Shown: positions 1 to 61,047, counted from the stretch's first letter. The stretch: 61,047 bases of DNA from an uncultured Chlorobiota bacterium (GCA_900696645.1 CAADGV010000031.1:1-61047), one strand, 5' to 3'. Numbers and translations are program-made. Notes: generated by a model from the letters alone, not told the origin.

Positions 1-43
1 GTGCTACGAGAATATCGGCCTTCAAATCTGCTGAGGTTTTCAT
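1..43 (-). CDS. N-terminal end of a gene running off the left edge
   Basis: On the minus strand an ATG at 41-43 opens a frame reading MKTSADLKADILVA up to the window edge without a stop. An ATG at 48-50 in another frame (MNNENLSRF...) is the alternative. No strong ribosome binding site separates them. The perfect palindrome at 65-88 sits just upstream, where an operator would be expected for a small autoregulated gene. Too little is visible to name a family. Confidence 0.3.
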   Translation of the reverse strand, partial: MKTSADLKADILVA

Positions 44-64
44 TGTTCATCCGTGAGTGATTAA

Positions 65-88
65 CTATATGAGTATATACTCATATAG
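65..88. promoter_or_regulatory. Perfect 24-bp palindrome, probable operator
   Basis: The half site CTATATGAGTAT is followed immediately by its exact reverse complement, with no spacer. It lies about 22 bases upstream of the minus-strand start at 41-43. Perfect AT-rich dyads of this size in front of a small gene are typical binding sites of dimeric winged-helix or ribbon-helix-helix repressors. The regulator is not identified. It has no GC-rich stem or U-run, so a terminator is unlikely. Confidence 0.5.
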
Positions 89-673
89 AGTGCCAGAGAA
101 AAACAGGCTAATTATCAGATTTGATAACGGCTATCAGCTCCATTTTCCAATTCTTGGGAAACGGAATCTTACGGCAGTGGATTTGGCAGCCTGCGAGACA
201 AGCCACCGGACTCTGTGACACCTGTTGTTCTTGCTCACAACCGACGCTTTACTGTGTTTGCGTTTTGTGATGGCTTCGTGTCTATCCGCTCAATTATCAG
301 ATTTTTCTTCAATAATTTGTTGCAATTCTTCAGGCGGTGCATCAGTTTTGCACAGGCCTAAAGGGTTCACGTTGCGTCGGCTTTTTATCTCCTTGCCTGA
401 TCAGTGAACGAAATACTACCTAACTAGACTACGACTCTTTCTTGAAGAGATCTGTGTGAAGCATCTCGCAAGAAACGCGGCAATGCTGTGTCTCTTGCGT
501 GCAACAGTTGGACATCATGCTATCTCGACTGACGATCTGAACAACGGTATTTTCGTGCGCGTTTGCGCCGGCGACCTTTAACGCCGGTGCAATGATCGCG
601 ATGTCTTGTTCTTTGATTTTGCTTCAAGCGAGCAATGCTCACCTCAACAATAACAACATCAAGGAGATCCGCC
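89..673. other. Region without an intact gene; two minus-strand gene tails and a hairpin
   Basis: No convincing complete gene. Two open minus-strand stretches lack any start codon but read like protein C-termini. One ends at 108 (KIPFPKNWKMELIAVIKSDN then stop) and one at 290 (DAPPEELQQIIEEKSDN then stop). Both finish in KSDN and share the 13-mer AATTATCAGATTT near their stops (positions 110-122 and 292-304), as expected of two decayed or duplicated small genes. A hairpin with 9-bp arms (GCGCCGGCG, 565-573; CGCCGGTGC, 582-590) lies in the leader of the next gene. The rest is featureless to me. Confidence 0.3.
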
Positions 674-2421
674 ATGCGACACGTTCGAACAGCACTTGTT
701 CAGATTTGCCTGCTGCTGATGCTGCTCGTGACTCAAGGAGAGAGTATTGCTCAGGTAGGCACCGTTGTTATCAAAAAACAAACCGACCCTGCGAACAGCG
801 GGCCGGAATTCTTCTTTACCGAACCACATTCTCTGACCACAAACGTGGCCGGTGTCGGACCGTATATCGCGACTGGGGCGAACTTCGGTTCCTCGCTCGA
901 ATTCACAGGACTCACTGGCATGCTTGAAGTGGTCAACCCGGCAGACGGTTGCTCGCCGTTGATTGGATTCACTCCCGGGAGAATTGCCGTGATTGATAGC
1001 GGCACCTGTCTTTTCACGGTCAAAGTACTCAGTGCCCAGAACGCTGGAGCCATTGCCGTAATCGTTGTCAACAATGTCGTTTTTCCGCCTATTGTGATGG
1101 GTGGAGAGGACGCCGGGATTACCATACCTGCGATCATGATTGGCCAGGCGGACGGCCTAGCGCTCAAGACTGCACTCTCGTCCAATCCTTCGATGCTTGC
1201 AACATTGAGCGGTCAACTCGCCGGGAACTTCCGGCTTCAGCATGGCGGTACCGGAACAGTCAATAACGTTCCCGCAGGCAGCTACACGGTGGAGGAAGCC
1301 GATCACTTTTTTCAGGGGTATTCATTGACAGCCATAACATTCATCGATCCGGATAACGGGAGCAGCGCGAACGTGCCCGGACGGGCTGCAACAATAGATG
1401 TTGATGCCGGGGAGACTGTTGAAGTCACGTTTGTCAATTCATTTACAAATGAGCGGTGTCAACTGAGCCCGCAGACGGACACGAAAACCGTCAATTCGCT
1501 TCATACTCTTACATACACTTATACGCGGACTGGTATTCCACAGCCAAGTACCATCGTGCAGTTACCGTGACGTCCGGACCAAACACCGGCAAAGCTGCGA
1601 CTACACTAACCGATGTTAATGGTCAAGCGACTTTCAGTTATCTCGGCGATGGAGGAACCGGCACGGACGTTATATCAGTACTTGTTACCGGCATTTTCAC
1701 TTGCGAGGCGCAGGTAACATGGGAGAACGTCTGTCCGCGCGGGCAGGGCTACTGGAAGAACCACCCCGCGGAATGGCCCGCAAGCGCATTGCCGATGATG
1801 CTAGGAACATCAAAGACCTACACAAAGGAGCAACTGCTGGCAAATCTCAAGACACCAGTAGCTGGTGACGCCAGTTTGATTCTCGCGTACCAGTTGATTG
1901 CCGCGAAGCTCAATATCGCAGCGGGCGCTGCTGCCCCTGCGCCGGTTCCCGCAACAATTGCTGCAGCAGACGCTGCCATCGGGACCAAGGCAATCCCGAT
2001 GAAGACAAAACCCAACACTGCTGCCGGACAAACGATGACATCCCTTGCGGCCACGCTCGATGCGTACAATAATGGCTCATTGAACGCCGGATGCAATGCC
2101 CTGCCCAAGGGAACCCAAAACTCCAACGGAATAACAACCGTTCCCGGGGCTTTTGTCCTCGAGAACTATCCCAACCCGTTCAACCCCACGACGACAATCG
2201 AATACGCGCTACCCGTCGATGCTCGAGTGACACTCGAGGTGTATGATGTCCTCGGACGTCGCGTTGCGGAATTGGTGAACGGATACGTGCCGGCGGGCTA
2301 TTACGCGGCCGAATTCGACGCGTCAACTCTTGCCAGCGGAGTTTATTTGTACCGGATAAAGGCGGATGGGATCGACGGGAAGACGTTCAATCATGCTCGC
2401 AAACTCGTGTTGATGAAATAA
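674..2421 (+). pseudogene. Frameshifted secreted protein with PA domain and T9SS sorting domain
   Basis: The ATG at 674 has a good ribosome binding site (AAGGAG, 661-666) and opens a signal peptide ending near ESIAQ. A protease-associated (PA) domain follows at about residues 75-175, with the motif GTCLFTVKV and a hydrophobic VNNVVFPP strand. It appears inserted in a beta-sandwich that resumes at VPAGSYTVEEADHF. This frame stops at 1570. The homologous continuation (AVTVTSGPNTGKAATTLTD, a typical Ig-like strand pair) is in the -1 frame from about 1554 and runs to 2421. It includes a GQGYWKNHPAEW module and a sorting domain (ENYPNPFNP ... NHARKLVLMK). One inserted or deleted base near 1553-1558 explains the break; repaired, the product would be about 582 residues. 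I cannot tell a true mutation from an assembly error. Extracellular export by T9SS is inferred from the tail; the substrate is unknown. Confidence 0.8.
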
Positions 2422-2430
2422 CACTGTCAA

Positions 2431-2485
2431 ATATTCGCATTACACGTAGGGGTTTGAGTGATCAAACCCCTACGCATGCGAATAT
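2431..2485 (+). terminator. Long two-tier hairpin downstream of the T9SS gene
   Basis: The outer arms ATATTCGCAT (2431-2440) and ATGCGAATAT (2476-2485) enclose an inner perfect 11-bp stem GTAGGGGTTTG (2446-2456) with CAAACCCCTAC (2463-2473) and a 6-base loop. It starts ten bases after the stop codon. There is no U-run, so it may work as a transcript-end hairpin or be a dispersed palindromic repeat; compare the GTAGGG...CCCTAC hairpin at 56837-56865. Confidence 0.6.
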
Positions 2486-2542
2486 CCGATATAACGAACT
2501 GACCGAAATGTGTCGAAGCCTCATACTGGGAAACCGGGGTCC

Positions 2543-2755
2543 TCAGGGATAGAACCGGACTGCGAGGCCGCCGTCAAACCCGAAGCCACCGCCGGGAGAA
2601 ATCACAACCAACGGGGCCAGTTCAAGCGTCAATTCGACAGGACTCCGGGGAATCATGTAGTTAATACCCAAAGGAATGCGAATACCGAATGCAGGTAATG
2701 ACCCGTTCTTCTTTCCTGATATATCCGTCCTCGACAACGTGTATGACTCATTACC
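2543..2755 (-). pseudogene. C-terminal remnant of an outer-membrane beta-barrel protein
   Basis: The minus-strand reading frame ends in alternating amphipathic strands (FGIRIPLGINYMIP, then VELTLELAPLVVI, then FGFDGGLAVRFYP and stop). This is the pattern of the last strands of a barrel ending in an aromatic residue plus one. Upstream of about 2755 the frame reads the antisense of a different gene, the methyltransferase tail on the plus strand, so the N-terminal part is missing and no start can be assigned. Moderately sure of the class, not of the family. Confidence 0.5.
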
Positions 2756-2758
2756 TGC

Positions 2759-3013
2759 ACAGAAGTGGTGGAACACATGCATCAGCCGGCTGATGAGTTT
2801 GCCCGTTTCCATCAACGATTGTGCACGGGAGGGTGGCTTGCAATCATGACGACGTTTCTGAACAATGACGACGGCTCCGTCGATTGGTCCTACCGACGCG
2901 ACATTACCCATGTGGTATTCTACCGTGAAACGACCTTTCGTCACATTGCCGGCGAGTTCGGATGGGAGTGTATTGTGCCGCGGAAAAACACTGTGCTAAT
3001 GCGGAAAAGGTAA
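2759..3013 (+). pseudogene. C-terminal remnant of a class I SAM methyltransferase
   Basis: About 84 codons read TEVVEHMHQPADEFARF, then GGWLAIMTTF, then RRDITHVVFYRETTF, then GWECIVPRKNTVLM and stop. This matches the second half of methyltransferase-23-type proteins: the EHM acidic loop after strand 4, the P/G-G turn with strand 5, and the DPTHV-like and FYR motifs. The glycine-rich SAM-binding half is absent because the sequence switches near 2757 to the antisense of the neighbouring barrel remnant. A GTG at 2765 could start it, but the product would lack the cofactor site. Confidence 0.65.
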
Positions 3014-3160
3014 GTAATCGCGTTTCGCGCTGTGTCCCAACTGATTGGAATTACGCTCCCGGCAGGCTATGCACTCCGCAAAGCGCAAAACCACTAACGC
3101 TTTGCGTATGGAACCGGATGCCCGGCTTTCGCTTGGAGAATTCGTACACGACGGGTCCGC

Positions 3161-4213
3161 TTATGCGACCTCGGCGGCAAAGTACTTCTGCTTGAACCGC
3201 AGCGCTACATTGACGAGCATGATAAGAACCGGCACCTCTACTAATGGGCCTATCACGGTAGCAAATGCTACTTGCGAGTTGATCCCAAACACTGCAACAG
3301 CAACGGCAATGGCCAATTCGAAGTCGTTGCTGCCGGCCGTGAAAGCTGTGGTTGTGCTCTTTTCATATCCATGCCCCATCTTCTTGGCGATAAAGAACGT
3401 CACAAAGAACATCCCTGCAAAATAGAACAAGTAGGGAATCGCAACCCGAACGACATCGAGCGGCAACTCGACAATCTTTTCACCTTTAAGAGAGAACATC
3501 ACAAAGATAGTGAAGAGCAATGCTATCGGCGTGAGGATGGATATTTTTGGAACGAACTTCGTGTGATACCATATCTTGTCTCTTAGATTCACCAGCGTTG
3601 CCCGGGTGATGATGCCCCCGAAGAACGGGATGCCGAGGTAAATCAGAACAGTAATCGCTATTTCCCAGATCGATATCTCCACCAACGCGCCTTTGAATCC
3701 GAACAACGGTGGCAGAATGGTGATGAATACATACGCGTACACCGAATACAAAAACACCTGGAAGATTGCATTAAATGCAACGAGACCTGCGGCTAGTTCT
3801 GAGTCTCCTTTTGCAAGGTCATTCCACACCAGTACCATGGCAATGCAACGTGCAAGACCGACGAGAATAACCCCGATCATCATCTCTGGCTTGTCGGGGA
3901 GAAAGATGATTGCCAGGGCAAACATCACCAATGGACCAACAATCCAGTTCTGGATGAGTGATAGTGAGAGCAGCTTCACATTTCTGAAGACAACGGGAAG
4001 TTCCTCGTATTTCACTTTGGCAAGGGGAGGATACATCATGAGAATGAGTCCGATAGCGATGGGAATATTCGTCGTGCCCGAACTCAGCGAATCCCAGAAA
4101 CCCGCAATGCCGGGAAACAGCGCGCCGGCAGCAACACCCACACCCATCACCAGAAAGATCCACAACGTGAGGTAACGGTCAAAGAACGAAAGTTTGGACG
4201 ATACAGAGCTCAT
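3161..4213 (-). CDS. acr3: Arsenite efflux permease, ACR3 family
   Basis: A 350-residue, ten-helix-type membrane protein of the bile/arsenite/riboflavin transporter superfamily that exports As(III) from the cytoplasm. The family's essential cysteine is Cys123 in [15 protein letters not shown]. The conserved glutamate is Glu299 in [18 protein letters not shown]. Their separation of 176 residues equals that in characterised ACR3 proteins (Cys129/Glu305). Full length. It is the last gene of the arsenic operon; its start overlaps the arsC stop by 4 bases (ATGA), so translation is probably coupled. Confidence 0.95.
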
Positions 4214-4641
4214 GATGATCCCTTTGAAATATGTTCCGAATAGAAGTGCGAGAAATCCCTCTTGATCTCATCACGGACTCGTCTAAACACCATGAGGATT
4301 TCTTCTTCTGTCCCTTGGGCTTCGGCAGGATCGTCGAAGCCGATGTGCATGCGATGCCTCACTTTCCCGAAAAAGACGGGGCAAGTTTCTTTTGCATTAT
4401 CACACACGGTGATCACGTAGTCGAACGGTTGGTTGATGAAGCGGTCAACGTCTTTCGGAAAGGCATCTGAAAGATCGATGCCCGCCTCTCTCATTACCTC
4501 AACCGCCTTCGGATGAACGCGGTTTGAGGGACTCGTCCCTGCTGAATGAACATCAAGGGTAGCATCGAAGGATCTAAGGAATCCCTCCGCCATTTGGCTT
4601 CGGCATGAGTTGCCGGTGCAAAGAATGAGTATACGAGTCAT
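4210..4641 (-). CDS. arsC: Arsenate reductase, thioredoxin-coupled (low-molecular-weight phosphatase fold)
   Basis: Reduces arsenate to arsenite in the cytoplasm, feeding the ACR3 exporter. The P-loop CTGNSCRS places the nucleophile at Cys8. The redox pair is Cys80 and Cys87 in [12 protein letters not shown]. The general acid Asp lies in GFDDPAEA (about residue 103). This spacing matches the Staphylococcus aureus pI258 enzyme type (Cys10/82/89, Asp105). Full length at 143 residues. The start overlaps the stop of the upstream 98-residue gene by 4 bases. Confidence 0.95.
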
Positions 4642-4934
4642 GAAGACTGCTCCGCTCCGTAAATCTCTTCAATGATTCTTCCCATGGCTGTATCGAGACA
4701 CTGCTCGGCTTCATCCAAGTCCAATCGTGAGTTGGGAAATGCCTTTAACTCAAAACGGACGCCGTCGGTGATTGGCTGAGCCCGCAGGGTATCCAGAGTC
4801 TCGTATTTTCCAGGCCCGCATTTGTCCTCTACCGGCGCACAGTCGCCCTTTCGGTCGAACAGCTTGCTGTCATCGCCAATGCCGGTCAGTTCTATCTCAA
4901 TTCTGTCGTCGTGACGTGTAATAGTATGTTTCAT
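4638..4934 (-). CDS. Unrecognised 98-residue protein of the arsenic operon
   Basis: I do not recognise a family. The protein is soluble and acidic, with no signal peptide or membrane segment. It has two cysteines close together (KGDCAPVEDKCGPGKYETL, residues about 31-47) and a third near Cys79 (EAEQCLDTA). The first part looks beta-rich and the end amphipathic helical (AMGRIIEEIYGAEQ). It is locked into the operon by 4-base overlaps on both sides, with arsN2 upstream and arsC downstream, so it is almost certainly co-translated with arsenic genes. The cysteine pair could bind As(III) or be redox active; that is inference. Confidence 0.75.
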   Translation of the reverse strand: MKHTITRHDDRIEIELTGIGDDSKLFDRKGDCAPVEDKCGPGKYETLDTLRAQPITDGVRFELKAFPNSRLDLDEAEQCLDTAMGRIIEEIYGAEQSS

Positions 4935-5377
4935 TCATCCTCCTTCAATATCAATTCCATACACGCTGCGTGTGAGGGGCAGGCTCCGGAGAATTCTGCA
5001 GACTGTCTGATGGGTCCCGTAACAGAATTCTGATCAATCCTCCTGAACCCTTTCTTCTCAAAATACTTCTCAGCGGTATTTGTGAGAAGAATCAGACGCC
5101 GTACGCCGAGTGTTTTGGCGTGCCGTAGCAAATTTTCATACAGAAGCGAACCTACGCCCTTGTTTTGCATTGAGGCGTCAACAACAGCAGACCGGAGCAA
5201 TCCGACATCATCATACACCTCCAGCCCGATTGCCCCGACGATGCCGTTGCTGTTCTCCACAACAAGAAAGTTGCTGATGTGATCGGCCACGCCCAGAGTT
5301 GGCAGTGAAGCGGACTCCAACAGGCGTGCTACGGTATCGTAGTCCGCTTCGACGGCTTTTCGTACGTTTAGATTCAT
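4931..5377 (-). CDS. arsN2: GNAT N-acetyltransferase of the ArsN2 type
   Basis: A 148-residue GNAT fold. The acetyl-CoA pyrophosphate loop is NKGVGSLLYENLL (about residues 72-84), preceded by LLRSAVVD. The segment LILLTNTAEKYFEKKGF is the usual beta5-alpha4 hallmark. The C-terminal EFSGACPSHAACMEL, with two cysteines, matches the ArsN2 subgroup of arsenic-operon acetyltransferases (CPxSAxxM). Its start codon abuts the arsM stop (5378) directly. The acceptor may be an organoarsenical, but the substrate of ArsN2 is not settled. Confidence 0.85.
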   Translation of the reverse strand: MNLNVRKAVEADYDTVARLLESASLPTLGVADHISNFLVVENSNGIVGAIGLEVYDDVGLLRSAVVDASMQNKGVGSLLYENLLRHAKTLGVRRLILLTNTAEKYFEKKGFRRIDQNSVTGPIRQSAEFSGACPSHAACMELILKEDE

Positions 5378-6136
5378 CTACTTTTCCGCGGTCAGCGTAA
5401 TGCTGACAAGGCCGAAGGGGACATTCTGATCGAGCGAGTATTTCTTTTCTGTTCCGATTGTCAAATTCTTGAAGCCGGCTTCACGAACTATGCGCAGGTA
5501 TTCTTCCTTGTCCACCGCTCCTGAAACGCAGCCCGCCCAGAGTTCGAGGTCGCGGCGTGTTTCCGCCGGAATGTCGCCAATCGAAACGATGTCGGAAATC
5601 GTGAACTTGCCGCCGGGCTTCAGTACGCGGTACATCTCCGCAAACGCCTTGCGTTTGTCCGGCACAAGATTGATGACGCAGTTGCTGAGAATCCGGTCGA
5701 TGCTGTTCGATTCGATAGGCATGTCTTCAATCTCGCCCTTCCAGAAGTGAGCATTCTCGATGCCCAACTTCAGCTTGTTCTTGCGGGCGAGCTTCAGCAT
5801 CTCGTCCGTCATGTCGAGGCCGATTGCCTTGCCGGTAGGCCCGACTTTCTTTGCCGCAAGAAACACGTCAATGCCTGCACCTGAGCCGAGGTCGAGTACG
5901 GTCATTCCTTCCACCATGTCGGCGAATGCGAGCGGCGTTCCGCAGCCGAGACCGAGATCGGCCGCCTCGACAATCTGCTGATCGACATTTGTGTACTTGT
6001 CATTCATAAGAAGGGAGACGGTTTCGAGCAACGTATCCGTGTCGCAGCCGCAATTGGGTCCGCAACAGGAACCTCCTTGCATTGCTATTTCTCCGTACTT
6101 TTCACGTACGACTTCCTTCACATCCGGTGTTGTCAT
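5378..6136 (-). CDS. arsM: Arsenite S-adenosylmethionine methyltransferase
   Basis: Methylates trivalent arsenic stepwise using SAM. The SAM site is [13 protein letters not shown] (about residues 80-92). The three conserved arsenic-liganding cysteines are present: Cys65 in [11 protein letters not shown], Cys153 in [10 protein letters not shown] and Cys203 in WAGCVSGA. An extra N-terminal cluster [14 protein letters not shown] (residues 21-34) is typical of bacterial ArsM. Full length (252 residues). It is second in the operon, 15 bases after arsR, and its stop is contiguous with the arsN2 start. Confidence 0.95.
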
Positions 6137-6151
6137 GGTATTCCTTTCAGA

Positions 6152-6544
6152 TTAGTTGAGTTCAAGTACTGCCGGCTTGATGTCCGGTTTGAGGACGGCA
6201 AACGTTGTGCAGCATCCTTTGTTGATGTTTTTGCTGAGTTCCTTTGCATCCTTGAGTGCAACGGGATTGATCTGGAGAATTGTCTTGAGGCATTCAAGAA
6301 GTTGTTCATGTTCCTTGCTTTTGGGTTTTGAGATGGAGTAGAGAACCCACAAGCCTTCCTGACGTGAATCCACAAGTTCCGCATTTCTCAAATAGGAGAG
6401 ATGCCGGGAGGTTTTCGTTTGCGTGAAGCCTGTTATGGATTCAATATCACACACACAAATTTCGCCGCTTCTGAAGATGAGATTGAGAATTCTGAGCCTC
6501 GATTCATCCGACAACGCTTTGAAAACTTTTGCCAATTCTTTCAT
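6152..6544 (-). CDS. arsR: ArsR/SmtB-family arsenic-responsive repressor
   Basis: A winged-helix repressor of its own operon; it leaves the DNA when As(III) binds. The N-terminal helices match ArsR (FKALSDESRLRILNLI). Residues 28-34, EICVCDIE, hold Cys30 and Cys32 of the classical CVC site, while the third classical cysteine (E. coli Cys37) is missing. The recognition helix is TQTKTSRHLSYLRNAELV. A C-terminal GCC (Cys111/Cys112) may supply the remaining thiols. First gene of the operon; promoter and candidate operators lie at 6568-6615. Confidence 0.92.
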   Translation of the reverse strand: MKELAKVFKALSDESRLRILNLIFRSGEICVCDIESITGFTQTKTSRHLSYLRNAELVDSRQEGLWVLYSISKPKSKEHEQLLECLKTILQINPVALKDAKELSKNINKGCCTTFAVLKPDIKPAVLELN

Positions 6545-6567
6545 GCAGATGTCCCTTCTAAACTATA

Positions 6568-6615
6568 TGCGCTTACGCAAATATAAAGATCAAAGTTGCA
6601 TTTGGCAAGCCAAAT
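6568..6615 (-). promoter_or_regulatory. Ars operon promoter with two candidate ArsR operators
   Basis: Read on the minus strand, TTGC (6605-6608), a 19-base spacer and TATATTTG (6578-6585) fit the Bacteroidota -33/-7 pattern (TTG/TAnnTTTG). Two inverted repeats overlap it: ATTTGGC-AA-GCCAAAT (plus strand, 6600-6615) over the -33 element, and TGCG-CTTA-CGCA (6568-6579) at the downstream edge of the -7 element. Either could be the ArsR site. The arsR start follows 24 bases later. Confidence 0.6.
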
Positions 6616-6663
6616 ATAGTTTTCTGAAGAGAAATTAATGGGCAGGGATGTGTAGAGAATAAG

Positions 6664-6691
6664 AAAAGCCGCAGCACATGCCGCGGCTTTT
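6664..6691 (-). terminator. Rho-independent terminator after the CMD-like gene
   Basis: A 9-bp stem, AAAAGCCGC (6664-6672) with GCGGCTTTT (6683-6691), loop of 10. On the minus strand the stem is followed by TTTTCTTATT. It lies 33 bases past the stop of the 6725-7105 gene and insulates it from arsR. Confidence 0.75.
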
Positions 6692-6724
6692 CACAGGCTG
6701 GTTTTTGGACGGGCTGTCGGTGGC

Positions 6725-7105
6725 TTAGGCGCGTTGCAAGTGTTTAACAAGACCTGGAATTTCTTTCCTAAACCGTTCGTAGTCGACCTGCATGCCGTTG
6801 AGATAGGCGCTCCATCCTATAGAGGATTGTGCAACGTGGACGGCCTCTTCAATTTCGGCGTCGGTGGCGCCGGAGCGTCGCGCCAGTTCGATATGAAAGC
6901 AGGCGATGTAACGGCATCGTATTGCGGTCGCAACAGCAACGCCTGCCAATGCCCTGTATTTGTCGGGAATGGAGCCTGTATCAAGGTGAAGCGTCTTGAA
7001 CAAGCTCCACTCGTATTCGAGAAACCTGTCCGGGATGGTTTTGAAGAATGCCGGTACCCTCCCCAGCCTTTCCTCGATTTCCCGAAAAACTTCCCGGCGC
7101 GTCAT
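6725..7105 (-). CDS. Carboxymuconolactone decarboxylase / AhpD-like family protein
   Basis: A 126-residue all-helical protein. The segment AVATAIRCRYIACFHIELARRSGATDAEIEEAV matches the CMD/AhpD core: cysteine then His, then the A-x-x-x-GA-T-x-x-E-I-x-E helix. The usual CxxC is altered. The first cysteine of RCRYI stands alone and a second appears three residues past the expected place (ACFH), so classical peroxidase chemistry is uncertain. The ATG at 7103-7105 overlaps the cupin stop (ATGA), indicating coupling. No signal peptide. Confidence 0.8.
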   Translation of the reverse strand: MTRREVFREIEERLGRVPAFFKTIPDRFLEYEWSLFKTLHLDTGSIPDKYRALAGVAVATAIRCRYIACFHIELARRSGATDAEIEEAVHVAQSSIGWSAYLNGMQVDYERFRKEIPGLVKHLQRA

Positions 7106-7566
7106 TTGCCCTTCGCAGCGTTCTTGCTTGCGGCGTAGTCCACCATTCCCTGAAAATCCACCACCACCGCAGGCTTGTCGCCCACCACCCAGGCATCGTG
7201 GCCTTCCGGCAAGTAGGAGAGGTCGCCCGGAACGCAATCGAACGTTGTGCCGTCCTTCATTTGCACACGCAATGTGCCGGCAACGTGGTACTGGTAATGC
7301 GGCGCCTCGCACCATTCGGTTTTAGCATCGGGTTTTACGTGCGTTGACCAGCGCCAACCGGGTTCAAATGTTGCACGACCGATTGTTGCACCGGCAAGCT
7401 TTGCGAGTTCAAGTTTCCCCTTCGGAAACGTCCGCACTTCATCGGGCTTCTTGAACGAGACATGATGCGCCTTCCCGTCTCCGCTTCCTATCATCTGACC
7501 GGTGAGCGCCATGACAGCGGCCAGCGGAACGGCAATGCATGCCAAAATAACGACTGCGAGTTTCAT
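7102..7566 (-). CDS. Exported cupin-domain protein
   Basis: A 154-residue protein with an N-terminal signal or anchor (LAVVILACIAVPLAAVMALTG). A single cupin barrel follows. The conserved parts are HYQYHVAGTLRVQMKDGT (a small-molecule-binding cupin strand pair) and the second motif PGDLSYLPEGHDAWVVGD. The ligand is not evident. Translationally coupled to the CMD-like gene by a 4-base overlap and preceded 130 bases upstream by an AraC-type regulator on the same strand, suggesting a small regulated unit. Confidence 0.8.
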   Translation of the reverse strand: MKLAVVILACIAVPLAAVMALTGQMIGSGDGKAHHVSFKKPDEVRTFPKGKLELAKLAGATIGRATFEPGWRWSTHVKPDAKTEWCEAPHYQYHVAGTLRVQMKDGTTFDCVPGDLSYLPEGHDAWVVGDKPAVVVDFQGMVDYAASKNAAKGK

Positions 7567-7696
7567 TCCATCCTCCTCGGATTGTTTGTTGATGATTGAT
7601 TGCCGGGTGATTCCCGGAACGTTGCGCAGTAAAGATACGGTGAGCCCGACGCCGGCGCTTGTAGGATATACGGGAAGAATTGTAGGAATCGGAAGG

Positions 7697-8653
7697 TCAG
7701 CAGGAAGGAGGCTGGCCCGTCAGAAAACGGATTTCCTCTTTGTCGGCGGCGAACTGTTCCCTGTAGGCGAGCGGCGTGCAGCCCAGTCGCTGCTTGATGA
7801 AATGGGTGAAATGCGCCTGATCGGAGAAGTTCAACTCAAAGGCGATTTCCGAGACGCTCTTTTCGGTTGAAATCAGTTGCACCTTCGCTTCGAGCAGCAG
7901 CATCTCGCTGATCATGTCGCGCGGGGTTCTACCGAATGTCTCCAGTGTTACGTCGTATAGATGTTTTGTGGTGATGTGGAGCCGGTCGGCGTACTCCTGC
8001 ACCTTCCGCATGGTGGTGAAGTTCTTCTCCACCAGTTGTTTGAAGGCATTTGCGAGTTGCGCAGCACGGTTCGATTCACGCTTCAGCTTCGACACATGCG
8101 GACGGTATATTTCCCTGATGCGCAGCAGGAGAATGTGAATGTAGTTACGCAGGACGTAGTCCCGCTCGTAGGAGAACCGCTCGTATTCGTCGATAATGTC
8201 GGCGAATGCACGCTGGAGCAGCGCACTCTCCCCGTTCGTGACGTTGATGATGTGTTCGGCGTCGGGACTGAAGTACGGGAACTCGGCTGCGAGTGGCCCG
8301 CGCAGCAGCGGTTGAAGAAACTCTGTTTTGAAATGGATGCAAAACCCTTTACAAGCCCTGATGTGCGAGGAGGCGTACACCATATTCTCGGGGACAATCA
8401 CCAAGTCGTTCGGTTTCAGCCAGCGGTACTCGGCGCCGAGATGGACATCGTGCAGGCCGGCCAGCAGCAAGTATACGAGATTGAACTGCCGGCGTAATGC
8501 CTGAATGCCCTTTTCCGGATCGACATTCTTGTGCTTATCCTCGAGCGTCCCCGGCATCACCATCATATTGATGTCGTAGGGTTTGTGGTCCCGGTTGATG
8601 AGACTTTCAAACTCGGCGAGGTTCTTGATGGTCAGTATGTCCTTCTTCGGCAT
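7697..8653 (-). CDS. AraC-family transcriptional regulator
   Basis: A 318-residue protein. An N-terminal cupin-like sensing domain (about residues 30-130, with LKPNDLVIVPENMVYASS) is followed by a C-terminal double helix-turn-helix from about residue 215. Helix one reads VQEYADRLHITTKHLYDVTLETFGRTP. The AraC signature follows as SVSEIAFELNFSDQAHFTHFIKQRLGCTPLAYRE. The effector is not predictable. Position just upstream of the cupin/CMD pair makes these the likely targets. Confidence 0.9.
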   Translation of the reverse strand: MPKKDILTIKNLAEFESLINRDHKPYDINMMVMPGTLEDKHKNVDPEKGIQALRRQFNLVYLLLAGLHDVHLGAEYRWLKPNDLVIVPENMVYASSHIRACKGFCIHFKTEFLQPLLRGPLAAEFPYFSPDAEHIINVTNGESALLQRAFADIIDEYERFSYERDYVLRNYIHILLLRIREIYRPHVSKLKRESNRAAQLANAFKQLVEKNFTTMRKVQEYADRLHITTKHLYDVTLETFGRTPRDMISEMLLLEAKVQLISTEKSVSEIAFELNFSDQAHFTHFIKQRLGCTPLAYREQFAADKEEIRFLTGQPPSC

Positions 8654-8733
8654 ACCGTTCTGTCAAAGATCGAACACAGTGTGAACGACTCCGCCCTACT
8701 GCGGAGGGCGTAGGTAATGATACGAAATCGGAT

Positions 8734-9408
8734 TTACTTTTCAAATGCCAGGAACTGCTGCCACAGTGCAAATAGTTCTGCCGTCGCCTGCACGTCGCCG
8801 ATGCAGTATTCGGCGATGTCACGAAATCGCCCCGCCTCGAATAGAGGGCCGAGGTCGAGTCCCGTTATGCCGTCGCTCTTCGGACTCCTGATGCCGAAGG
8901 CTTTGCAGTAAAAATCGAGACTGAACTTCCTGAAAGCGCTGTAGAACGTGAGTTGTTCGAGCAGGTCGCAATGTTCTTGATGGCTGTAGCGATAGGGGAG
9001 GAGATTGCGCGTCGGCTTCACGCCAAGAATTGCCGAACGAAGCATGACGAACGGGCAATCAAACGAGCGGCCGTTGAAGGTGATGAACTGATTGTAGTGT
9101 GTAATAGCGTCCCAGAATCCTTCAAGGATTTCCTTCTCTTCAGCCGATACATACTCGACAAGCCCGTCGTCGGAGGTGAATGAGTCAGGCTTGTCTGAAC
9201 GGAACCAGACCTTGCCATGCTTCGAATCGGGATTCACCATGCCGATGGCGATGATGTGACCGGTGAGAGGCGTAAGCGCGAGTTTCTGAATGGCTTCGGT
9301 TCGTTCCTCCTCCGTCTTTGCGAACTTCAGCAGATACTCTTGCTGTTTCTCGTCAAAACTGTCGAGAGGGAATCCGAGGGTTTCGATGTCGAAGACGACT
9401 CTGTTCAT
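8734..9408 (-). CDS. Predicted 3'-5' exonuclease of the ribonuclease H-like (PolB-type/DEDD) group
   Basis: A 224-residue protein with the ExoI motif VVFDIETLG (residues 4-12, DxE). The ExoII region is FITFNGRSFDCPF (NGxxFD), and a last acidic motif YCIGDVQATAELF resembles ExoIII (here YCxxDV). This set fits the predicted 3'-5' exonuclease related to PolB exonuclease domains. The substrate is likely single-stranded DNA or RNA ends. Its start overlaps the recX stop by 4 bases, tying it to the recA-recX repair cluster. Confidence 0.8.
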   Translation of the reverse strand: MNRVVFDIETLGFPLDSFDEKQQEYLLKFAKTEEERTEAIQKLALTPLTGHIIAIGMVNPDSKHGKVWFRSDKPDSFTSDDGLVEYVSAEEKEILEGFWDAITHYNQFITFNGRSFDCPFVMLRSAILGVKPTRNLLPYRYSHQEHCDLLEQLTFYSAFRKFSLDFYCKAFGIRSPKSDGITGLDLGPLFEAGRFRDIAEYCIGDVQATAELFALWQQFLAFEK

Positions 9409-10067
9409 TCATCAATCGCTTTCTCCCCCGATGGGTCGTGCCCGAGAATGTTCTTTGTAACTGTTGAAACAACGTCCCACGTGAATCCCCTCCTGCCGAG
9501 AAATGCAGCCAGCTTTAGTCGTGTCTTTCGCGGGTCGTCGGTTGGTTTCCGGGATTTGCGTAAGAACTTCCGGGCGGCGTCGAGCGCCGCTTCTTCCTGA
9601 CTTGTTTCCTTGAACGTCTCGTCTAACGCTGCATCGATGATTTCCCTCTTTACACCGAGCAGAAGAAGATTCTGCTTCAGAGCCAGCGTTCCTTTCGGCC
9701 GTACCGCCATTTGGTGGCGAATGTAACTTCGGGCGAACTCGGCATCATTCAGAAAGCCAAGTTCACGAAGATTCTCGATGGTCTGCTGAATCTCCTCTTC
9801 GGCGAATTCCTTCTCACGCAGCTTGTCCCGAATCTCTTTTTCCGTTCTCTGTCTGCGGGAAAGAAAACGGAGGGCAACGGATTTGGCGCCCTGCAATTCT
9901 TCGGCAGCCCGGAGTGCTTTGAGCTTGTCTTCACCAATTTCATCGCCTGTACGGATGCCGAATCGCAGCAACGTTTCGGCACTCACCCCGATGAGAAACC
10001 CGTCGTCAACAAACAGATTCTTACGTGACGGGTTCTTTTTCTGGCTCTCGATTTTGGTGATGCGCAT
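9405..10067 (-). CDS. recX: Recombination regulator RecX
   Basis: A 220-residue modulator of RecA filaments. The helical three-repeat fold is recognisable by ALRFLSRRQRTEKEIRDKL, then LRELGFLNDAEFARSYIRH, and AALDAARKFLRKS with the closing LGRRGFTWDVV. An N-terminal extension of about 60 residues (beta-rich, VDDGFLIGVSAETLLRFGI) is common in this part of the bacterial tree. It lies three bases downstream of recA, the usual recA-recX arrangement. Confidence 0.93.
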   Translation of the reverse strand: MRITKIESQKKNPSRKNLFVDDGFLIGVSAETLLRFGIRTGDEIGEDKLKALRAAEELQGAKSVALRFLSRRQRTEKEIRDKLREKEFAEEEIQQTIENLRELGFLNDAEFARSYIRHQMAVRPKGTLALKQNLLLLGVKREIIDAALDETFKETSQEEAALDAARKFLRKSRKPTDDPRKTRLKLAAFLGRRGFTWDVVSTVTKNILGHDPSGEKAIDE

Positions 10068-10070
10068 TCA

Positions 10071-11204
10071 CTATGTCTTTTTGACTGTCACCGGCGGCTT
10101 TCCTGTGGACACCACCGGGGTAACCGCCGGCTTTGCGGGTACCGCTGTCGCTGGTTTTGCAGTTGGCGCCGCTGCGTTGCCGTTTGTCGGCTGTGATCCG
10201 TTGGAACCTGAAAGCCCCAACTTCGTTCGCATGGCTGCATCGATTTCTTTTGCGATGTTCGGATTGTCCAGCAAATACTTCTTCACTGAATCGCGTCCCT
10301 GACCGATACGTTCTTCCTTGTAAGAAAACCACGAGCCGGCCTTCGCAATAATGTTGTGCTCAACGGCAGTGTCAATCAGATCGCCGAGTTTCGAAATTCC
10401 TTCGTTATAGAGGATGTCGAATATCGCTTCACGAAAGGGAGGGGCGACTTTGTTCTTCACGACTTTAACGCGAGTTCTGTTGCCGATAACGTTCGTACCG
10501 TCCTTGATGGCTTCGATACGTCGTACGTCGAGACGGACAGAAGCGTAGAATTTCAACGCGTTGCCGCCTGTTGTGGTTTCGGGATTGCCGAACATCACGC
10601 CAATCTTCATGCGTAATTGGTTTGTGAAGATGACGGAGGTTTTTGATTTGCTGATTGCGGAAGTCAGCTTGCGGAGGGCCTGTGACATGAGTCGGGCCTG
10701 AACGCCCATGCTGGGATCACCCATTTCACCTTCGATTTCGGCACGGGGTGTCAACGCAGCAACGGAGTCAATCACAATCACATCCAAGGCATTACTCCGG
10801 ACAAGCGTTTCAGTGATTTCCAGTCCTTGCTCACCAAATTCAGGTTGCGAAAGGAGAAGGTTGTTCACATCAACGCCGAGTTTCTTCGCGTATGCCATGT
10901 CGAGCGCATGTTCGGCGTCGATGAAGGCGCAGATGCCTGCATTCTTCTGGGCTTCAGCGATAATGTGCAAACACAATGTGGTTTTGCCCGATGATTCCGG
11001 CCCGAAGATTTCGATAACGCGCCCGCGCGGAATTCCGCCAATCCCGAGCGCGGCATCCAGCGAGATGGATCCTGTCGAAATGACTTCGACCTGTTGAATC
11101 GGGCCTTCCCCCAGCCGCATCACTGATCCCTTGCCGTGCTGCTTTTCGATCTGGTCGATTGCATTCTTCAGGGACTGCAATTTTGATTCTCGTTCGTCTG
11201 CCAT
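10071..11204 (-). CDS. recA: RecA recombinase
   Basis: ATP-dependent strand-exchange protein and SOS co-protease. Walker [10 protein letters not shown] is near residue 66, Walker B is [12 protein letters not shown], and loop L2 is around [27 protein letters not shown]. The ATG at 11202-11204 is preferred over the one six bases upstream because GAGGAG then sits at the right distance; the product is 377 residues. The C-terminal 40-45 residues are unusual: rich in Pro, Ala, Thr and Asn, ending in VTVKKT, instead of the acidic tail of E. coli RecA. I see no LexA-type palindrome in the 47 bases upstream. Confidence 0.97.
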
Positions 11205-11251
11205 ACGCATCTCCTCAAAAAATAGGGGGGAAAATAGTTGTTAGTTCATGC

Positions 11252-11821
11252 TCAATGATGATGAAGCGGAATCCTGTGAAGGATTGTGTACACCGACCCG
11301 CTGGGTTTTAGTTCACTCTTGACGAGTGCAAGTTCCGATATTGTCGTTGGCTGGCTTTCAAAGGTAATAGTTTCCATTCTGCTAAGCAAGTTCCGGATAT
11401 TACGCTGGCTTTTGACTCTTCCGATAGTTACGTGGGCATGGAATTTCCGTTCTTCTTTCTGAAAACCGAAGTACAGCATCGATTCATCAATCGAATGGAC
11501 AAGTTGTTGGAGAACGGAGCCGCCTTCTTCGACACCAATCCAAATAATACGCGGCTCGCGTCTTGCTGGGAAGCACCCGAGGGCTGCATAGCGTATTGGA
11601 AAAGGATGATACTCGCGGCCTACAGATTCGAGCGCCGAGAGGATGTCAGGCACACGCCGTTCACCGGCTTCGCCGAGGAATTTGAGAGTAATGTGGAGTT
11701 TGTCCGTTTGTTCCCACTTCACATCGGCATTTGCCGCTTTCAACTCCCGAATCACCGCGCCGATTCCCGATCTGATCTCTGATGGAATTTCAATGGCGAT
11801 GAAGAGACGGACTGTTAGCAT
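11252..11821 (-). CDS. thpR: RNA 2',3'-cyclic phosphodiesterase (2H superfamily)
   Basis: A 189-residue 2H phosphoesterase (LigT/ThpR). The two HxTx motifs are KLHITLKFLGE (about residue 43) and FHAHVTIGRVK (about residue 130), and the N-terminal VRLFIAIEIP is standard for the family. It hydrolyses 2',3'-cyclic phosphate RNA ends. It sits between cinA (10 bases upstream) and recA (47 bases downstream). Confidence 0.92.
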   Translation of the reverse strand: MLTVRLFIAIEIPSEIRSGIGAVIRELKAANADVKWEQTDKLHITLKFLGEAGERRVPDILSALESVGREYHPFPIRYAALGCFPARREPRIIWIGVEEGGSVLQQLVHSIDESMLYFGFQKEERKFHAHVTIGRVKSQRNIRNLLSRMETITFESQPTTISELALVKSELKPSGSVYTILHRIPLHHH

Positions 11822-11831
11822 TGCGGTGTCC

Positions 11832-13073
11832 CTAATCGAGCTTCAGCAGTTTTCGTCGGAGAAGTTCCAGTGCCGCTTGTGCGGCCCGTTCCTTCACCCG
11901 TCGGCGTCCGTCGCCGAATTGGAAGCGAACGGCAAGCGTTGTTTCGGCATCTGCGTAGCCAACCCAGACAAGTCCCAACGGTTTCACCGAAGTAGCGCCC
12001 GTAGGGCCTGCAATTCCCGTTGTTGAAAGCCCGATATCAGTCCGCGCAACACGCCGGATTCCCGCCGCCATTGCCTCCGCAACTTCCTTGCTCACGGCGC
12101 CGTGCTGTTCAAGCAGAATGGATGGAACGCCGAGAACCTCGACCTTCGATTTGTTACTGTACGTAACGAGACCCTGCTGGAAGTAATTTGAACTGCCGCT
12201 GACGTCGGTAATCTTGTCCGCCAACAATCCTCCCGTACACGATTCGGCAACGGCGATGGTGAGCTTCCGTTCAGTCAGAAGCTTGCCGATGGCCGTTTCC
12301 AACTCTTCCTCGTTTGTTCCGTAGATGTACTTTTCCACCCGTGAGCGGATACGCTGTTCAGTCTCGCGCAGAAGATTCTCAACGGAAGGTACATCCGTTC
12401 CGTAAACGGTAATCCGCAGACGGACGCCTGTGGGTGAAGGCAGAAATGCCAGCTTTGTCCCTTGCAGCAGCGCATCGATATCTCCGAGTTGAGCGGCGAG
12501 CATGCTTTCGGAAATGCCTGTTGTTCGCAATGTAAGATGGCGGATGACTGAACCAGTGTTGCGGGATGCAAGGAACGGAACGACTGATTGCTCAATCATC
12601 TCTTTCATTTCATACGGAACGCCCGGAAGGACAAAGAGGTATTTGTTATGCTCTTCAAACAGCATTCCCCCGGCAGTACCTATAGGGTTGGGAACGAGTT
12701 TCGCTTTTCGGGGAAACAGTGTTTGCTCTTCGTACGTCGGACCCCACTGGCGGTTCCATTTCTTCACCAACTCTTCAATATGCCTGCGAATCTCTTCGTT
12801 GGGAACAAGATCGGAATCGAAGAATGAGCAGACTGCCTTCTTGGTGATATCGTCGTGTGTCGGGCCGAGACCGCCTGTAACGATCACGACGTCATTCCGT
12901 TGCCACGCAACCTTGAAGGCATCAAGAATTTCCTGTATATCGTCGCCCACGGATTCCATGAGGCCTACTCGAACGCCGATTTCACTAAGCTTCTGGGCGA
13001 TAAACGCCTGGTTTGTGTTGACAACCTGCCCGATCAGCAGTTCATCGCCGATTGTGATTATCTCAGCTTTCAT
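11832..13073 (-). CDS. cinA: CinA-like protein: MoaB-type domain plus nicotinamide-nucleotide amidase domain
   Basis: A 413-residue two-domain protein. The N-terminal molybdopterin-binding-like domain starts AEIITIGDELLIGQVVNTN and includes VTGGLGPTHDDITKKAV. The C-terminal CinA domain begins near residue 255 with LTIAVAESCTGGLLADKIT and contains LSTTGIAGPTG, the active-site region of NMN deamidases. The product recycles pyridine nucleotides; the name reflects co-location with recA in many bacteria, as here. Confidence 0.94.
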   Translation of the reverse strand: MKAEIITIGDELLIGQVVNTNQAFIAQKLSEIGVRVGLMESVGDDIQEILDAFKVAWQRNDVVIVTGGLGPTHDDITKKAVCSFFDSDLVPNEEIRRHIEELVKKWNRQWGPTYEEQTLFPRKAKLVPNPIGTAGGMLFEEHNKYLFVLPGVPYEMKEMIEQSVVPFLASRNTGSVIRHLTLRTTGISESMLAAQLGDIDALLQGTKLAFLPSPTGVRLRITVYGTDVPSVENLLRETEQRIRSRVEKYIYGTNEEELETAIGKLLTERKLTIAVAESCTGGLLADKITDVSGSSNYFQQGLVTYSNKSKVEVLGVPSILLEQHGAVSKEVAEAMAAGIRRVARTDIGLSTTGIAGPTGATSVKPLGLVWVGYADAETTLAVRFQFGDGRRRVKERAAQAALELLRRKLLKLD

Positions 13074-13076
13074 TCC

Positions 13077-13652
13077 TCAGAAGAGTCCCGGTGTGTATGC
13101 GTAGAGAATTGCCATAATGAGGCGTGTTGCAATGTTTGCATAGATGCCCGCAACAATATCGTCGAGCATGATGCCCCATCCTGAGCCTAGGTGTTCAACC
13201 TGGCGGGCGGGATAAGGCTTTACGATATCAAAGAACCTGAATGTGAAGAACGCAACCACTATGCCCGGAAGGGATAGAGGGATGGCAAACATCGCGATCC
13301 ACATCCCAACAATTTCATCGATTACCACAATGGAAGGATCCGGTGTTTCGTGTTCACCGGGTTGAAAACGTTCTTTCATACGTCGGGCGGATTCCGTCAG
13401 TTGGTGTCCTTCGGCAGAGGCAATCCTGGCTGATGTAAATACGCCTGCAAGAAGGCCGACGAGAATCGCAGTGGTGAGGACAGGGATATCGGCGAAACCG
13501 GGAATCAGGAAAAACAGCGCACCAACCAAAGTTCCAAACGTACCCGAAGCCCAGGGGATATAGCCGGAGAAAAAGCCGGTGGCAATACACCGTGTCAGAA
13601 AATCGGGCCTTGTGCCCCTACTGTCAGGTTCGTCGTTATCGAGACTGCTCAT
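13077..13652 (-). CDS. pgpA: Phosphatidylglycerophosphatase A
   Basis: Removes the phosphate from phosphatidylglycerophosphate to give phosphatidylglycerol at the inner membrane. Family motifs are IATGFFSGYIPWASGTFGTL, then IVVIDEIVGMWIAM (DE(I/V)xG), then FRFFDIVKPYPARQ and GWGIMLDDIVAGIYAN (DD motif), with about four hydrophobic segments. I choose the ATG at 13650-13652 (AAGGA six bases upstream) over an in-frame TTG 30 bases earlier. It overlaps pgsA by 17 bases, the enzyme for the preceding step. Confidence 0.92.
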   Translation of the reverse strand: MSSLDNDEPDSRGTRPDFLTRCIATGFFSGYIPWASGTFGTLVGALFFLIPGFADIPVLTTAILVGLLAGVFTSARIASAEGHQLTESARRMKERFQPGEHETPDPSIVVIDEIVGMWIAMFAIPLSLPGIVVAFFTFRFFDIVKPYPARQVEHLGSGWGIMLDDIVAGIYANIATRLIMAILYAYTPGLF

Positions 13653-14253
13653 AGAGTTCCTTGAGAAACTTCCTGTTATCAAACAGATACGCGATGCCGG
13701 TTCCGAGCGTGGAGAGAGTTACGAGTAACATCATGCCAAACAGCACCGGCGGATCCATCAGCATCTCGATGTGCTCTCCGAATCGTTCGTAGATTGCAGG
13801 GATGTGTTTTGCGACGTAGAGCAGGAGAATATAGTAGATCACTACGAACTGCCCGAATGTCTTTGCCTGTGCCGTTTTTGACGTGACAATCGGTTGATCT
13901 TTGAACTCTGCATAGCTTCGCAATCCGGTAATGAGAAAGTCGCGAACAATCACAATCCACGCCATCCACGCATCGATCAATCCCAAATATGCATATACCA
14001 GAAATGCTGCCGAGGTGAGTACTTTGTCAGCGAGCGGATCGAGGAATTTTCCCCATCGTGAAATGTGTCCGAACTTGCGGGCAATCCATCCATCATACCA
14101 ATCAGTTAAGGCAGCGATGATGAAGACGACGAGCGAAAGTTGCTTGTAGATGCTTGAGTCGGAGAGGATGAAGAGCGCAAACACCGGAGTCAACAGGACG
14201 CGAAGCAACGTCAGTTGATTGGGGGCGTTGAGTTCTATTGAAATCTTCCGCAT
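13636..14253 (-). CDS. pgsA: CDP-diacylglycerol-glycerol-3-phosphate 3-phosphatidyltransferase
   Basis: Makes phosphatidylglycerophosphate from CDP-diacylglycerol and glycerol-3-phosphate. The CDP-alcohol phosphotransferase signature is DWYDGWIARKFG followed by GKFLDPLADK (D-x2-D-G-x2-A-R-x8-G-x3-D-x3-D, about residues 51-77). Multiple membrane helices; 205 residues, normal length. It precedes and overlaps pgpA, so two successive steps of phosphatidylglycerol synthesis are coupled. Confidence 0.95.
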   Translation of the reverse strand: MRKISIELNAPNQLTLLRVLLTPVFALFILSDSSIYKQLSLVVFIIAALTDWYDGWIARKFGHISRWGKFLDPLADKVLTSAAFLVYAYLGLIDAWMAWIVIVRDFLITGLRSYAEFKDQPIVTSKTAQAKTFGQFVVIYYILLLYVAKHIPAIYERFGEHIEMLMDPPVLFGMMLLVTLSTLGTGIAYLFDNRKFLKELYEQSR

Positions 14254-14291
14254 TGAAGGCGGATGCCCGGAGATGTGAAAGGAATAAAAAA

Positions 14292-14313
14292 GCCATCAGC
14301 ACAGCGTGATGGC
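14292..14313 (-). terminator. Rho-independent terminator of rpmB
   Basis: On the minus strand GCCATCA, an 8-base loop, TGATGGC and then TTTTTTATT: a textbook stem and U-run located 29 bases after the rpmB stop codon and upstream of pgsA. Confidence 0.88.
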
Positions 14314-14341
14314 CTTCGTGTAACCGAAGCTGATGCGGTGC

Positions 14342-14533
14342 TTAAGCGGCCTTCAGAACCTTGTTGCTCTTGATGCACGTAGCACAAACATGCATACGGG
14401 TCGTGCGTCCGTTGACCTTTGCCCGGACTGACTGGATGTTCGGAAGCCACCTGCGACGAGTCTTGTTATGCGCATGGCTGATGTTGTTGCCGCTGACAGG
14501 TTTCTTGCCGCAAATATCACACATTTTTGCCAT
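14342..14533 (-). CDS. rpmB: 50S ribosomal protein L28
   Basis: A 63-residue large-subunit protein. It begins [20 protein letters not shown], followed by [13 protein letters not shown] and a late [10 protein letters not shown]. The two CxxC pairs (CDIC, CATC) show the zinc-binding form of L28. It has its own promoter (14566-14596) and terminator (14292-14313), so it is a single-gene transcript. Confidence 0.96.
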
Positions 14534-14565
14534 TACAGAATCCTTTTCCTTGGAATTTTATCGAA

Positions 14566-14596
14566 CAAATATAGGAAAAAGAACCATGCCGTGCAA
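14566..14596 (-). promoter_or_regulatory. Bacteroidota-type promoter of rpmB
   Basis: On the minus strand TTGC (14593-14596), exactly 19 bases, then TATATTTG (14566-14573), about 33 bases before the rpmB ATG. The same hexamer-octamer pair with identical spacing precedes arsR (6578-6608), which strengthens both calls. Confidence 0.6.
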
Positions 14597-14630
14597 TTAA
14601 AATTCCTTCAAATTGTTCGTTTTTAGTTCC

Positions 14631-17600
14631 TTATGTGGCCATTGTTGCTTCAGGTTCGGGTTTGACGGCGCTTTCTTTTTCCTCCTCGTGTTCATGTTCC
14701 GGTGCAGTGGCACGCGTGAATCGGGCAAGAACGGTGTACAGAACAGGGACAAGAACAAGCGTCAGAAAGGTAGAGAAGAACATTCCGCCGACAACAGCAA
14801 GTCCGAGAGGCCGTCTCGACTCCGCACCCGCGCCGAACCCGATGGCAATCGGCAGAACGCCGAATATTGTTGCGAACGATGTCATGAGAATCGGGCGAAG
14901 ACGGATGGTGGCAGCCTGAATAACGGCGTTCAAAACCTCTTCGCCCCGTTCACGCAATTGATTCGCAAACTCGACAATCAGAATCGAATTCTTCGTTACC
15001 AATCCGACAAGCATAATCAACCCGATTTGCGAGTAGATGTTGAGACTTTGCCCGAAAATGAACAGCGTCAACAACGCGCCGAACACAGCAAGCGGAACGG
15101 AAAGCAGAATGGTAAAGGGGTGAACGAAACTCTCAAATTGTGCCGCCAGTACGAGATAAATGAAGATGATGGCGAGAAGGAACATGAAGTACAAACTCGT
15201 ACTGGAAGTCTTGTATTCAAGTGATTGCCCCCCGAATTCGCGCTTCATTCCCGCCGGAAGTTTCTCTGCTGCAATTCTGTCAAGATCGTCGAGTGCCTGA
15301 CCGAGGCTGACGCCGGGCCGTAGATTTGCCGTGAGCGTGGCGGAGCGTACCCGGTTGTAGTGGTTCAGCTCTTTCGGGGCAAGTGTTTCATCGATGCGGA
15401 CAACGTTGGCAAGCTGTACCAGCCCTCCGCTTCCGCGTATGTAGATTTCCCGAATTGCGTCGGGAGTAGCGCGGGCGGAAGACTTCATTTGAAGAATCAC
15501 ATCGTACTGTTTCGTGCCGCGTTTGAAATTTGTGACAACGCGGCCACCAAGGAACGTCTCCAACGTCAAGCCGATATCGGTGAGTGAAGCCCCTAATCCC
15601 GCTGCCCGTTCCCTATCGATCGTTAGATCGAGCTGCGGCTTGTTCAGTCGGAGATCTGTGTCGAGGTTGATGAGATAGCCCAATTTGTTTGCCTCGCCCA
15701 TCATAATGCCGACTGCCTGATTCAGTTCTTCGTAACTCTCGGCTTGAAGAACGTACTCAACCGGACTTGAGCTGAATCTTCCTCCGATGCTCGGCGGGTT
15801 GATGACGAATGCAAGCACGCCGGGAATCGAGAAAAGTTGCGGGAACAGTTCCTGAACGATTTGTTGCTGGGATTTCGTGCGTTCGCTCCGCGGCTTCAAT
15901 CCCAAAAACAAAAACCCGTTTGTCACGCGTCCGGGCCCGCCGAAGCCCAACCCGACGGCAGTGAATAACGTGCGACGCTCGGGAAGGGCAAGCAGATGCT
16001 TTTCCACTTCTCTCATATACCTGTCGGTATAGTCCAGCGTCGCCCCCTCGGGCGCAATCACTATGCCGAATGCAATTCCCCGATCTTCAATCGGCACCAA
16101 CTCGCTCGGAAGAAATCGGAACAACACGGCACTCAGTACAACCGTCAGAACTGCAGCAGCCAGCATCAGCCACTTTCGCTTCAACGCGAAGCGGAGAGTA
16201 CGTTCGTAGATATTGTTCAGAAACTCGAAGAATGCATCAAACGATCGGGTTGCCCAACTATTGCTCGCACCGTGAAGCGGTTTCAGAATCCGCGACGAAA
16301 GCATCGGGGAAAGCGACAGAGCAACGAAACCGGAAATCAGAATAGCAACTGCGAGGGTTAATCCGAACTCGTTGAACAATCTGCCCACATTGCCCGTAAG
16401 AAAAGCAAGCGGGATGAACACCGCCACAAGCGAAATCGTTGTGGCGATGATGGCGAAGCCGATTTCCTTGCTGCCGTCGAACGCCGCCTGCCGGCGTGTC
16501 TTTCCCATCTCAATATGGCGGTAGATGTTTTCGAGCATTACGATTGCATCATCGACCACAAGCCCGATGGCCAGCACGAGAGCAAGCAGTGTGAGGATGT
16601 TGAGCGTAAAACCCGCGAAGTACGCTACGCTTAATGCGCCGATAATAGAGATCGGAATAGCGACGGACGGGATTGCCGTTGCCCGAAAACTCTTGAGAAA
16701 CGCCAGAACCACAAGAACAACCAGACACATGGCGATGACAAGTGTTTCAATGACTTCGTTGATAGATTCTTGAATAAACCGCGATGAGTCGTACGCAACC
16801 TCGAGTTTCATTCCGGCGGGGAGGAGGGAAAGTAGGTCTTCCAGCGCCGCCCGGATTTCGGCTGCAACATCCACAGTGCTTGCTTTGGATTGTTTCACTA
16901 TTCCCAACCCGACCGCAGTTTGCCCGTTGAACCGTGCCACGGTCCGCTCGTCCTCCGCCCCGACCTTTACTTCAGCAATATCGCTCAAGCGGACGATGTC
17001 GTTGTTCTTTCGGGAGACGATGATGGCTGCAAACTCTTCGGGAGTTGTCAGTTCGCCGCGGGTACGCACGGAGAATTCTCGTTCAGCGCCCTCAACGCGG
17101 CCGGCAGGGATTTCCGCATTCTCGCTGCGAATAGCGGCCTCGACTTCCTGAGTAGTAAGCTGATGTGCTGCCATTCGCAGCGGGTCGAGCCATACGCGCA
17201 TTGCATAGCGCCGCTCGCCGCCGATGATTACCGAGCCAACGCCGGTGAGCCGCTGCAAGCGTTCCTTCAAAATACGGTCGGCAATGTCGGTAAGCTCAAG
17301 GCCGCTGTGCCTGTCGCTGGAAAGCGCAAGCCACACGATGGGTTGGGCGTTGGCATCAACTTTGGAGATAACCGGGTCGTCGACCGCGCGGGGGAGTCGG
17401 GCACGTACGCGAGATACGCGGTCCCGGACATCATTGGCCGCCTCATCGACGTTGCGGCTCAGTTCGAACTCTATCGTAATGACCGAGCCTTGCTCACGGC
17501 TGGACGACGTCATAGTCTTGACCCCTTCCAGCGTTGCGAATTGTTCTTCCAGAATGTTGGTGATTTCTGTTTCGACGACTGCGGGACTTGCGCCACGGTA

Positions 17601-17750
17601 GAACGTCACAACAGAAACAATCGGCGGATCGATATCAGGATACTCGCGAACGGGCAAGCGGGTGAACGAGATGATCCCGAACAGCAGAATCGTAAAACTC
17701 ATCACGCTGGCAAAGACCGGGCGCCGTATTGAGATTGTGCTAAGCTTCAT
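14631..17750 (-). CDS. RND multidrug-type efflux permease (HAE1 family)
   Basis: A 1039-residue inner-membrane proton-driven pump. It opens MKLSTISIRRPVFASVMSF, typical of AcrB/MexB relatives. The proton relay is intact: paired aspartates in AIGLVVDDAIVMLENIYRH (TM4) and lysine in GLVTKNSILIVEFANQLRERG (TM10). Two large periplasmic loops, and FVHPFTILLSVPLAVFGAL before TM10-12. The C-terminal tail is acidic and His-bearing (EHEHEEEKE) after the last helix. Third gene of a TolC-adaptor-pump operon, five bases after the adaptor. Substrates are probably hydrophobic compounds rather than metals. Confidence 0.95.
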   Translation of the reverse strand: MKLSTISIRRPVFASVMSFTILLFGIISFTRLPVREYPDIDPPIVSVVTFYRGASPAVVETEITNILEEQFATLEGVKTMTSSSREQGSVITIEFELSRNVDEAANDVRDRVSRVRARLPRAVDDPVISKVDANAQPIVWLALSSDRHSGLELTDIADRILKERLQRLTGVGSVIIGGERRYAMRVWLDPLRMAAHQLTTQEVEAAIRSENAEIPAGRVEGAEREFSVRTRGELTTPEEFAAIIVSRKNNDIVRLSDIAEVKVGAEDERTVARFNGQTAVGLGIVKQSKASTVDVAAEIRAALEDLLSLLPAGMKLEVAYDSSRFIQESINEVIETLVIAMCLVVLVVLAFLKSFRATAIPSVAIPISIIGALSVAYFAGFTLNILTLLALVLAIGLVVDDAIVMLENIYRHIEMGKTRRQAAFDGSKEIGFAIIATTISLVAVFIPLAFLTGNVGRLFNEFGLTLAVAILISGFVALSLSPMLSSRILKPLHGASNSWATRSFDAFFEFLNNIYERTLRFALKRKWLMLAAAVLTVVLSAVLFRFLPSELVPIEDRGIAFGIVIAPEGATLDYTDRYMREVEKHLLALPERRTLFTAVGLGFGGPGRVTNGFLFLGLKPRSERTKSQQQIVQELFPQLFSIPGVLAFVINPPSIGGRFSSSPVEYVLQAESYEELNQAVGIMMGEANKLGYLINLDTDLRLNKPQLDLTIDRERAAGLGASLTDIGLTLETFLGGRVVTNFKRGTKQYDVILQMKSSARATPDAIREIYIRGSGGLVQLANVVRIDETLAPKELNHYNRVRSATLTANLRPGVSLGQALDDLDRIAAEKLPAGMKREFGGQSLEYKTSSTSLYFMFLLAIIFIYLVLAAQFESFVHPFTILLSVPLAVFGALLTLFIFGQSLNIYSQIGLIMLVGLVTKNSILIVEFANQLRERGEEVLNAVIQAATIRLRPILMTSFATIFGVLPIAIGFGAGAESRRPLGLAVVGGMFFSTFLTLVLVPVLYTVLARFTRATAPEHEHEEEKESAVKPEPEATMAT

Positions 17751-17755
17751 ACCTG

Positions 17756-18841
17756 CTATCCTCCACTCTTCATGGAACCGTTGCTTTGAGCTTCGGCGGG
17801 GTTGCCGCTGATGGGCATGACTTTCCCTCCGTCAAACAGCTTTTGATGTCCTGCACGGACAACCGTCATTCCCTCTTTCAATCCTTCAAGAACTTCAACT
17901 ACATCGGAAAGCCGTGTACCGAGAACAAGCGGTACGCGGGCAACGGTGCTGTCTTCCTTCACCACAAACACAAACGACTGTGTTCCGCCGCCGAAAATTG
18001 CTTCGTTCGGGATGGTAAGCGCATTCGGGCGTTCGCTGAGAACGGCGGAGATGTTTGCAGACATGCCCGGACGGAACCGGCGGTCGGGATTTGTTACGCG
18101 GGCAACAACGCGGGCGCTGCGTGTCGTCTGATCGATAATGGGCTCGATGACGATAATCTTTCCTTTCAATTCATAACCGGGAAAGGCGGTTGATGAAATG
18201 TTCACCGCTGCCCCTTGCGAGAGAAGGGAGAGGTAGCGTTCAGGAGCGGAGAAGAAAACTCGAATCTCGTCAATGTTCGCAAGTTCTGTTATCGCTTGTC
18301 CGGGCCTGAGAAATGTTCCGATACTCACGCGCCGTGCTCCGATAATTCCGCTGAACGGCGCAACGATCCGGGTTTTTGCGTAGCGGGCTTTTGCGACATC
18401 GAGGTTTGCTTCAGCAACCTTTAGTGCCGCGGCGGCATCATCCAAATCCTGCGGCGCGCCTGCTCGCTGATCGACCACACTCTTTACTCTGTCATAGGTT
18501 GCTTTGCTTTGGGCGCGGAGCGCTTCGGCTCGTGCAACTTCGGCGGCAAGCTGTGCATCGTCCAACTGTGCAATCGGCTGGCCGCGTTGAATGAATCCGC
18601 CCTCTTTGAACGGCAACGCCTTGACTGCTGCATCAATTTCGGAGACGACGGTGATTGCCTCGAGCGCTTCAATAGTTCCGACGGCTTCGAATTTGTCGAT
18701 CACCTTCTGAACAGTAACTTTGCTGACCTCCACCGGCATGGGCGGCATGGAAAATCCGCCGCGTTTCTGATCCCCGCATCCGAGGAGAAGTATCCCGAAG
18801 AGAAGAAGAGTGAGAAGTGCCGGGGATAACATGCGTTTCAT
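17756..18841 (-). CDS. RND efflux periplasmic adaptor (membrane fusion lipoprotein)
   Basis: Links the pump at 14631-17750 to the outer-membrane channel. I start it at the ATG at 18839-18841, which follows AGAAAGG and opens a lipoprotein signal (LLLFGILLLGCGDQ; Cys after LLG). The order is beta-barrel, lipoyl half (IEALEAITVVSEIDA), alpha-helical hairpin (about residues 105-160), second lipoyl half (KTRIVAPFSGIIGARRVSIG) and a membrane-proximal domain ending in LKEGMTVVRAGHQKLFDGGKV. 361 residues, normal for the family. Confidence 0.93.
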   Translation of the reverse strand: MKRMLSPALLTLLLFGILLLGCGDQKRGGFSMPPMPVEVSKVTVQKVIDKFEAVGTIEALEAITVVSEIDAAVKALPFKEGGFIQRGQPIAQLDDAQLAAEVARAEALRAQSKATYDRVKSVVDQRAGAPQDLDDAAAALKVAEANLDVAKARYAKTRIVAPFSGIIGARRVSIGTFLRPGQAITELANIDEIRVFFSAPERYLSLLSQGAAVNISSTAFPGYELKGKIIVIEPIIDQTTRSARVVARVTNPDRRFRPGMSANISAVLSERPNALTIPNEAIFGGGTQSFVFVVKEDSTVARVPLVLGTRLSDVVEVLEGLKEGMTVVRAGHQKLFDGGKVMPISGNPAEAQSNGSMKSGG

Positions 18842-18873
18842 ACGTTGGTGCCTTTCTGATTTTCGAAATATCA

Positions 18874-20433
18874 TTACTGTTGAGCCGGATATGCACCGGA
18901 TGTCAATTGTCTTAATGCGGCTGCGGCTTTCGCATTCCGCACAATAGCCTGTGAATACCGCTGCTGGGCAACTGCAAAATCCGCCCCAAGCCGCACAAGC
19001 TCAAATGCCGTTGAGCGTCCGTTCTGAAATTCAATCAGCCCGATGCGAACTTGTTCCTGCGCGGCGTCAACGCCTTCACGCGCAGCCTTTAACCGGCGGC
19101 TTCCGTGGTACAAATCTCTGTAGCTTGCACGGACTTGTTCTTCGAGAACCCTTGCTTGTTGGATGTAACGTTGCTCGGCGAGAACGACTTCCGCTTCAAG
19201 CCGTTCCTTCTCACCAAATCCGCTTCGCAATCCGATGGGGATGTTCACTTCAACTCCGATACTCCAAGTGGGAAAGCTGCGCCTGAGGGATTGTCGTATT
19301 GCTTCATTCAGAGTGCCGCTGATTGCCGAACGCAGGGTATCGCCGCCAAACACGACATCACGTGCCGAGCCCGCGAGTCCGCTGCCGCCAATCGAGCCAA
19401 CGACATCAACTCGGGGCAGAGCCTCCCAGAACGCCGCGTTGGAAAGCGCCCGCTGTGCCTCGATATCTGCTTTTGCTGCTTGCAGTTGCAGATTTCGCTC
19501 GATTGCTTTTGCGACGAGTGCATCCGCTTCTTCGAGCGGAAATTCGGCCGGAGGAGTATCGGCTGCAAGATAGCGTCGAGCGGGGGACTCGGGTCGGGCG
19601 CCGATCAGCGACGCGATCTGATCCGAAAGCCTGTCGAGCTGTTCTTCACGATCAAGAAGGAGAATTTCCTGTTCAGCCAAAAATGTGCGGGCATTGGCAA
19701 CCTGATTCGGGCCGATGAGTCCTGTTTGTGCACGTACTTCCGTTTCTTGCAGAAAAGATTTAGCCCGGTCACGCGTCAACTTCTGAACGGCATAATCTCT
19801 CTCTGCCGCATACAGATCCCAGTAATTTTGCTCGACGCGTGAACTGATGGCAAGAACTTCCTGATCGTAGCGTGCCTGCGCCGCCTCAAGCTCCTGATCC
19901 GTCTTCACAACCTGCTTTCGGGCCGAGACATGAAATCCGCCCAACAGCGGCTGGCGCAGACTCAGGTTACCGAATGCTGTGTATTGTGGATTGAGAAATG
20001 CAAAAGTGGAATTCGTATTGAGCCGGACGGCATTCATCGACAACTCCAATCTCGTTCCGATTGGTGTTTCGTACCGAATGCCGGCGTTGCCGGTGGTTTG
20101 CGTTGTAGCTAATACAGCCGCTCCTGCAAAGAACGAAGCGGTCGGCTGTTCCTGATCGATATGATTGAGATTGAAGAAGAGTTCCGGGTCGAATGCACCG
20201 GCCTGCCGTCGTGCAGCGCCGCGTGCGGCCATGAATGAGGCTTCCGCCGATTTGACTGAAGTTGCGTTGGTGAGGGCGTGTTCTACAGCTTCACGCAATG
20301 ACACATGCTTCCCCTCAATCTGACCCAAAATAATCTGAAGGGCGCTGTCGGGGTTTGCGGTTTGTGCGTGACCTGTTGTGAACGCACAACACAGTGCCGT
20401 CATAACGAGGCACGTGAACAACTTGTTGGACAT
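18874..20433 (-). CDS. TolC-family outer-membrane efflux channel
   Basis: A long periplasmic alpha-barrel channel, about 519 residues from the ATG at 20431-20433, which begins a clear signal peptide (CLVMTALCCAFTTGHAQ). An in-frame ATG 48 bases upstream is possible but would put charged residues before the signal. Two OEP repeats: VSLREAVEHALTNATSVKSAEA, and later NLQLQAAKADIEAQRALSNA with RQAR-type coiled helices. It precedes the adaptor by 32 bases and completes the tripartite exporter. Confidence 0.92.
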   Translation of the reverse strand: MSNKLFTCLVMTALCCAFTTGHAQTANPDSALQIILGQIEGKHVSLREAVEHALTNATSVKSAEASFMAARGAARRQAGAFDPELFFNLNHIDQEQPTASFFAGAAVLATTQTTGNAGIRYETPIGTRLELSMNAVRLNTNSTFAFLNPQYTAFGNLSLRQPLLGGFHVSARKQVVKTDQELEAAQARYDQEVLAISSRVEQNYWDLYAAERDYAVQKLTRDRAKSFLQETEVRAQTGLIGPNQVANARTFLAEQEILLLDREEQLDRLSDQIASLIGARPESPARRYLAADTPPAEFPLEEADALVAKAIERNLQLQAAKADIEAQRALSNAAFWEALPRVDVVGSIGGSGLAGSARDVVFGGDTLRSAISGTLNEAIRQSLRRSFPTWSIGVEVNIPIGLRSGFGEKERLEAEVVLAEQRYIQQARVLEEQVRASYRDLYHGSRRLKAAREGVDAAQEQVRIGLIEFQNGRSTAFELVRLGADFAVAQQRYSQAIVRNAKAAAALRQLTSGAYPAQQ

Positions 20434-20729
20434 GGTTTTGAAAGAACGTAAATGATTAGTGATCGCCGAACGGCGCTGCATTACATAGTCGTTTCACAAC
20501 CTGCAAATTCGACATCGATGGCAGTCAGCATTGCGGCAGGAACGGCAGTGAGCCATTCGGAGTGCGCACAACGTATTCAATATAGATGTAACTCACAACT
20601 ACTTTTTTGTGCAGGATTCCGCGAGTATTGACCGGCAGATGGCTTCATCAACAGCGACCTCACCCCGAACAGTAGGGTTTTGTGCTGTTTAACGTGGAAG
20701 AAAACGGAGAGTTACAGCCGTTCAAAAAA

Positions 20730-22298
20730 TCAACGGGTGGGCGGCTCGACTTTCTTGAGAAGAAGATGATGGAAATCGAAACTGAAATCAGTATCGGGTG
20801 AAAATGCTTTCATCTTTGCCTGTTCGATTGTTCCGTCGGGATTGAGTGAGAATGTGAGATATGCGTCTGCACGCAACTCCCGGTCGTGCCATCGGGCGAC
20901 GAATGTATCGTACTGCCAATGTTCAAGCGTGCCAGAAAGTTCAGGCGTGTGCGCAAATGCAATGGCGAGTTTTCCATCTTCCAATTTGAGAATGATATCG
21001 CCGTACCAACTATCCTGATAGGTGCCGGCGTATTGTTCCAACGAGAGGGATGGTGAGGAAGTCGCATTACGTGCCGCCGAAGTCGATTGCAGTTTTGCGG
21101 CAGTTGTCGAATCGGCGCGAGCTTGGATACGCTTATATGCTGACACATAGTCCAGCGCAGGCGCGCCAAGGAAGCGGTCGAGTATGTACATGGCGATGGC
21201 ATTCATTGCCCGTGAGGATTCCTGATTCGTCAAAACGGCGATCCCGAGCCTCAAGCCGGGAATCATAGCAACCGTTGAGTAATAACCGGGCAACGCGCCG
21301 CCGTGCGTAACGAGCTTCTGCCCGCGGAAATCCCGCATCAGGAAGCCAAGCCCGTAGCCGCTGAAGTTGTGTTGGATTGCCGCAAGTTCAGGGGCGACAT
21401 TCGAGACGGAAATCGGAGTGACAATACCCCAGAGTTCCTTTGCGGTTTTCGGGGAGAACAACGGGGCTCCGCCCGCAACCCGTCCTGAATCCAACTGCAC
21501 AATCAGCCACTTGGCAATGTCGGTAACATTTGTTGTAATTCCTGCCGCCGGATTTGCGTTGTCGGCGATGAACGGTTTCACCAGTTGCAGGCGCTTGTCA
21601 ACAATTGCGTGCGTTGACGAGATGTTGCCCGGACCAACAACTGCCGAGCAACGGGGCTTGGTTGCTGACATGCCTAACTTGTCAAGAATACGGGTCTGTA
21701 CAAACTCTTCCCACGATAATCCCGACACCGCCTCAATAACATCGCCTGCAACATTGTACAGAACGTTATCATACGCATAGGCGCTGCGGAAGCTTGTCGC
21801 AAGCGGAACGTATCGCAGTCGTTTCGTAATTTCCTGTCTGCTGTGCGTTGAGGCGGGCCACCACAACAAATCGCCGGCTCCCAATCCTAATCCGCTGCGA
21901 TGAACGAGAAGGTCGCGCACTGTCAACTCACGAGTGATGTAGGGATCGATGAGTTGGAGCGCGGGAAGATAGTTGATTACAGGCGCATCCCATTCCACCT
22001 TTCCTTCTTCAACAAGAATGCCGAGCGCTGTTGCAGTAAACGCTTTGCTGTTCGAGGCAATGCCGAACAACGTTGCCGCATCCACCGGGTCGGAGCCACC
22101 CATCTTCTTCACGCCGTAGCCTTTCGCTATAGCGACTTTTCCATCTTTCACAATTGCGACAGCAAGTCCCGGCACTTCAAATTCCTTCATCACTTTTGCG
22201 ATGTGTGCATCAAGTTGTTTAAGATTGATAGAAGACGGCTGAGCCGAGAGTGACAAGAACAGAAACGGAACAAGCAAGAATGAAGAAAGAAGACGCAT
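20730..22298 (-). CDS. Exported serine hydrolase of the beta-lactamase (class C-like) family
   Basis: A 522-residue protein with a signal peptide (LLSSFLLVPFLFLSLSAQ). The catalytic domain carries the serine in GIASNSKAFTA (SxxK), the tyrosine box YAYDNVLYN and THGGALPGYYS (HGG in place of KTG). The last 120 residues form a DUF3471-like beta domain (LEQYAGTYQDSWYGDIILKLEDG). Such proteins are usually esterases or D-amino-acid peptidases, not resistance enzymes. It stands alone between the exporter operon and the EEP gene. Confidence 0.88.
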   Translation of the reverse strand: MRLLSSFLLVPFLFLSLSAQPSSINLKQLDAHIAKVMKEFEVPGLAVAIVKDGKVAIAKGYGVKKMGGSDPVDAATLFGIASNSKAFTATALGILVEEGKVEWDAPVINYLPALQLIDPYITRELTVRDLLVHRSGLGLGAGDLLWWPASTHSRQEITKRLRYVPLATSFRSAYAYDNVLYNVAGDVIEAVSGLSWEEFVQTRILDKLGMSATKPRCSAVVGPGNISSTHAIVDKRLQLVKPFIADNANPAAGITTNVTDIAKWLIVQLDSGRVAGGAPLFSPKTAKELWGIVTPISVSNVAPELAAIQHNFSGYGLGFLMRDFRGQKLVTHGGALPGYYSTVAMIPGLRLGIAVLTNQESSRAMNAIAMYILDRFLGAPALDYVSAYKRIQARADSTTAAKLQSTSAARNATSSPSLSLEQYAGTYQDSWYGDIILKLEDGKLAIAFAHTPELSGTLEHWQYDTFVARWHDRELRADAYLTFSLNPDGTIEQAKMKAFSPDTDFSFDFHHLLLKKVEPPTR

Positions 22299-22374
22299 GA
22301 TTCATCTCCGGGGAATAGAACAGACGTGAACTGTTACTTGACAAAATACTGAAGTCCGAGGCGTGCTGCAACAT

Positions 22375-23295
22375 CTACTTGCCGTGCGGCGTCAGCAGAA
22401 TCTTTGCCATGACGGGAAAATGATCGGAGGGATAGCGGCCGCTCTCATTGTCATGAAGGATTGCCGCTTCGAGGACACGTGTTTCCGGCTCGACGAACAC
22501 GAAGTCGATTTTGTCTCCGTCTTTGTTTCCTTTGAAGGCATGAAACGTGCCGACTGCAGTCTCGTCGGGATGCAAAACCCGGTATGTATCGAGGAATCGA
22601 AGCCGTTCGTTGGCCGGGACGGAGAGAGATGCTGCATCATTTCCCTTCAAGAACTGAATGGCCGGATTTTGCTCGCCTGCGTTGAAATCGCCCGTGACGA
22701 TCACCGGGTCCGAGTTGTTGCGTGAACCGATTTTGCGGGCCAATGCAACAACGCTTTTCTCGCGGGAAGGTTGTGAGATGTGATCGAGATGCAGATTGTA
22801 CACGTAGAATACCCGTCCCGAACGATTCTCGGCAAGTCTCGTCCATGAGCAAATTCTTGTTATCGAATTTCCCCACGTCATCGAGCCGGGAATATCGGGT
22901 GTATCCGAAAACCAGAATGTCTCTTCTTCGAGCGAAGCGAGCCGGTCCGTTCTGAAAAGAATTGCCGAATATTCGCCCGCCGTTTTGCCATCATCTCTTC
23001 CCACACCAACCTCGGCGTATTCGGGAAGGGCGGCACGAATTTCATCCAGTTGAAATCGCAGCGCCTCCTGCACACCGACGATATCGGGTGAGTGGTGGCG
23101 CAACAGGTCAAATACCATTTCTTTCCGCTTCGCCCAATGGTCTTCTCCATCCTTGGCTGTACCGTAGCGAATGTTGAACGTCATGACGATGAGTTGAAGC
23201 GAATCGGCGGAACTCTCCGGTTGCGGCGGCAGTCCGAGTGATAGTGTTGTTACAACGGCCGCCAGGATTGCGAGGGCGAGTATGCGAAGGTACAT
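22375..23295 (-). CDS. Exported endonuclease/exonuclease/phosphatase (EEP) family protein
   Basis: A 306-residue protein with an N-terminal signal (LRILALAILAAVVTTLSLG). All EEP motifs are present: VMTFNIRYGT, VGVQEALRFQ, YNLHLDHIS, VTGDFNAGE, KIDFVFV and SDHFPVMAK. These are the metal- and phosphate-binding residues of the DNase I-like fold. The type with FNIRYGTAKDGEDHW resembles secreted phosphodiesterases annotated near sugar-phosphate metabolism; the natural substrate is open. Confidence 0.9.
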   Translation of the reverse strand: MYLRILALAILAAVVTTLSLGLPPQPESSADSLQLIVMTFNIRYGTAKDGEDHWAKRKEMVFDLLRHHSPDIVGVQEALRFQLDEIRAALPEYAEVGVGRDDGKTAGEYSAILFRTDRLASLEEETFWFSDTPDIPGSMTWGNSITRICSWTRLAENRSGRVFYVYNLHLDHISQPSREKSVVALARKIGSRNNSDPVIVTGDFNAGEQNPAIQFLKGNDAASLSVPANERLRFLDTYRVLHPDETAVGTFHAFKGNKDGDKIDFVFVEPETRVLEAAILHDNESGRYPSDHFPVMAKILLTPHGK

Positions 23296-23307
23296 AGACT
23301 TTCTCGT

Positions 23308-23705
23308 TTACTTGAAACCGTACTTCTTCAAATGGCGTACGCCAGATACGCGACACCTCCAAGTTGCACCGTCCCCAATATTGTGCGCAGCGTCGAAAGC
23401 TCATTCTCTTTGGCTCGTTGCAGCTTCAGAGGCGAGAGTAGATCAATCTCCCCGCCGACAGTTGTTGCCAAAAACGGTGGCGGTTCAGCGGATGATGCGA
23501 TATGAAACTCATTAGAAAAATCCCCCGGCGTGAGGACGAGTAAATGGGGCAGCACAAACGTCGGCTTGCCGAACGAGATTGCCGGATCGAGGATTTTGAT
23601 TTGCGGGGAAGGGGCATCCTTTGGTTGAGTGATGGAACTGTCTTGCGCTGTTGCACACAACGCTGAGACAACCAATGAAGCCAGTATGCTTAATCCTCTT
23701 GTCAA
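23308..23705 (-). pseudogene. Small exported protein with a frameshift near its C-terminus
   Basis: The uninterrupted frame from 23705 gives 125 residues with a signal peptide (GLSILASLVVSALCATAQ) and ends GGVAYLAYAI at 23328. A one-base shift after TAC in GCGTACGCCATTTG continues as RHLKKYGFK to a stop at 23308-23310. That reads as a natural end (GGVAYLAYRHLKKYGFK), so I think the true C-terminus is the shifted one. It could be a real mutation or a base-call error. Beta-rich body with a predicted membrane-facing last helix; I recognise no family. Confidence 0.45.
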
Positions 23706-23727
23706 TTCTCGGATTATCTAATTGGAC

Positions 23728-24582
23728 TCACTTCATCAGAACCATTCGATTCGTTGACATCAACGTCGGAGTCTGAAGCCGGTAGAAGTACACGCCACTT
23801 GACATGCCCGAAGCATCCCATGAAACCTCGTAATTCCCCGGTTTCCTCTCCTCGTTTACAAGCGTTGCCACTTCTCGACCAAGAGGATCGAACACTTTCA
23901 GCGTAACGTGGGTTTGGGATTTGAGATTTGGGATTTGGTATTTTATGGTCGTTGTCGGGTTGAACGGATTGGGGTAATTTTGAGCGAGGTAGAACTTCCG
24001 TGGAGAACTGACGGAGGGCTCACTGGCATGAACGATTGTTCCGTATTGAATCCCGTTTATGATGGCACCCATTATCGAACTGGTGTACCACATTGCCGAA
24101 ATATGAGTCATCCCGATACTGTCAGTAATCGTGATCCACTCTTCCTCGTCGATGATCGCAGTTGTGTAGTCAACCCAGAACGACCACCACCTGCGCGTTA
24201 CGCCAAAAAGGTCGTATGTCCCCGCGCTAACGAAGTAAATAATTGTCGAATCATTCGTCCGCGGAATAATGGATACCGTGTCGCCGGGAGTGAGGGAGAA
24301 ATCGTACCACGCATGTTCTTCGTTTGTCTGCGGGTTGTACCAATAGACCCGGTTTCCGCTTGCTCGTTCCCACCGATCGGCTCTGCTCAAGCCGTACTCG
24401 ACGAGTGCGTACCGTTGATTATTTGGCATCAACGAATCTTTGTCAATACGTGCCGTCATAGGGACGAGTGTGTATTGCCACCGGTCTCCTTTGTGGAGAG
24501 GATACACTGCTGGCTGGGCGGTTGCGGTATTGAGGCTTGCACATGCTGCGGCAAGGAGAGAGAGAACAAGCTTTCGTTTCAT
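23728..24582 (-). CDS. Secreted protein with T9SS C-terminal sorting domain
   Basis: A 284-residue protein. I choose the ATG at 24580-24582, preceded by AAAGG and opening a signal peptide (KLVLSLLAAACASLNTATAQ). The body (LHKGDRWQYTL ... FSLTPGDTVSIIPR) is a small beta-sandwich with no known family to me. The sorting domain starts LAQNYPNPFNPTTTIKYQ and ends SGVYFYRLQ ... NRMVLMK. Its variable loop (QIPNLKSQTHV) is encoded by a heptamer array at 23913-23938. Confidence 0.85.
   Translation of the reverse strand: MKRKLVLSLLAAACASLNTATAQPAVYPLHKGDRWQYTLVPMTARIDKDSLMPNNQRYALVEYGLSRADRWERASGNRVYWYNPQTNEEHAWYDFSLTPGDTVSIIPRTNDSTIIYFVSAGTYDLFGVTRRWWSFWVDYTTAIIDEEEWITITDSIGMTHISAMWYTSSIMGAIINGIQYGTIVHASEPSVSSPRKFYLAQNYPNPFNPTTTIKYQIPNLKSQTHVTLKVFDPLGREVATLVNEERKPGNYEVSWDASGMSSGVYFYRLQTPTLMSTNRMVLMK
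23913..23938 (-). repeat. Degenerate 7-bp tandem array inside a sorting domain
   Basis: On the minus strand the unit CAAATCC/CAAATCT is repeated about 3.5 times. It encodes part of the loop QIPNLKSQ of the T9SS domain. The unit resembles NNAATCC, as does the array at 25216-25243. Confidence 0.6.
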
Positions 24583-24906
24583 TGTTGTGCCCTTTCCATT
24601 TTTCCTTAGCGAGATGGGGGCGCTCAACCGGAGCTTCTCCTTCCAAAACCTACCAAAATCAACAGGGATATGCAATGAAGGCTTCAGTCTATCTTCGAGA
24701 TTCTATGACACAAACTTTGAATTCTGTAATGCGAGGCTTTGCTCTCCGAAGTATATTTAGCATAAATCTTATGATTTGGAAAATTGACAGATGTATTCGC
24801 AATCTTGGGAAGCCGGAAGTTGAAAATCGGCTGATTTTAGAGTAGATTCTTCTGGCACAAAAATCGCAGGAACAGAACGAAACAGATTCTCCGTTGTCGC
24901 TAACAA

Positions 24907-25308
24907 ATGCAATTCTCTCTTAAATATAGAATCACCGGACTGACGCTCGCCGCCGTGTTTGCGCTGTTCAACATCGGCTTGCCGGTCGTTGTTGCCTCCT
25001 GCCCGATGATGAAGCTCGAGAACTCGCGTGCCTGCATCATGTGCAGCGAAGATCCGTCATCGGGCGTTCAAGTTACGCGTGCCATTGACACATCCTGCTG
25101 CGTTACCGTCTTTGCAGCAGACAGGAACAAGACGGAGTTTCTGCAAGTCAACAAACACCTGCTTGAGTTTGCAAAGCTTCTTCTCGCGGTAGTGTCGGAT
25201 GTCGTTCCTGCAACTGTAATCCGTAATCCCCAATCCGTAATCACACTCAGCGCTTCACCCTCCCGCAGCACCGACATTCCCATTCTCATTTCATCACTTC
25301 TGATTTAG
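24907..25308 (+). CDS. Small exported Cys/Met-bearing protein upstream of the metal efflux genes
   Basis: A 133-residue protein. An N-terminal hydrophobic segment (ITGLTLAAVFALFNIGLPVVVA) looks like a signal peptide. The mature start is SCPMMKLENSRACIMCSED, followed by DTSCCVTVFAADRNKTEFL: six cysteines and Met pairs within 60 residues, suggestive of Cu/Ag binding. No family recognised. The C-terminal part contains a heptamer array (25216-25243, coding VIRNPQSVI) and is rich in Ser/Thr/Ile, so it may be recently altered. It lies about 215 bases before the CusC-like gene, on the same strand. Confidence 0.65.
   Translation: MQFSLKYRITGLTLAAVFALFNIGLPVVVASCPMMKLENSRACIMCSEDPSSGVQVTRAIDTSCCVTVFAADRNKTEFLQVNKHLLEFAKLLLAVVSDVVPATVIRNPQSVITLSASPSRSTDIPILISSLLI
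25216..25243 (+). repeat. Four-unit degenerate 7-bp tandem array inside a coding region
   Basis: Units GTAATCC, GTAATCC, CCAATCC, GTAATCA in direct succession. As 28 bases it is not a multiple of three, so gain or loss of a unit would shift the frame. See the other 7-bp arrays at 23913-23938 and 53584-53639. Confidence 0.75.
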
Positions 25309-25324
25309 AATTTTCTCGCGCCGT

Positions 25325-25440
25325 GCCACAGAGGCACTGAGCCGCAGAGTCTTCCTGCTAAGAATTGCTGTCACGACGAGATCGTCAAACCAGCATTCGC
25401 CTCCTCTACAAAATTCTCTGTGTCTCCGTGACTCTGTGGC
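25325..25440. repeat. Dispersed inverted-repeat element, copy 1
   Basis: A 116-bp intergenic element bounded by imperfect 25-bp inverted repeats. The left arm starts GCCACAGAGGCAC (25325-25349) and the right arm ends GACTCTGTGGC (25416-25440), with 21 of 25 positions complementary. The interior also resembles copy 2 at 35699-35817 (CAGAGT[C/T]TTCCT ... AATTCTC[T/C]GTG). No coding capacity, so a MITE-like or structural-RNA repeat. Confidence 0.75.
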
Positions 25441-25524
25441 AAACCTATACAGCCCTGCTATGACGTCGATTTGATTGGAAAAGATCAATCGCAAGTTGCT
25501 CGCTAAACACGATGAGGAAATTCA

Positions 25525-26781
25525 ATGAAGTACATACTAACGCTCCTTCTACCATTGCAACTCTACGCGCAAGAGGTTGACACACTAAATCTCGATGAAC
25601 TTGTGCGCGAGGCGCTGCGGAACAATCCCGAACTCAAAGCCCTCGAGTATACTCGTGACATGATGGAACTGCGGACGGAAAGTGTAGGCACGCTTCCCGA
25701 TCCCGAATTCACCTACATGCGTGAGGAAATGCCCCGCTTCCGTTGGAATGCGGCAATGATGGGAAAATTCGGGCTGATGCAAATGTTCCCGTTTCCGGGA
25801 AAGCTCTCGACCGAAACAGAGATTGCCGGGATTCGTGCCGAACACGCCCATCATGAACACATGGAAAAGGCAAACGAAGTATTGGCAAAGCTACGCTCAA
25901 TGTACTTCGAGTTGTGGTTCGTGCAGCAATCCACTGCGTTGAACCGTGAGAATCTCCGGCTCCTCGAACAGTTCACAACAATTGCGCAAACACGTTACGG
26001 GGTCGGCCAGTCGCCGCAACAAGATGTGCTGAAAGCATTCGTCGAGATCGCAAGACTCGAAAATCAACTCGTCGCGTTGCGACAACAAGAACTGAGCGCG
26101 AAGGCGATGCTCATGTCGTTGCTCGGCCGATCGCCGTTGGATACGCTCGGCGTTGCCGCTGTTCCGCCGAACATTGGTTTCCTGCCGACGCTTGATACGC
26201 TACATCAGACTGCATACCGGTTTCGCGGAATGCTGCTTCACGATTCTCTTTCTGTTGAAGAAGGGGAGAAGATGAAATCGCTGGCGAAGAAAGAATACCT
26301 GCCGGATTTCAGACTCGGCATTGAGTTTCTGAGAATGCCGAACAACCCGGGCTACCGCGCGTGGTCGGTTTCCGCAGGCATCACGCTTCCGTTTGCGCCG
26401 TGGAGCTTAAGCAGAACAAGCGCAAAAGTGGAGGAGGCAAGCATTGGTGTTGACAGGGCGCGGGAGAATCTGAAGAATTCCCGCAATATGATTCGCGCAA
26501 ACATCAGCGACCTGTACTTCAGGGCTGAATCGTTTACCAGACAATTGGAGAACTACACAACTGTAATTGTGCCGCAAACGCAACAAGCATTGCAGGCCGG
26601 CATGATGGCATATCAGACGGGCAAAACGGATTTCCTGATGCTGATTGATTCGTACCGGATGCTCGTTGAAGTGACGATGGAAAAACTAATGCTGCGGATG
26701 CAGTGTGAACAAGCTGTTGCCGAGTTGAAGCGTGAAGTCGGCTACGCCGGAATATTTGAAGTTCAACGTGAAAGGAATTGA
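25525..26781 (+). CDS. CusC-like outer-membrane channel (TolC family) of a metal efflux system
   Basis: A 418-residue protein with a short signal peptide (YILTLLLPLQLYAQ). Two OEP repeats: LNLDELVREALRNNPELKALEYT at the start, and a late helical pair ending LMLRMQCEQAVAELKREVGY. The long helix AEHAHHEHMEKANEVLAKLRSMYFELWFVQQ and ARYGVGQSPQQDVLKA-type motif (here TRYGVGQSPQQDVL) are typical of heavy-metal TolC relatives. Met- and His-rich patches (FTYMREEMPRFRWNAAMMGKF) support a metal substrate. Its stop overlaps the adaptor start by one base. Confidence 0.9.
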   Translation: MKYILTLLLPLQLYAQEVDTLNLDELVREALRNNPELKALEYTRDMMELRTESVGTLPDPEFTYMREEMPRFRWNAAMMGKFGLMQMFPFPGKLSTETEIAGIRAEHAHHEHMEKANEVLAKLRSMYFELWFVQQSTALNRENLRLLEQFTTIAQTRYGVGQSPQQDVLKAFVEIARLENQLVALRQQELSAKAMLMSLLGRSPLDTLGVAAVPPNIGFLPTLDTLHQTAYRFRGMLLHDSLSVEEGEKMKSLAKKEYLPDFRLGIEFLRMPNNPGYRAWSVSAGITLPFAPWSLSRTSAKVEEASIGVDRARENLKNSRNMIRANISDLYFRAESFTRQLENYTTVIVPQTQQALQAGMMAYQTGKTDFLMLIDSYRMLVEVTMEKLMLRMQCEQAVAELKREVGYAGIFEVQRERN

Positions 26782-28355
26782 TGATGAAAGAGAATGTTTT
26801 AGGTGCGATGCTGTTTATCGTTGCGCTTGCACTCTTCGGCTGCACAAAATCCGACCAACAGCAATCCGCCGACTCGCAAGCGCATGAGACGCAGAGGGCC
26901 GAAGAATACTACACCTGCCCGATGCATCCGTCGGTCCGGTCGGATAGGCCCGGCGCCTGCCCTGTGTGCAACATGGCGCTCGTGAAGAAGACGACGCAGA
27001 AAGAGATGTCCGTTGACGAAACAGCAAACTTGCAGGCCGTCAGCCTCTCACCGACGCAACGCGTTATGGCGAACGTCTCGGTGGTGATGGTGAAGCGGCA
27101 ACCGGTAAGCCGGGATATTCAAGCCGTCGGCATCGTGAGTTACGCGGAGCCGAATTACAAACACATCAGTATGCGATTCCCCGGTCGGTTGGAAAAACTC
27201 TATCTCTCCTACACCGGCCAGCAGGTTCGCAAAGGCGACCCCGTTGCCGACGTGTACAGCCCCGAAGCGATCTCCGCTCAACAAGAATATCTTCTCGCGC
27301 TCAATTCATACGAGCAAGCATCGCAGGGAATGCAATCGTTTGCATCATCCGCCGGGCAACTTCTCGAACAATCAGAGCAGAAACTTCTGCAATGGGGATT
27401 CACGCAGAATCAGATTTCACGACTGAAGGAGACTCGCAAAATCAACCACATCGTCACAATCTACTCGCAAGTCAGCGGAACGGTTGTCAAGAAAAGCGTC
27501 GATCCGCAGCATTATGCATCAACGGGCGAGGATATGTTTGATGTTGCCGATCTCTCGACAGTCTGGATTTATCTTGATGTGTATGAGAGGGATATTCGCT
27601 TTGTGGCGCCCGGGCAACCGGTTCAGATTACAACCGAGGCGTATCCCCATGAGAAGTTCAGCGGCAAAGTGATGTTCATTGATCCCGTTGTGAATCCGGA
27701 AACCCGCACGATTCGCGTTAGAACGGAATTCCCGAATCGACAACTGAAGCTGAAGCCGAATATGTATGCCACTGCACTGATCGCCGTTCCGAAGGCGGAT
27801 GCCCTTGTTGTTCCCTCAACTGCCGTCATGTCAACCGGCAAGCGGACTGTTGTCTGGGTTGAGGTGAAGGAAAATAATTTCGAGCCGCGTGATGTCGCAG
27901 TCGGGGCTTCGCGGGATGGGCACACAGCAATCCTCAGCGGACTTCAAGAAGGCGATCATGTTGTCGAGACCGGCGGATTTCTCCTCGACTCGGAGAGTTC
28001 TTTGCAGCAGCCCGCTTCCGCCGATCCGCACGCGGGACACGGAACGCAAGAGAAATCCGATGCCGAAGTTCATTCCTCACACTCCAACGTGCAGGAAGTG
28101 AAGATTCGTGTAAAGGATGGCTACACGCCGGATGTCATACAGGTCAAGGCTGGAATTCCGGTGAAGCTTCTGCTTCAGCGTGACGAGAAGTCTGCATGCA
28201 GCGACGAATTCGTGATAGAGAAGCTCGGCATTCGCCGTTCCCTCCGTCCGTTTGCAACGACTGTAATCGAGTTCACACCGATAGAGATTGGCGAGATATC
28301 ATTTACATGCGGCATGAACATGCTGCACGGCAAAATGCTGGTTGAGGCGAGGTAA
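26781..28355 (+). CDS. CusB-like adaptor with added metal-binding and cupredoxin-like domains
   Basis: A 524-residue lipoprotein (LFIVALALFGCTKSD). A heavy-metal-binding YHS-like segment spans about residues 43-73 (YYTCPMHPSVRSDRPGACPV then CNMAL). The adaptor core follows (lipoyl halves at PNYKHISMRFPGRLEKLY and KINHIVTIYSQVSGTVVKK). A C-terminal cupredoxin-like domain covers about residues 437-524, with SACSDEF and FTCGMNMLHGKM supplying Cys, Met and His ligands. Three metal-handling modules in one adaptor suggest loading of Cu or Ag. ATGs at 26781 and 26784 both fit the AAAGGAA site. Followed three bases later by the pump. Confidence 0.92.
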   Translation: MMKENVLGAMLFIVALALFGCTKSDQQQSADSQAHETQRAEEYYTCPMHPSVRSDRPGACPVCNMALVKKTTQKEMSVDETANLQAVSLSPTQRVMANVSVVMVKRQPVSRDIQAVGIVSYAEPNYKHISMRFPGRLEKLYLSYTGQQVRKGDPVADVYSPEAISAQQEYLLALNSYEQASQGMQSFASSAGQLLEQSEQKLLQWGFTQNQISRLKETRKINHIVTIYSQVSGTVVKKSVDPQHYASTGEDMFDVADLSTVWIYLDVYERDIRFVAPGQPVQITTEAYPHEKFSGKVMFIDPVVNPETRTIRVRTEFPNRQLKLKPNMYATALIAVPKADALVVPSTAVMSTGKRTVVWVEVKENNFEPRDVAVGASRDGHTAILSGLQEGDHVVETGGFLLDSESSLQQPASADPHAGHGTQEKSDAEVHSSHSNVQEVKIRVKDGYTPDVIQVKAGIPVKLLLQRDEKSACSDEFVIEKLGIRRSLRPFATTVIEFTPIEIGEISFTCGMNMLHGKMLVEAR

Positions 28356-28358
28356 GCC

Positions 28359-31300
28359 ATGATTGAAAGAATCATAGACTTCTCCGCCCGCAACCGGTTC
28401 ATCATCATCGTTGCGTACCTGCTGGTGGTTGGCGCGGGAATCTGGGCGGTGCGGCACACGCCGCTTGATGCAATTCCCGATCTCTCGGAAAACCAGGTCA
28501 TCGTCTTCACGGAATGGATGGGCCGGTCGCCGCAGCTTGTTGAGGATCAAGTGACCTTTCCGCTTGTCACAGCATTACAGGGCGTGCCCGAAGTACATGC
28601 AGTCCGTGCGCAATCGATGTTCGGCATGTCGTTCATCTACATCATCTTCAATGAGTCAACGGAGTTGTACTGGGCGAGAAGTCGTGTACTTGAAAAGCTT
28701 GCGACAATCCAATCGTCGTTGCCGCAAGGCGCAAAGGTTCAGCTCGGTCCCGATGGAACGGGAGTCGGGCATATCTACTGGTACACCGTGGAGGGTAGAT
28801 ATGATCTCGGTACGCTGCGCGCAATTCAGGATTGGTACGTGAAGCTGAACTTGCAGGGCGTGCAGGGCGTGGCCGAAGTTGCTTCGATCGGCGGCTACGT
28901 GAAGCAGTATCAAGTTGATGTTGACCCGAGCAAGATGAAAGCGTATGCGATTACGCTTGATGACGTTCGCAACGCGGTGATGCGTTCAAACAACGACGTG
29001 GGGGGAAAGATTCTGGAAGTCTCCGACGCGGAGTACTTTGTTCGCGGGCAGGGGTACATTCAATCGGTGAAGGATGTCGAAAACATCATTGTGGGCAAAG
29101 GCACAAACGGGACGCCGGTGTACGTCCGCAATATCGGCACGGTGCAGTTGGGCGGAGACATTCGCCGCGGCTCGCTGGAGAAAGACGGGAAAGGGCAGGT
29201 CGTCGGCGGCATTGTCGTGATGCGCTACGGCGAGAATGCAAAGGATGTGATTGATCGTGTCAAGAAGAAGATTGAAGAAATCACTCCCGGACTTCCGCCC
29301 GGTGTCGAAATCAAGATGGCGTATGACAGAAGTGATTTAATTACTGCATCCGTCGGAACGCTCAATCGTGCATTGCTGGAAGAGGCGCTCGTCGTCAGTA
29401 TCATGGTGATGATTTTTCTTCTGCACTTCCGCAGCGTGCTTCGGGTAATTGTGGAAATTCCGGTCGCGGTGTTGATTGCGTTCATCTTCATGAAAGTCTT
29501 CAATATTACCTCCAACATCATGTCATTGGGGGGTATTGCGCTTGCAATCGGCGTTATTGTCGATGCGTCGATTGTGTTGGTGGAGAATGCATACCGCAAT
29601 GTGGCTCGTGCGCAAGAAATGAAAGGAGAGCTGTCGAAACAAGACTTCATCGAAATCTCCATCCTCTCTGCAAAGCAAGTCGGGCCGGCGATTTTCTTCT
29701 CCGTTATGATCATGGTCGTGTCGTTCCTGCCGGTATTTCTGTTGGAAGGGCAGGAGGGCAAGTTGTTCCGGCCGCTTGCGTTCACAAAAACGTTCGTTCT
29801 GCTCGGCTCGGCGTTCATTGCCATCACGTTGGTGCCTGTTCTCATGACAATGTTGACGAGAGGGAAGTTCAGAACCGAAAATCAAAATCCCATCACTAAC
29901 TTTTTGAACAAACTCTACGCGCCTGTTATTCGATGGGTATTGAACAACAGGAAGACGACGGTTGCGCTCAACCTTCTTGCCCTTCTCATCACCATCCCGA
30001 TGATCATGAGTATTGGTTCGGAATTCATGCCCCCGCTGGATGAAGGGAGTTTATTATTCATGCCCGTCACGCTGCCGTCAGCGTCGATCACGGAAGTGAA
30101 TCGCATTCTGCAAGTCCAGGATGCAATCATCAAATCTATCCCTGAAGTCGAAATGGTGTTGGGCAAATCCGGAAAAGCCGAAACCTCAACCGACCCGGCA
30201 CCTGTCAGCATGATCGAGTCAATCATTCTACTCAAGCCAAAATCAGAATGGCGGCCCGGCATGACGAAGGATGACATTGTCGCGGAGCTTGATGCGAAGC
30301 TGCAAATTCCCGGCGTGCGCAACGGCTGGACGCAGCCGATTATCAATCGCATCAACATGCTCTCGACGGGCGTGCGAACTGATTTGGGCGTGAAGATTTT
30401 CGGAACAAATCTGGATACGCTTGAGCGACTTGCAATTCAAGCCGAGCAGATTCTGCGCAAAGTCCCCGGCGCTGCGGACTTGTACGCTGAACGAACACAG
30501 GGCGGACTCTTTCTCGACATCAACATCAATCGTGAGGCCGTTGCCCGGTACGGCATCAACATCGGCGCTGTGCAGGATATCATCGAGACGGCAATCGGCG
30601 GCGAAAATATCGGAACGGTTCTCGAAGGACGGCAGCGCTTCCCGATTCGTGTGCGTTACGCGCGAGAGATGCGGAACAGTGTTGATGAATTGAAGAGCCT
30701 GCTCGTTCCGGTCGGCTCTGCCTCCGGCGGGATGCCGCAATCTTCGGGGGGCGGAGATGCGATGGCAGAAGCGGGAGGAATGGAAGGCGGCAGTTCGTGG
30801 GGGAGTTCAAACACACGTATCTCGAAGCCGCAACTTGCGCTGGTTCCGACAACGGAGACTCGCTTTTTGCGAAGCGAAGTTTCTACCGGCTCGTACATTC
30901 CTCTCGGGCAACTGGCCACAATAGAAATGGTGCCCGGCCCGCCGATGATTTCAAGCGAGAACGCGCAACTCCGCTCCATCGTCTTCCTGAATGTCCGCGG
31001 CCGCGACATGGGAAGTTTCGTCAATGAAGCGAAGGATGTTCTTACAAACGCATTGCAGCTTCCGCAAGGTTACACAGTTGAGTGGAGCGGACAGTGGGAA
31101 AACCAGATTCGGGCAAGAGAACGTCTCACGTTGCTTATGCCGATTGTTCTCTTCCTCATTTTCTTCATGCTCTACATGGTCACGAAAGATTTTTCCGAAG
31201 CGTTTGTCGTGATGCTCTCCGTTCCGTTTGCGCTCATCGGCGGCGTCTATCTTATCTACATTCTCGGATACAACTTCTCGGTAGCGGTTTGGATCGGGTT

Positions 31301-31700
31301 TATTGCGCTGTACGGATTGGCTGTCGAGACAGGTGTCGTGATGGTTGTGTATTTGCATGAGGCGCTTGACAGAAGAATTCACGCTCACAAAACCGGACAA
31401 CGTGAAGCCGTTACGCCGCAAGATGTGCTGGACGCAACAATCGAAGGCTCGGTGCTTCGTCTTCGCCCGAAGATCATGACGGTGGGGACAACCATGATTG
31501 CGCTCATCCCGATTATGTGGAGCACAGGAGTCGGTGCCGATGTGATGCAGCCGCTCGTTGCGCCGATGATCGGCGGATTGGTGACATCAACCGTTCACGT
31601 TCTTATTGTCACGCCGATTCTGTTTTATATGATGAAAGCACGGGCGTTGCGGAAAGGAACGCTGGAGATTTCGAAGATGGCAAGTTGGATGAAAGAGTAG
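28359..31700 (+). CDS. CusA/CzcA-family heavy-metal RND pump, Cu/Ag-like
   Basis: A 1113-residue inner-membrane pump of the HME-RND family. TM4 reads GGIALAIGVIVDASIVLVEN, like the monovalent-cation CusA type and unlike the DFG of Zn/Co CzcA. RINMLSTGVRTDL keeps the methionine equivalent to CusA Met573, and FGKSG-type KAETSTDPAPVSMIES matches CusA. An insertion of about 60 residues (784-843) rich in Gly, Ser and Met separates the second periplasmic lobe from YIPLGQLATIEMVPGP. Last of the channel-adaptor-pump operon. Cu(I)/Ag(I) is inferred from these motifs. Confidence 0.93.
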   Translation: MIERIIDFSARNRFIIIVAYLLVVGAGIWAVRHTPLDAIPDLSENQVIVFTEWMGRSPQLVEDQVTFPLVTALQGVPEVHAVRAQSMFGMSFIYIIFNESTELYWARSRVLEKLATIQSSLPQGAKVQLGPDGTGVGHIYWYTVEGRYDLGTLRAIQDWYVKLNLQGVQGVAEVASIGGYVKQYQVDVDPSKMKAYAITLDDVRNAVMRSNNDVGGKILEVSDAEYFVRGQGYIQSVKDVENIIVGKGTNGTPVYVRNIGTVQLGGDIRRGSLEKDGKGQVVGGIVVMRYGENAKDVIDRVKKKIEEITPGLPPGVEIKMAYDRSDLITASVGTLNRALLEEALVVSIMVMIFLLHFRSVLRVIVEIPVAVLIAFIFMKVFNITSNIMSLGGIALAIGVIVDASIVLVENAYRNVARAQEMKGELSKQDFIEISILSAKQVGPAIFFSVMIMVVSFLPVFLLEGQEGKLFRPLAFTKTFVLLGSAFIAITLVPVLMTMLTRGKFRTENQNPITNFLNKLYAPVIRWVLNNRKTTVALNLLALLITIPMIMSIGSEFMPPLDEGSLLFMPVTLPSASITEVNRILQVQDAIIKSIPEVEMVLGKSGKAETSTDPAPVSMIESIILLKPKSEWRPGMTKDDIVAELDAKLQIPGVRNGWTQPIINRINMLSTGVRTDLGVKIFGTNLDTLERLAIQAEQILRKVPGAADLYAERTQGGLFLDININREAVARYGINIGAVQDIIETAIGGENIGTVLEGRQRFPIRVRYAREMRNSVDELKSLLVPVGSASGGMPQSSGGGDAMAEAGGMEGGSSWGSSNTRISKPQLALVPTTETRFLRSEVSTGSYIPLGQLATIEMVPGPPMISSENAQLRSIVFLNVRGRDMGSFVNEAKDVLTNALQLPQGYTVEWSGQWENQIRARERLTLLMPIVLFLIFFMLYMVTKDFSEAFVVMLSVPFALIGGVYLIYILGYNFSVAVWIGFIALYGLAVETGVVMVVYLHEALDRRIHAHKTGQREAVTPQDVLDATIEGSVLRLRPKIMTVGTTMIALIPIMWSTGVGADVMQPLVAPMIGGLVTSTVHVLIVTPILFYMMKARALRKGTLEISKMASWMKE

Positions 31701-31792
31701 CTTGCCCGCCGAAGCGGAGTGTAGGCGGGTAATCAGTAACCCGAAGTTTGTAGTTAGGAACAGACTCATTCTAGAACTGAAAGGAAGAACCA

Positions 31793-32134
31793 ATGTTTAC
31801 AAAAGCCATTTGCCTGATTGCTGTGCTGCTTCTTGCGGGCTGTCAGGGATCGAAACAAGAAGGTCAGGCTATAGCGGCCGATGAAACGACGATCAAGGTA
31901 GAGACAGTCCGATGTGAAATGTGCGTAACAAACGTGTCAAATGCGTTGGAAAAACTCGACGGCGTTGAAGGTGTAGATGTGAGTCTCAGAGATCACAAGG
32001 CAACCGTAAAATATGTTACCTCAAAGGTTACACGGGATGCTCTCGTGAACGCGATCGCCCAGGCAGGATACAACGCGGATTCCACTCCCCGAAATGAAGA
32101 GGCGTACCGGGAACTTCCGAAGTGTTGCCAGTAG
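31793..32134 (+). CDS. HMA-domain lipoprotein (MerP/periplasmic metallochaperone-like)
   Basis: A 113-residue protein with lipoprotein signal (ICLIAVLLLAGCQGSK) and one heavy-metal-associated domain. The metal motif is TVRCEMCVTNVSNALEKLDG (CxxC). The later strands are VDVSLRDHKATVKYV and ALVNAIAQAGYNAD. A final KCCQ adds two cysteines. About 92 bases after the pump, same strand. It probably delivers or buffers the pump's metal in the periplasm. Confidence 0.9.
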   Translation: MFTKAICLIAVLLLAGCQGSKQEGQAIAADETTIKVETVRCEMCVTNVSNALEKLDGVEGVDVSLRDHKATVKYVTSKVTRDALVNAIAQAGYNADSTPRNEEAYRELPKCCQ

Positions 32135-32262
32135 CCCGCAACACAACGGTGACGCAGAATACGCCAATGTTCAACCGCTCATAAATAACTCGGATTTTTG
32201 ATGTGAAAATGCTATATTTAAAATAATCAGAATCATTCATCAACCCCAAAAAGGATCATCTC

Positions 32263-32538
32263 ATGCGATCAAAACTCTTCTCATTCTTCATCGTCGTTTT
32301 CGCCATTACATTCTCGATTGCTGTTGCGTCAGACAAGGGCGGGAAAACAACTAAGAAGTCCGAAGCCAAGAAGGAAACGCAGGGATGCTGCATGACTGCC
32401 AAGGAAGTGAAGTCGGAAAACGACTGCGCCGATAAAGCTGTTATGGATTGCGATCCTGCCGAAGCAAAGACAGGGAAGTCGGCAAAGAAGTCAACAGAAG
32501 CAAAAGCAGACGTGAAGAAAGACGGGGAAGCGAAGTAA
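32263..32538 (+). CDS. Small exported Lys-rich, Cys-bearing protein
   Basis: A 91-residue protein with a signal peptide (LFSFFIVVFAITFSIAVA). The mature part is Lys/Glu/Ala-rich and low in complexity, with a central QGCCMTAKEV, NDCADKAVMDCD patch (four cysteines). No family known to me; a disordered periplasmic metal buffer is possible. A TATATTTA box at 32213-32220 may be its -7 element. Confidence 0.6.
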   Translation: MRSKLFSFFIVVFAITFSIAVASDKGGKTTKKSEAKKETQGCCMTAKEVKSENDCADKAVMDCDPAEAKTGKSAKKSTEAKADVKKDGEAK

Positions 32539-32614
32539 GGTTGTTCTCGTGAAGGACGGACTGTCGTCCGATCCGGTTTGCGATAGAATATCAATTAGTC
32601 TTGGGGGAGACGAA

Positions 32615-33025
32615 ATGACTGTTTTAGTTGTTGATGATGAACCTGCGTACAGAATGGTTGTACGCGAATTGCTGTTGGAAGATGGCTGTGATGTGCTCAC
32701 GGCTGAAAACGGAGACGAGGCGCTTCACAAGCTCTCAGTTGTTCATCCCGACATTATTGTATCGGATGTGTATATGCCGGTGATGGACGGGGCAAAATTG
32801 CATCGTTGCGTGCGAGCTAATCCTCGATATGAAAAGTTGCCGTTCCTGTTCGTATCCGGTTACAACGATGCATATACAATGCAGAGCGTCCGTGATCCCC
32901 GTTATGACGGCTTCGTGAGTAAGGGGGCCTCGGCAGACGAGTTGAAGAAATGGATCAAATACCTCACGACTCCCGAAGACAAGCGCTCGCGGTTTCTACC
33001 GGGACACTCCGGATCTCTGAACTGA
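32615..33025 (+). CDS. Stand-alone response-regulator receiver domain
   Basis: A 136-residue CheY-like protein. The ATG at 32615 follows GGGGAGA and starts MTVLVVDDEPAYRMVV (acidic pair); an in-frame upstream start would add an unrelated leader. The phosphoacceptor is Asp51 in IIVSDVYMPVMDG, with Ser in FLFVSGY (Thr/Ser position) and lysine in GFVSKGASADEL. No output domain, so it must act on a partner or serve as a phosphate sink. No kinase is adjacent. Confidence 0.9.
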   Translation: MTVLVVDDEPAYRMVVRELLLEDGCDVLTAENGDEALHKLSVVHPDIIVSDVYMPVMDGAKLHRCVRANPRYEKLPFLFVSGYNDAYTMQSVRDPRYDGFVSKGASADELKKWIKYLTTPEDKRSRFLPGHSGSLN

Positions 33026-33033
33026 GTTCGAAT

Positions 33034-33057
33034 CCCGCTTTCCGCTTGGAAAGCGGG
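33034..33057 (+). terminator. Rho-independent terminator after the receiver gene
   Basis: A 10-bp stem, CCCGCTTTCC (33034-33043) and GGAAAGCGGG (33048-33057), loop GCTT, followed by TCGCTTTTTGCTT. It begins nine bases past the stop codon. Confidence 0.85.
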
Positions 33058-33138
33058 TCGCTTTTTGCTTCTGTACCTTCTCGTTCTTTGCTTCTCATCA
33101 TCCTTTCATATCCTTGAATTCTCGCACCGTAAAACACC

Positions 33139-34167
33139 ATGAGTGAAACTATTCGCAAGCCCGCGGTACTTGTTACGGGTGCCAACGGCGAAATGGGGCA
33201 CGGGCTCATTGATGCTCTGGCCGAGATCGGCAACTACAGCATTATCGCCCTTGATGTCCGGCCCATTGATGAATCAATGAAACCCAAATGCAGCGACGTG
33301 ATTGTCGGCGACATTCTCGAGACCCGTCTGCTCGAACGCATGCAAAGCGAGTATGAAGTACACAGCATCTATCATCTCGCGGCGCTACTCTCAACGCGTG
33401 CGGAGTTTACGCCGGAGGCAGCTCACCGTGTAAATGTCGAAGGAACGTTGAATCTGCTGAAGCTCGCCATCGAACAATCGCGGTGGCATGGCCAGCCGGT
33501 GAAGTTCATGTTCCCCAGCTCGATAGCGGTGTACGGACTTCCGAGCAAGGAAGTGAAGAAGAAAGCAGGAAAGGTGAAAGAGTCGGACTGGAACTATCCG
33601 GCGACAATGTACGGCGTGAACAAACTCTACTGCGAGCATCTCGGCCGCTATTACGAGAAGCATTACCGCCAGCTTGCGTCCGATAATGCCGGCAGCGGCG
33701 TGGATTTCCGCTCGATCCGGTTTCCGGGATTGATCAGCGCCGTCACGGTTCCGAGCGGCGGCACAAGTGATTATGCTCCTGAAATGTTGCATGCGGCCGC
33801 GCAGGGGAAAGCGTATTCGTGTTTCGTCCGGGAAGATGTCCGCATTCCGTTCATGGCAATGCCCGATGCCATCACGGCCCTGCTCAAACTGCATGACGCT
33901 CCGAAGAACAATCTCTCGACTAATGTCTACAACATCGGCAGCTTCAGTCCTTCGGCGGGACGCATCTTTGAGATTGTGAAGAAGGAATTTCCGAATGCCG
34001 AAATCCGCTTTTCACCCGACGACAAGCGGCAGGCAATTGTTGATACATGGCCTGAGGATGTTGATGATTCTGTTGCACGGAACGACTGGGATTGGCGGCC
34101 TGAGTTCGACGAAGCCCGTGCATTCAACGAGTATTTGATTCCCGTTATCCGGAAACGCTACGCATAA
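33139..34167 (+). CDS. SDR-type L-threonine 3-dehydrogenase-like NAD(P)-dependent protein
   Basis: An extended short-chain dehydrogenase of 342 residues. The nucleotide-binding loop is VLVTGANGEMGHGL and the catalytic Tyr-Lys is in TMYGVNKLYCEHLGRYYEK. The stretches RFPGLISAVTVPSGGTSDYA and FVREDVRIPFMAMPDAI match the epimerase-like threonine dehydrogenase group (GGGTTDYA, MPDAI). Those enzymes oxidise threonine to 2-amino-3-ketobutyrate. A related epimerase is the alternative. No partner 2-amino-3-ketobutyrate ligase gene is nearby. Confidence 0.82.
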   Translation: MSETIRKPAVLVTGANGEMGHGLIDALAEIGNYSIIALDVRPIDESMKPKCSDVIVGDILETRLLERMQSEYEVHSIYHLAALLSTRAEFTPEAAHRVNVEGTLNLLKLAIEQSRWHGQPVKFMFPSSIAVYGLPSKEVKKKAGKVKESDWNYPATMYGVNKLYCEHLGRYYEKHYRQLASDNAGSGVDFRSIRFPGLISAVTVPSGGTSDYAPEMLHAAAQGKAYSCFVREDVRIPFMAMPDAITALLKLHDAPKNNLSTNVYNIGSFSPSAGRIFEIVKKEFPNAEIRFSPDDKRQAIVDTWPEDVDDSVARNDWDWRPEFDEARAFNEYLIPVIRKRYA

Positions 34168-34228
34168 CACTGTCGCCCAACGGCGCATCATCCGTTCTTT
34201 GTAATAACCACACATCGAGCATGAGGTT

Positions 34229-35671
34229 ATGAAAGAGATTCTCCTGTTTGCAAGCATGATCATGGTCATCAATGTATCATGTGCCCAATCACCCCCGAAA
34301 TCGATTATGCATAAGCCCGCTCCCGAAGCATCTCCCGAAAACATTACGGCAAAGTACGGCGAGATAGCAAAACAACTTCTTGAGAGAGGCCTTCGGGATT
34401 GCGATGCGTACAAATTTCTAACCGAACTCTGCGAGAAGGCTCCGCATCGTCTCAGTGGTTCGGAGGGCGCCGCAAAAGCAGTCGAGTTGACGCGAAAGAT
34501 GATGGCCGATCTTGGCTTTGAGAATGTTCATCTCGAAAAGATAATGGTGCCGCATTGGGAAAGGGGAGAAGAAGAATGCTGGATTGTTCCTGCTGCATCG
34601 AAAATGCCGCAGACGATGAAGTTGCACACGCTTGCAGTCTGTGCCCTCGGCGGCAGCATTGCTACGCCGGACAATGGAATTCAGGCGGAGGTGATTGAGG
34701 TAAAGAATTTCGAACAATTGCGTTCTCTCGGCGACAAGGCAGAAGGCAAGATTGTCTTCTTCAATCGTCCGATGGATCCGTCGAAGTTCAATACCTTTGA
34801 AGCATACGGCGGGGCGGTTGATCAGCGCGGGCGCGGCGCAATCGAGGCGGCGAAAGTCGGGGCGGTGGCGGTGCTCGTGCGTTCCATGACGCTGCGAATC
34901 GATGACGTGCCTCATACCGGCGTCATGCACTACGCCGACACTATCAGGAAAATTCCCGCGGCGGCAATCAGCACGGTTCATGCAAATCAACTGAGCGATC
35001 TCCTGTCGAAACAGAAATCCGCAACAGTTCATCTCAAACTCACACCAAAATTCCTCCCCGATGCCGAATCCGCAAATGTTGTCGGGCAGATAACCGGTTC
35101 TGAAAAACCAAATGAGATTATCGTCCTCGGCGGCCACCTTGACGCGTGGGACAAAGGACACGGCGCCCATGATGACGGTGCCGGCTGCATGCAGGCAATC
35201 GAGGCATTGAATCTTCTGAAGAAAATCGGCGTAAAGCCGAAGCGGACTATTCGTGCCGTGATGTTTATGAATGAAGAAAACGGAACACGCGGCGGAAATG
35301 CGTATCCCGTTGCACCGGAGAGGAAAGGGGAAACACATATCGCAGCATTCGAATCCGATGCCGGCGGACATGCGCCGCGGGGATTCAACGTGAAGGGTGA
35401 CTCAACGCTGCTTACAAGAGTCCTTCGCTGGAAACCTCTCTTCGATATGTTAGATGCCGGGAAGATCAACATCGGTTATGCCGGAGTCGATATCGATCCG
35501 CTTGTGAATACGGGCGTTCCGGGATTCGGACTGGTGCCGGAGAATCACCGCTACTTCGACTATCATCATTCAGATAACGACACGATCGACAAAGTCAATC
35601 CGAGAGAATTGGAGATGGGGGCGATTGTTGCGGCGTTGTTGGGTTATTTGATTTCGGAAGAAGGACTCTAA
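34229..35671 (+). CDS. Exported M28-family zinc aminopeptidase
   Basis: A 480-residue protein with an N-terminal hydrophobic export segment (ILLFASMIMVINVSCAQ). A PA-like insertion lies in the middle (GKIVFFNRPMDP ... GAVAVLVRSM). The metal ligands are GGHLDAWDKGHGAHDDGAG (His, Asp), MNEENGTRGG (Glu-Glu), FESDAGGHAP (Asp) and YHHSDNDTID (His). Complete co-catalytic Zn set, normal length. Likely periplasmic or surface peptide hydrolysis. Confidence 0.92.
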   Translation: MKEILLFASMIMVINVSCAQSPPKSIMHKPAPEASPENITAKYGEIAKQLLERGLRDCDAYKFLTELCEKAPHRLSGSEGAAKAVELTRKMMADLGFENVHLEKIMVPHWERGEEECWIVPAASKMPQTMKLHTLAVCALGGSIATPDNGIQAEVIEVKNFEQLRSLGDKAEGKIVFFNRPMDPSKFNTFEAYGGAVDQRGRGAIEAAKVGAVAVLVRSMTLRIDDVPHTGVMHYADTIRKIPAAAISTVHANQLSDLLSKQKSATVHLKLTPKFLPDAESANVVGQITGSEKPNEIIVLGGHLDAWDKGHGAHDDGAGCMQAIEALNLLKKIGVKPKRTIRAVMFMNEENGTRGGNAYPVAPERKGETHIAAFESDAGGHAPRGFNVKGDSTLLTRVLRWKPLFDMLDAGKINIGYAGVDIDPLVNTGVPGFGLVPENHRYFDYHHSDNDTIDKVNPRELEMGAIVAALLGYLISEEGL

Positions 35672-35698
35672 CAGGATGGTGGGAAACGATTTTCGTTA

Positions 35699-35817
35699 GC
35701 CACCGAGGCACAGAGCCTCAGAGTTTTCCTTGGGAAATTGTTGCTGGGGACGACAAAGTTAAGGGCGGGATGCGTCTTTCACCTTTAGAATTCTCCGTGC
35801 CTCGGTGTCTCTGTGGC
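35699..35817. repeat. Dispersed inverted-repeat element, copy 2
   Basis: A 119-bp element with imperfect 25-bp terminal inverted repeats (GCCACCGAGGCAC..., 35699-35723; ...GTGTCTCTGTGGC, 35793-35817), 19 of 25 complementary. Related to copy 1 at 25325-25440 in ends and interior. It occupies the gap between the M28 peptidase and the YciI-like gene. Confidence 0.75.
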
Positions 35818-35874
35818 AAGCCAATTTAGTTTTTCAACGACCTGCTAAGAACAGTCAATCATTTAGAGGTGAGT

Positions 35875-36378
35875 ATGCCCGCAGCAAGAATGCTGTCAGC
35901 ATGTGTTATTATTAGTACCATTCTGTGCTTTGCACAGCCGGGTCAGGCACAACAGGAAACTGCGCAGTACGATTCTGCACTTGCCCGGCGTCTCAATGCG
36001 GATCAGTACGGGATGAAGAAATACGTCATGGCATTCCTGAAGCGCGGGCCGAACAGGAGTCAGGATTCGGTGACTGCTGTGAAACTTCAACGGGCGCATC
36101 TGAAGAACATCGAGCGAATGGCGAACGAGGGCACGCTTGTTCTTGCCGGGCCTTTTCTCGACAATGGCGAAATCCGCGGCATCTACATCTTCAATGTCGA
36201 AACGGTTGAAGAAGCACAAGCCCTCACCGAAACCGATCCCGCAATCAAGGCAGGGAGATTGGTGATGGAACTGCATCCCTGGTACGGCTCCGCCGCTGTG
36301 CAGGAAATTACCGCCATCAGCAGGCGGCTTATGAAAAGAGTGTCAGCGATTAAGGCAGATTATTGCGAAGGTGATTGA
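35875..36378 (+). CDS. Exported YciI-like protein
   Basis: A 167-residue protein with a signal peptide (LSACVIISTILCFAQPGQAQ). The rest is a YciI-like ferredoxin-fold domain: KKYVMAFLKRGPNR, then HLKNIERMANEGTLVLAGPF, then GIYIFNVETVEEAQALTETD and GRLVMELHPWYG. It has the conserved His of HLKNI and the D-P-(A/F)-x-x-x-G motif as DPAIKAGRL. The ATG at 35875 follows GAGGTGAG. Function of secreted YciI proteins is unknown. Confidence 0.85.
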   Translation: MPAARMLSACVIISTILCFAQPGQAQQETAQYDSALARRLNADQYGMKKYVMAFLKRGPNRSQDSVTAVKLQRAHLKNIERMANEGTLVLAGPFLDNGEIRGIYIFNVETVEEAQALTETDPAIKAGRLVMELHPWYGSAAVQEITAISRRLMKRVSAIKADYCEGD

Positions 36379-36438
36379 TATGCCATGAAAAGGCAGGATG
36401 ATGAATCCGGCTTTTCTTGTTTACGCCGCAGTGATCCC

Positions 36439-36467
36439 TTGACACTCCGATTGCCGGTAGGTATATT
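36439..36467 (+). promoter_or_regulatory. Sigma-70-like promoter of the 1200-residue T9SS gene
   Basis: TTGACA (36439-36444), a 17-base spacer and TATATT (36462-36467), about 92 bases upstream of the ATG at 36559. This is the best classical -35/-10 pair seen in the window. Whether the host sigma factor uses it as such is uncertain, because Bacteroidota promoters normally differ. Confidence 0.4.
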
Positions 36468-36558
36468 ATCCCAACTCCTTCCGTAATCCTCGCAATGTCG
36501 TCGGCTGGCAGTTTCGTGGCTGGCTGCTTGTTCTTCAACAACACAAGGAGGCGGTCTT

Positions 36559-39500
36559 ATGCAAACGCCCAACCCAGCACGGCCCGCGTTGACTCACCTT
36601 GACAAACGGACCATAACCAACGCTGTCTTTCTCCTTCTCGTTCTTCATTCTGTTTCTCCTGCCCAATGGTCCACCAACCCGAATCAAAACAACCCGATTT
36701 CGATAGCGCCGAACGATCAAATCATACGCTCAATGGTCAGTGACGGTTCCGGAGGCGCGATAATGGTTTGGGATGACTCCCGAAGAGGCTCGGGTCTTAC
36801 GGACATTTACGCTCAACGCATCGACGTATCAGGTCTTGCGAGATGGACGACAAATGGGGTAGAGGTTGCGATCGGAATGGGATTGGGCGCGGGATTCTCC
36901 CAAGCAACAACGGATGGTGATGGTGGCGTCATTATCGCTTGGCAAGACCGACGAATTAACTACAGCCAAATCTATGCACGATCAGTAGACAGTGCAGGCG
37001 TTGTCCTATGGACGGAGGATGGGGTGGCAATCTCGACGAATTTGGCTGAACATGACATGGCTTCAATTGCCAGTGATAATGCAGGCGGCGCAATTATTGT
37101 GTATCGAGATACTCGAACCGATGGTGATATCTATGCCCAGCGGGTCAATCAATTCGGCCAACGTCTGTGGCCGGTGAACAGCGATACGGTCGTGGTGGCA
37201 GCAGGCACGCAATCCCATCCGGTTATCATCAGCGATGGAGCCGGAGGGGCAATTGTTGCGTGGAGGGACCAACGCAGTGGCGCTGATGATGTCTATGTCC
37301 AACGTTTGAGCGCAACAGGTGTTCGTCAGTGGAGTGCAAATGGCGTCGCGATTTGCACGGCCGCCGGACTACAATACAATCTGAAGATGACATCGGACGG
37401 AGCAGGTGGCGCGATTATTACCTGGCAGGACGAACGGTCCGGAACTTCGGATATTTATGCCCAGCGCGTAGATTCCTCCGGATCCGCGCTATGGACAGCG
37501 AATGGCGTACCGATATGCACGGCAGCAGAGGCGCAAACATTTCCGGCAATCGCCGGCGATGGAGCAAACGGTGCCATCATCACCTGGATGGACTTCCGTC
37601 CGACGACGTACTACCAGATATATGCACAGCGTGTGAATGCCGCGGGCAACATTCAATGGGCTGCCAACGGGGTTATCCTCTCTCCCACGATTCGATCGCA
37701 AATCAATCCGTCCATCGCAGGCGATGGGATAGGGGGCGCGATAATCGCGTGGTCGGATGTAAGAGTTGGCTTGGGAAACTACGATGTCTATGCGCAACGA
37801 ATCAATGGTTCGGGTGCCGTTCAATGGACTTCAGCCGGGGCCGCTATATCGACTGCCCCGCAAATTCAAAGCGGCCCCCTTATGGTTGGCAGTTCTGGCG
37901 GAGCAATAATGGCGTGGAATGATTTCCGCAACTCGCCCGGGAGCAACATCTATGCGCAAAGAGTCCGCGCCGATGGCGCACTCTTCGCAGATCTGTTTGC
38001 TCTCGTTAGTCCGCAGGCGGGCTTTCAATGGGTTGCTGGAACAGACACCGCAATCATCTGGACTGTTTTGCCGGGTTTGGATTCCGTCGACATTCATTAT
38101 AGGACAGACACCTCCGGTGCTGCCTCCGTGTTTCATCAGATTGTCAGCAACTATCCGGCAGGCAGCGGACGCTTTGTCTGGTCGATTCCTGACACCATAC
38201 TCTCCCGCCGATGTGCCATCCGTATTCAGCAAAGTTCAAACGGCATTCTCGTTGACACGAGCAAATTCTTTACGATAAAGGGCTACGAGCTTCATCGCTT
38301 CCGTGCGGACAGCAACTACGAACGATTCCGGTTCGAGCGTGACAGATGGAATTTCGGCAACACGTCAGCCAATATGTGGCCGCCAGCATGGTACGGACAG
38401 TTCGATTATCGGAATGGCATCGATCCCAACACCGGACAGCAATATCCGAGATGGCCGTTCAACTCGGCATTGTCGTCAAACTTCCCCGATTGGCCGCTCT
38501 TTGTGACGGCATTCGGGGTGCCTCAATGCTACTTCAGTCCTCTCGCAATGTTATACCGTAACAACGCACTTGCAAGGTGGGTGGCAATGAAGAAGGCATG
38601 GGGAGGTTCCTGTTTCGGTTTCGCGATTGCCACCCTCCTTGCATTTGATGACAGTAGCAGGTTCCGTCAAAGGTTTCCGACAATGCCTGCATTTGAAAAT
38701 CTCTTTTCAGTTCCTCTCGATCCGGCAGTACGAAGGATTGTCAATGAGCTTTGGATCCATCAGACCGGAACAGCCCATCGGCCTCATGTTGTCGCGACGT
38801 GGAACACAAAGACCCCGACCCAAACTGTGAATGAGCTGAAACAGTTATTCTGGAATAACGATGTGGACCCGGTTGTTCTCGTTTTCGGGCACAACGGACC
38901 CCGAACCGGTGCTCACGCCATAGTCCCTTACAAGCTTACGAAAGACCCTTTGAACTCGGCAGGTTATTTAGTGCATGTGTACGACAACAGCTACCATGAT
39001 CGCGACACAGCAAGAATCAGTGTTGACACATCAGCAAACGGTAATCTTGGTGCATGGACTTATTCTCTTTGGCCGGGTTGGGGGGGGAACAAAAAGCTGA
39101 TTCTTACCGACAGGGCAAGTTCGTACTATGGTCTTCCGGGACTTGGCCGGCCAATGCCGTCGATGGTTGCCGGCATAGGCAGCATTCAGCTTTATCCAAC
39201 ATCCGACGCATCAGTTATTGTCACCGATCCCAACGGAAACAGAATTGGATACGCAGACAGCGTTCTGATCGAAGAGATTCCGGGAGCCGTTCCATTGATT
39301 CCCGCCACCGGAAGCTTGACACCGCCGTATTCCTATTATCTGCCTGATGGAGCATACAGAGTTGTAATGTATGACTTCGCCGACTCCGTCGCGCAACTTT
39401 CAATCTTCACAGACTCGACAGTCTTCACTTACAATCGAACCGGTGCCACATTGGCGCAAACCGACCGGTTTGCATACGATGGAAGTCTCGGAATGCGCAA

Positions 39501-40161
39501 CGCCGACGCGCAATCGAAGTCTGTTACCGTCAGCACGATTTTCATTATTGATTCGACGGCGGAGAAAACATACACGATCTCGGATTGCGCATTGACGCAG
39601 AACGACTCGATGCGATTCAGCAAGGAGGGAGATGATGATTATCGGGTTGTGAATACCGGCCCGGCAAAATCCTACGGACTCCGGATAGAGTACGGCTCGA
39701 CCACCGTAGGCAGATTGTTCATTCAGCCGACGGTGAACCTCGGTGCCGCATCCTCACATATTATTGTTCCCAACTGGAACAATCTTGCACTCCCTGTCAG
39801 AATCTACATCGACCATGGGAACAACGGCACGATTGACGATTCGATCTTTGTGCAGAATACCGTGGATGTGCCCGAACAGGGTGGCTACCTGGTACCGGGT
39901 GAGTTCAGTCTGGCGCAAAACTATCCCAATCCGTTTAACGCGACTACGCACATTAGATACTCGATTCAGGCCTCGGGCTTCACATTATTGAAAGTGTATG
40001 ATGTGTTGGGCCGTGAAGTCGCAACGCTGGTAAAGGAGGTAAAAGCGCCGGGGACCTACAACGTGACGTGGAATGCCGATGGAATGGCGAGTGGCGTGTA
40101 CTTCTATCGGCTGCAAGCAGGGGAGTTCACGCAGACAAAGCGGCTCATGCTGTTGCGGTAG
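36559..40161 (+). CDS. Giant T9SS-exported protein with eight propeller repeats and a papain-like domain
   Basis: A 1200-residue protein. The start follows AAGGAGG; the signal peptide ends near VSPAQ. Residues about 45-470 hold eight repeats of about 50 residues (DGxGGAIIxWxDxR, then DIYAQR, then W-x-x-NGV). A beta-sandwich follows (SPQAGFQWVAGTDTAIIWTV). Residues about 590-850 contain WGGSCFGFAIATLLAF (Cys685), RTGAHAIVPYKL (His786) and HVYDNSYHD (Asn810), arranged like a cysteine-peptidase triad. The sorting domain (QNYPNPFNATTHIRYS ... KRLMLLR) closes it. Peptidase activity is inferred, not shown. A promoter lies at 36439-36467 and a terminator at 40187-40217. Confidence 0.88.
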   Translation: MQTPNPARPALTHLDKRTITNAVFLLLVLHSVSPAQWSTNPNQNNPISIAPNDQIIRSMVSDGSGGAIMVWDDSRRGSGLTDIYAQRIDVSGLARWTTNGVEVAIGMGLGAGFSQATTDGDGGVIIAWQDRRINYSQIYARSVDSAGVVLWTEDGVAISTNLAEHDMASIASDNAGGAIIVYRDTRTDGDIYAQRVNQFGQRLWPVNSDTVVVAAGTQSHPVIISDGAGGAIVAWRDQRSGADDVYVQRLSATGVRQWSANGVAICTAAGLQYNLKMTSDGAGGAIITWQDERSGTSDIYAQRVDSSGSALWTANGVPICTAAEAQTFPAIAGDGANGAIITWMDFRPTTYYQIYAQRVNAAGNIQWAANGVILSPTIRSQINPSIAGDGIGGAIIAWSDVRVGLGNYDVYAQRINGSGAVQWTSAGAAISTAPQIQSGPLMVGSSGGAIMAWNDFRNSPGSNIYAQRVRADGALFADLFALVSPQAGFQWVAGTDTAIIWTVLPGLDSVDIHYRTDTSGAASVFHQIVSNYPAGSGRFVWSIPDTILSRRCAIRIQQSSNGILVDTSKFFTIKGYELHRFRADSNYERFRFERDRWNFGNTSANMWPPAWYGQFDYRNGIDPNTGQQYPRWPFNSALSSNFPDWPLFVTAFGVPQCYFSPLAMLYRNNALARWVAMKKAWGGSCFGFAIATLLAFDDSSRFRQRFPTMPAFENLFSVPLDPAVRRIVNELWIHQTGTAHRPHVVATWNTKTPTQTVNELKQLFWNNDVDPVVLVFGHNGPRTGAHAIVPYKLTKDPLNSAGYLVHVYDNSYHDRDTARISVDTSANGNLGAWTYSLWPGWGGNKKLILTDRASSYYGLPGLGRPMPSMVAGIGSIQLYPTSDASVIVTDPNGNRIGYADSVLIEEIPGAVPLIPATGSLTPPYSYYLPDGAYRVVMYDFADSVAQLSIFTDSTVFTYNRTGATLAQTDRFAYDGSLGMRNADAQSKSVTVSTIFIIDSTAEKTYTISDCALTQNDSMRFSKEGDDDYRVVNTGPAKSYGLRIEYGSTTVGRLFIQPTVNLGAASSHIIVPNWNNLALPVRIYIDHGNNGTIDDSIFVQNTVDVPEQGGYLVPGEFSLAQNYPNPFNATTHIRYSIQASGFTLLKVYDVLGREVATLVKEVKAPGTYNVTWNADGMASGVYFYRLQAGEFTQTKRLMLLR

Positions 40162-40186
40162 CGTACCTTGAACCTTTCTTGTGTGT

Positions 40187-40217
40187 GAGGGCTGGTTCCC
40201 CGGAGGAATCAGCCCTC
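40187..40217 (+). terminator. Terminator after the 1200-residue T9SS gene
   Basis: A 13-bp stem GAGGGCTGGTTCC with GGAATCAGCCCTC (one G-T pair), 5-base loop, then TTCATTT. It lies 25 bases past the stop codon. Confidence 0.8.
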
Positions 40218-40353
40218 TTCATTTAGCTGCCTTTCTGCCGGTTCCGTCGTTACCTATTTGAAATTCTCCCTGCGCAATCTTAGATTGGTTCTGCGTATCA
40301 ATCCGTTCTCTTCTCTCAATCGGGTGGTTGCCGATATGTTTATCCCTCCACAT

Positions 40354-43300
40354 ATGAGGCGGAAGGTTTTGTTCTTTGCTTCACTCCTTCTCGTAACCCA
40401 CAGGGCTTTGTGCCAAGATGACTTGTCACCACATCGCTCCTTCGAACGCGTCCTCGCAGCCGACGGAGTTTCCAAGGGTACCGTCTATTCCATTCTTCAA
40501 GATCGTTACGGCTTTCTCTGGTTAGGCGCGGCAACGGGCTTGCTGCGGTACGATGGCTATTCCTTCAAACACTACACTCATCGTCCCGGCGACTCAACGT
40601 CACTCTCCGGTGATTTCATCTGGTCAATCAGCGAAGACTCCAGCGGCGATATCTGGATTGGAACATCGGGTCGTGGACTGAATCGGTACGTGCGGAGTGA
40701 GGAAAGATTCATCCGTTACTTGCACATGCCCAGCGATTCAACGAGTCTGCTCGGCGACGAAGTTGCATGGGTGTATGTGGATCGTGAGAACACTGTCTGG
40801 GCAGGATCATGGAACAAAGGCCTCAACAAACTTGACCGGAAGAGCGGAACATTCACTCGCTACACCTCGCTCGACGGACTTCCGAGCAACAATGTCCACC
40901 GCATCTACGAAGACAGCCACGGACGATTCTGGGTTGGAACGCGGCGCGGCCTTGCGCTGTTCGACCGCGAAACAGGAGCAAGCCGCATCTACACGCCGGA
41001 CCCCAACAAGCCGCGCTCGATTCCGGACGAGTACATCTTTGCGATTTATGAGATGCACGATGGCTCAGTCTGGATTGGAACGGATGCGGCCCTCTGCAGA
41101 TACGATCCCTCATCTGATGACTTCACGCGCTTTGTCATTTCAGCCATCAACAATCCGGTGCCTGCACTTTGCGAGGATGCCGACGGCAATCTCTGGATTG
41201 CAACCGATGGCAACGGTCTTATCCGCATGAATGTGCTGACGGGAGATTATGAGAGATACGCGTTGAGAAGTGAAGGTCAGGAAACGGAAGTCATCATGTC
41301 CCTGTTTCGCGATCGAACGGGAGTCCTGTGGACAGGTACAGTCGGAACCGGTCTTTGGAAGCTCAATGCATCGAAGGGGAGATTCGGCCACATAGTGCCG
41401 GATAACAAGACGGTGAATACACTCTTTGAAGATGCTGCCGGGACAATTTGGATCGGAACGCAAGTGGGCGTGAGGTACATGACGAGCGGAACGCGAGATG
41501 TGAAGGGAGTGGGGAGGAACTTTCCGGAGCCGTTGCGGAGGGGCGTCATCTACGCAATCAACGAAGACAGCGATAACTTGTGGTTCGGGACTTGGGGTAA
41601 CGGCCTGTATCGCATGAACAAGAAGAGCGGCACCTTCCATTTCTACAGCTACCCGTTGACATCGGCCGGAATCGGCATCGGCAGCACGGATGTGACGAGT
41701 CTATATCTGAACTCGAAGGGGGAAGTGTGGGTGGGACAAAGTGCCGGAGGAATAAGCCGTTACGATGCGGTGCGTGATAGCTTCTACCAATTCTCAAGCC
41801 GGACAACTCCTTTTCCCAGCGACTACGTGTGGGCGATTCATGAGGACAGGCGCGGTTACATATGGGCGGGCACCTGGGATCAAGGTGTCATTCGATTTGA
41901 GCCTCGATCCGTGGATTCAATTGTGTTCTCAAAGAAGAATGTCCGCTCAAACGGCCGCGCTATCAGCGGCAACACCGTTGTTTCCATTGCAGAAAGTCCT
42001 GACGGCATACTCTGGTTCGGAACTTGGGGGGATGGCTTGAACCGCTACGATCCTGTTGCCGACACCATCACCCATTACTCAACGGGTAACGGCCTCCCCA
42101 ACAACCACATCTACGGAATCCTCATCGACGCGAGCGGCAGCTTGTGGCTGACGACAGGCTTCGGGCTTGCGCGGTTCGATCCCGGCACAGGAACGTGCGT
42201 TACGTATGACGAGGGAGATGGAATTCAGTCGCTCGAATTCCGCCGCGGCGCGGCGCATCGCGGACGAGGCGGAATCTTCTACGTCGGCGGCACAAACGGG
42301 TTCAACATGTTTCGTCCCGATGAGATTGTTGCGAACTCCCACATTCCACCGATGGAGGTCACGAGCATGCGTGTGTTCGATCGTGAGGTGAATGTTCTGT
42401 CGAATCCGTTCTCATTCTCTCATGATGAGGATTACATCGCTTTCGAATTTGCCGCCCTCGATTTCTCCGAACCGAGGAAGAACAGATATGCATACAGGCT
42501 TGAAGGACTTGAGAATGATTGGGTCGAAGCAGGAACGCGAAGGTTTGTCAGCTACGCCAACCTCGCGCCCGGGGAGTATGCGCTCAAAGTGAAGGGGACA
42601 AACAACGACGGTCTCTGGAATGAAGAAGGTGTGACAGTGGCATTCACCATCGCTCCGCCTCCGTGGCGGACGTGGTGGGCATACACGCTGTACGTGCTTG
42701 TTGTCATGGCGGGCGCCATCGGTTTCCGGCGATACGAGATGAACAAGATCCGCAACAAGGAGAGACAGGAAGCGGCAATGCGGGAAGCGGAACTGCGTGC
42801 AGAAATAGAAAAGCAGAAGACCCGTGTGCAGATTGCCCGCGACCTTCACGATGAAGTGGGAAGCACCCTCAGCAGCATCACGTTCTTCGCGCAGGCACTG
42901 GGCAAAGCGGAAGAGGAAAAGGAAAACGCCGGAAAATTCCTCTCGCTCATTTCGGAAAGCTCGGCGCACGCAAAGGAGGCAATGAGCGACATTATTTGGT
43001 CAATCGATCCGGCGAACGACAGTTGGAATACGGTTGCGTCAAAGTTGCAGCGACACGCATCCGAGTTGTTCGAAAGCAAGGGTATTTCCCACAGGATCGA
43101 GATGCCCCCTTCCGATGTTACTGTCAATATGGACCCGCAACGTCGTCGGCATTTCTGGCTTCTGTTCAAGGAAATCATCACGAACGCGGCAAAGCACTCG
43201 CAATGCAGCGAGGCACACATCAGGCTGACTGTGGAAAACGAGCGGGTATGTCTGACTGTTTCTGATAATGGTACGGGCTTCGATGCCGGTGCTGTGAAGC

Positions 43301-43413
43301 AGGGGCAAGGGCTGAAGAACATCGAATCACGGGCAGGCATACTTGGGGCGAATGTCGAGTTGGAAACCGGGCCGGACAAGGGAACAAGCTGGAGAATCAG
43401 CTTTGCCGCTTGA
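40354..43413 (+). CDS. Propeller-type sensor histidine kinase (two-component propellers, Y_Y_Y, HisKA_3)
   Basis: About 1019 residues. I take the ATG at 40354, where the signal peptide begins (KVLFFASLLLVTHRALC); ATG 40336 and a TTG at 40258 are in frame. The periplasmic part (to about residue 680) is a pair of propellers built of G-x-(L/I)W-(I/L/V)G-(T/A) blades. Then come a Y_Y_Y domain (NRYAYRLEGLENDWVEAG), one membrane helix (about 773-791) and a coiled linker. A NarX/DesK-type kinase follows with His832 in RDLHDEVGSTL, EIITNAAKHS and SDNGTGFD. No receiver or AraC domain is fused. The partner regulator is the next gene. Confidence 0.93.
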   Translation: MRRKVLFFASLLLVTHRALCQDDLSPHRSFERVLAADGVSKGTVYSILQDRYGFLWLGAATGLLRYDGYSFKHYTHRPGDSTSLSGDFIWSISEDSSGDIWIGTSGRGLNRYVRSEERFIRYLHMPSDSTSLLGDEVAWVYVDRENTVWAGSWNKGLNKLDRKSGTFTRYTSLDGLPSNNVHRIYEDSHGRFWVGTRRGLALFDRETGASRIYTPDPNKPRSIPDEYIFAIYEMHDGSVWIGTDAALCRYDPSSDDFTRFVISAINNPVPALCEDADGNLWIATDGNGLIRMNVLTGDYERYALRSEGQETEVIMSLFRDRTGVLWTGTVGTGLWKLNASKGRFGHIVPDNKTVNTLFEDAAGTIWIGTQVGVRYMTSGTRDVKGVGRNFPEPLRRGVIYAINEDSDNLWFGTWGNGLYRMNKKSGTFHFYSYPLTSAGIGIGSTDVTSLYLNSKGEVWVGQSAGGISRYDAVRDSFYQFSSRTTPFPSDYVWAIHEDRRGYIWAGTWDQGVIRFEPRSVDSIVFSKKNVRSNGRAISGNTVVSIAESPDGILWFGTWGDGLNRYDPVADTITHYSTGNGLPNNHIYGILIDASGSLWLTTGFGLARFDPGTGTCVTYDEGDGIQSLEFRRGAAHRGRGGIFYVGGTNGFNMFRPDEIVANSHIPPMEVTSMRVFDREVNVLSNPFSFSHDEDYIAFEFAALDFSEPRKNRYAYRLEGLENDWVEAGTRRFVSYANLAPGEYALKVKGTNNDGLWNEEGVTVAFTIAPPPWRTWWAYTLYVLVVMAGAIGFRRYEMNKIRNKERQEAAMREAELRAEIEKQKTRVQIARDLHDEVGSTLSSITFFAQALGKAEEEKENAGKFLSLISESSAHAKEAMSDIIWSIDPANDSWNTVASKLQRHASELFESKGISHRIEMPPSDVTVNMDPQRRRHFWLLFKEIITNAAKHSQCSEAHIRLTVENERVCLTVSDNGTGFDAGAVKQGQGLKNIESRAGILGANVELETGPDKGTSWRISFAA

Positions 43414-43488
43414 GTCACGGCTTCATTCTGAAAAACACAAATTCATGTGGTGTTTCATGAGCTTTATGTCCTTACCATCTAAGGGGTT

Positions 43489-44169
43489 ATGACATCACCA
43501 ACTACTACAAGGAATCCCATCTGGGTTTCCATCGTCGAAGACAACCGCTTCGTCCGTGAAGGATGGGCTGCCACATTGAAGGGGGAAGAGAAGTTCAGAC
43601 TGATAGGCGCGTTTGGAAGCTGCGAAGAGGCATTGGCACACGAGTCGTTCGCTGATTCCGAAGTCGTGCTGATGGACATTGGTCTGCCGGGTATATCGGG
43701 CATTGAAGGCGTGCGCCGATTAAAGGAATTGAACTCCGACGCAGCAGTCATCATGTGTACAGTCTACGAAGATGACCAGAAGATTTTTGACGCCTTATGC
43801 AACGGCGCTACAGGATATTTGCTGAAGGAAGTAACGCCCGCCGATCTTGTTAAAGCAATCAAGGACGCTGCGGCAGGGGGTTCGCCCATGACTCCCAATA
43901 TCGCACGAAAGGTGATCGCCTCATTTCAGAAACCGAAAGTTGAGAAGTCTCCGGATCACAATCTCACCGACCGGGAGCGGGAGGTACTCGTTCTTCTGGC
44001 AGAAGGAAAATCGTACGCCACAATAGCGCAACAGCTTTTTCTTTCCGTTGATGGCGTTGTTTCCCGCATCCGGAAAATCTACGAGAAACTCCAGGCACAC
44101 AGCCGGGGCGAAGCAGTGGCAAAGGGCCTTGCCAGTGGCATCATTGAGCCTCCCGCAGTAACTTCATAG
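43489..44169 (+). CDS. NarL/LuxR-family response regulator, partner of the upstream kinase
   Basis: A 226-residue regulator. The receiver has IVEDNRFVREGW, phosphoacceptor Asp63 in VVLMDIGLPGISGIEG, Thr in CTVYEDD and Lys in YLLKEVTPADL. The output helix-turn-helix is LTDREREVLVLLAEGKSYAT then IAQQLFLSVDGVVSRIRKIY. The recognition helix reads DGVVSRIRK, where the usual (N/K)TV(R/K)xH is replaced. It starts 75 bases after the kinase. Similar to the protein at 56925-57551. Confidence 0.95.
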   Translation: MTSPTTTRNPIWVSIVEDNRFVREGWAATLKGEEKFRLIGAFGSCEEALAHESFADSEVVLMDIGLPGISGIEGVRRLKELNSDAAVIMCTVYEDDQKIFDALCNGATGYLLKEVTPADLVKAIKDAAAGGSPMTPNIARKVIASFQKPKVEKSPDHNLTDREREVLVLLAEGKSYATIAQQLFLSVDGVVSRIRKIYEKLQAHSRGEAVAKGLASGIIEPPAVTS

Positions 44170-44236
44170 CAATTCCTCCGAACCGCCTCGCCATCACACC
44201 CGTCGAATCACACCTTCTTGTGTTGTTCCTCCTATC

Positions 44237-44258
44237 GCACTGAGTTATTTTTCAGTGC
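44237..44258 (+). terminator. Weak hairpin between the regulator and the next T9SS gene
   Basis: GCACTGA (44237-44243), an 8-base T-rich loop, TCAGTGC (44252-44258). No terminal U-run, so it may instead be a 5' leader structure of the gene starting at 44291. Confidence 0.35.
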
Positions 44259-44290
44259 AGTTCATTCATAGCCATGTGCGGAGGTCCCAA

Positions 44291-47200
44291 ATGCGTAATC
44301 GTTTGTCCATCGCTCGACTTTTACTGATTGGCACAGTGCTACTCCACATGGCATTCTTCCAGTCAATGCAAGCCCAATGGCCGCCACCCGCGCCGGATGC
44401 ATCCGATTGGAAGGCGATTGGTGTACAACGCAGCGGGCCTTTTGAACTCGGGGCAAACGTCTCCGCCGTCGGACCGTCGGGAGGAATTTATGTTGCAGGA
44501 AGAGTCGACTTTGATGGGCGACCGGTAGTGCGTGTGGTTCACTGGACGGGTGGGAACTGGGTCACACTTGGTGACAGGTTTGAGAATGGAACGACAAACG
44601 TGGATGTGTATGCGATCGCAGTTGATGCCTCTGGCAACGTGTATGTCTCCGGCAACTTCCTGACTGTCTACAACATGGCAGGCGGAAACCCTGACACCGT
44701 CAATCGCATTGCTCGCTGGAATGTACAAACGAACGCATGGGAAGCCCTCGGCGGGGGGATTAACCCCGGGGCCAACCACATTGCGGTTCTTGATACAAAT
44801 GTGTACGTCGGCGGACTCACGATGACCGCCACAAACCCGGGCGGAGGAGTGGTACCGCTTCAGCAAATCGGTTTTTGGAGCACAACTACCAACACATGGA
44901 GTCCCGTCGGGCAAGGTGTTGCTGGCGGTTTCAGTGTCGTTATGTCAATGGTGGCTTCTCCCGCCGGTGTGTACGTCGGCGGGAATTTCCTCACAGCAAC
45001 GAATCCCGGCGGCGGACAGATAACGGTGAATCACATTGCCTTGTGGACGGGCACACAGTGGCAGCCACTCGGGCAAGGAGTCGGCACCCAACAGATGTTT
45101 GGTCCGTACGCAGCGAATCTTGCTTTGAATGCGGCGAACGAACTCTTTTTGGGGGGAGTGTTTCAAACAGCCCGCAACACCGACAACACAACTGTCCCCG
45201 GGCCCATCGTGCGGTGGAATGGAACAGTGTGGTCGAATGAGTCGGCAGGGCTCCCGCAGTTGCCCGCGGGAACAACCTTTCTCAACGATATGGTCATTGA
45301 TGGAAGTGATGTACTTTGCGTGTACTACTACGATAGCACGGTCCCCGGCAACGTCCTTGTACGCCGCGTCGCTCCCGGGCAATGGCAACAGATCGGGAGA
45401 TTCTCAGGAGAGATTGTAAGCACTCTTGCAGGAAGAACAGGACGAATCGCCGAGGGCTTGTACGTCGGCGGATTGTATAACAGAATTGTTGACCCTTCCA
45501 CCAACACAACGCATGACATCGTCAACAATGCACAATGGATCGATGGAACAGGTTGGGCAGCAATGCTCGGTGCAGGCGGCGTGAGCGGAACAGTGCGTGC
45601 CTTCGCTTCCACGAAAGAGCGGCCCATTGCAGGAGAGGATTTTCTGTACGCAGGAGGCAGCTTCACATCAATTGCCGGGATCAATGCAAATAACGTCGCC
45701 GAATACGATGGCACCGATTGGGAATCCATGGGTGGAGGCGTCAACGGTCCCGTCTATGCAATCGTTGCAGACCGGGGGGGTGTGTACGTCGGCGGAAGTT
45801 TCACCGTCGCCTACAATCCCGATGGGACGACCGTCAACGTGCAAAACATTGCTCTGTGGGATAAGCAATTCCGCCATTGGAGACCGTTCAACGGCGGCGT
45901 CACGGGCCCGGTGTATGCTTTGGAAGTCTACTCAAACTCCGGAGGCTCTCCGCGCTTGTTTGTCGGGGGTTCGTTCAACCAGGCGTACGATGGCATAAAC
46001 CCACCCATTAATGCCAATTCAATCGTTGAGTTCTGGACTCAATTTAGCGGTCCCGTCTGGGAAGTTCGTGCTCTTGGTGGCGGCGTTTACGGCGGGGCTC
46101 AAGAAGTGCGCGCAATTGCACGTCACGGAGACCGATACCTCTTTGAACACGAAATGTATCTTGGCGGATCGTTCACCGGTGTGGTCGCCGCGGGAGGGGC
46201 ACAGATTCCGACAAGCAACATTGCGAGATGGAATATCCAGTCGGATACCTGGGGGGCCGTGGGGCAAGGCGTGAATGGAACGGTGAGGGCACTCGCCTAC
46301 GATTTCGGGACTCTGCCGCCCGTTTGGGTCGGGGGAGATTTTACCATCTCGACCAATGAGAACGGGTCAACTGTCAACACGCCGTACATGGCTCTTTGGA
46401 ATGACGCGTCAAACCAGTGGAATATTCTGCAAGGCGGCACCAATGGACCCGTTCACGCGATCGCACGCATTCACTATACCCACTACAACGGCGCGTTCGT
46501 TGGCGGCAACTTTACTCTCGGGAGATACGAGAACGGCAACACCCGGCTCATCAGTCACGTCGGCTTGTTTGTCACCGACCAGTTTCCGGGAACGCATCTG
46601 CGACAATACTGGAATGGACGACCCGATTCACCCGATCCGCTGTTGAATGGCACAGACGGGCCTGTGTACGCGCTGCTCTCACTGGCGTCGTGTTATGGCG
46701 CCTCCGAGAATCTTTATGCCGGCGGGGATTTCGCTCGAGCCGGGAACAGGGTTGCGGCAAACAACATTGCCCGTTGGAACTACAAGTGGCAACCACAGTG
46801 GATCGCCGCTGACGCTTCTGGCGGTGTTCGCTCATCCGGTGGGGGCAATGCAGGAAGGGGTGTAAGAGCGGTCGTACGCGTTCCTCTATGCAGCCCCCTC
46901 GTCACATCTCCACAAGGTGAAGAACGGATTCTCTTTGACAGCCTCGGCTTTGGCGCATCTGTGCAGCTTGATAGTCTCCCTTTTCTGGAGTACTACCACA
47001 TTGAAGTTTATCGCGAAGGGACCTCCTTCAATCCGATCTACGTAACCGACAGTCTGTTCCTGAGCTCGGCAAGTCCGGGCCTGCTTGCCTTCATCGGCGT
47101 GGATGATACACTTGATTTCGCGTCGAATCCCGATGGTCGTTCCACGGAGTTCCGTGTGATTGCAAAGCCGCTTCCCATCGCGGCTGGACAGGATCATCTT

Positions 47201-47854
47201 GCCCGGGTTGTGTTTCTGCACGCAATCTCCGATGCGCCCGCAATCAACATCTCGGTTCAGGGCGGAAGCACACTCATCCAGAACCTCCCATACGGAGAGA
47301 CATCCGACTCGACTGTTGGACTGTTGCCGGGCATCTATGTCTTCGAGGTACGAAGGACGAGCAACAACCAGCTCATCGGATCATTCCCCATTGATTTGTC
47401 GGGGCAGGCGGGACAGATTGCCGTCGTTGCCGCGGCGGGTTTCCTCGATCCTGCCGCAAACCAGAATGGTCCCGCCGCATCGCTCACCGAGTTTGAAACC
47501 GGCGTCACCATTCTGACCGATGTTGATCAACGACGCAGGGGGGGTGGTGTGCCGGCAAAGTTTGCGTTGATGCAGAATTACCCGAACCCGTTCAATCCGT
47601 CAACAACGATAGTTTTTACCCTCCCCTCCCAGAGCACCAAGATAGCCAAGGGGAGGGAAAGGGAGGGGTCCCACGTGTCACTCAAAGTCTACGATCTCCT
47701 CGGCCGCGAGGTGGCAACGCTCGTAAACGAGGTGAAGCAGCCCGGCGAACACACCGTGACCTGGGATGCGCAAGCGATGGCAACAGGCGTGTACTTTTAC
47801 AAACTGCAAGCAGGCAACTTTGTTCAGACAAAGAAACTCTTGCTGCTGCGTTAA
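44291..47854 (+). CDS. Giant T9SS-exported protein with propeller repeats and a DUF4397-like domain
   Basis: 1187 residues from the ATG at 44291, which follows GGAGG (an in-frame start 36 bases earlier would precede the signal). Signal peptide LLLIGTVLLHMAFFQSMQAQ. Most of the protein is a run of blades with the theme (V/L)YVGGxF, then IAxWN, then W-x-x-(L/V)G-x-GVNG. Residues about 970-1075 match DUF4397 (ARVVFLHAISDAPAINISVQ). The sorting domain (MQNYPNPFNPSTTIVFTLPS ... TKKLLLLR) contains an unusual Lys/Arg/Glu-rich insert encoded by a G-rich palindromic sequence (47619-47668). Function unknown. Confidence 0.85.
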   Translation: MRNRLSIARLLLIGTVLLHMAFFQSMQAQWPPPAPDASDWKAIGVQRSGPFELGANVSAVGPSGGIYVAGRVDFDGRPVVRVVHWTGGNWVTLGDRFENGTTNVDVYAIAVDASGNVYVSGNFLTVYNMAGGNPDTVNRIARWNVQTNAWEALGGGINPGANHIAVLDTNVYVGGLTMTATNPGGGVVPLQQIGFWSTTTNTWSPVGQGVAGGFSVVMSMVASPAGVYVGGNFLTATNPGGGQITVNHIALWTGTQWQPLGQGVGTQQMFGPYAANLALNAANELFLGGVFQTARNTDNTTVPGPIVRWNGTVWSNESAGLPQLPAGTTFLNDMVIDGSDVLCVYYYDSTVPGNVLVRRVAPGQWQQIGRFSGEIVSTLAGRTGRIAEGLYVGGLYNRIVDPSTNTTHDIVNNAQWIDGTGWAAMLGAGGVSGTVRAFASTKERPIAGEDFLYAGGSFTSIAGINANNVAEYDGTDWESMGGGVNGPVYAIVADRGGVYVGGSFTVAYNPDGTTVNVQNIALWDKQFRHWRPFNGGVTGPVYALEVYSNSGGSPRLFVGGSFNQAYDGINPPINANSIVEFWTQFSGPVWEVRALGGGVYGGAQEVRAIARHGDRYLFEHEMYLGGSFTGVVAAGGAQIPTSNIARWNIQSDTWGAVGQGVNGTVRALAYDFGTLPPVWVGGDFTISTNENGSTVNTPYMALWNDASNQWNILQGGTNGPVHAIARIHYTHYNGAFVGGNFTLGRYENGNTRLISHVGLFVTDQFPGTHLRQYWNGRPDSPDPLLNGTDGPVYALLSLASCYGASENLYAGGDFARAGNRVAANNIARWNYKWQPQWIAADASGGVRSSGGGNAGRGVRAVVRVPLCSPLVTSPQGEERILFDSLGFGASVQLDSLPFLEYYHIEVYREGTSFNPIYVTDSLFLSSASPGLLAFIGVDDTLDFASNPDGRSTEFRVIAKPLPIAAGQDHLARVVFLHAISDAPAINISVQGGSTLIQNLPYGETSDSTVGLLPGIYVFEVRRTSNNQLIGSFPIDLSGQAGQIAVVAAAGFLDPAANQNGPAASLTEFETGVTILTDVDQRRRGGGVPAKFALMQNYPNPFNPSTTIVFTLPSQSTKIAKGREREGSHVSLKVYDLLGREVATLVNEVKQPGEHTVTWDAQAMATGVYFYKLQAGNFVQTKKLLLLR
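47619..47668 (+). repeat. C-rich/G-rich palindromic insert with quadruplex motif, inside a coding region
   Basis: CCCTCCCCTCCC (47619-47630), a short spacer, then GGGG-A-GGG-AAA-GGG-A-GGGG (47650-47668). The four G-runs satisfy the canonical G-quadruplex pattern, and the C-rich arm can pair with them as a hairpin. It encodes the loop LPSQSTKIAKGREREGS of the sorting domain, absent from the sorting domains ending at 2421 and 40161. A shorter palindrome occupies the same site at 60711-60731. Confidence 0.7.
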
Positions 47855-47876
47855 TCCCGACGCTGTTTGTCGGAAC

Positions 47877-47933
47877 TACAGGCTGGTTGTGGAGGAATTC
47901 GTTGATGTGAAGAAGCTTGTACTCATCAGGTAG
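47877..47933 (+). pseudogene. Orphan tail of a second T9SS sorting domain
   Basis: Eighteen codons read YRLVVEEFVDVKKLVLIR and stop, which aligns with the last strand of a sorting domain (YRLQAGEFVQTKKLLLIR type). The tail lies 22 bases after the real stop of the preceding T9SS gene and has no start. It looks like the residue of a recombination or duplication that gave the upstream gene a new C-terminus. Confidence 0.6.
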
Positions 47934-47946
47934 GAAGGTTCATACC

Positions 47947-48507
47947 ATGAAACATGGCGTGTTTGTTCTCATAACTGTCTGCCTGTTATCCTTTGCGGCA
48001 CACGCGCAGAACCTCACCGACGCGGGCACATTCGATCTGGCCGGTACAATCTCATTCTCCAACTACAAAGCGCCGGCAGCGGATGTTTCATACTCCGTCT
48101 TCACGTTCGCGCCACAGGTGTCGTACTTCGTATTGGAGAACTTCTCGGTTGGCATCAGCACCGGACTCGGATATCTTCCCGGCGTCAGCATCGTATCGCC
48201 GAAAGGCGGTGAAAGCTCGACCGTCGTGCAGCTTTTCCTCTCTCCCGCATATCACTTCGCGCTAGACTCGAAGAAACTCCATCCGTTTGTTGAAGGTCAG
48301 GTCGGTTACGCAGTTGTGACAAGCGGCGAGGCAAGCTCCGGCCTGAGTTATGGCGGACGCGCGGGAGTGAAGTTCACACCTGTTTCACATTTTGTTCTGA
48401 CGTTTGCAGGACAGTTCGTCTCGATGCGGCTCCGCCAAACGGGCATTGACCAGCGCTTCGGCTGGGATTACTGGACGTTCGGCGTCGGGGTGGGAGGGTA
48501 TTTCTGA
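47947..48507 (+). CDS. Outer-membrane beta-barrel protein (porin-like, OmpW/OmpA-barrel size)
   Basis: A 186-residue protein. The ATG at 47947 follows AGGAAGG; signal peptide VFVLITVCLLSFAAHAQ. The mature part is a series of amphipathic strands with turns (FDLAGTISFSNYKA, YSVFTFAPQVSYFVLENFSV, HPFVEGQVGYAVV) ending WTFGVGVGGYF, a typical barrel-assembly C-terminus. About eight strands. Function unknown; its stop overlaps the next start by one base (TGATG). Confidence 0.85.
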   Translation: MKHGVFVLITVCLLSFAAHAQNLTDAGTFDLAGTISFSNYKAPAADVSYSVFTFAPQVSYFVLENFSVGISTGLGYLPGVSIVSPKGGESSTVVQLFLSPAYHFALDSKKLHPFVEGQVGYAVVTSGEASSGLSYGGRAGVKFTPVSHFVLTFAGQFVSMRLRQTGIDQRFGWDYWTFGVGVGGYF

Positions 48508-50399
48508 TGGGCTTCGAGTTTATGATTTTTCTTCAGCGAATCAATCGGCTGGTGAAAGCAATCGTATGCACTATGTTGCTCTGCTCGTTCGCCTTCATGC
48601 CGGACACTTGCTCAAGCATATATCAACTGGAGGGCATTCAGAGATTCAGCCCGGATAGCGGCACACTCATTATTGGTCGAAACGACACGCTGCTTGTGGA
48701 CATGAGATACTTCCGTGGTCAGACACTGGGTGGGCAATGTGGCTTGGCATCGTCATTCGGCGTAGGAACCGACACGGTTGGGAATTGGATCGGAAGATGG
48801 ATTTCTGCCTCCACGCTGGTGTCCTGCGAAGAACAGCGAACCTCAAAGTTATGGCTGCTCAACGATAGGGGGCCTGTTCCCGGATCTTACAAACCATACG
48901 GCGGATCATTCACCCTTTATATCATTGCAGAGAACTCCTTCGGCATTGAACCTCCTGATACACTGGCTGTTACACGCGGTGTACCAAGGCAGTTTCCTGT
49001 TCGTATCATTCGCCCTCCTGGGTTTACCGATGCCGTTCAATTGTCTCTTCAGCAGCATCAGTATTTCACCGCAACATTCACTCCCATTGCTGCCGGACGC
49101 GATACCTCAATCATGCAGTTGACGGCGACGGCAATCGCTCCTTTGGGGTACTATGATCTTGTCGTCAATGGAACAGGTGGGGGCTTCACGGGAACCGGTC
49201 GGTTCACGGCAAGCGTCGGTGATGCAATCTATCAGGTCCAGCTTTCCCCAAGCACCATCGCTCTCTCACAAGGTCAGATGGCGCCGGTAACTATCCACGT
49301 CTCAGGCAGCAGCAGCCATGTTCTTCCCGTAACGCTCAGCGTCCCTGCTCCACCTGCAGGCGTGTCATTTCAATTCACTCCACCTACAACAAGCTTCACA
49401 AGCGTAATGACGGTTGCAGTAGGCCCGGCGGTTCAGCCCGGTCCGTATCCGGTGCAGCTCTCGGCAAGGTTCGCCAATGATACAATCCGTACCGCAACGC
49501 TCAACCTCACCGTCAACCCCACCGCGGGGTGGATACCGCAGTTCCAAACTCTTGACATGCGAGCCATGGACATGTGGGATGCAACGCAGACAGGTTTGGC
49601 GGTGAATTCAGGAGTCACCCCCTTCGTCTTCCGCTCAACGGATGCGGGGAGAAACTGGGTGGGAATAGTGTCATTTGACCCGGGCACATACTATGGTCTT
49701 TCCATGAACGGACAGCGGGCAGTTATCGTCGGTATCAACGGAGCGTGCTATCTCAGTCTCGACGCGGGAACAAGTTGGTCTGCGCGCTCGAGCGGAACAA
49801 CGAGGTCTCTTCAGGCAGTTTCATTCAGTGATGTTGCCAACGCAGTCGCGGTCGGGCAAGGGGTTATCACTCGAACGACTAATGGCGGGGACACTTGGTC
49901 GGTGTTTTCACAAATCGGCGATCCCTACGACTTCTGGGATGTGTCATACCTCGGCGGTTCGGCATTCGCAGTCGGATTAAATGGTATTATTTTCCGAGCC
50001 ACCGGGTATTCGAACAACTGGTCGCAGCAGAGCAGCGGCACAACTGCGAATCTCTGGGGGGTCTCCTTTGTCAGCACAAGCACAGGCATGGCTGTGGGAG
50101 ATGGCGGAACAATTCTCTACACAACGGATGCCGGAGCAACGTGGGCGCCGCGCCCAATACCAGGAGTGACAACCCGCATACAAAAAGTGGCGATGCTGAA
50201 CGAGACGACTGCTACCGTGGGCGGTTTTGGTGCGAGAATCTATCAAACCACAGACGCGGGCCTTACCTGGACCCAAGACAACGTCAATCTCTCATTTGAT
50301 TTCGTGCAGGCCATACATCTGTTCCCCAATAATTCAGGTCTGTGCCTGATTACGGCAGCGCCGCAGAATGCGACCTCGACAATATTGCGGAGGGAGTAA
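48507..50399 (+). CDS. Exported protein with Ig-like strands and BNR/Ycf48-type propeller, no sorting domain
   Basis: A 630-residue protein with an N-terminal hydrophobic segment (LVKAIVCTMLLCSFAFM). Residues about 60-340 are Ig-like (VQLSPSTIALSQGQMAPVTI). From about residue 350 it carries BNR-type blades with T-x-(D/N)-(A/G)-G-x-(T/S)-W (STDAGRNW, SLDAGTSW, TTNGGDTW, TTDAGATW, TTDAGLTW). This resembles photosystem-assembly-like YCF48 propellers widespread in secreted proteins. It ends TSTILRRE with no T9SS tail. Probably co-transcribed with the barrel gene, so they may work together at the cell surface. Confidence 0.78.
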   Translation: MGFEFMIFLQRINRLVKAIVCTMLLCSFAFMPDTCSSIYQLEGIQRFSPDSGTLIIGRNDTLLVDMRYFRGQTLGGQCGLASSFGVGTDTVGNWIGRWISASTLVSCEEQRTSKLWLLNDRGPVPGSYKPYGGSFTLYIIAENSFGIEPPDTLAVTRGVPRQFPVRIIRPPGFTDAVQLSLQQHQYFTATFTPIAAGRDTSIMQLTATAIAPLGYYDLVVNGTGGGFTGTGRFTASVGDAIYQVQLSPSTIALSQGQMAPVTIHVSGSSSHVLPVTLSVPAPPAGVSFQFTPPTTSFTSVMTVAVGPAVQPGPYPVQLSARFANDTIRTATLNLTVNPTAGWIPQFQTLDMRAMDMWDATQTGLAVNSGVTPFVFRSTDAGRNWVGIVSFDPGTYYGLSMNGQRAVIVGINGACYLSLDAGTSWSARSSGTTRSLQAVSFSDVANAVAVGQGVITRTTNGGDTWSVFSQIGDPYDFWDVSYLGGSAFAVGLNGIIFRATGYSNNWSQQSSGTTANLWGVSFVSTSTGMAVGDGGTILYTTDAGATWAPRPIPGVTTRIQKVAMLNETTATVGGFGARIYQTTDAGLTWTQDNVNLSFDFVQAIHLFPNNSGLCLITAAPQNATSTILRRE

Positions 50400-50912
50400 G
50401 ATGTTCGCCCGGACGGAAATGGGGCTGTCGCGGAACTATGGATGGAGATTCCCGTGAAAACATAGACATCAAGATTGCTGGTTCTTCTCATCCCACTGTG
50501 TGCCATAGGAGTAGGGGATTGCGACTGCGTCCAAGTTAACTATTTTGGCCGCATGTTGGATGGTGCGAGAATACTGTCCTAAGAATTCAGAATTCTCATG
50601 ATTACGAATCCCGCCCAAGCATTCCGAAGAAACTTCGGAAAGTGTCGAGGCGGGGTTTGCTTTTCAAGGCCACTTTCTCTATAGTCATCCGCGTCGCGGC
50701 TCCTCAGTTTGCGGCACCAAGTAAGCCTCGTTCTTCCTGTGAAGAGAATGCATGATGCATTCGGCTCTTTCACATCTTCTACGCCTCTCGCGCTGCACGG
50801 ATTCCGTAGCAAGCGACACGGATTCTGCACGCTACCGTCATCCCATATCCTTCCGTTCTTCGACGAATTGTCCTCCCACACCTGATGCCCTCCATTATTT
50901 ACAGGAGCAGCC
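50400..50912. other. 513-bp gap with a compound hairpin
   Basis: No credible gene on either strand. The only clear structure is the compound hairpin at 50610-50655, listed separately. The 250 bases before the TonB receptor have no promoter box I would defend; the ATG at 50913 is preceded by CAGGAGCAGCC. Confidence 0.5.
50610..50655 (+). terminator. Two-tier hairpin, probable terminator
   Basis: Outer arms CCCGCC/GGCGGG (starting 50610 and 50649) and an inner 8-bp stem TTCCGAAG-AAA-CTTCGGAA (50622-50640), followed by GTTTGCTTTTC. It lies about 210 bases past the previous stop codon. Confidence 0.6.
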
Positions 50913-53582
50913 ATGATACGACTGCAACGATTGCGTGGTTCAATTCCGTACCTTCTTCTCGTGCTTCTCCTTCTATTGGACGCAACAGCGCATGCTCAGC
51001 AGACAACAGGCAATCTACAGTTCAGGGTCACTGACTCACTTGGTCAGCCGATAGCCGGCGTGAACGTCGCTGTCACCGCCGTGAGCGTGCAAGGTGCTAG
51101 CGGAGGCGCGAGCGACAATGAAGGGAACTGCATCATACTCAATCTGCCGCCTGGAAAAATTACGGTTCGATTGAGTCATGCAAGCTACCAACCGATAAGC
51201 CTTCAGGAAGTACTGATTGCGTTGGGGAAGACAACATCGCTTGGCGAGATTCGCTTGCAACAACGCGTGCATGACTTGCCTGAGCTGGTAATCTCCGGTC
51301 AGCGTCCGGTGATAGATCCGACTTCAACAACGTACGGGGCGAATCTCCGCGCCGCGGACTTCGAGAATCTCCCCGTCGAGCGAAACTACCGCAGCATGAT
51401 CTCGCTGCTGCCGCAAGCGAATCTCAGCTACTTCGGCGATGAGGTGAACATTGGCGGGGCGACGGGGTTTGAGAATAAGTATTTTGTGGATGGTGTGGAA
51501 GTGACTGACCCCTTAATCGGAGCGACATCAACCAATCTCCCATACAACTTCATCAAGGAAATTGAAGTGAAGGCCGGAGGATACGAAGCGCAATCGCGCA
51601 GCGCGCTCGGCGGGCTGATCAATGTCGTGACCTACTCTGGAACCAATGAGTTTCATGGATCGGCATTCGCTTTCTACACGAGTAACCGATTTGTTGCAAG
51701 CAGGCGTGTGGGGTTACTGGATGATCCGACGCAGGGTGACTTTTCCGATTACGATGTTGGCGTTGGTCTCGGCGGACCAATCATCCCCGATCAGATCTGG
51801 TTCTATGCGGCATACAATCCGACGTTTGCGCGACACGATGTACGTGTACCGAACTTCGGCGTTTCCGTTGACCGAACACTTCGGCATTTGTTTGCGACCA
51901 AGCTCACGTGGAGCGCATCTCAGGGATTGCGTTTCACATTTGCGGCGACCGGCGACCCGACGAAAAGAAAAGCAGTAGGCCGCAACGTTCTTGTCCCCCC
52001 ATCCGCTCTGTTGAATCCCGATCCATACCTGCAGGACGTTAGTGAAGGAGGAGTCAACCTGTCATTGAACGGAACATTTGTCCCTGAAGAAAACGTGTTG
52101 CTCGAGGCTTCTCTCGCAAGAGTGATCCGGCACGATACAGGCGATCCGTCAACGCAAGGAGGGGACGCACCAGCTTTCAGAGACTACGTTACGCAAACGT
52201 GGTCCGACGGGGTTGGCGTCTCGTGGGATTCCTTTCGGCACAGTACCATGTCGAGCATCAGAGGAACGATTCTCGTTGGAGCACACACACTGAGGGCGGG
52301 AGTTGAATACAAAGTGAGCGACACAGATAATCGGTACGAGTACCACAACATTATAAAGTATTCAAATACTTCGTACAGCGAATACATCGGTAAAGGTTTC
52401 CAAACCGTGCAGCATAGGATGCCATCGCTGTTCATTCAGGACACATGGCAAGTCTTTCGCGACCTGAACATTCATACCGGTGTTCGATGGGAGGGCCAGT
52501 ACATTGTTGGGTCAAACAACGAGGTTGTCCAACGAGTTACTCTCCCACTTCTCCCGCGCGTTGGCTTCACCTTCCTGCCGGGCAACGATGGCTCGCACAA
52601 AATCTTTGGGTCGTTTGGAAGGTTCTCCCAGGAGCTCGGATTGTTTCTCTCGACTTCTTATCACTCTGATCAGGCGTACGATTACGCAATCGACTATGCT
52701 CAGGACCCTCGCGTCTCTCGTGCCGGGGCGGATACATCATTCAACAATCAGCACATTATCTATCCGGAAGTTGCCGGTTTGCGCGGCCAGTACTTTGATG
52801 AGTTCAGTCTTGGCTATGAGCGGACGTTAGCTGGCAATCTTCGCGCAAGTGTTCAGGGTCTCTATCGGACTCTCCGTGAAGCAATTGAGGATGCGTTTGT
52901 GCTCTCGGAGGGAAGATTCCGGTTCGGCAATCCAGGACGAGGGCTGCTCGCAGACTATCCAAGACCACAGCGGGAGTACAAAGCATTGATTATCATCATC
53001 GAGCAACACGATGATGAACACTTTAATTTTCTTGCATCGTATGTTCTGTCGCGGGATTATGGAAACTACGAAGGCCTCTTCGATGCGTTCCTCCATAGTG
53101 AATTTCCCAATCAGAACTGGAGCTTTGATAACCCGAGGGTGGCGATGATAAACACTGCCGGTCTTGTCCCAAACGATCGGACGCACGTGTTTAAGTTCTC
53201 CGGATCGTATCGCTTTGCGTTCGGGCTCACGGCCGGACTCTCATTCATCGCACAGAGTGGGACACCGTTGAGTGAGTACGCCAACAGACCTGTCGGCATA
53301 CAGTTTCTCGCCCCTCGTGGAAGCGCCGGAAGAACACCGACTTTGTGGAGCCTGAATGCACGTCTTGTGTACGAGCTACCTTTGGCTGCTCTCTATCGCG
53401 CTCGCATCGTTCTGGATGTATTCCATATCGCCAGCCAGCGTAAACCGGTCGATATCGATCAGCGACATTATTTCCGGGTTGATGCCAACGGCGTTCCTTC
53501 AAACCCAAACCCCACGTACGGTCAAGCGTACCGCTATCAGCCGCCGATGTCTGTGCGGGTGGGGATGGAGGTGAGCTTCTGA
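50913..53582 (+). CDS. TonB-dependent outer-membrane receptor with N-terminal carboxypeptidase-like domain
   Basis: An 889-residue protein with signal peptide (LLLVLLLLLDATAHAQ). A CarboxypepD_reg-like domain spans about residues 33-115 (LQFRVTDSLGQPIAGVNVAV). A plug domain spans about 130-230 (SMISLLPQANLSYFGDEVNI, then FVDGVEVTDP, then EIEVKAGGYEAQSRSALGG). A 22-strand-type barrel follows, ending SVRVGMEVSF. No SusD-like partner follows. Energised import of a substrate, or a role in surface sensing with the neighbouring kinase, are both possible. Confidence 0.9.
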   Translation: MIRLQRLRGSIPYLLLVLLLLLDATAHAQQTTGNLQFRVTDSLGQPIAGVNVAVTAVSVQGASGGASDNEGNCIILNLPPGKITVRLSHASYQPISLQEVLIALGKTTSLGEIRLQQRVHDLPELVISGQRPVIDPTSTTYGANLRAADFENLPVERNYRSMISLLPQANLSYFGDEVNIGGATGFENKYFVDGVEVTDPLIGATSTNLPYNFIKEIEVKAGGYEAQSRSALGGLINVVTYSGTNEFHGSAFAFYTSNRFVASRRVGLLDDPTQGDFSDYDVGVGLGGPIIPDQIWFYAAYNPTFARHDVRVPNFGVSVDRTLRHLFATKLTWSASQGLRFTFAATGDPTKRKAVGRNVLVPPSALLNPDPYLQDVSEGGVNLSLNGTFVPEENVLLEASLARVIRHDTGDPSTQGGDAPAFRDYVTQTWSDGVGVSWDSFRHSTMSSIRGTILVGAHTLRAGVEYKVSDTDNRYEYHNIIKYSNTSYSEYIGKGFQTVQHRMPSLFIQDTWQVFRDLNIHTGVRWEGQYIVGSNNEVVQRVTLPLLPRVGFTFLPGNDGSHKIFGSFGRFSQELGLFLSTSYHSDQAYDYAIDYAQDPRVSRAGADTSFNNQHIIYPEVAGLRGQYFDEFSLGYERTLAGNLRASVQGLYRTLREAIEDAFVLSEGRFRFGNPGRGLLADYPRPQREYKALIIIIEQHDDEHFNFLASYVLSRDYGNYEGLFDAFLHSEFPNQNWSFDNPRVAMINTAGLVPNDRTHVFKFSGSYRFAFGLTAGLSFIAQSGTPLSEYANRPVGIQFLAPRGSAGRTPTLWSLNARLVYELPLAALYRARIVLDVFHIASQRKPVDIDQRHYFRVDANGVPSNPNPTYGQAYRYQPPMSVRVGMEVSF

Positions 53583-53583
53583 G

Positions 53584-53639
53584 GCGTTGGGTGTTAGGTC
53601 ATAGGTGTTAGGTCTTAGGTGATAGGGTGTAGGGGTTAG
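53584..53639 (+). repeat. Eight-unit degenerate 7-bp tandem array
   Basis: Successive heptamers (GCGTTGG, GTGTTAG, GTCATAG, GTGTTAG, GTCTTAG, GTGATAG, GGTGTAG, GGGTTAG) fill the whole gap between the TonB receptor stop and the next ATG. The consensus is GTNNTAG. The array therefore occupies the place of the ribosome binding site of the kinase gene at 53641. Confidence 0.85.
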
Positions 53640-53640
53640 G

Positions 53641-56600
53641 ATGAGAAACAAATACCGCTTCCACTCGTTGCAACGGGTGCCTGACAACGTTCGTCGACGC
53701 TTTGTCGTACCGAACATTGTTCTGTCCGTGCTACTGACAAGCGCTTTGTGCGCTCAAGACATTTCTCCGCGTTTCGAGCAGCTCTCCGTCGAGCAAGGTC
53801 TTTCCTTCAATCAGGTCAACACAATCTTTCAGGATAGTCGTGGCTTCATGTGGTTCGGCACGTTCAACGGGTTGAACAAGTATGACGGCTACACGTTCAC
53901 CGTGTACACCGTAATTGCAGGGGATTCGACTTCAATCCCCGTCAGGCTGGCAAACACATTGTACGAGGATTCCAACGGTGATATTTGGGCAAACGGAGTA
54001 GGTCAACTTGCGCGTTACGTAAGGAGTACAGACCAGTTTGTTCGGTATCCAAGAAGTACCGCGGTTACGTCGATCGTCGAAGAGGCGACTCCCGAATCTG
54101 ATTCGAGGAAGATGTGGTTCGCCACCAATGGGAGCGGATTGCATTGCTACAATGAGGTAACAAGAACCTTCTCGTACTACACGCACGACGCGAGTGACTT
54201 CAACACAATCAGCAACGACTCCCTGACTTGTCTGCTTGTAGATCAGTCAGGCACTCTATGGATAGGCGCTGCCGATGGCCTCAACTCGCTCGATAGAACT
54301 CGCCAACAGCTAACTCGTTACCCTCAAGGTCCGAAGCGTCCAATATGGGAGTTCCGTGAAGATCCCGACACTTCGAGCGGCCTTCTTTGGATCGGTGCAG
54401 AAGATGGGTTGTACGCATTCGATCGGAGTCGCGGGACGTTCTCAAAATATCTCAATGACTTCGGAGAGCAGGCTAATAATGTGCGCACTATCTATTTCGA
54501 CCGAAGTGGCAGACTTTGGGTCGGCACGATCAGTGGAATTGCGACATTTGATCGGGCAACGAAACGCTTCGCTCACTACAACAGCGAAATCTGGGCGAAC
54601 CCGTGGGCGGACCATAAAACGTGGACCTTCTACGAGGACAGAGCGGGGGTTCTCTACCTTTGCGGAAACGGGACTCCACTGAGAACATGGGACGAGGCCG
54701 ACAGTCTGTGGAAAAACATCAGTAAATCGTCGGACCATGAATATGGCTTTGTTACAATATTCGAGGACAGAAGCGGTACTGTCTGGTTTGGAACGTGGAC
54801 GGATGGGGTTCTAAAACTGGACCCTTGGAGAAAACCATTCACAATGTTCACGCATGTCCCGCGCGATCCAGCCAGCCTGAGTTCCTCCCGGGTCGCGGGG
54901 ATTTGCCAGGACATTTCGGGAAATATCTGGGCTGGTACGATTCGGGGCCTCAACAAATTCGACCGTACATCCGGTTTGGTCACTTACTACCTGCACGACG
55001 ACCGAAAGCAGAATAGCATAAGCAATAATTCGGTGTCTTGTGTGGTTGAAGACGGTCCCCGTTATCTCTGGGTCGGGACCGCTGCCGGGCTTGACAAGCT
55101 TGATCGGCTAAGTAACACTGTCCGGCACTATTTGAGAGGAGAGTATGTAGCATCAATGCACAGGGGAGAGGATGGCACGCTGTGGGTTGGAATTGGCAGC
55201 GAGACTCTCGCCAAACATGACCAGTTGAGCGACACGTTTCAGAAGTACACTCCCCATTTTCAGGAAGGAATCGGGTCTTGGGGCGTTGAAGCAATCAATC
55301 AAGACGCTGAAGGTCTGGTCTGGATAACGGTTCTTGGCAGAGGAATGATATCGTATGATCCTGTTGCCGGGAAATGGGGGAAACAATACTCGTGGAATCC
55401 GGTTTCCCGCAACTGGAACAAAGAGTTGAATACACTTGGCCTTCACGCGCTGCATCTTGATCAACGTGGAACACTGTGGATTGGAACTCACGCCGGCCTT
55501 GCCCGATTCGACAAATCATCCGGGAGCTTTACAACCTATGCAAGAAGCGAGTTGATCTCTGGAATACTTGAAGATGATCATGGCTTCCTGTGGTTGAGCA
55601 CAACACGCGGAATACTGAAGTTTAATCCACGCTCCGGAACGTTCAGACGATACGATGAAAGCGACGGGGTGAACATCGGCTCGTGGTCTGCCGCCACGGG
55701 GCATCGAGGACGAACGGGCGAGATGTTCTTTGGTGGAAGCAACGGACTCGTCAGGTTCCATCCCGATAGCATACGCGACAACCCGCACGTTCCGCCCATT
55801 GTCATCACGGCGTTCAATAAGTTCAACCATCCTGTGCAACTCGACAGTGCGATCTCTGAGAAGAAAGCAATAGCGCTTTCCTACAAAGACAACATGATCA
55901 CGTTTGAGTTCGCAGCACTCAGCTACACATCTCCAGAAAAGAATCAGTACGCCTACCAGATGGTTGGCTTCGACACCGGTTGGGTGTACTGTGGAACCGA
56001 GCGCAAAGCCACATACACGAATCTCGATGGCGGCAACTACATCTTCAAGGTCAAAGGCTCCAACAACGACGGCGTCTGGAACGAGGCGGGCGCTTCGATA
56101 GCCGTCATCATTACTCCCCCCTTCTGGGCTACGTGGTGGTTCAGAGCGTTCGCATTCGTCGGCGTGTTAGTCTCCGTCGGCGGAACGATTCGCTACGTTG
56201 AGAAGCGGAAGCTGATGAGAAGAATTGAACAGTTGGAGCAAGAGCGAGCCTTGGAACGCGAGCGTGCCCGCATCTCGCAGGACATGCACGACGAAGTTGG
56301 TTCGAGTCTTTCGGAGATTGCCATCCTCAGCGAACTTGCGAAGCAGAAGCCGGAGGAGGCGGGAACCCATGTGCAGGAGATCTCGGAGCGGGCAGCAGAG
56401 GTGATTGACAACGTGAGCGAGATTGTCTGGGCAATGAATCCGAAAAACGACACGCTCGACAACCTCGTGGCGCACCTCCGCCGCTATGCGGTGAAGTATT
56501 TAGGGCTTGTGGGGATTCAGTGCACATTCACAGCTCCCGATGACATCCCTGCCCATCATCTCACCGCCGAAGTGCGGCGGAATCTGTTTCTCGTGGTGAA

Positions 56601-56841
56601 GGAAGCGCTGCATAATGTGGTGAAACACGCGCGAGCGTCCGAAGTCATTATCACCGTGCTTATCGATGGTGACCGGAAGGAATTCATTATCAAAGACAAC
56701 GGCGAAGGTTTTTGCGTCGATAAGGACAGCCACCTGGGTAACGGGCTGGTGAACATGAGAAACCGCATGACCAGCATTGGTGGCGTCGTTACAGTCGAAT
56801 CAAGACAGGGTCAAGGGACAGAGGTTGTGGTTACCTTGTAG
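53641..56841 (+). CDS. Second propeller-type sensor histidine kinase
   Basis: A 1066-residue paralogue of the kinase at 40354-43413. Signal or anchor near residues 25-38 (IVLSVLLTSALCAQ). The periplasmic propeller pair has blades such as SRGFMWFGTFNGLNKYDG and SGTLWIGAADGLNSLDR, followed by Y_Y_Y (NQYAYQMVGFDTGWVYCG). One membrane helix (about 828-847). The HisKA_3-type kinase has His883 in QDMHDEVGSSL, EALHNVVKHARAS, KDNGEGFC and GNGLVNMRNRM. The start is taken at 53641, directly behind a heptamer array with no clear SD. Its regulator follows at 56925. Confidence 0.93.
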   Translation: MRNKYRFHSLQRVPDNVRRRFVVPNIVLSVLLTSALCAQDISPRFEQLSVEQGLSFNQVNTIFQDSRGFMWFGTFNGLNKYDGYTFTVYTVIAGDSTSIPVRLANTLYEDSNGDIWANGVGQLARYVRSTDQFVRYPRSTAVTSIVEEATPESDSRKMWFATNGSGLHCYNEVTRTFSYYTHDASDFNTISNDSLTCLLVDQSGTLWIGAADGLNSLDRTRQQLTRYPQGPKRPIWEFREDPDTSSGLLWIGAEDGLYAFDRSRGTFSKYLNDFGEQANNVRTIYFDRSGRLWVGTISGIATFDRATKRFAHYNSEIWANPWADHKTWTFYEDRAGVLYLCGNGTPLRTWDEADSLWKNISKSSDHEYGFVTIFEDRSGTVWFGTWTDGVLKLDPWRKPFTMFTHVPRDPASLSSSRVAGICQDISGNIWAGTIRGLNKFDRTSGLVTYYLHDDRKQNSISNNSVSCVVEDGPRYLWVGTAAGLDKLDRLSNTVRHYLRGEYVASMHRGEDGTLWVGIGSETLAKHDQLSDTFQKYTPHFQEGIGSWGVEAINQDAEGLVWITVLGRGMISYDPVAGKWGKQYSWNPVSRNWNKELNTLGLHALHLDQRGTLWIGTHAGLARFDKSSGSFTTYARSELISGILEDDHGFLWLSTTRGILKFNPRSGTFRRYDESDGVNIGSWSAATGHRGRTGEMFFGGSNGLVRFHPDSIRDNPHVPPIVITAFNKFNHPVQLDSAISEKKAIALSYKDNMITFEFAALSYTSPEKNQYAYQMVGFDTGWVYCGTERKATYTNLDGGNYIFKVKGSNNDGVWNEAGASIAVIITPPFWATWWFRAFAFVGVLVSVGGTIRYVEKRKLMRRIEQLEQERALERERARISQDMHDEVGSSLSEIAILSELAKQKPEEAGTHVQEISERAAEVIDNVSEIVWAMNPKNDTLDNLVAHLRRYAVKYLGLVGIQCTFTAPDDIPAHHLTAEVRRNLFLVVKEALHNVVKHARASEVIITVLIDGDRKEFIIKDNGEGFCVDKDSHLGNGLVNMRNRMTSIGGVVTVESRQGQGTEVVVTL

Positions 56842-56865
56842 GGCGACCAGTATGGTCGCCCTACA
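56837..56865 (+). terminator. Perfect 12-bp hairpin overlapping the kinase stop codon
   Basis: TGTAGGGCGACC (56837-56848), loop AGTAT, GGTCGCCCTACA (56854-56865). The TAG stop (56839-56841) lies in the left arm. No U-run. The GTAGGG...CCCTAC ends match those of the hairpin at 2446-2473, so this may be a dispersed palindromic repeat serving as a transcript end or attenuator before the regulator gene. Confidence 0.6.
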
Positions 56866-56924
56866 GGAAGCGTTTACCTAATTCTAAGTATTGAGCGCAG
56901 CCTTATATCGTTGTAGATTGAACC

Positions 56925-57551
56925 ATGCCTATCAAAGTCGCCATAGTTGAAGACAATGAGAAAATTCGGGAAGGACTTGCTGCGCTCATAGGTGGATCGG
57001 AGGGGTTTCAGTGCACGGCCGCGTATGAAACCGCTGAGGAAACCCTCCGTCATCTGCCGGCGTACAATCCTGATGTGGTGCTCATGGATATTCAACTGCC
57101 GAAGATGTCCGGCATCGAGTGCGTTGCAAGATTGAAAGAACACGACAACCACATGCAGGTTATGATGCTCACCGTGTACGAGGATGACGACAAGGTGTTC
57201 AGGTCCATTGTTGCCGGGGCGACGGGCTACATTCTCAAACGCACTCCGCCTGCTGAGCTGTTGGAAGCAATCCGCGATGTATACGAAGGCGGCTCGCCGA
57301 TGTCTGACCAGATTGCGCGGAAAGTGGTAAAGGCATTCCAGGAGATGGGCAAGTCATCGAAGGAGACCGAGAACCTTTCCGAGCGTGAGATGGAAATTCT
57401 CTCCTACCTTGCCAAAGGATACCAGGACAAAGAAATCGCCGACCATTTTTTCCTCAGCATCAAGACCATCCGCACACATCTCCGCAACATCTACCAAAAA
57501 CTCCATGTCCGCTCACGCACGGAAGCTGTGCTGATGTATTTGCGGAAGTGA
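56925..57551 (+). CDS. NarL/LuxR-family response regulator, partner of the second propeller kinase
   Basis: A 208-residue regulator. The receiver has VAIVEDNEKIREGL, phosphoacceptor Asp55 in VVLMDIQLPKMSGIE, LTVYEDDDKVF and lysine in YILKRTPPAELLEAI. The helix-turn-helix is LSEREMEILSYLAKGYQDKE then IADHFFLSIKTIRTHLRNIY, closing KLHVRSRTEAVLMYLRK. 83 bases after the kinase. A third copy of this tail survives at 58159-58263. Confidence 0.95.
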   Translation: MPIKVAIVEDNEKIREGLAALIGGSEGFQCTAAYETAEETLRHLPAYNPDVVLMDIQLPKMSGIECVARLKEHDNHMQVMMLTVYEDDDKVFRSIVAGATGYILKRTPPAELLEAIRDVYEGGSPMSDQIARKVVKAFQEMGKSSKETENLSEREMEILSYLAKGYQDKEIADHFFLSIKTIRTHLRNIYQKLHVRSRTEAVLMYLRK

Positions 57552-57621
57552 ATACTATTCGGTTTTTTCCTTTCCGTTCATCCTCAGTTTTGCTATATTC
57601 CTCCAGCAATAAGGAGCCTGT

Positions 57622-57906
57622 ATGGACAAATCGAGCTTTGTATTCACATGTGTTGTCCTCAAGGAGGATTCCGGTTTTTCAGCGCTCTGTCTCGATACGG
57701 ACGTTGCTTCCGAAGGCGACACTATTGATGAAGCCAAGCAGAAGTTAGGTGAGGCGGTGAATCTCTACATTGAATCCGCCATCGAAAACAACCTACCCAT
57801 CATCCGCCCGGTTCCCCAAGCAGAGAATCCTCAGCACACGCGGCCGGAAGACGTTGCGGAGATGTTTAGGCTTACGGTAAACGTGCAAGTTGCCGTGCAT
57901 GTCTAA
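57622..57906 (+). CDS. hicB: HicB-family antitoxin-like protein
   Basis: A 94-residue protein with the partial RNase H fold of HicB: FTCVVLKEDSGFSALCLDTD, then VASEGDTIDEAKQKLGEAVN, then LYIESAIENNLPI. It ends with a short tail instead of a clear DNA-binding domain. AAGGAG lies 8 bases before the ATG. It overlaps the hicA remnant by 8 bases, the usual coupling of HicB-HicA modules in this order. With the toxin broken it may be an orphan antitoxin. Confidence 0.85.
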   Translation: MDKSSFVFTCVVLKEDSGFSALCLDTDVASEGDTIDEAKQKLGEAVNLYIESAIENNLPIIRPVPQAENPQHTRPEDVAEMFRLTVNVQVAVHV

Positions 57907-58117
57907 GCCACCGGTTGCTAAGCCATAGGAAGGCATCGCCGCGTTGAAGAGGGCAGGATTCATTGAGCTGCGTACGAGAGGAAGCCCCGTGCAACTCAAA
58001 AAGGGAAACCTGCTTGTGACCGTTCCATTCCACAACAAGGACCTCCGTCAGGAGACAATGAAGTCCATCCTGCGGCAAGCAAAACTTTCCGCGGAGGAAT
58101 TGAACGAATTCCTCTGA
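57899..58117 (+). pseudogene. hicA: HicA-type mRNA interferase toxin interrupted by an in-frame amber codon
   Basis: From the ATG at 57899 the frame reads MSKPPVAKP, a TAG at 57926-57928, then EGIAALKRAGFIELRTRGSP, then VQLKKGNLLVTVPFHNKDLR and on to ILRQAKLSAEELNEFL and a stop at 58115-58117. The order is that of HicA: GF helix, R-x-RGS with the catalytic His position, VTVP, and the ILRQAxLSxEEF end. Two changes are visible. The amber codon sits at codon 10, and the family's catalytic His (RGSHxxL) reads Pro here (RGSPVQL). Both point to an inactivated toxin. Reinitiation at the TTG (57944) is conceivable but would lose the first strand. Confidence 0.85.
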
Positions 58118-58158
58118 CGTGGCAGCAAGAATTTCTTGATCGCCCCCTCACGACAAGT

Positions 58159-58263
58159 CCTTTCCTCAGCGTTGCGGCGGTTCGCATCCATCAACGTATG
58201 ATCTACAAGAAGCTCCACCTTCGCTCCCGCACCGGAGCGTTGTTGATGTATCTGCGGAAGTAG
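58159..58263 (+). pseudogene. C-terminal remnant of a third NarL-type response regulator
   Basis: The frame reads PFLSVAAVRIHQRMIYKKLH then LRSRTGALLMYLRK and stop. It aligns with FFLSIKTIRTHLRNIYQKLH then VRSRTEAVLMYLRK of the regulator ending at 57551. The receiver and first output helix are missing. It starts about 40 bases after the broken hicA and shows a former duplication of the kinase/regulator module here, or partial conversion. Confidence 0.75.
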
Positions 58264-58410
58264 AGCCTCAGCTCTTGGGCGCCACCAAAACCGTTTGTAG
58301 CAACGCGACTTCCTGACTGCCGCGATGGTGCTCACACGGCGGGCACGGCCATGTCCTCATCTGGCGAATGCTGTCCGTTGCACAAATCTGACCCGCTGAT
58401 TTCGTTGCGG

Positions 58411-58863
58411 TCAATCCCAGAGGTATCGCTCGTCATATTCGATACCGTACTCCTTGAGGAATTCCAGGTATTCTTCTTGAAACGTTTTCTTCCGGTGGTG
58501 TTCTTTCTGGTTTCGGATGTACTCGGCTACGACTTCCGTATGTGCTCGACACACTGCAAACGCGCCGTATCCATCTTGCCAGGCAAAGCCCTTCAGCGCC
58601 GGGAATGTTTGATGAATCCAAAGTGAGGAGCCACCCTTCAGCAGGTGCACGGCTTTGCTGACGGTTTGTGTAGGCCGAGTCCAAAGCAGAACGTGTGCAT
58701 GGTCGCTCATCCCGCCTACTGCGAGGGCAGTCATGTTGTTTTCACGTGCGATGCCGCCGATGTATGCCCACACGCGGTCTTGAATGTTCTCAGCGATGTA
58801 TGGTTCCCGCCGTTTCGTGCTGAAGACGATGTGGTAATGGAGGGATGTGTATGTGTTCGCCAT
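58411..58863 (-). CDS. REP-associated tyrosine transposase (IS200/IS605 TnpA-like, Y1 HUH)
   Basis: A 150-residue protein from the ATG at 58861-58863 (start MANTYTSLHYHIVFSTKRRE). The HUH motif is SDHAHVLLWTRP. The catalytic tyrosine is expected in VVAEYIRNQKEHH, and the FQEEYLEFLKEYGIEYDERY end is typical of RAYT proteins, which are single-domain relatives of IS200 TnpA. No TnpB gene is present. Instead, immediately upstream lie two copies of a 187-bp block full of REP-like palindromes, the expected partner of a RAYT. Confidence 0.9.
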   Translation of the reverse strand: MANTYTSLHYHIVFSTKRREPYIAENIQDRVWAYIGGIARENNMTALAVGGMSDHAHVLLWTRPTQTVSKAVHLLKGGSSLWIHQTFPALKGFAWQDGYGAFAVCRAHTEVVAEYIRNQKEHHRKKTFQEEYLEFLKEYGIEYDERYLWD

Positions 58864-58874
58864 AATGCCTCCGT

Positions 58875-59061
58875 TCAATCGTCACTGACGTGACTTGTGT
58901 GTTGGTTGTTGACTACTTGTCCCGTCCATAAATGGACGGGCTATGTTCATCCGGTCGCTCTGCGACTGCCTGTTGCAGCCGTCATCCGGTCGCGCCGCAG
59001 GAGTTGGCTCGATGCAATACGTCCGGAGCGTCCCGTAGGGACGACTTGATGTTTGCCAGAC
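58875..59061. repeat. REP-like palindromic block, copy A
   Basis: A 187-bp unit starting TCAATCGTCACTGACGTGAC. Inside are CCCGTCCAT-AA-ATGGACGGG (58921-58940), GTCGC-TCT-GCGAC (about 58954-58966) and CGTCCC-GTA-GGGACG (59029-59043) followed by ACTTGATGTTTGCCAG. The palindrome plus a TTGA-type tail is the look of a REP. Direct repeat of copy B, 202 bases away. Confidence 0.85.
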
Positions 59062-59076
59062 GCAACGATGCCGGGC

Positions 59077-59263
59077 TCAATCGTCACTGACGTGACTTGT
59101 GTGTTGGTTGTTGACTACTTCTCCCATCCATAAATGGACGGGCTATATTCACCCGGTGGCTCCGCGACTGCTTGTTGCTGCCGTCATCCGGTCGCGCCGC
59201 AACCGTTGGCTCGATACAATATGCCCGGATTGTCCCGTAGGGACGACTTGATGTTTGCCAGAC
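59077..59263. repeat. REP-like palindromic block, copy B
   Basis: Same unit as copy A with scattered substitutions, several of which keep pairing as G-T (CCCATCCAT opposite ATGGACGGG; TGTCCC opposite GGGACG at 59231-59245). Copies A and B form a direct tandem separated by 15 bases. Confidence 0.85.
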
Positions 59264-59318
59264 CATTTATGGTCTGGATCTGAAAAACCCCAGTGGCCCG
59301 CGCGTCGCGTAGCGACGC
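59258..59318. repeat. Two further palindromes at the end of the REP block
   Basis: CCAGACCA-TTTA-TGGTCTGG (59258-59277) and GCGTCGC-GTA-GCGACGC (59302-59318). The second repeats the stem-GTA-stem design of the CGTCCC-GTA-GGGACG units. 59319-59556 has nothing further that I can identify. Confidence 0.7.
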
Positions 59319-59566
59319 AATGACGCGCTTCGTCAGCGGATCACAGCGATATGCCAATGTACGAAACTCGACCGTTGATGTACAACCAGCCAGCAGTTCA
59401 ACTCGCATTGCAGTTCATTCCTACCTAAAAGTACCTACTGCATCATCCTCGCGGGTGATTTCCCAACCTGATTACTTCAAAGGGCTGATTGTCCCCGCCT
59501 CAGGCGTATCGTAGATTTATCCGCATCGTAATTCACGTGTTCTTTCACATTTGATCGGAGGTAATC

Positions 59567-60928
59567 ATGCAACGTTTTCTCTTCTTGTTGGTAGGCGCAA
59601 TCGCGCTGCTTCTCAACCAATCCAACGCGCAAACCTCATCGTGGGCGGTACAGAATTCGGGTTTCACACCTCCATCGCCCTGGTATGAGGTGCGCTTTGC
59701 AGCAGTCAGCGACAATGTTTGTTGGGGGATCAACATACGAACGTCCAACCGAATAACTCGAACGACCGATGGTGGTCAGAACTGGACGGCTTCTTCGATC
59801 AGCATCGCTCCCTCGACGTGGAGGAATTCAGGTATCTCTTCCCTCGATGCCAACACCGCCTGGGTCCTGATGTACGATGCTTTCGGTACAACAAACGGCG
59901 GAGTATTCAAAACGACCAATGGCGGCGCAAGTTGGACTCAACAATCGTTGTCCGGATTCGTTGAGCTTCCCAAAATCATACACTTCTTCGATGCAAATGT
60001 TGGTCTCTGCGTTGCAGATCCAGTCGGAGGGAATTGGGTGATCTACAAAACGACGGACGGCGGAGACAACTGGACCCTTGTGCCGCCTGCCAGTATTCCT
60101 CAACCGATTCCTGGAGAAAACACTTTCTTTCTCGGGGCAAGTTCGGGCAACAGTTTCTGGTTTTCAGGTGGTGATAATAATTTTTCATTCTGGCGACTTT
60201 ATCGCACCACAGATCGAGGCACAACCTGGACAGTTCGGGACCTCGACGGAGGAACAAGGTTTCCAGCGTTCAGCAGTCCCGACAGCGGAATGACCGCTGG
60301 ATGGGTTCCCGAACCTCGATTGAGGAGAACCACCGACGGAGGCGATACATGGACCTCAGAGCCTATCAGCTTATGCTTCACACCGGGATTTTTCGGTGCG
60401 GTGCCCGGGTCAACGAAGAAGTTTGTCATGACGAACGGCTACCGTCCGGGATTCAGCTCAACTCCCGGTACAGCATACACAACCGACTTCGGTACAACGT
60501 GGAGAGTTGTTGACTGCGCAGTCTCTCGCGGCATTCCTTCATTTGCCAGCCAGTACAGCGGGTGGTCCAGCGGCGATAGTGGTGCGGTGTATGCCTGGAC
60601 AGGAAACTCACTCGTCACATCGGTCAAGCAAACAAATGAAATCGCGCAGAACTTCCGCCTCGAGCAGAACTATCCCAACCCGTTCAACCCGACAACAAGA
60701 ATAAAATTCACCCTCTCCTCCCAGGAGAGGGACGGGGTGAGGTCATATGTAACGCTCAAGGTGTACGATGTGTTGGGGCGCGAAGTCGCAACGCTTGTGA
60801 ATGAGAATCTGCAGGCGGGGAGTTATGAGGTGACGTTGGACGCTGAGGGGTTGGCGAGCGGAACGTATTTCTACCGGCTTCAGGCGGGCGAATTTGTTCA
60901 GACAAGGAAACTTCTATTGCTTCGATAG
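59567..60928 (+). CDS. T9SS-exported protein with BNR/Ycf48-type propeller
   Basis: A 453-residue protein starting after GGAGGT (59557-59562) with signal peptide FLFLLVGAIALLLNQSNAQ. Residues about 30-340 are BNR-type blades with TTDGG-x-x-W signatures (TTDGGQNW, TTNGGASW, TTDGGDNW, TTDRGTTW, TTDGGDTW). The sorting domain (EQNYPNPFNPTTRIKFTLSS ... TRKLLLLR) carries the loop SQERDGVRS encoded by a palindrome at 60711-60731. Related in fold to the protein at 48507-50399. Likely a cell-surface or secreted binding protein; ligand unknown. Confidence 0.88.
   Translation: MQRFLFLLVGAIALLLNQSNAQTSSWAVQNSGFTPPSPWYEVRFAAVSDNVCWGINIRTSNRITRTTDGGQNWTASSISIAPSTWRNSGISSLDANTAWVLMYDAFGTTNGGVFKTTNGGASWTQQSLSGFVELPKIIHFFDANVGLCVADPVGGNWVIYKTTDGGDNWTLVPPASIPQPIPGENTFFLGASSGNSFWFSGGDNNFSFWRLYRTTDRGTTWTVRDLDGGTRFPAFSSPDSGMTAGWVPEPRLRRTTDGGDTWTSEPISLCFTPGFFGAVPGSTKKFVMTNGYRPGFSSTPGTAYTTDFGTTWRVVDCAVSRGIPSFASQYSGWSSGDSGAVYAWTGNSLVTSVKQTNEIAQNFRLEQNYPNPFNPTTRIKFTLSSQERDGVRSYVTLKVYDVLGREVATLVNENLQAGSYEVTLDAEGLASGTYFYRLQAGEFVQTRKLLLLR
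60711..60731 (+). repeat. Palindromic insert inside the sorting-domain coding region
   Basis: CCCTCTCC (60711-60718), loop TCCCA, GGAGAGGG (60724-60731), followed by ACGGGGTGAGG. It encodes the loop TLSSQERDG at the same place where the gene ending at 47854 carries its G-rich insert. Confidence 0.7.
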
Positions 60929-60999
60929 GTTCAAATGACCACTGGTGACAAAAGTAGACAGGTTTTTTGAGGCATATTCCACAGGAATGGAGGTCGAAA

Positions 61000-61027
61000 G
61001 CGGAGTCCCAAGTGGTTGGGACTCCGC
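61000..61027. terminator. Perfect 12-bp hairpin at the right edge
   Basis: GCGGAGTCCCAA (61000-61011), loop GTGG, TTGGGACTCCGC (61016-61027), with outer GGAATGG (60984-60990) able to pair with CCATTCC (61027-61033). It lies about 70 bases past the last gene; no U-run on the plus strand. Confidence 0.6.
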
Positions 61028-61047
61028 CATTCCCGTGGGTCCGGCTA

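Follow-up and report, generated by a model that had tools for sequence, protein, structure and literature searches.

A Putative Metal-Sensing Leader Peptide at the Head of a Cu/Ag Efflux Operon in an Uncultured Chlorobiota Bacterium

Organization of the Efflux Locus

The window considered in this report, i.e., the whole stretch of 61,047 nucleotides that was analyzed (CAADGV010000031.1 of GCA_900696645.1, one contig of a 4.2 Mb genome from an uncultured Chlorobiota bacterium), contains a CusC-CusB-CusA-type Cu(I)/Ag(I) efflux operon with small genes on both sides (Table 1). The genes that a first-pass annotation of this DNA had placed here on a single strand were all found at their positions, on the + strand.

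Table 1. Genes, Protein Modules, and RNA Features of the Locus, Numbered from the First Letter of the Window
Feature	Coordinates	Strand	Evidence
Leader gene, encoding a divergent protein of the HYC_CC_PP type (five Cys, 133 aa)	24907..25308	+	Homologues, spacing, dN/dS 0.18 and 0.13
5' arm of predicted helix, GAATTTTCTCG, starting with the final base of the stop codon TAG	25308..25318	+	MFE and centroid fold, pairing with 25513-25523
Dispersed inverted-repeat element (CACAGAG...), inside the helix loop	25327..25438	.	35 matches in its own genome
3' arm of predicted helix, TGAGGAAATTC, Shine-Dalgarno-like GAGGAA just ahead of the OEP start codon (ATG)	25513..25523	+	Paired with the 5' arm
Outer-membrane efflux protein, CusC/TolC type (OEP gene)	25525..26781	+	Pfam OEP 2.2e-35
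Periplasmic adaptor, CusB type, predicted lipoprotein (LFGC), with HMBD and cupredoxin-like modules	about 26781..28355	+	Pfam HlyD_D23 2.9e-73
HMBD metal-binding module of the adaptor, YYTCPMHP...CPVC	26907..26990	+	Pfam HMBD 7.2e-14
Adaptor C-terminal cupredoxin-like module, conserved C[ST].E and CGMxM	28077..28343	+	Pfam Cupredoxin_1 3e-19
CusA-type RND permease, Met triad M568/M618/M667	28359..31700	+	TIGR00914 1122 bits
HMA-domain lipoprotein, C-terminal LPKCCQ	31793..32134	+	Pfam HMA 2.1e-12
Lys-rich exported protein, CC and two further Cys, possible metal buffer	32263..32538	+	dN/dS 0.13; 5/294 genomes
Receiver	32615..33025	+	Response_reg 6e-22

The permease passes the cut-off of the CusA family model by a wide measure (1122 bits against 701), and its residues M568, M618, and M667 align with M573, M623, and M672 of Escherichia coli CusA; because this Met triad is kept, the pump is likely to act on Cu(I)/Ag(I). 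Permeases of this type are common in the class, being present in 201 of the 294 genomes at E ≤ 1e-150.

Pfam divides the adaptor into three parts, namely an HMBD, the HlyD/CusB core, and a C-terminal part of cupredoxin-like type, which bears out the N-terminal metal site and C-terminal cupredoxin-like domain described for it previously. In sister operons the cupredoxin-like module is a separate exported gene (L046_13, L047_18, L048_14), while in others (L073, L081) the adaptor ends, by inspection, in a YHS-like DPVCGM segment, so that the adaptor of the window is one among several module combinations. The lipoprotein at 31793 carries the HMA domain and the KCCQ end that had been noted for it, and homologues with a C-terminal CC recur in several operons. 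Together, the Met triad, the HMBD, the cupredoxin modules (fused or stand-alone), and the HMA lipoprotein agree with the first-pass view of a Cu/Ag efflux island that has several metal sites in the periplasm.

Small Genes Downstream of the Pump

The Lys-rich gene at 32263 is under purifying selection relative to a same-genus relative (dN/dS 0.13) and is thus a real gene. Its homologues, found in five of the 294 genomes of the class, all lie in metal loci: the operon of the same genus, an operon of genome G154 where the protein is fused to HMBD modules (L046_19), and locus L071, where it stands beside an HMA lipoprotein. Weaker look-alikes occur downstream of CusA in L059 and L068, with the reservation that the low-complexity sequence weakens homology. 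On this weak evidence, the protein stays a candidate metal-binding part of such efflux systems and may buffer metal.

The receiver gene is also under purifying selection against the same-genus relative (dN/dS 0.08). It sits between the efflux genes and an epimerase gene, and in L055 it stays near the epimerase where the 32263 gene is missing, so it is not evidently in the efflux unit. No tie to metal was found for it in the neighborhoods compared, and it is probably only a neighbor of the efflux genes, conserved with the epimerase and not, as had been supposed, a member of the island.

The Probable Leader Gene and Its Family

The product of the first gene, at 24907, consists from N- to C-terminus of a hydrophobic helix (FALFNIGLPVVVASCPMM), a CIMC motif, a CC pair, a variable linker, and the sequence DIPILISSLLI at the stop codon. 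Five cysteines were counted (C32, C43, C46, C64, and C65), which corrects an earlier count of six. The hydrophobic segment would direct export of the protein. Comparison with a same-genus relative gives a dN/dS of 0.18, a sign of purifying selection. An AlphaFold model, built on an alignment only 9 sequences deep, yielded no usable fold (mean pLDDT 48), with confidence limited to an N-terminal helix at residues 5-31.

Single-protein scans of the 24907 and 32263 products against Pfam and NCBIfam returned nothing useful, and the former has no match to NF047658 (HYC_CC_PP), whose curated cut-off is 28 bits. Of ten homologues tested, five pass that cut-off, including the one in L046 (30.0 bits). 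A tightened search with the homologue alignment led to 10 named loci from Ignavibacteria and Bacteroidota. It is through the homologues above the cut-off, and not through the window copy alone, that the gene is tied to HYC_CC_PP, a named family without a stated function, whose name was not met in the literature searched. The proteins are of the same kind in their HYC, CC, and PP motifs and in length; the window copy differs in lying below detection and in lacking PP, and of the three motifs it keeps CC, with ASC in place of HYC and PS in place of PP, while HYC and PP reappear in its relatives. By sequence, then, the 24907 product is best described as a divergent relative of NF047658 and not as a formal member. 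The first-pass annotation had regarded both small exported proteins as unrecognised, a description that no longer suits this one, given that its homologues pass the family cut-off, even if the window copy itself escapes detection.

The reach of the family depends on how it is searched for: a single-sequence search finds homologues of the 24907 product in 46 of the 294 genomes of the class, a family profile finds them in 154, and the NF047658 model itself has matches in 117 of 395 genomes of the phylum. Where the class loci offer sufficient flanking sequence, the leader nearly always lies directly upstream of efflux genes on the same strand, and in the fetched neighborhoods it almost always adjoins an OEP gene on the 5' side. 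Among 91 loci from the class and the phylum, the next gene encodes ACR_tran (29), OEP (29), HMA (13), a TonB plug (8), or HMBD (5), categories that may overlap; a majority of these downstream genes thus belong to metal families, and the homologues do not lie mostly away from metal genes.

A Constant Spacing between CC Pair and Stop Codon

In the set of 97 homologues, the last CC pair and the stop codon are 70.2 ± 2.1 residues apart (range 66-78; 68 in the window copy), as compared with standard deviations of 8.7 for the length from the first Cys to CC and 11.8 for the total length. The linker that spans this distance is 9% identical among pairs of equal length, against 7.1% expected from composition, i.e., its sequence appears close to random.

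The C-terminal residue is Ile in 80 of the 97 proteins, and the main ends are LLI (37), FLI (24), and YLI (8), together with FRI. Synonymous codons vary in this tail, and for this reason selection on it is taken to act at the level of the peptide. In 79 of the 97, a PP pair falls among the last 22 residues, and in 20 among the last 15; it is absent from the window copy and stands at positions 16-15 from the end in a sibling protein (L042), while R[AG]PP occurs in two members only. Since the position and presence of PP vary, the constant element is the tail at the stop codon.

These features bear on the role first proposed for the protein, that of a small periplasmic carrier or buffer in a relay passing Cu/Ag to the adaptor. 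Its exported-looking N-terminus, its Cys/Met motifs (CPMM, CxMC, and CC), and its unfailing place beside efflux genes would suit such a carrier, yet a carrier has no need of a constant 70-residue distance across a random-like linker or of a fixed LLI end, and little fold is predicted for the 24907 product. Conservation instead falls on the distance between CC and the stop, on the final residues, and on the RNA helix described below, and we therefore consider the carrier role unlikely.

An mRNA Helix Anchored at the Stop Codon

The intergenic region between the leader and the OEP gene measures 216 nt in the window, while most of those in the set measure 60-130 nt, and its fold as a whole has a z score of -3.7. 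The predicted fold contains an 11-bp helix in which the stop codon region of the leader hides the ribosome-binding site (RBS) of the OEP gene, whose GAGGAA lies five bases upstream of the ATG at 25525. This helix does not figure in the first-pass annotation. Its loop contains a copy of the CACAGAG element, whose copies in the same genome are often paired in inverted orientation at a distance of about 110 bp and which is also present in the loop of L042; this element was ruled out as a regulatory structure because it is a dispersed genomic repeat, and the window helix has been retained despite its presence.

Alignment of whole intergenic regions with MAFFT was too divergent for covariation counting, and a swap test was used instead, in which the stop region of each leader was paired either with the start region of its own next gene or with those of other loci. 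For 13 downstream genes, the start codon was re-chosen by hand from the N-terminus of the protein. In the class set (n = 33), own pairs reach -11.4 kcal/mol against -8.1 kcal/mol for swapped pairs (z -6.5), whereas 81 control co-directional intergenic regions from the same loci gave no own-versus-swapped difference (p 0.11). Pairing of -12 kcal/mol or lower is found in 15 of 33 class leader loci versus 7 of 81 controls; a count of contiguous stems discriminates less well in this set (15/33 versus 14/81). The z score is -13.7 for the phylum set (n = 59) and -16.5 for all 92 loci, where none of 20,000 permutations equaled the observed value. The loci include related genomes, and sampling one locus per genus group (61 loci), by which kinship was handled, still gave z scores from -12.6 to -14.4.

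When an 18-nt 5' window was slid along the transcript, the own-versus-swapped difference reached its peak of -4.0 kcal/mol exactly at the first stop-codon base, fell to -2.3 and -2.9 kcal/mol six bases to either side, and ranged from +0.3 to -1.1 kcal/mol beyond. When whole intergenic regions were folded as ensembles, at least seven expected pairs joined the stop arm to the start region in 54 of 90 leader loci and in 5 of 68 controls (Fisher 1.7e-12). The helix is not universal, with fewer than five such pairs in 29 of the 90 loci, or about a third.

Three other sources of this signal were ruled out: the swap test dismisses the mere pairing of Shine-Dalgarno sequences with any anti-Shine-Dalgarno segment, one-per-genus sampling dismisses inflation by relatedness, and the control set dismisses a property common to any intergenic region. 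As found here by sequence comparison, the layout of leader plus stop-anchored helix appears to span the phylum Bacteroidota. A metal carrier would have no need of such pairing between its stop region and the RBS of the next gene. Plain translational coupling, in which every ribosome that completes the leader would open the helix and the leader merely sets the level of expression with no sensing of metal, could be had from the stop-anchored helix alone; we hold it to be quite unlikely, given that the conserved cysteines, the CC-to-stop spacing, and the conserved C-terminal peptide would go unexplained.

Proposed Mechanism and Significance

The constant CC-to-stop spacing, the conserved terminal residues, and the stop-anchored helix lead us to read 24907 as a regulatory leader peptide. 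Taken with the gene order, these comparative observations argue that the gene probably encodes the sensing component of a translational switch that acts in cis on the downstream Cu/Ag efflux operon. Counting against this reading are the third of loci with few stop-arm pairs, the missing PP of the window copy, and the failure of CutF C-terminal segments to stall a reporter on their own, as noted below.

We infer export, metal binding, stalling, and the direction of the response as follows. The N-terminal hydrophobic segment would bring the growing chain to the Sec translocon, and once the ribosome has reached the stop codon the CC pair would be about 68-70 residues up the chain. A chain of roughly this length would span the ribosome tunnel and the translocon together, so that the Cys sites would at that moment have newly emerged in the periplasm. 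By binding metal at these sites, the chain would be held in place and, together with the conserved tail (DIPxxxSSLLI-stop), would slow termination. A ribosome parked while the stop codon occupies its A site would shield the mRNA from the stop to about +12, i.e., the 5' arm of the helix, whereupon the helix would open, the RBS of the OEP gene would be freed, and the OEP, the adaptor, and CusA could be translated. Without metal, the ribosome would depart, the helix would close, and no pump would be made. The actual handling of metal would then fall to the HMBD and cupredoxin modules of the adaptor and to the HMA lipoprotein.

The broader proposal, that HYC_CC_PP proteins are phylum-wide periplasmic nascent-chain metal sensors, with a metal site about 70 residues from the active center of the ribosome, an [LF]LI-stop arrest tail, and a stop-anchored helix, strikes us as evenly poised between right and wrong. 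Through it, a widespread protein family with no assigned role acquires a function that can be tested, and a way is suggested in which Bacteroidota and Ignavibacteria may turn on metal efflux by controlling translation. With its constancy, the CC-to-stop spacing would be a molecular ruler, one that could separate periplasmic sensors (about 70 residues) from cytosolic ones like CruR (45), and the stop-anchored helix offers an easy search rule for further leader peptides. Copper leader peptides of the RAPP/RGPP type are reported to be missing from Bacteroidota (PMC12992588), and a phylum-wide sensor class, if true, would fill this gap. In the papers searched, no description of a stop-anchored switch layout was found for the HYC_CC_PP-type family, and the ruler, the tail, and the helix appear to be new elements.

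Comparison with Known Systems

The pump of the window resembles E. coli CusCFBA in its OEP-adaptor-RND composition and its Met triad, and differs in having no separate CusF, in the fusion of HMBD and cupredoxin modules to the adaptor, and in the HMA lipoprotein downstream.

As for the leader, its nearest analogue is CutF of Rhodobacter capsulatus, a DUF2946 protein for which PMC9973294 describes how metal on the exported nascent chain delays the ribosome and thereby opens a stem-loop that hides the Shine-Dalgarno sequence. By analogy, the layout at 24907 would match that of CutF as presented there, in that a small exported Cys protein heads a Cu operon, a C-terminal motif is required, an intergenic stem-loop hides the next Shine-Dalgarno sequence (in the window, 25308-25318 with 25513-25523), and action is in cis, while the end motif differs. 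The family described here has no match to DUF2946 (PF11162 in Pfam) among the 11 members tested, i.e., the 24907 product and ten homologues; it ends in [LF]LI at the stop, with PP in the last 15 residues of only 20 of 97 proteins; its helix begins at the stop codon; and its CC-to-stop distance is about 70. Of the filters for CutF-like proteins given in that paper, the window copy passes those of length (133 aa, below 150) and of a same-strand downstream gene within 1,000 nt (216 nt), and fails that of PP within the last 15 residues; a further filter asks for a Sec signal peptide, for which the window copy offers the predicted N-terminal helix at residues 5-31. The same text counts CutF-like proteins in Bacteroidota too and names OEP as the commonest neighbor overall, so that part of the association between leaders and efflux genes is already known (PMC9973294); the CC-to-stop spacing and the helix are not reported for Bacteroidota in the sections available. 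CutF C-terminal segments placed on a LepB/SecM-type reporter are described there as causing no stalling by themselves.

CruR of Bordetella pertussis, likewise a DUF2946 protein, is a Cu-sensing upstream ORF with a metal motif 45 residues from a C-terminal arrest motif; it relies on a RAPP motif and Rho-dependent termination, acts independently of its signal peptide, and lowers importer expression in response to Cu (PMC9426467). A metal motif and a C-terminal arrest motif at a fixed distance would be common to both, the distance being 45 residues in CruR versus ~70 here, and the shorter spacing, with function in the absence of a signal peptide, fits cytosolic sensing. An [LF]LI end and an RBS-hiding helix stand here in place of RAPP and Rho-dependent termination. 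The similar protein layout, and an intergenic region of 162 nt in CruR (PMC9426467) beside 216 nt in the window, could suggest attenuation of the CruR kind, where stalling or its relief would govern Rho-dependent termination in the intergenic region and not access to the RBS; against this, most intergenic regions in the set are only 60-130 nt long with RBS-hiding helices, and the R[AG]PP form of the CruR motif is confined to the two members noted above, which makes attenuation very unlikely in our estimation.

Finally, the Bacteroidota arrest peptides uA_NSP-stop and uDF_NAP-stop end in conserved residues directly before the stop codon (PMC10987492), as the leader family does, and differ from it in being linked to protein-localization genes, e.g., secDF, and in ending in Pro. 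The existence of these precedents, i.e., CutF, CruR, and the Bacteroidota arrest peptides just named, strengthens the reading of the 24907 product as a nascent-chain sensor.

Neighbouring features of the window

Besides the Cu/Ag efflux operon, the window carries an arsenic-type cluster, comprising an SBF/ACR3-like transporter, a LMW-phosphatase-type ArsC, an ArsM-like methyltransferase, and an ArsR regulator, and a second tripartite RND system with a permease, an adaptor, and an OEP-like protein. Of the latter, the permease and the adaptor were checked; the adaptor is devoid of metal modules, and the system is probably of the multidrug type. The kinase of sensor pair 1 contains Y_Y_Y, HisKA_3, and HATPase domains, and its regulator contains Response_reg and GerE. 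The window also includes copies of a dispersed inverted-repeat element (CACAGAGNCNCNGAG...), for which the genome holds 35 matches, frequently as inverted pairs spaced by ∼110 bp.

Coordinates of features in the window and in the sister locus L046
Feature	Location	Strand	Basis
Arsenic-type cluster	window 3161-6544	-	
Second tripartite RND system	window 14631-20481	-	
Dispersed inverted-repeat element	window 25327-25438		
Dispersed inverted-repeat element, further copy	window 35701-35815		
Large sensor kinase, then response regulator, pair 1	window 40258-44169	+	domains checked
Large sensor kinase, then response regulator, pair 2	window 53641-57551	+	similarity only
IS200-like Y1 transposase family gene	window 58411-58878	-	
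Two leader genes of one operon	L046 4485-4892 and 6121-6528		

Sister copper operons

The sister Cu operons L046, L047, and L048 encode several small exported HMBD proteins, together with a free cupredoxin-like protein. Between the two leader genes of L046 lies a 302-aa gene, and another product of this locus, L046_19, joins two HMBD modules to a Lys/Cys-rich stretch resembling the Lys-rich exported protein encoded at 32263 in the window.
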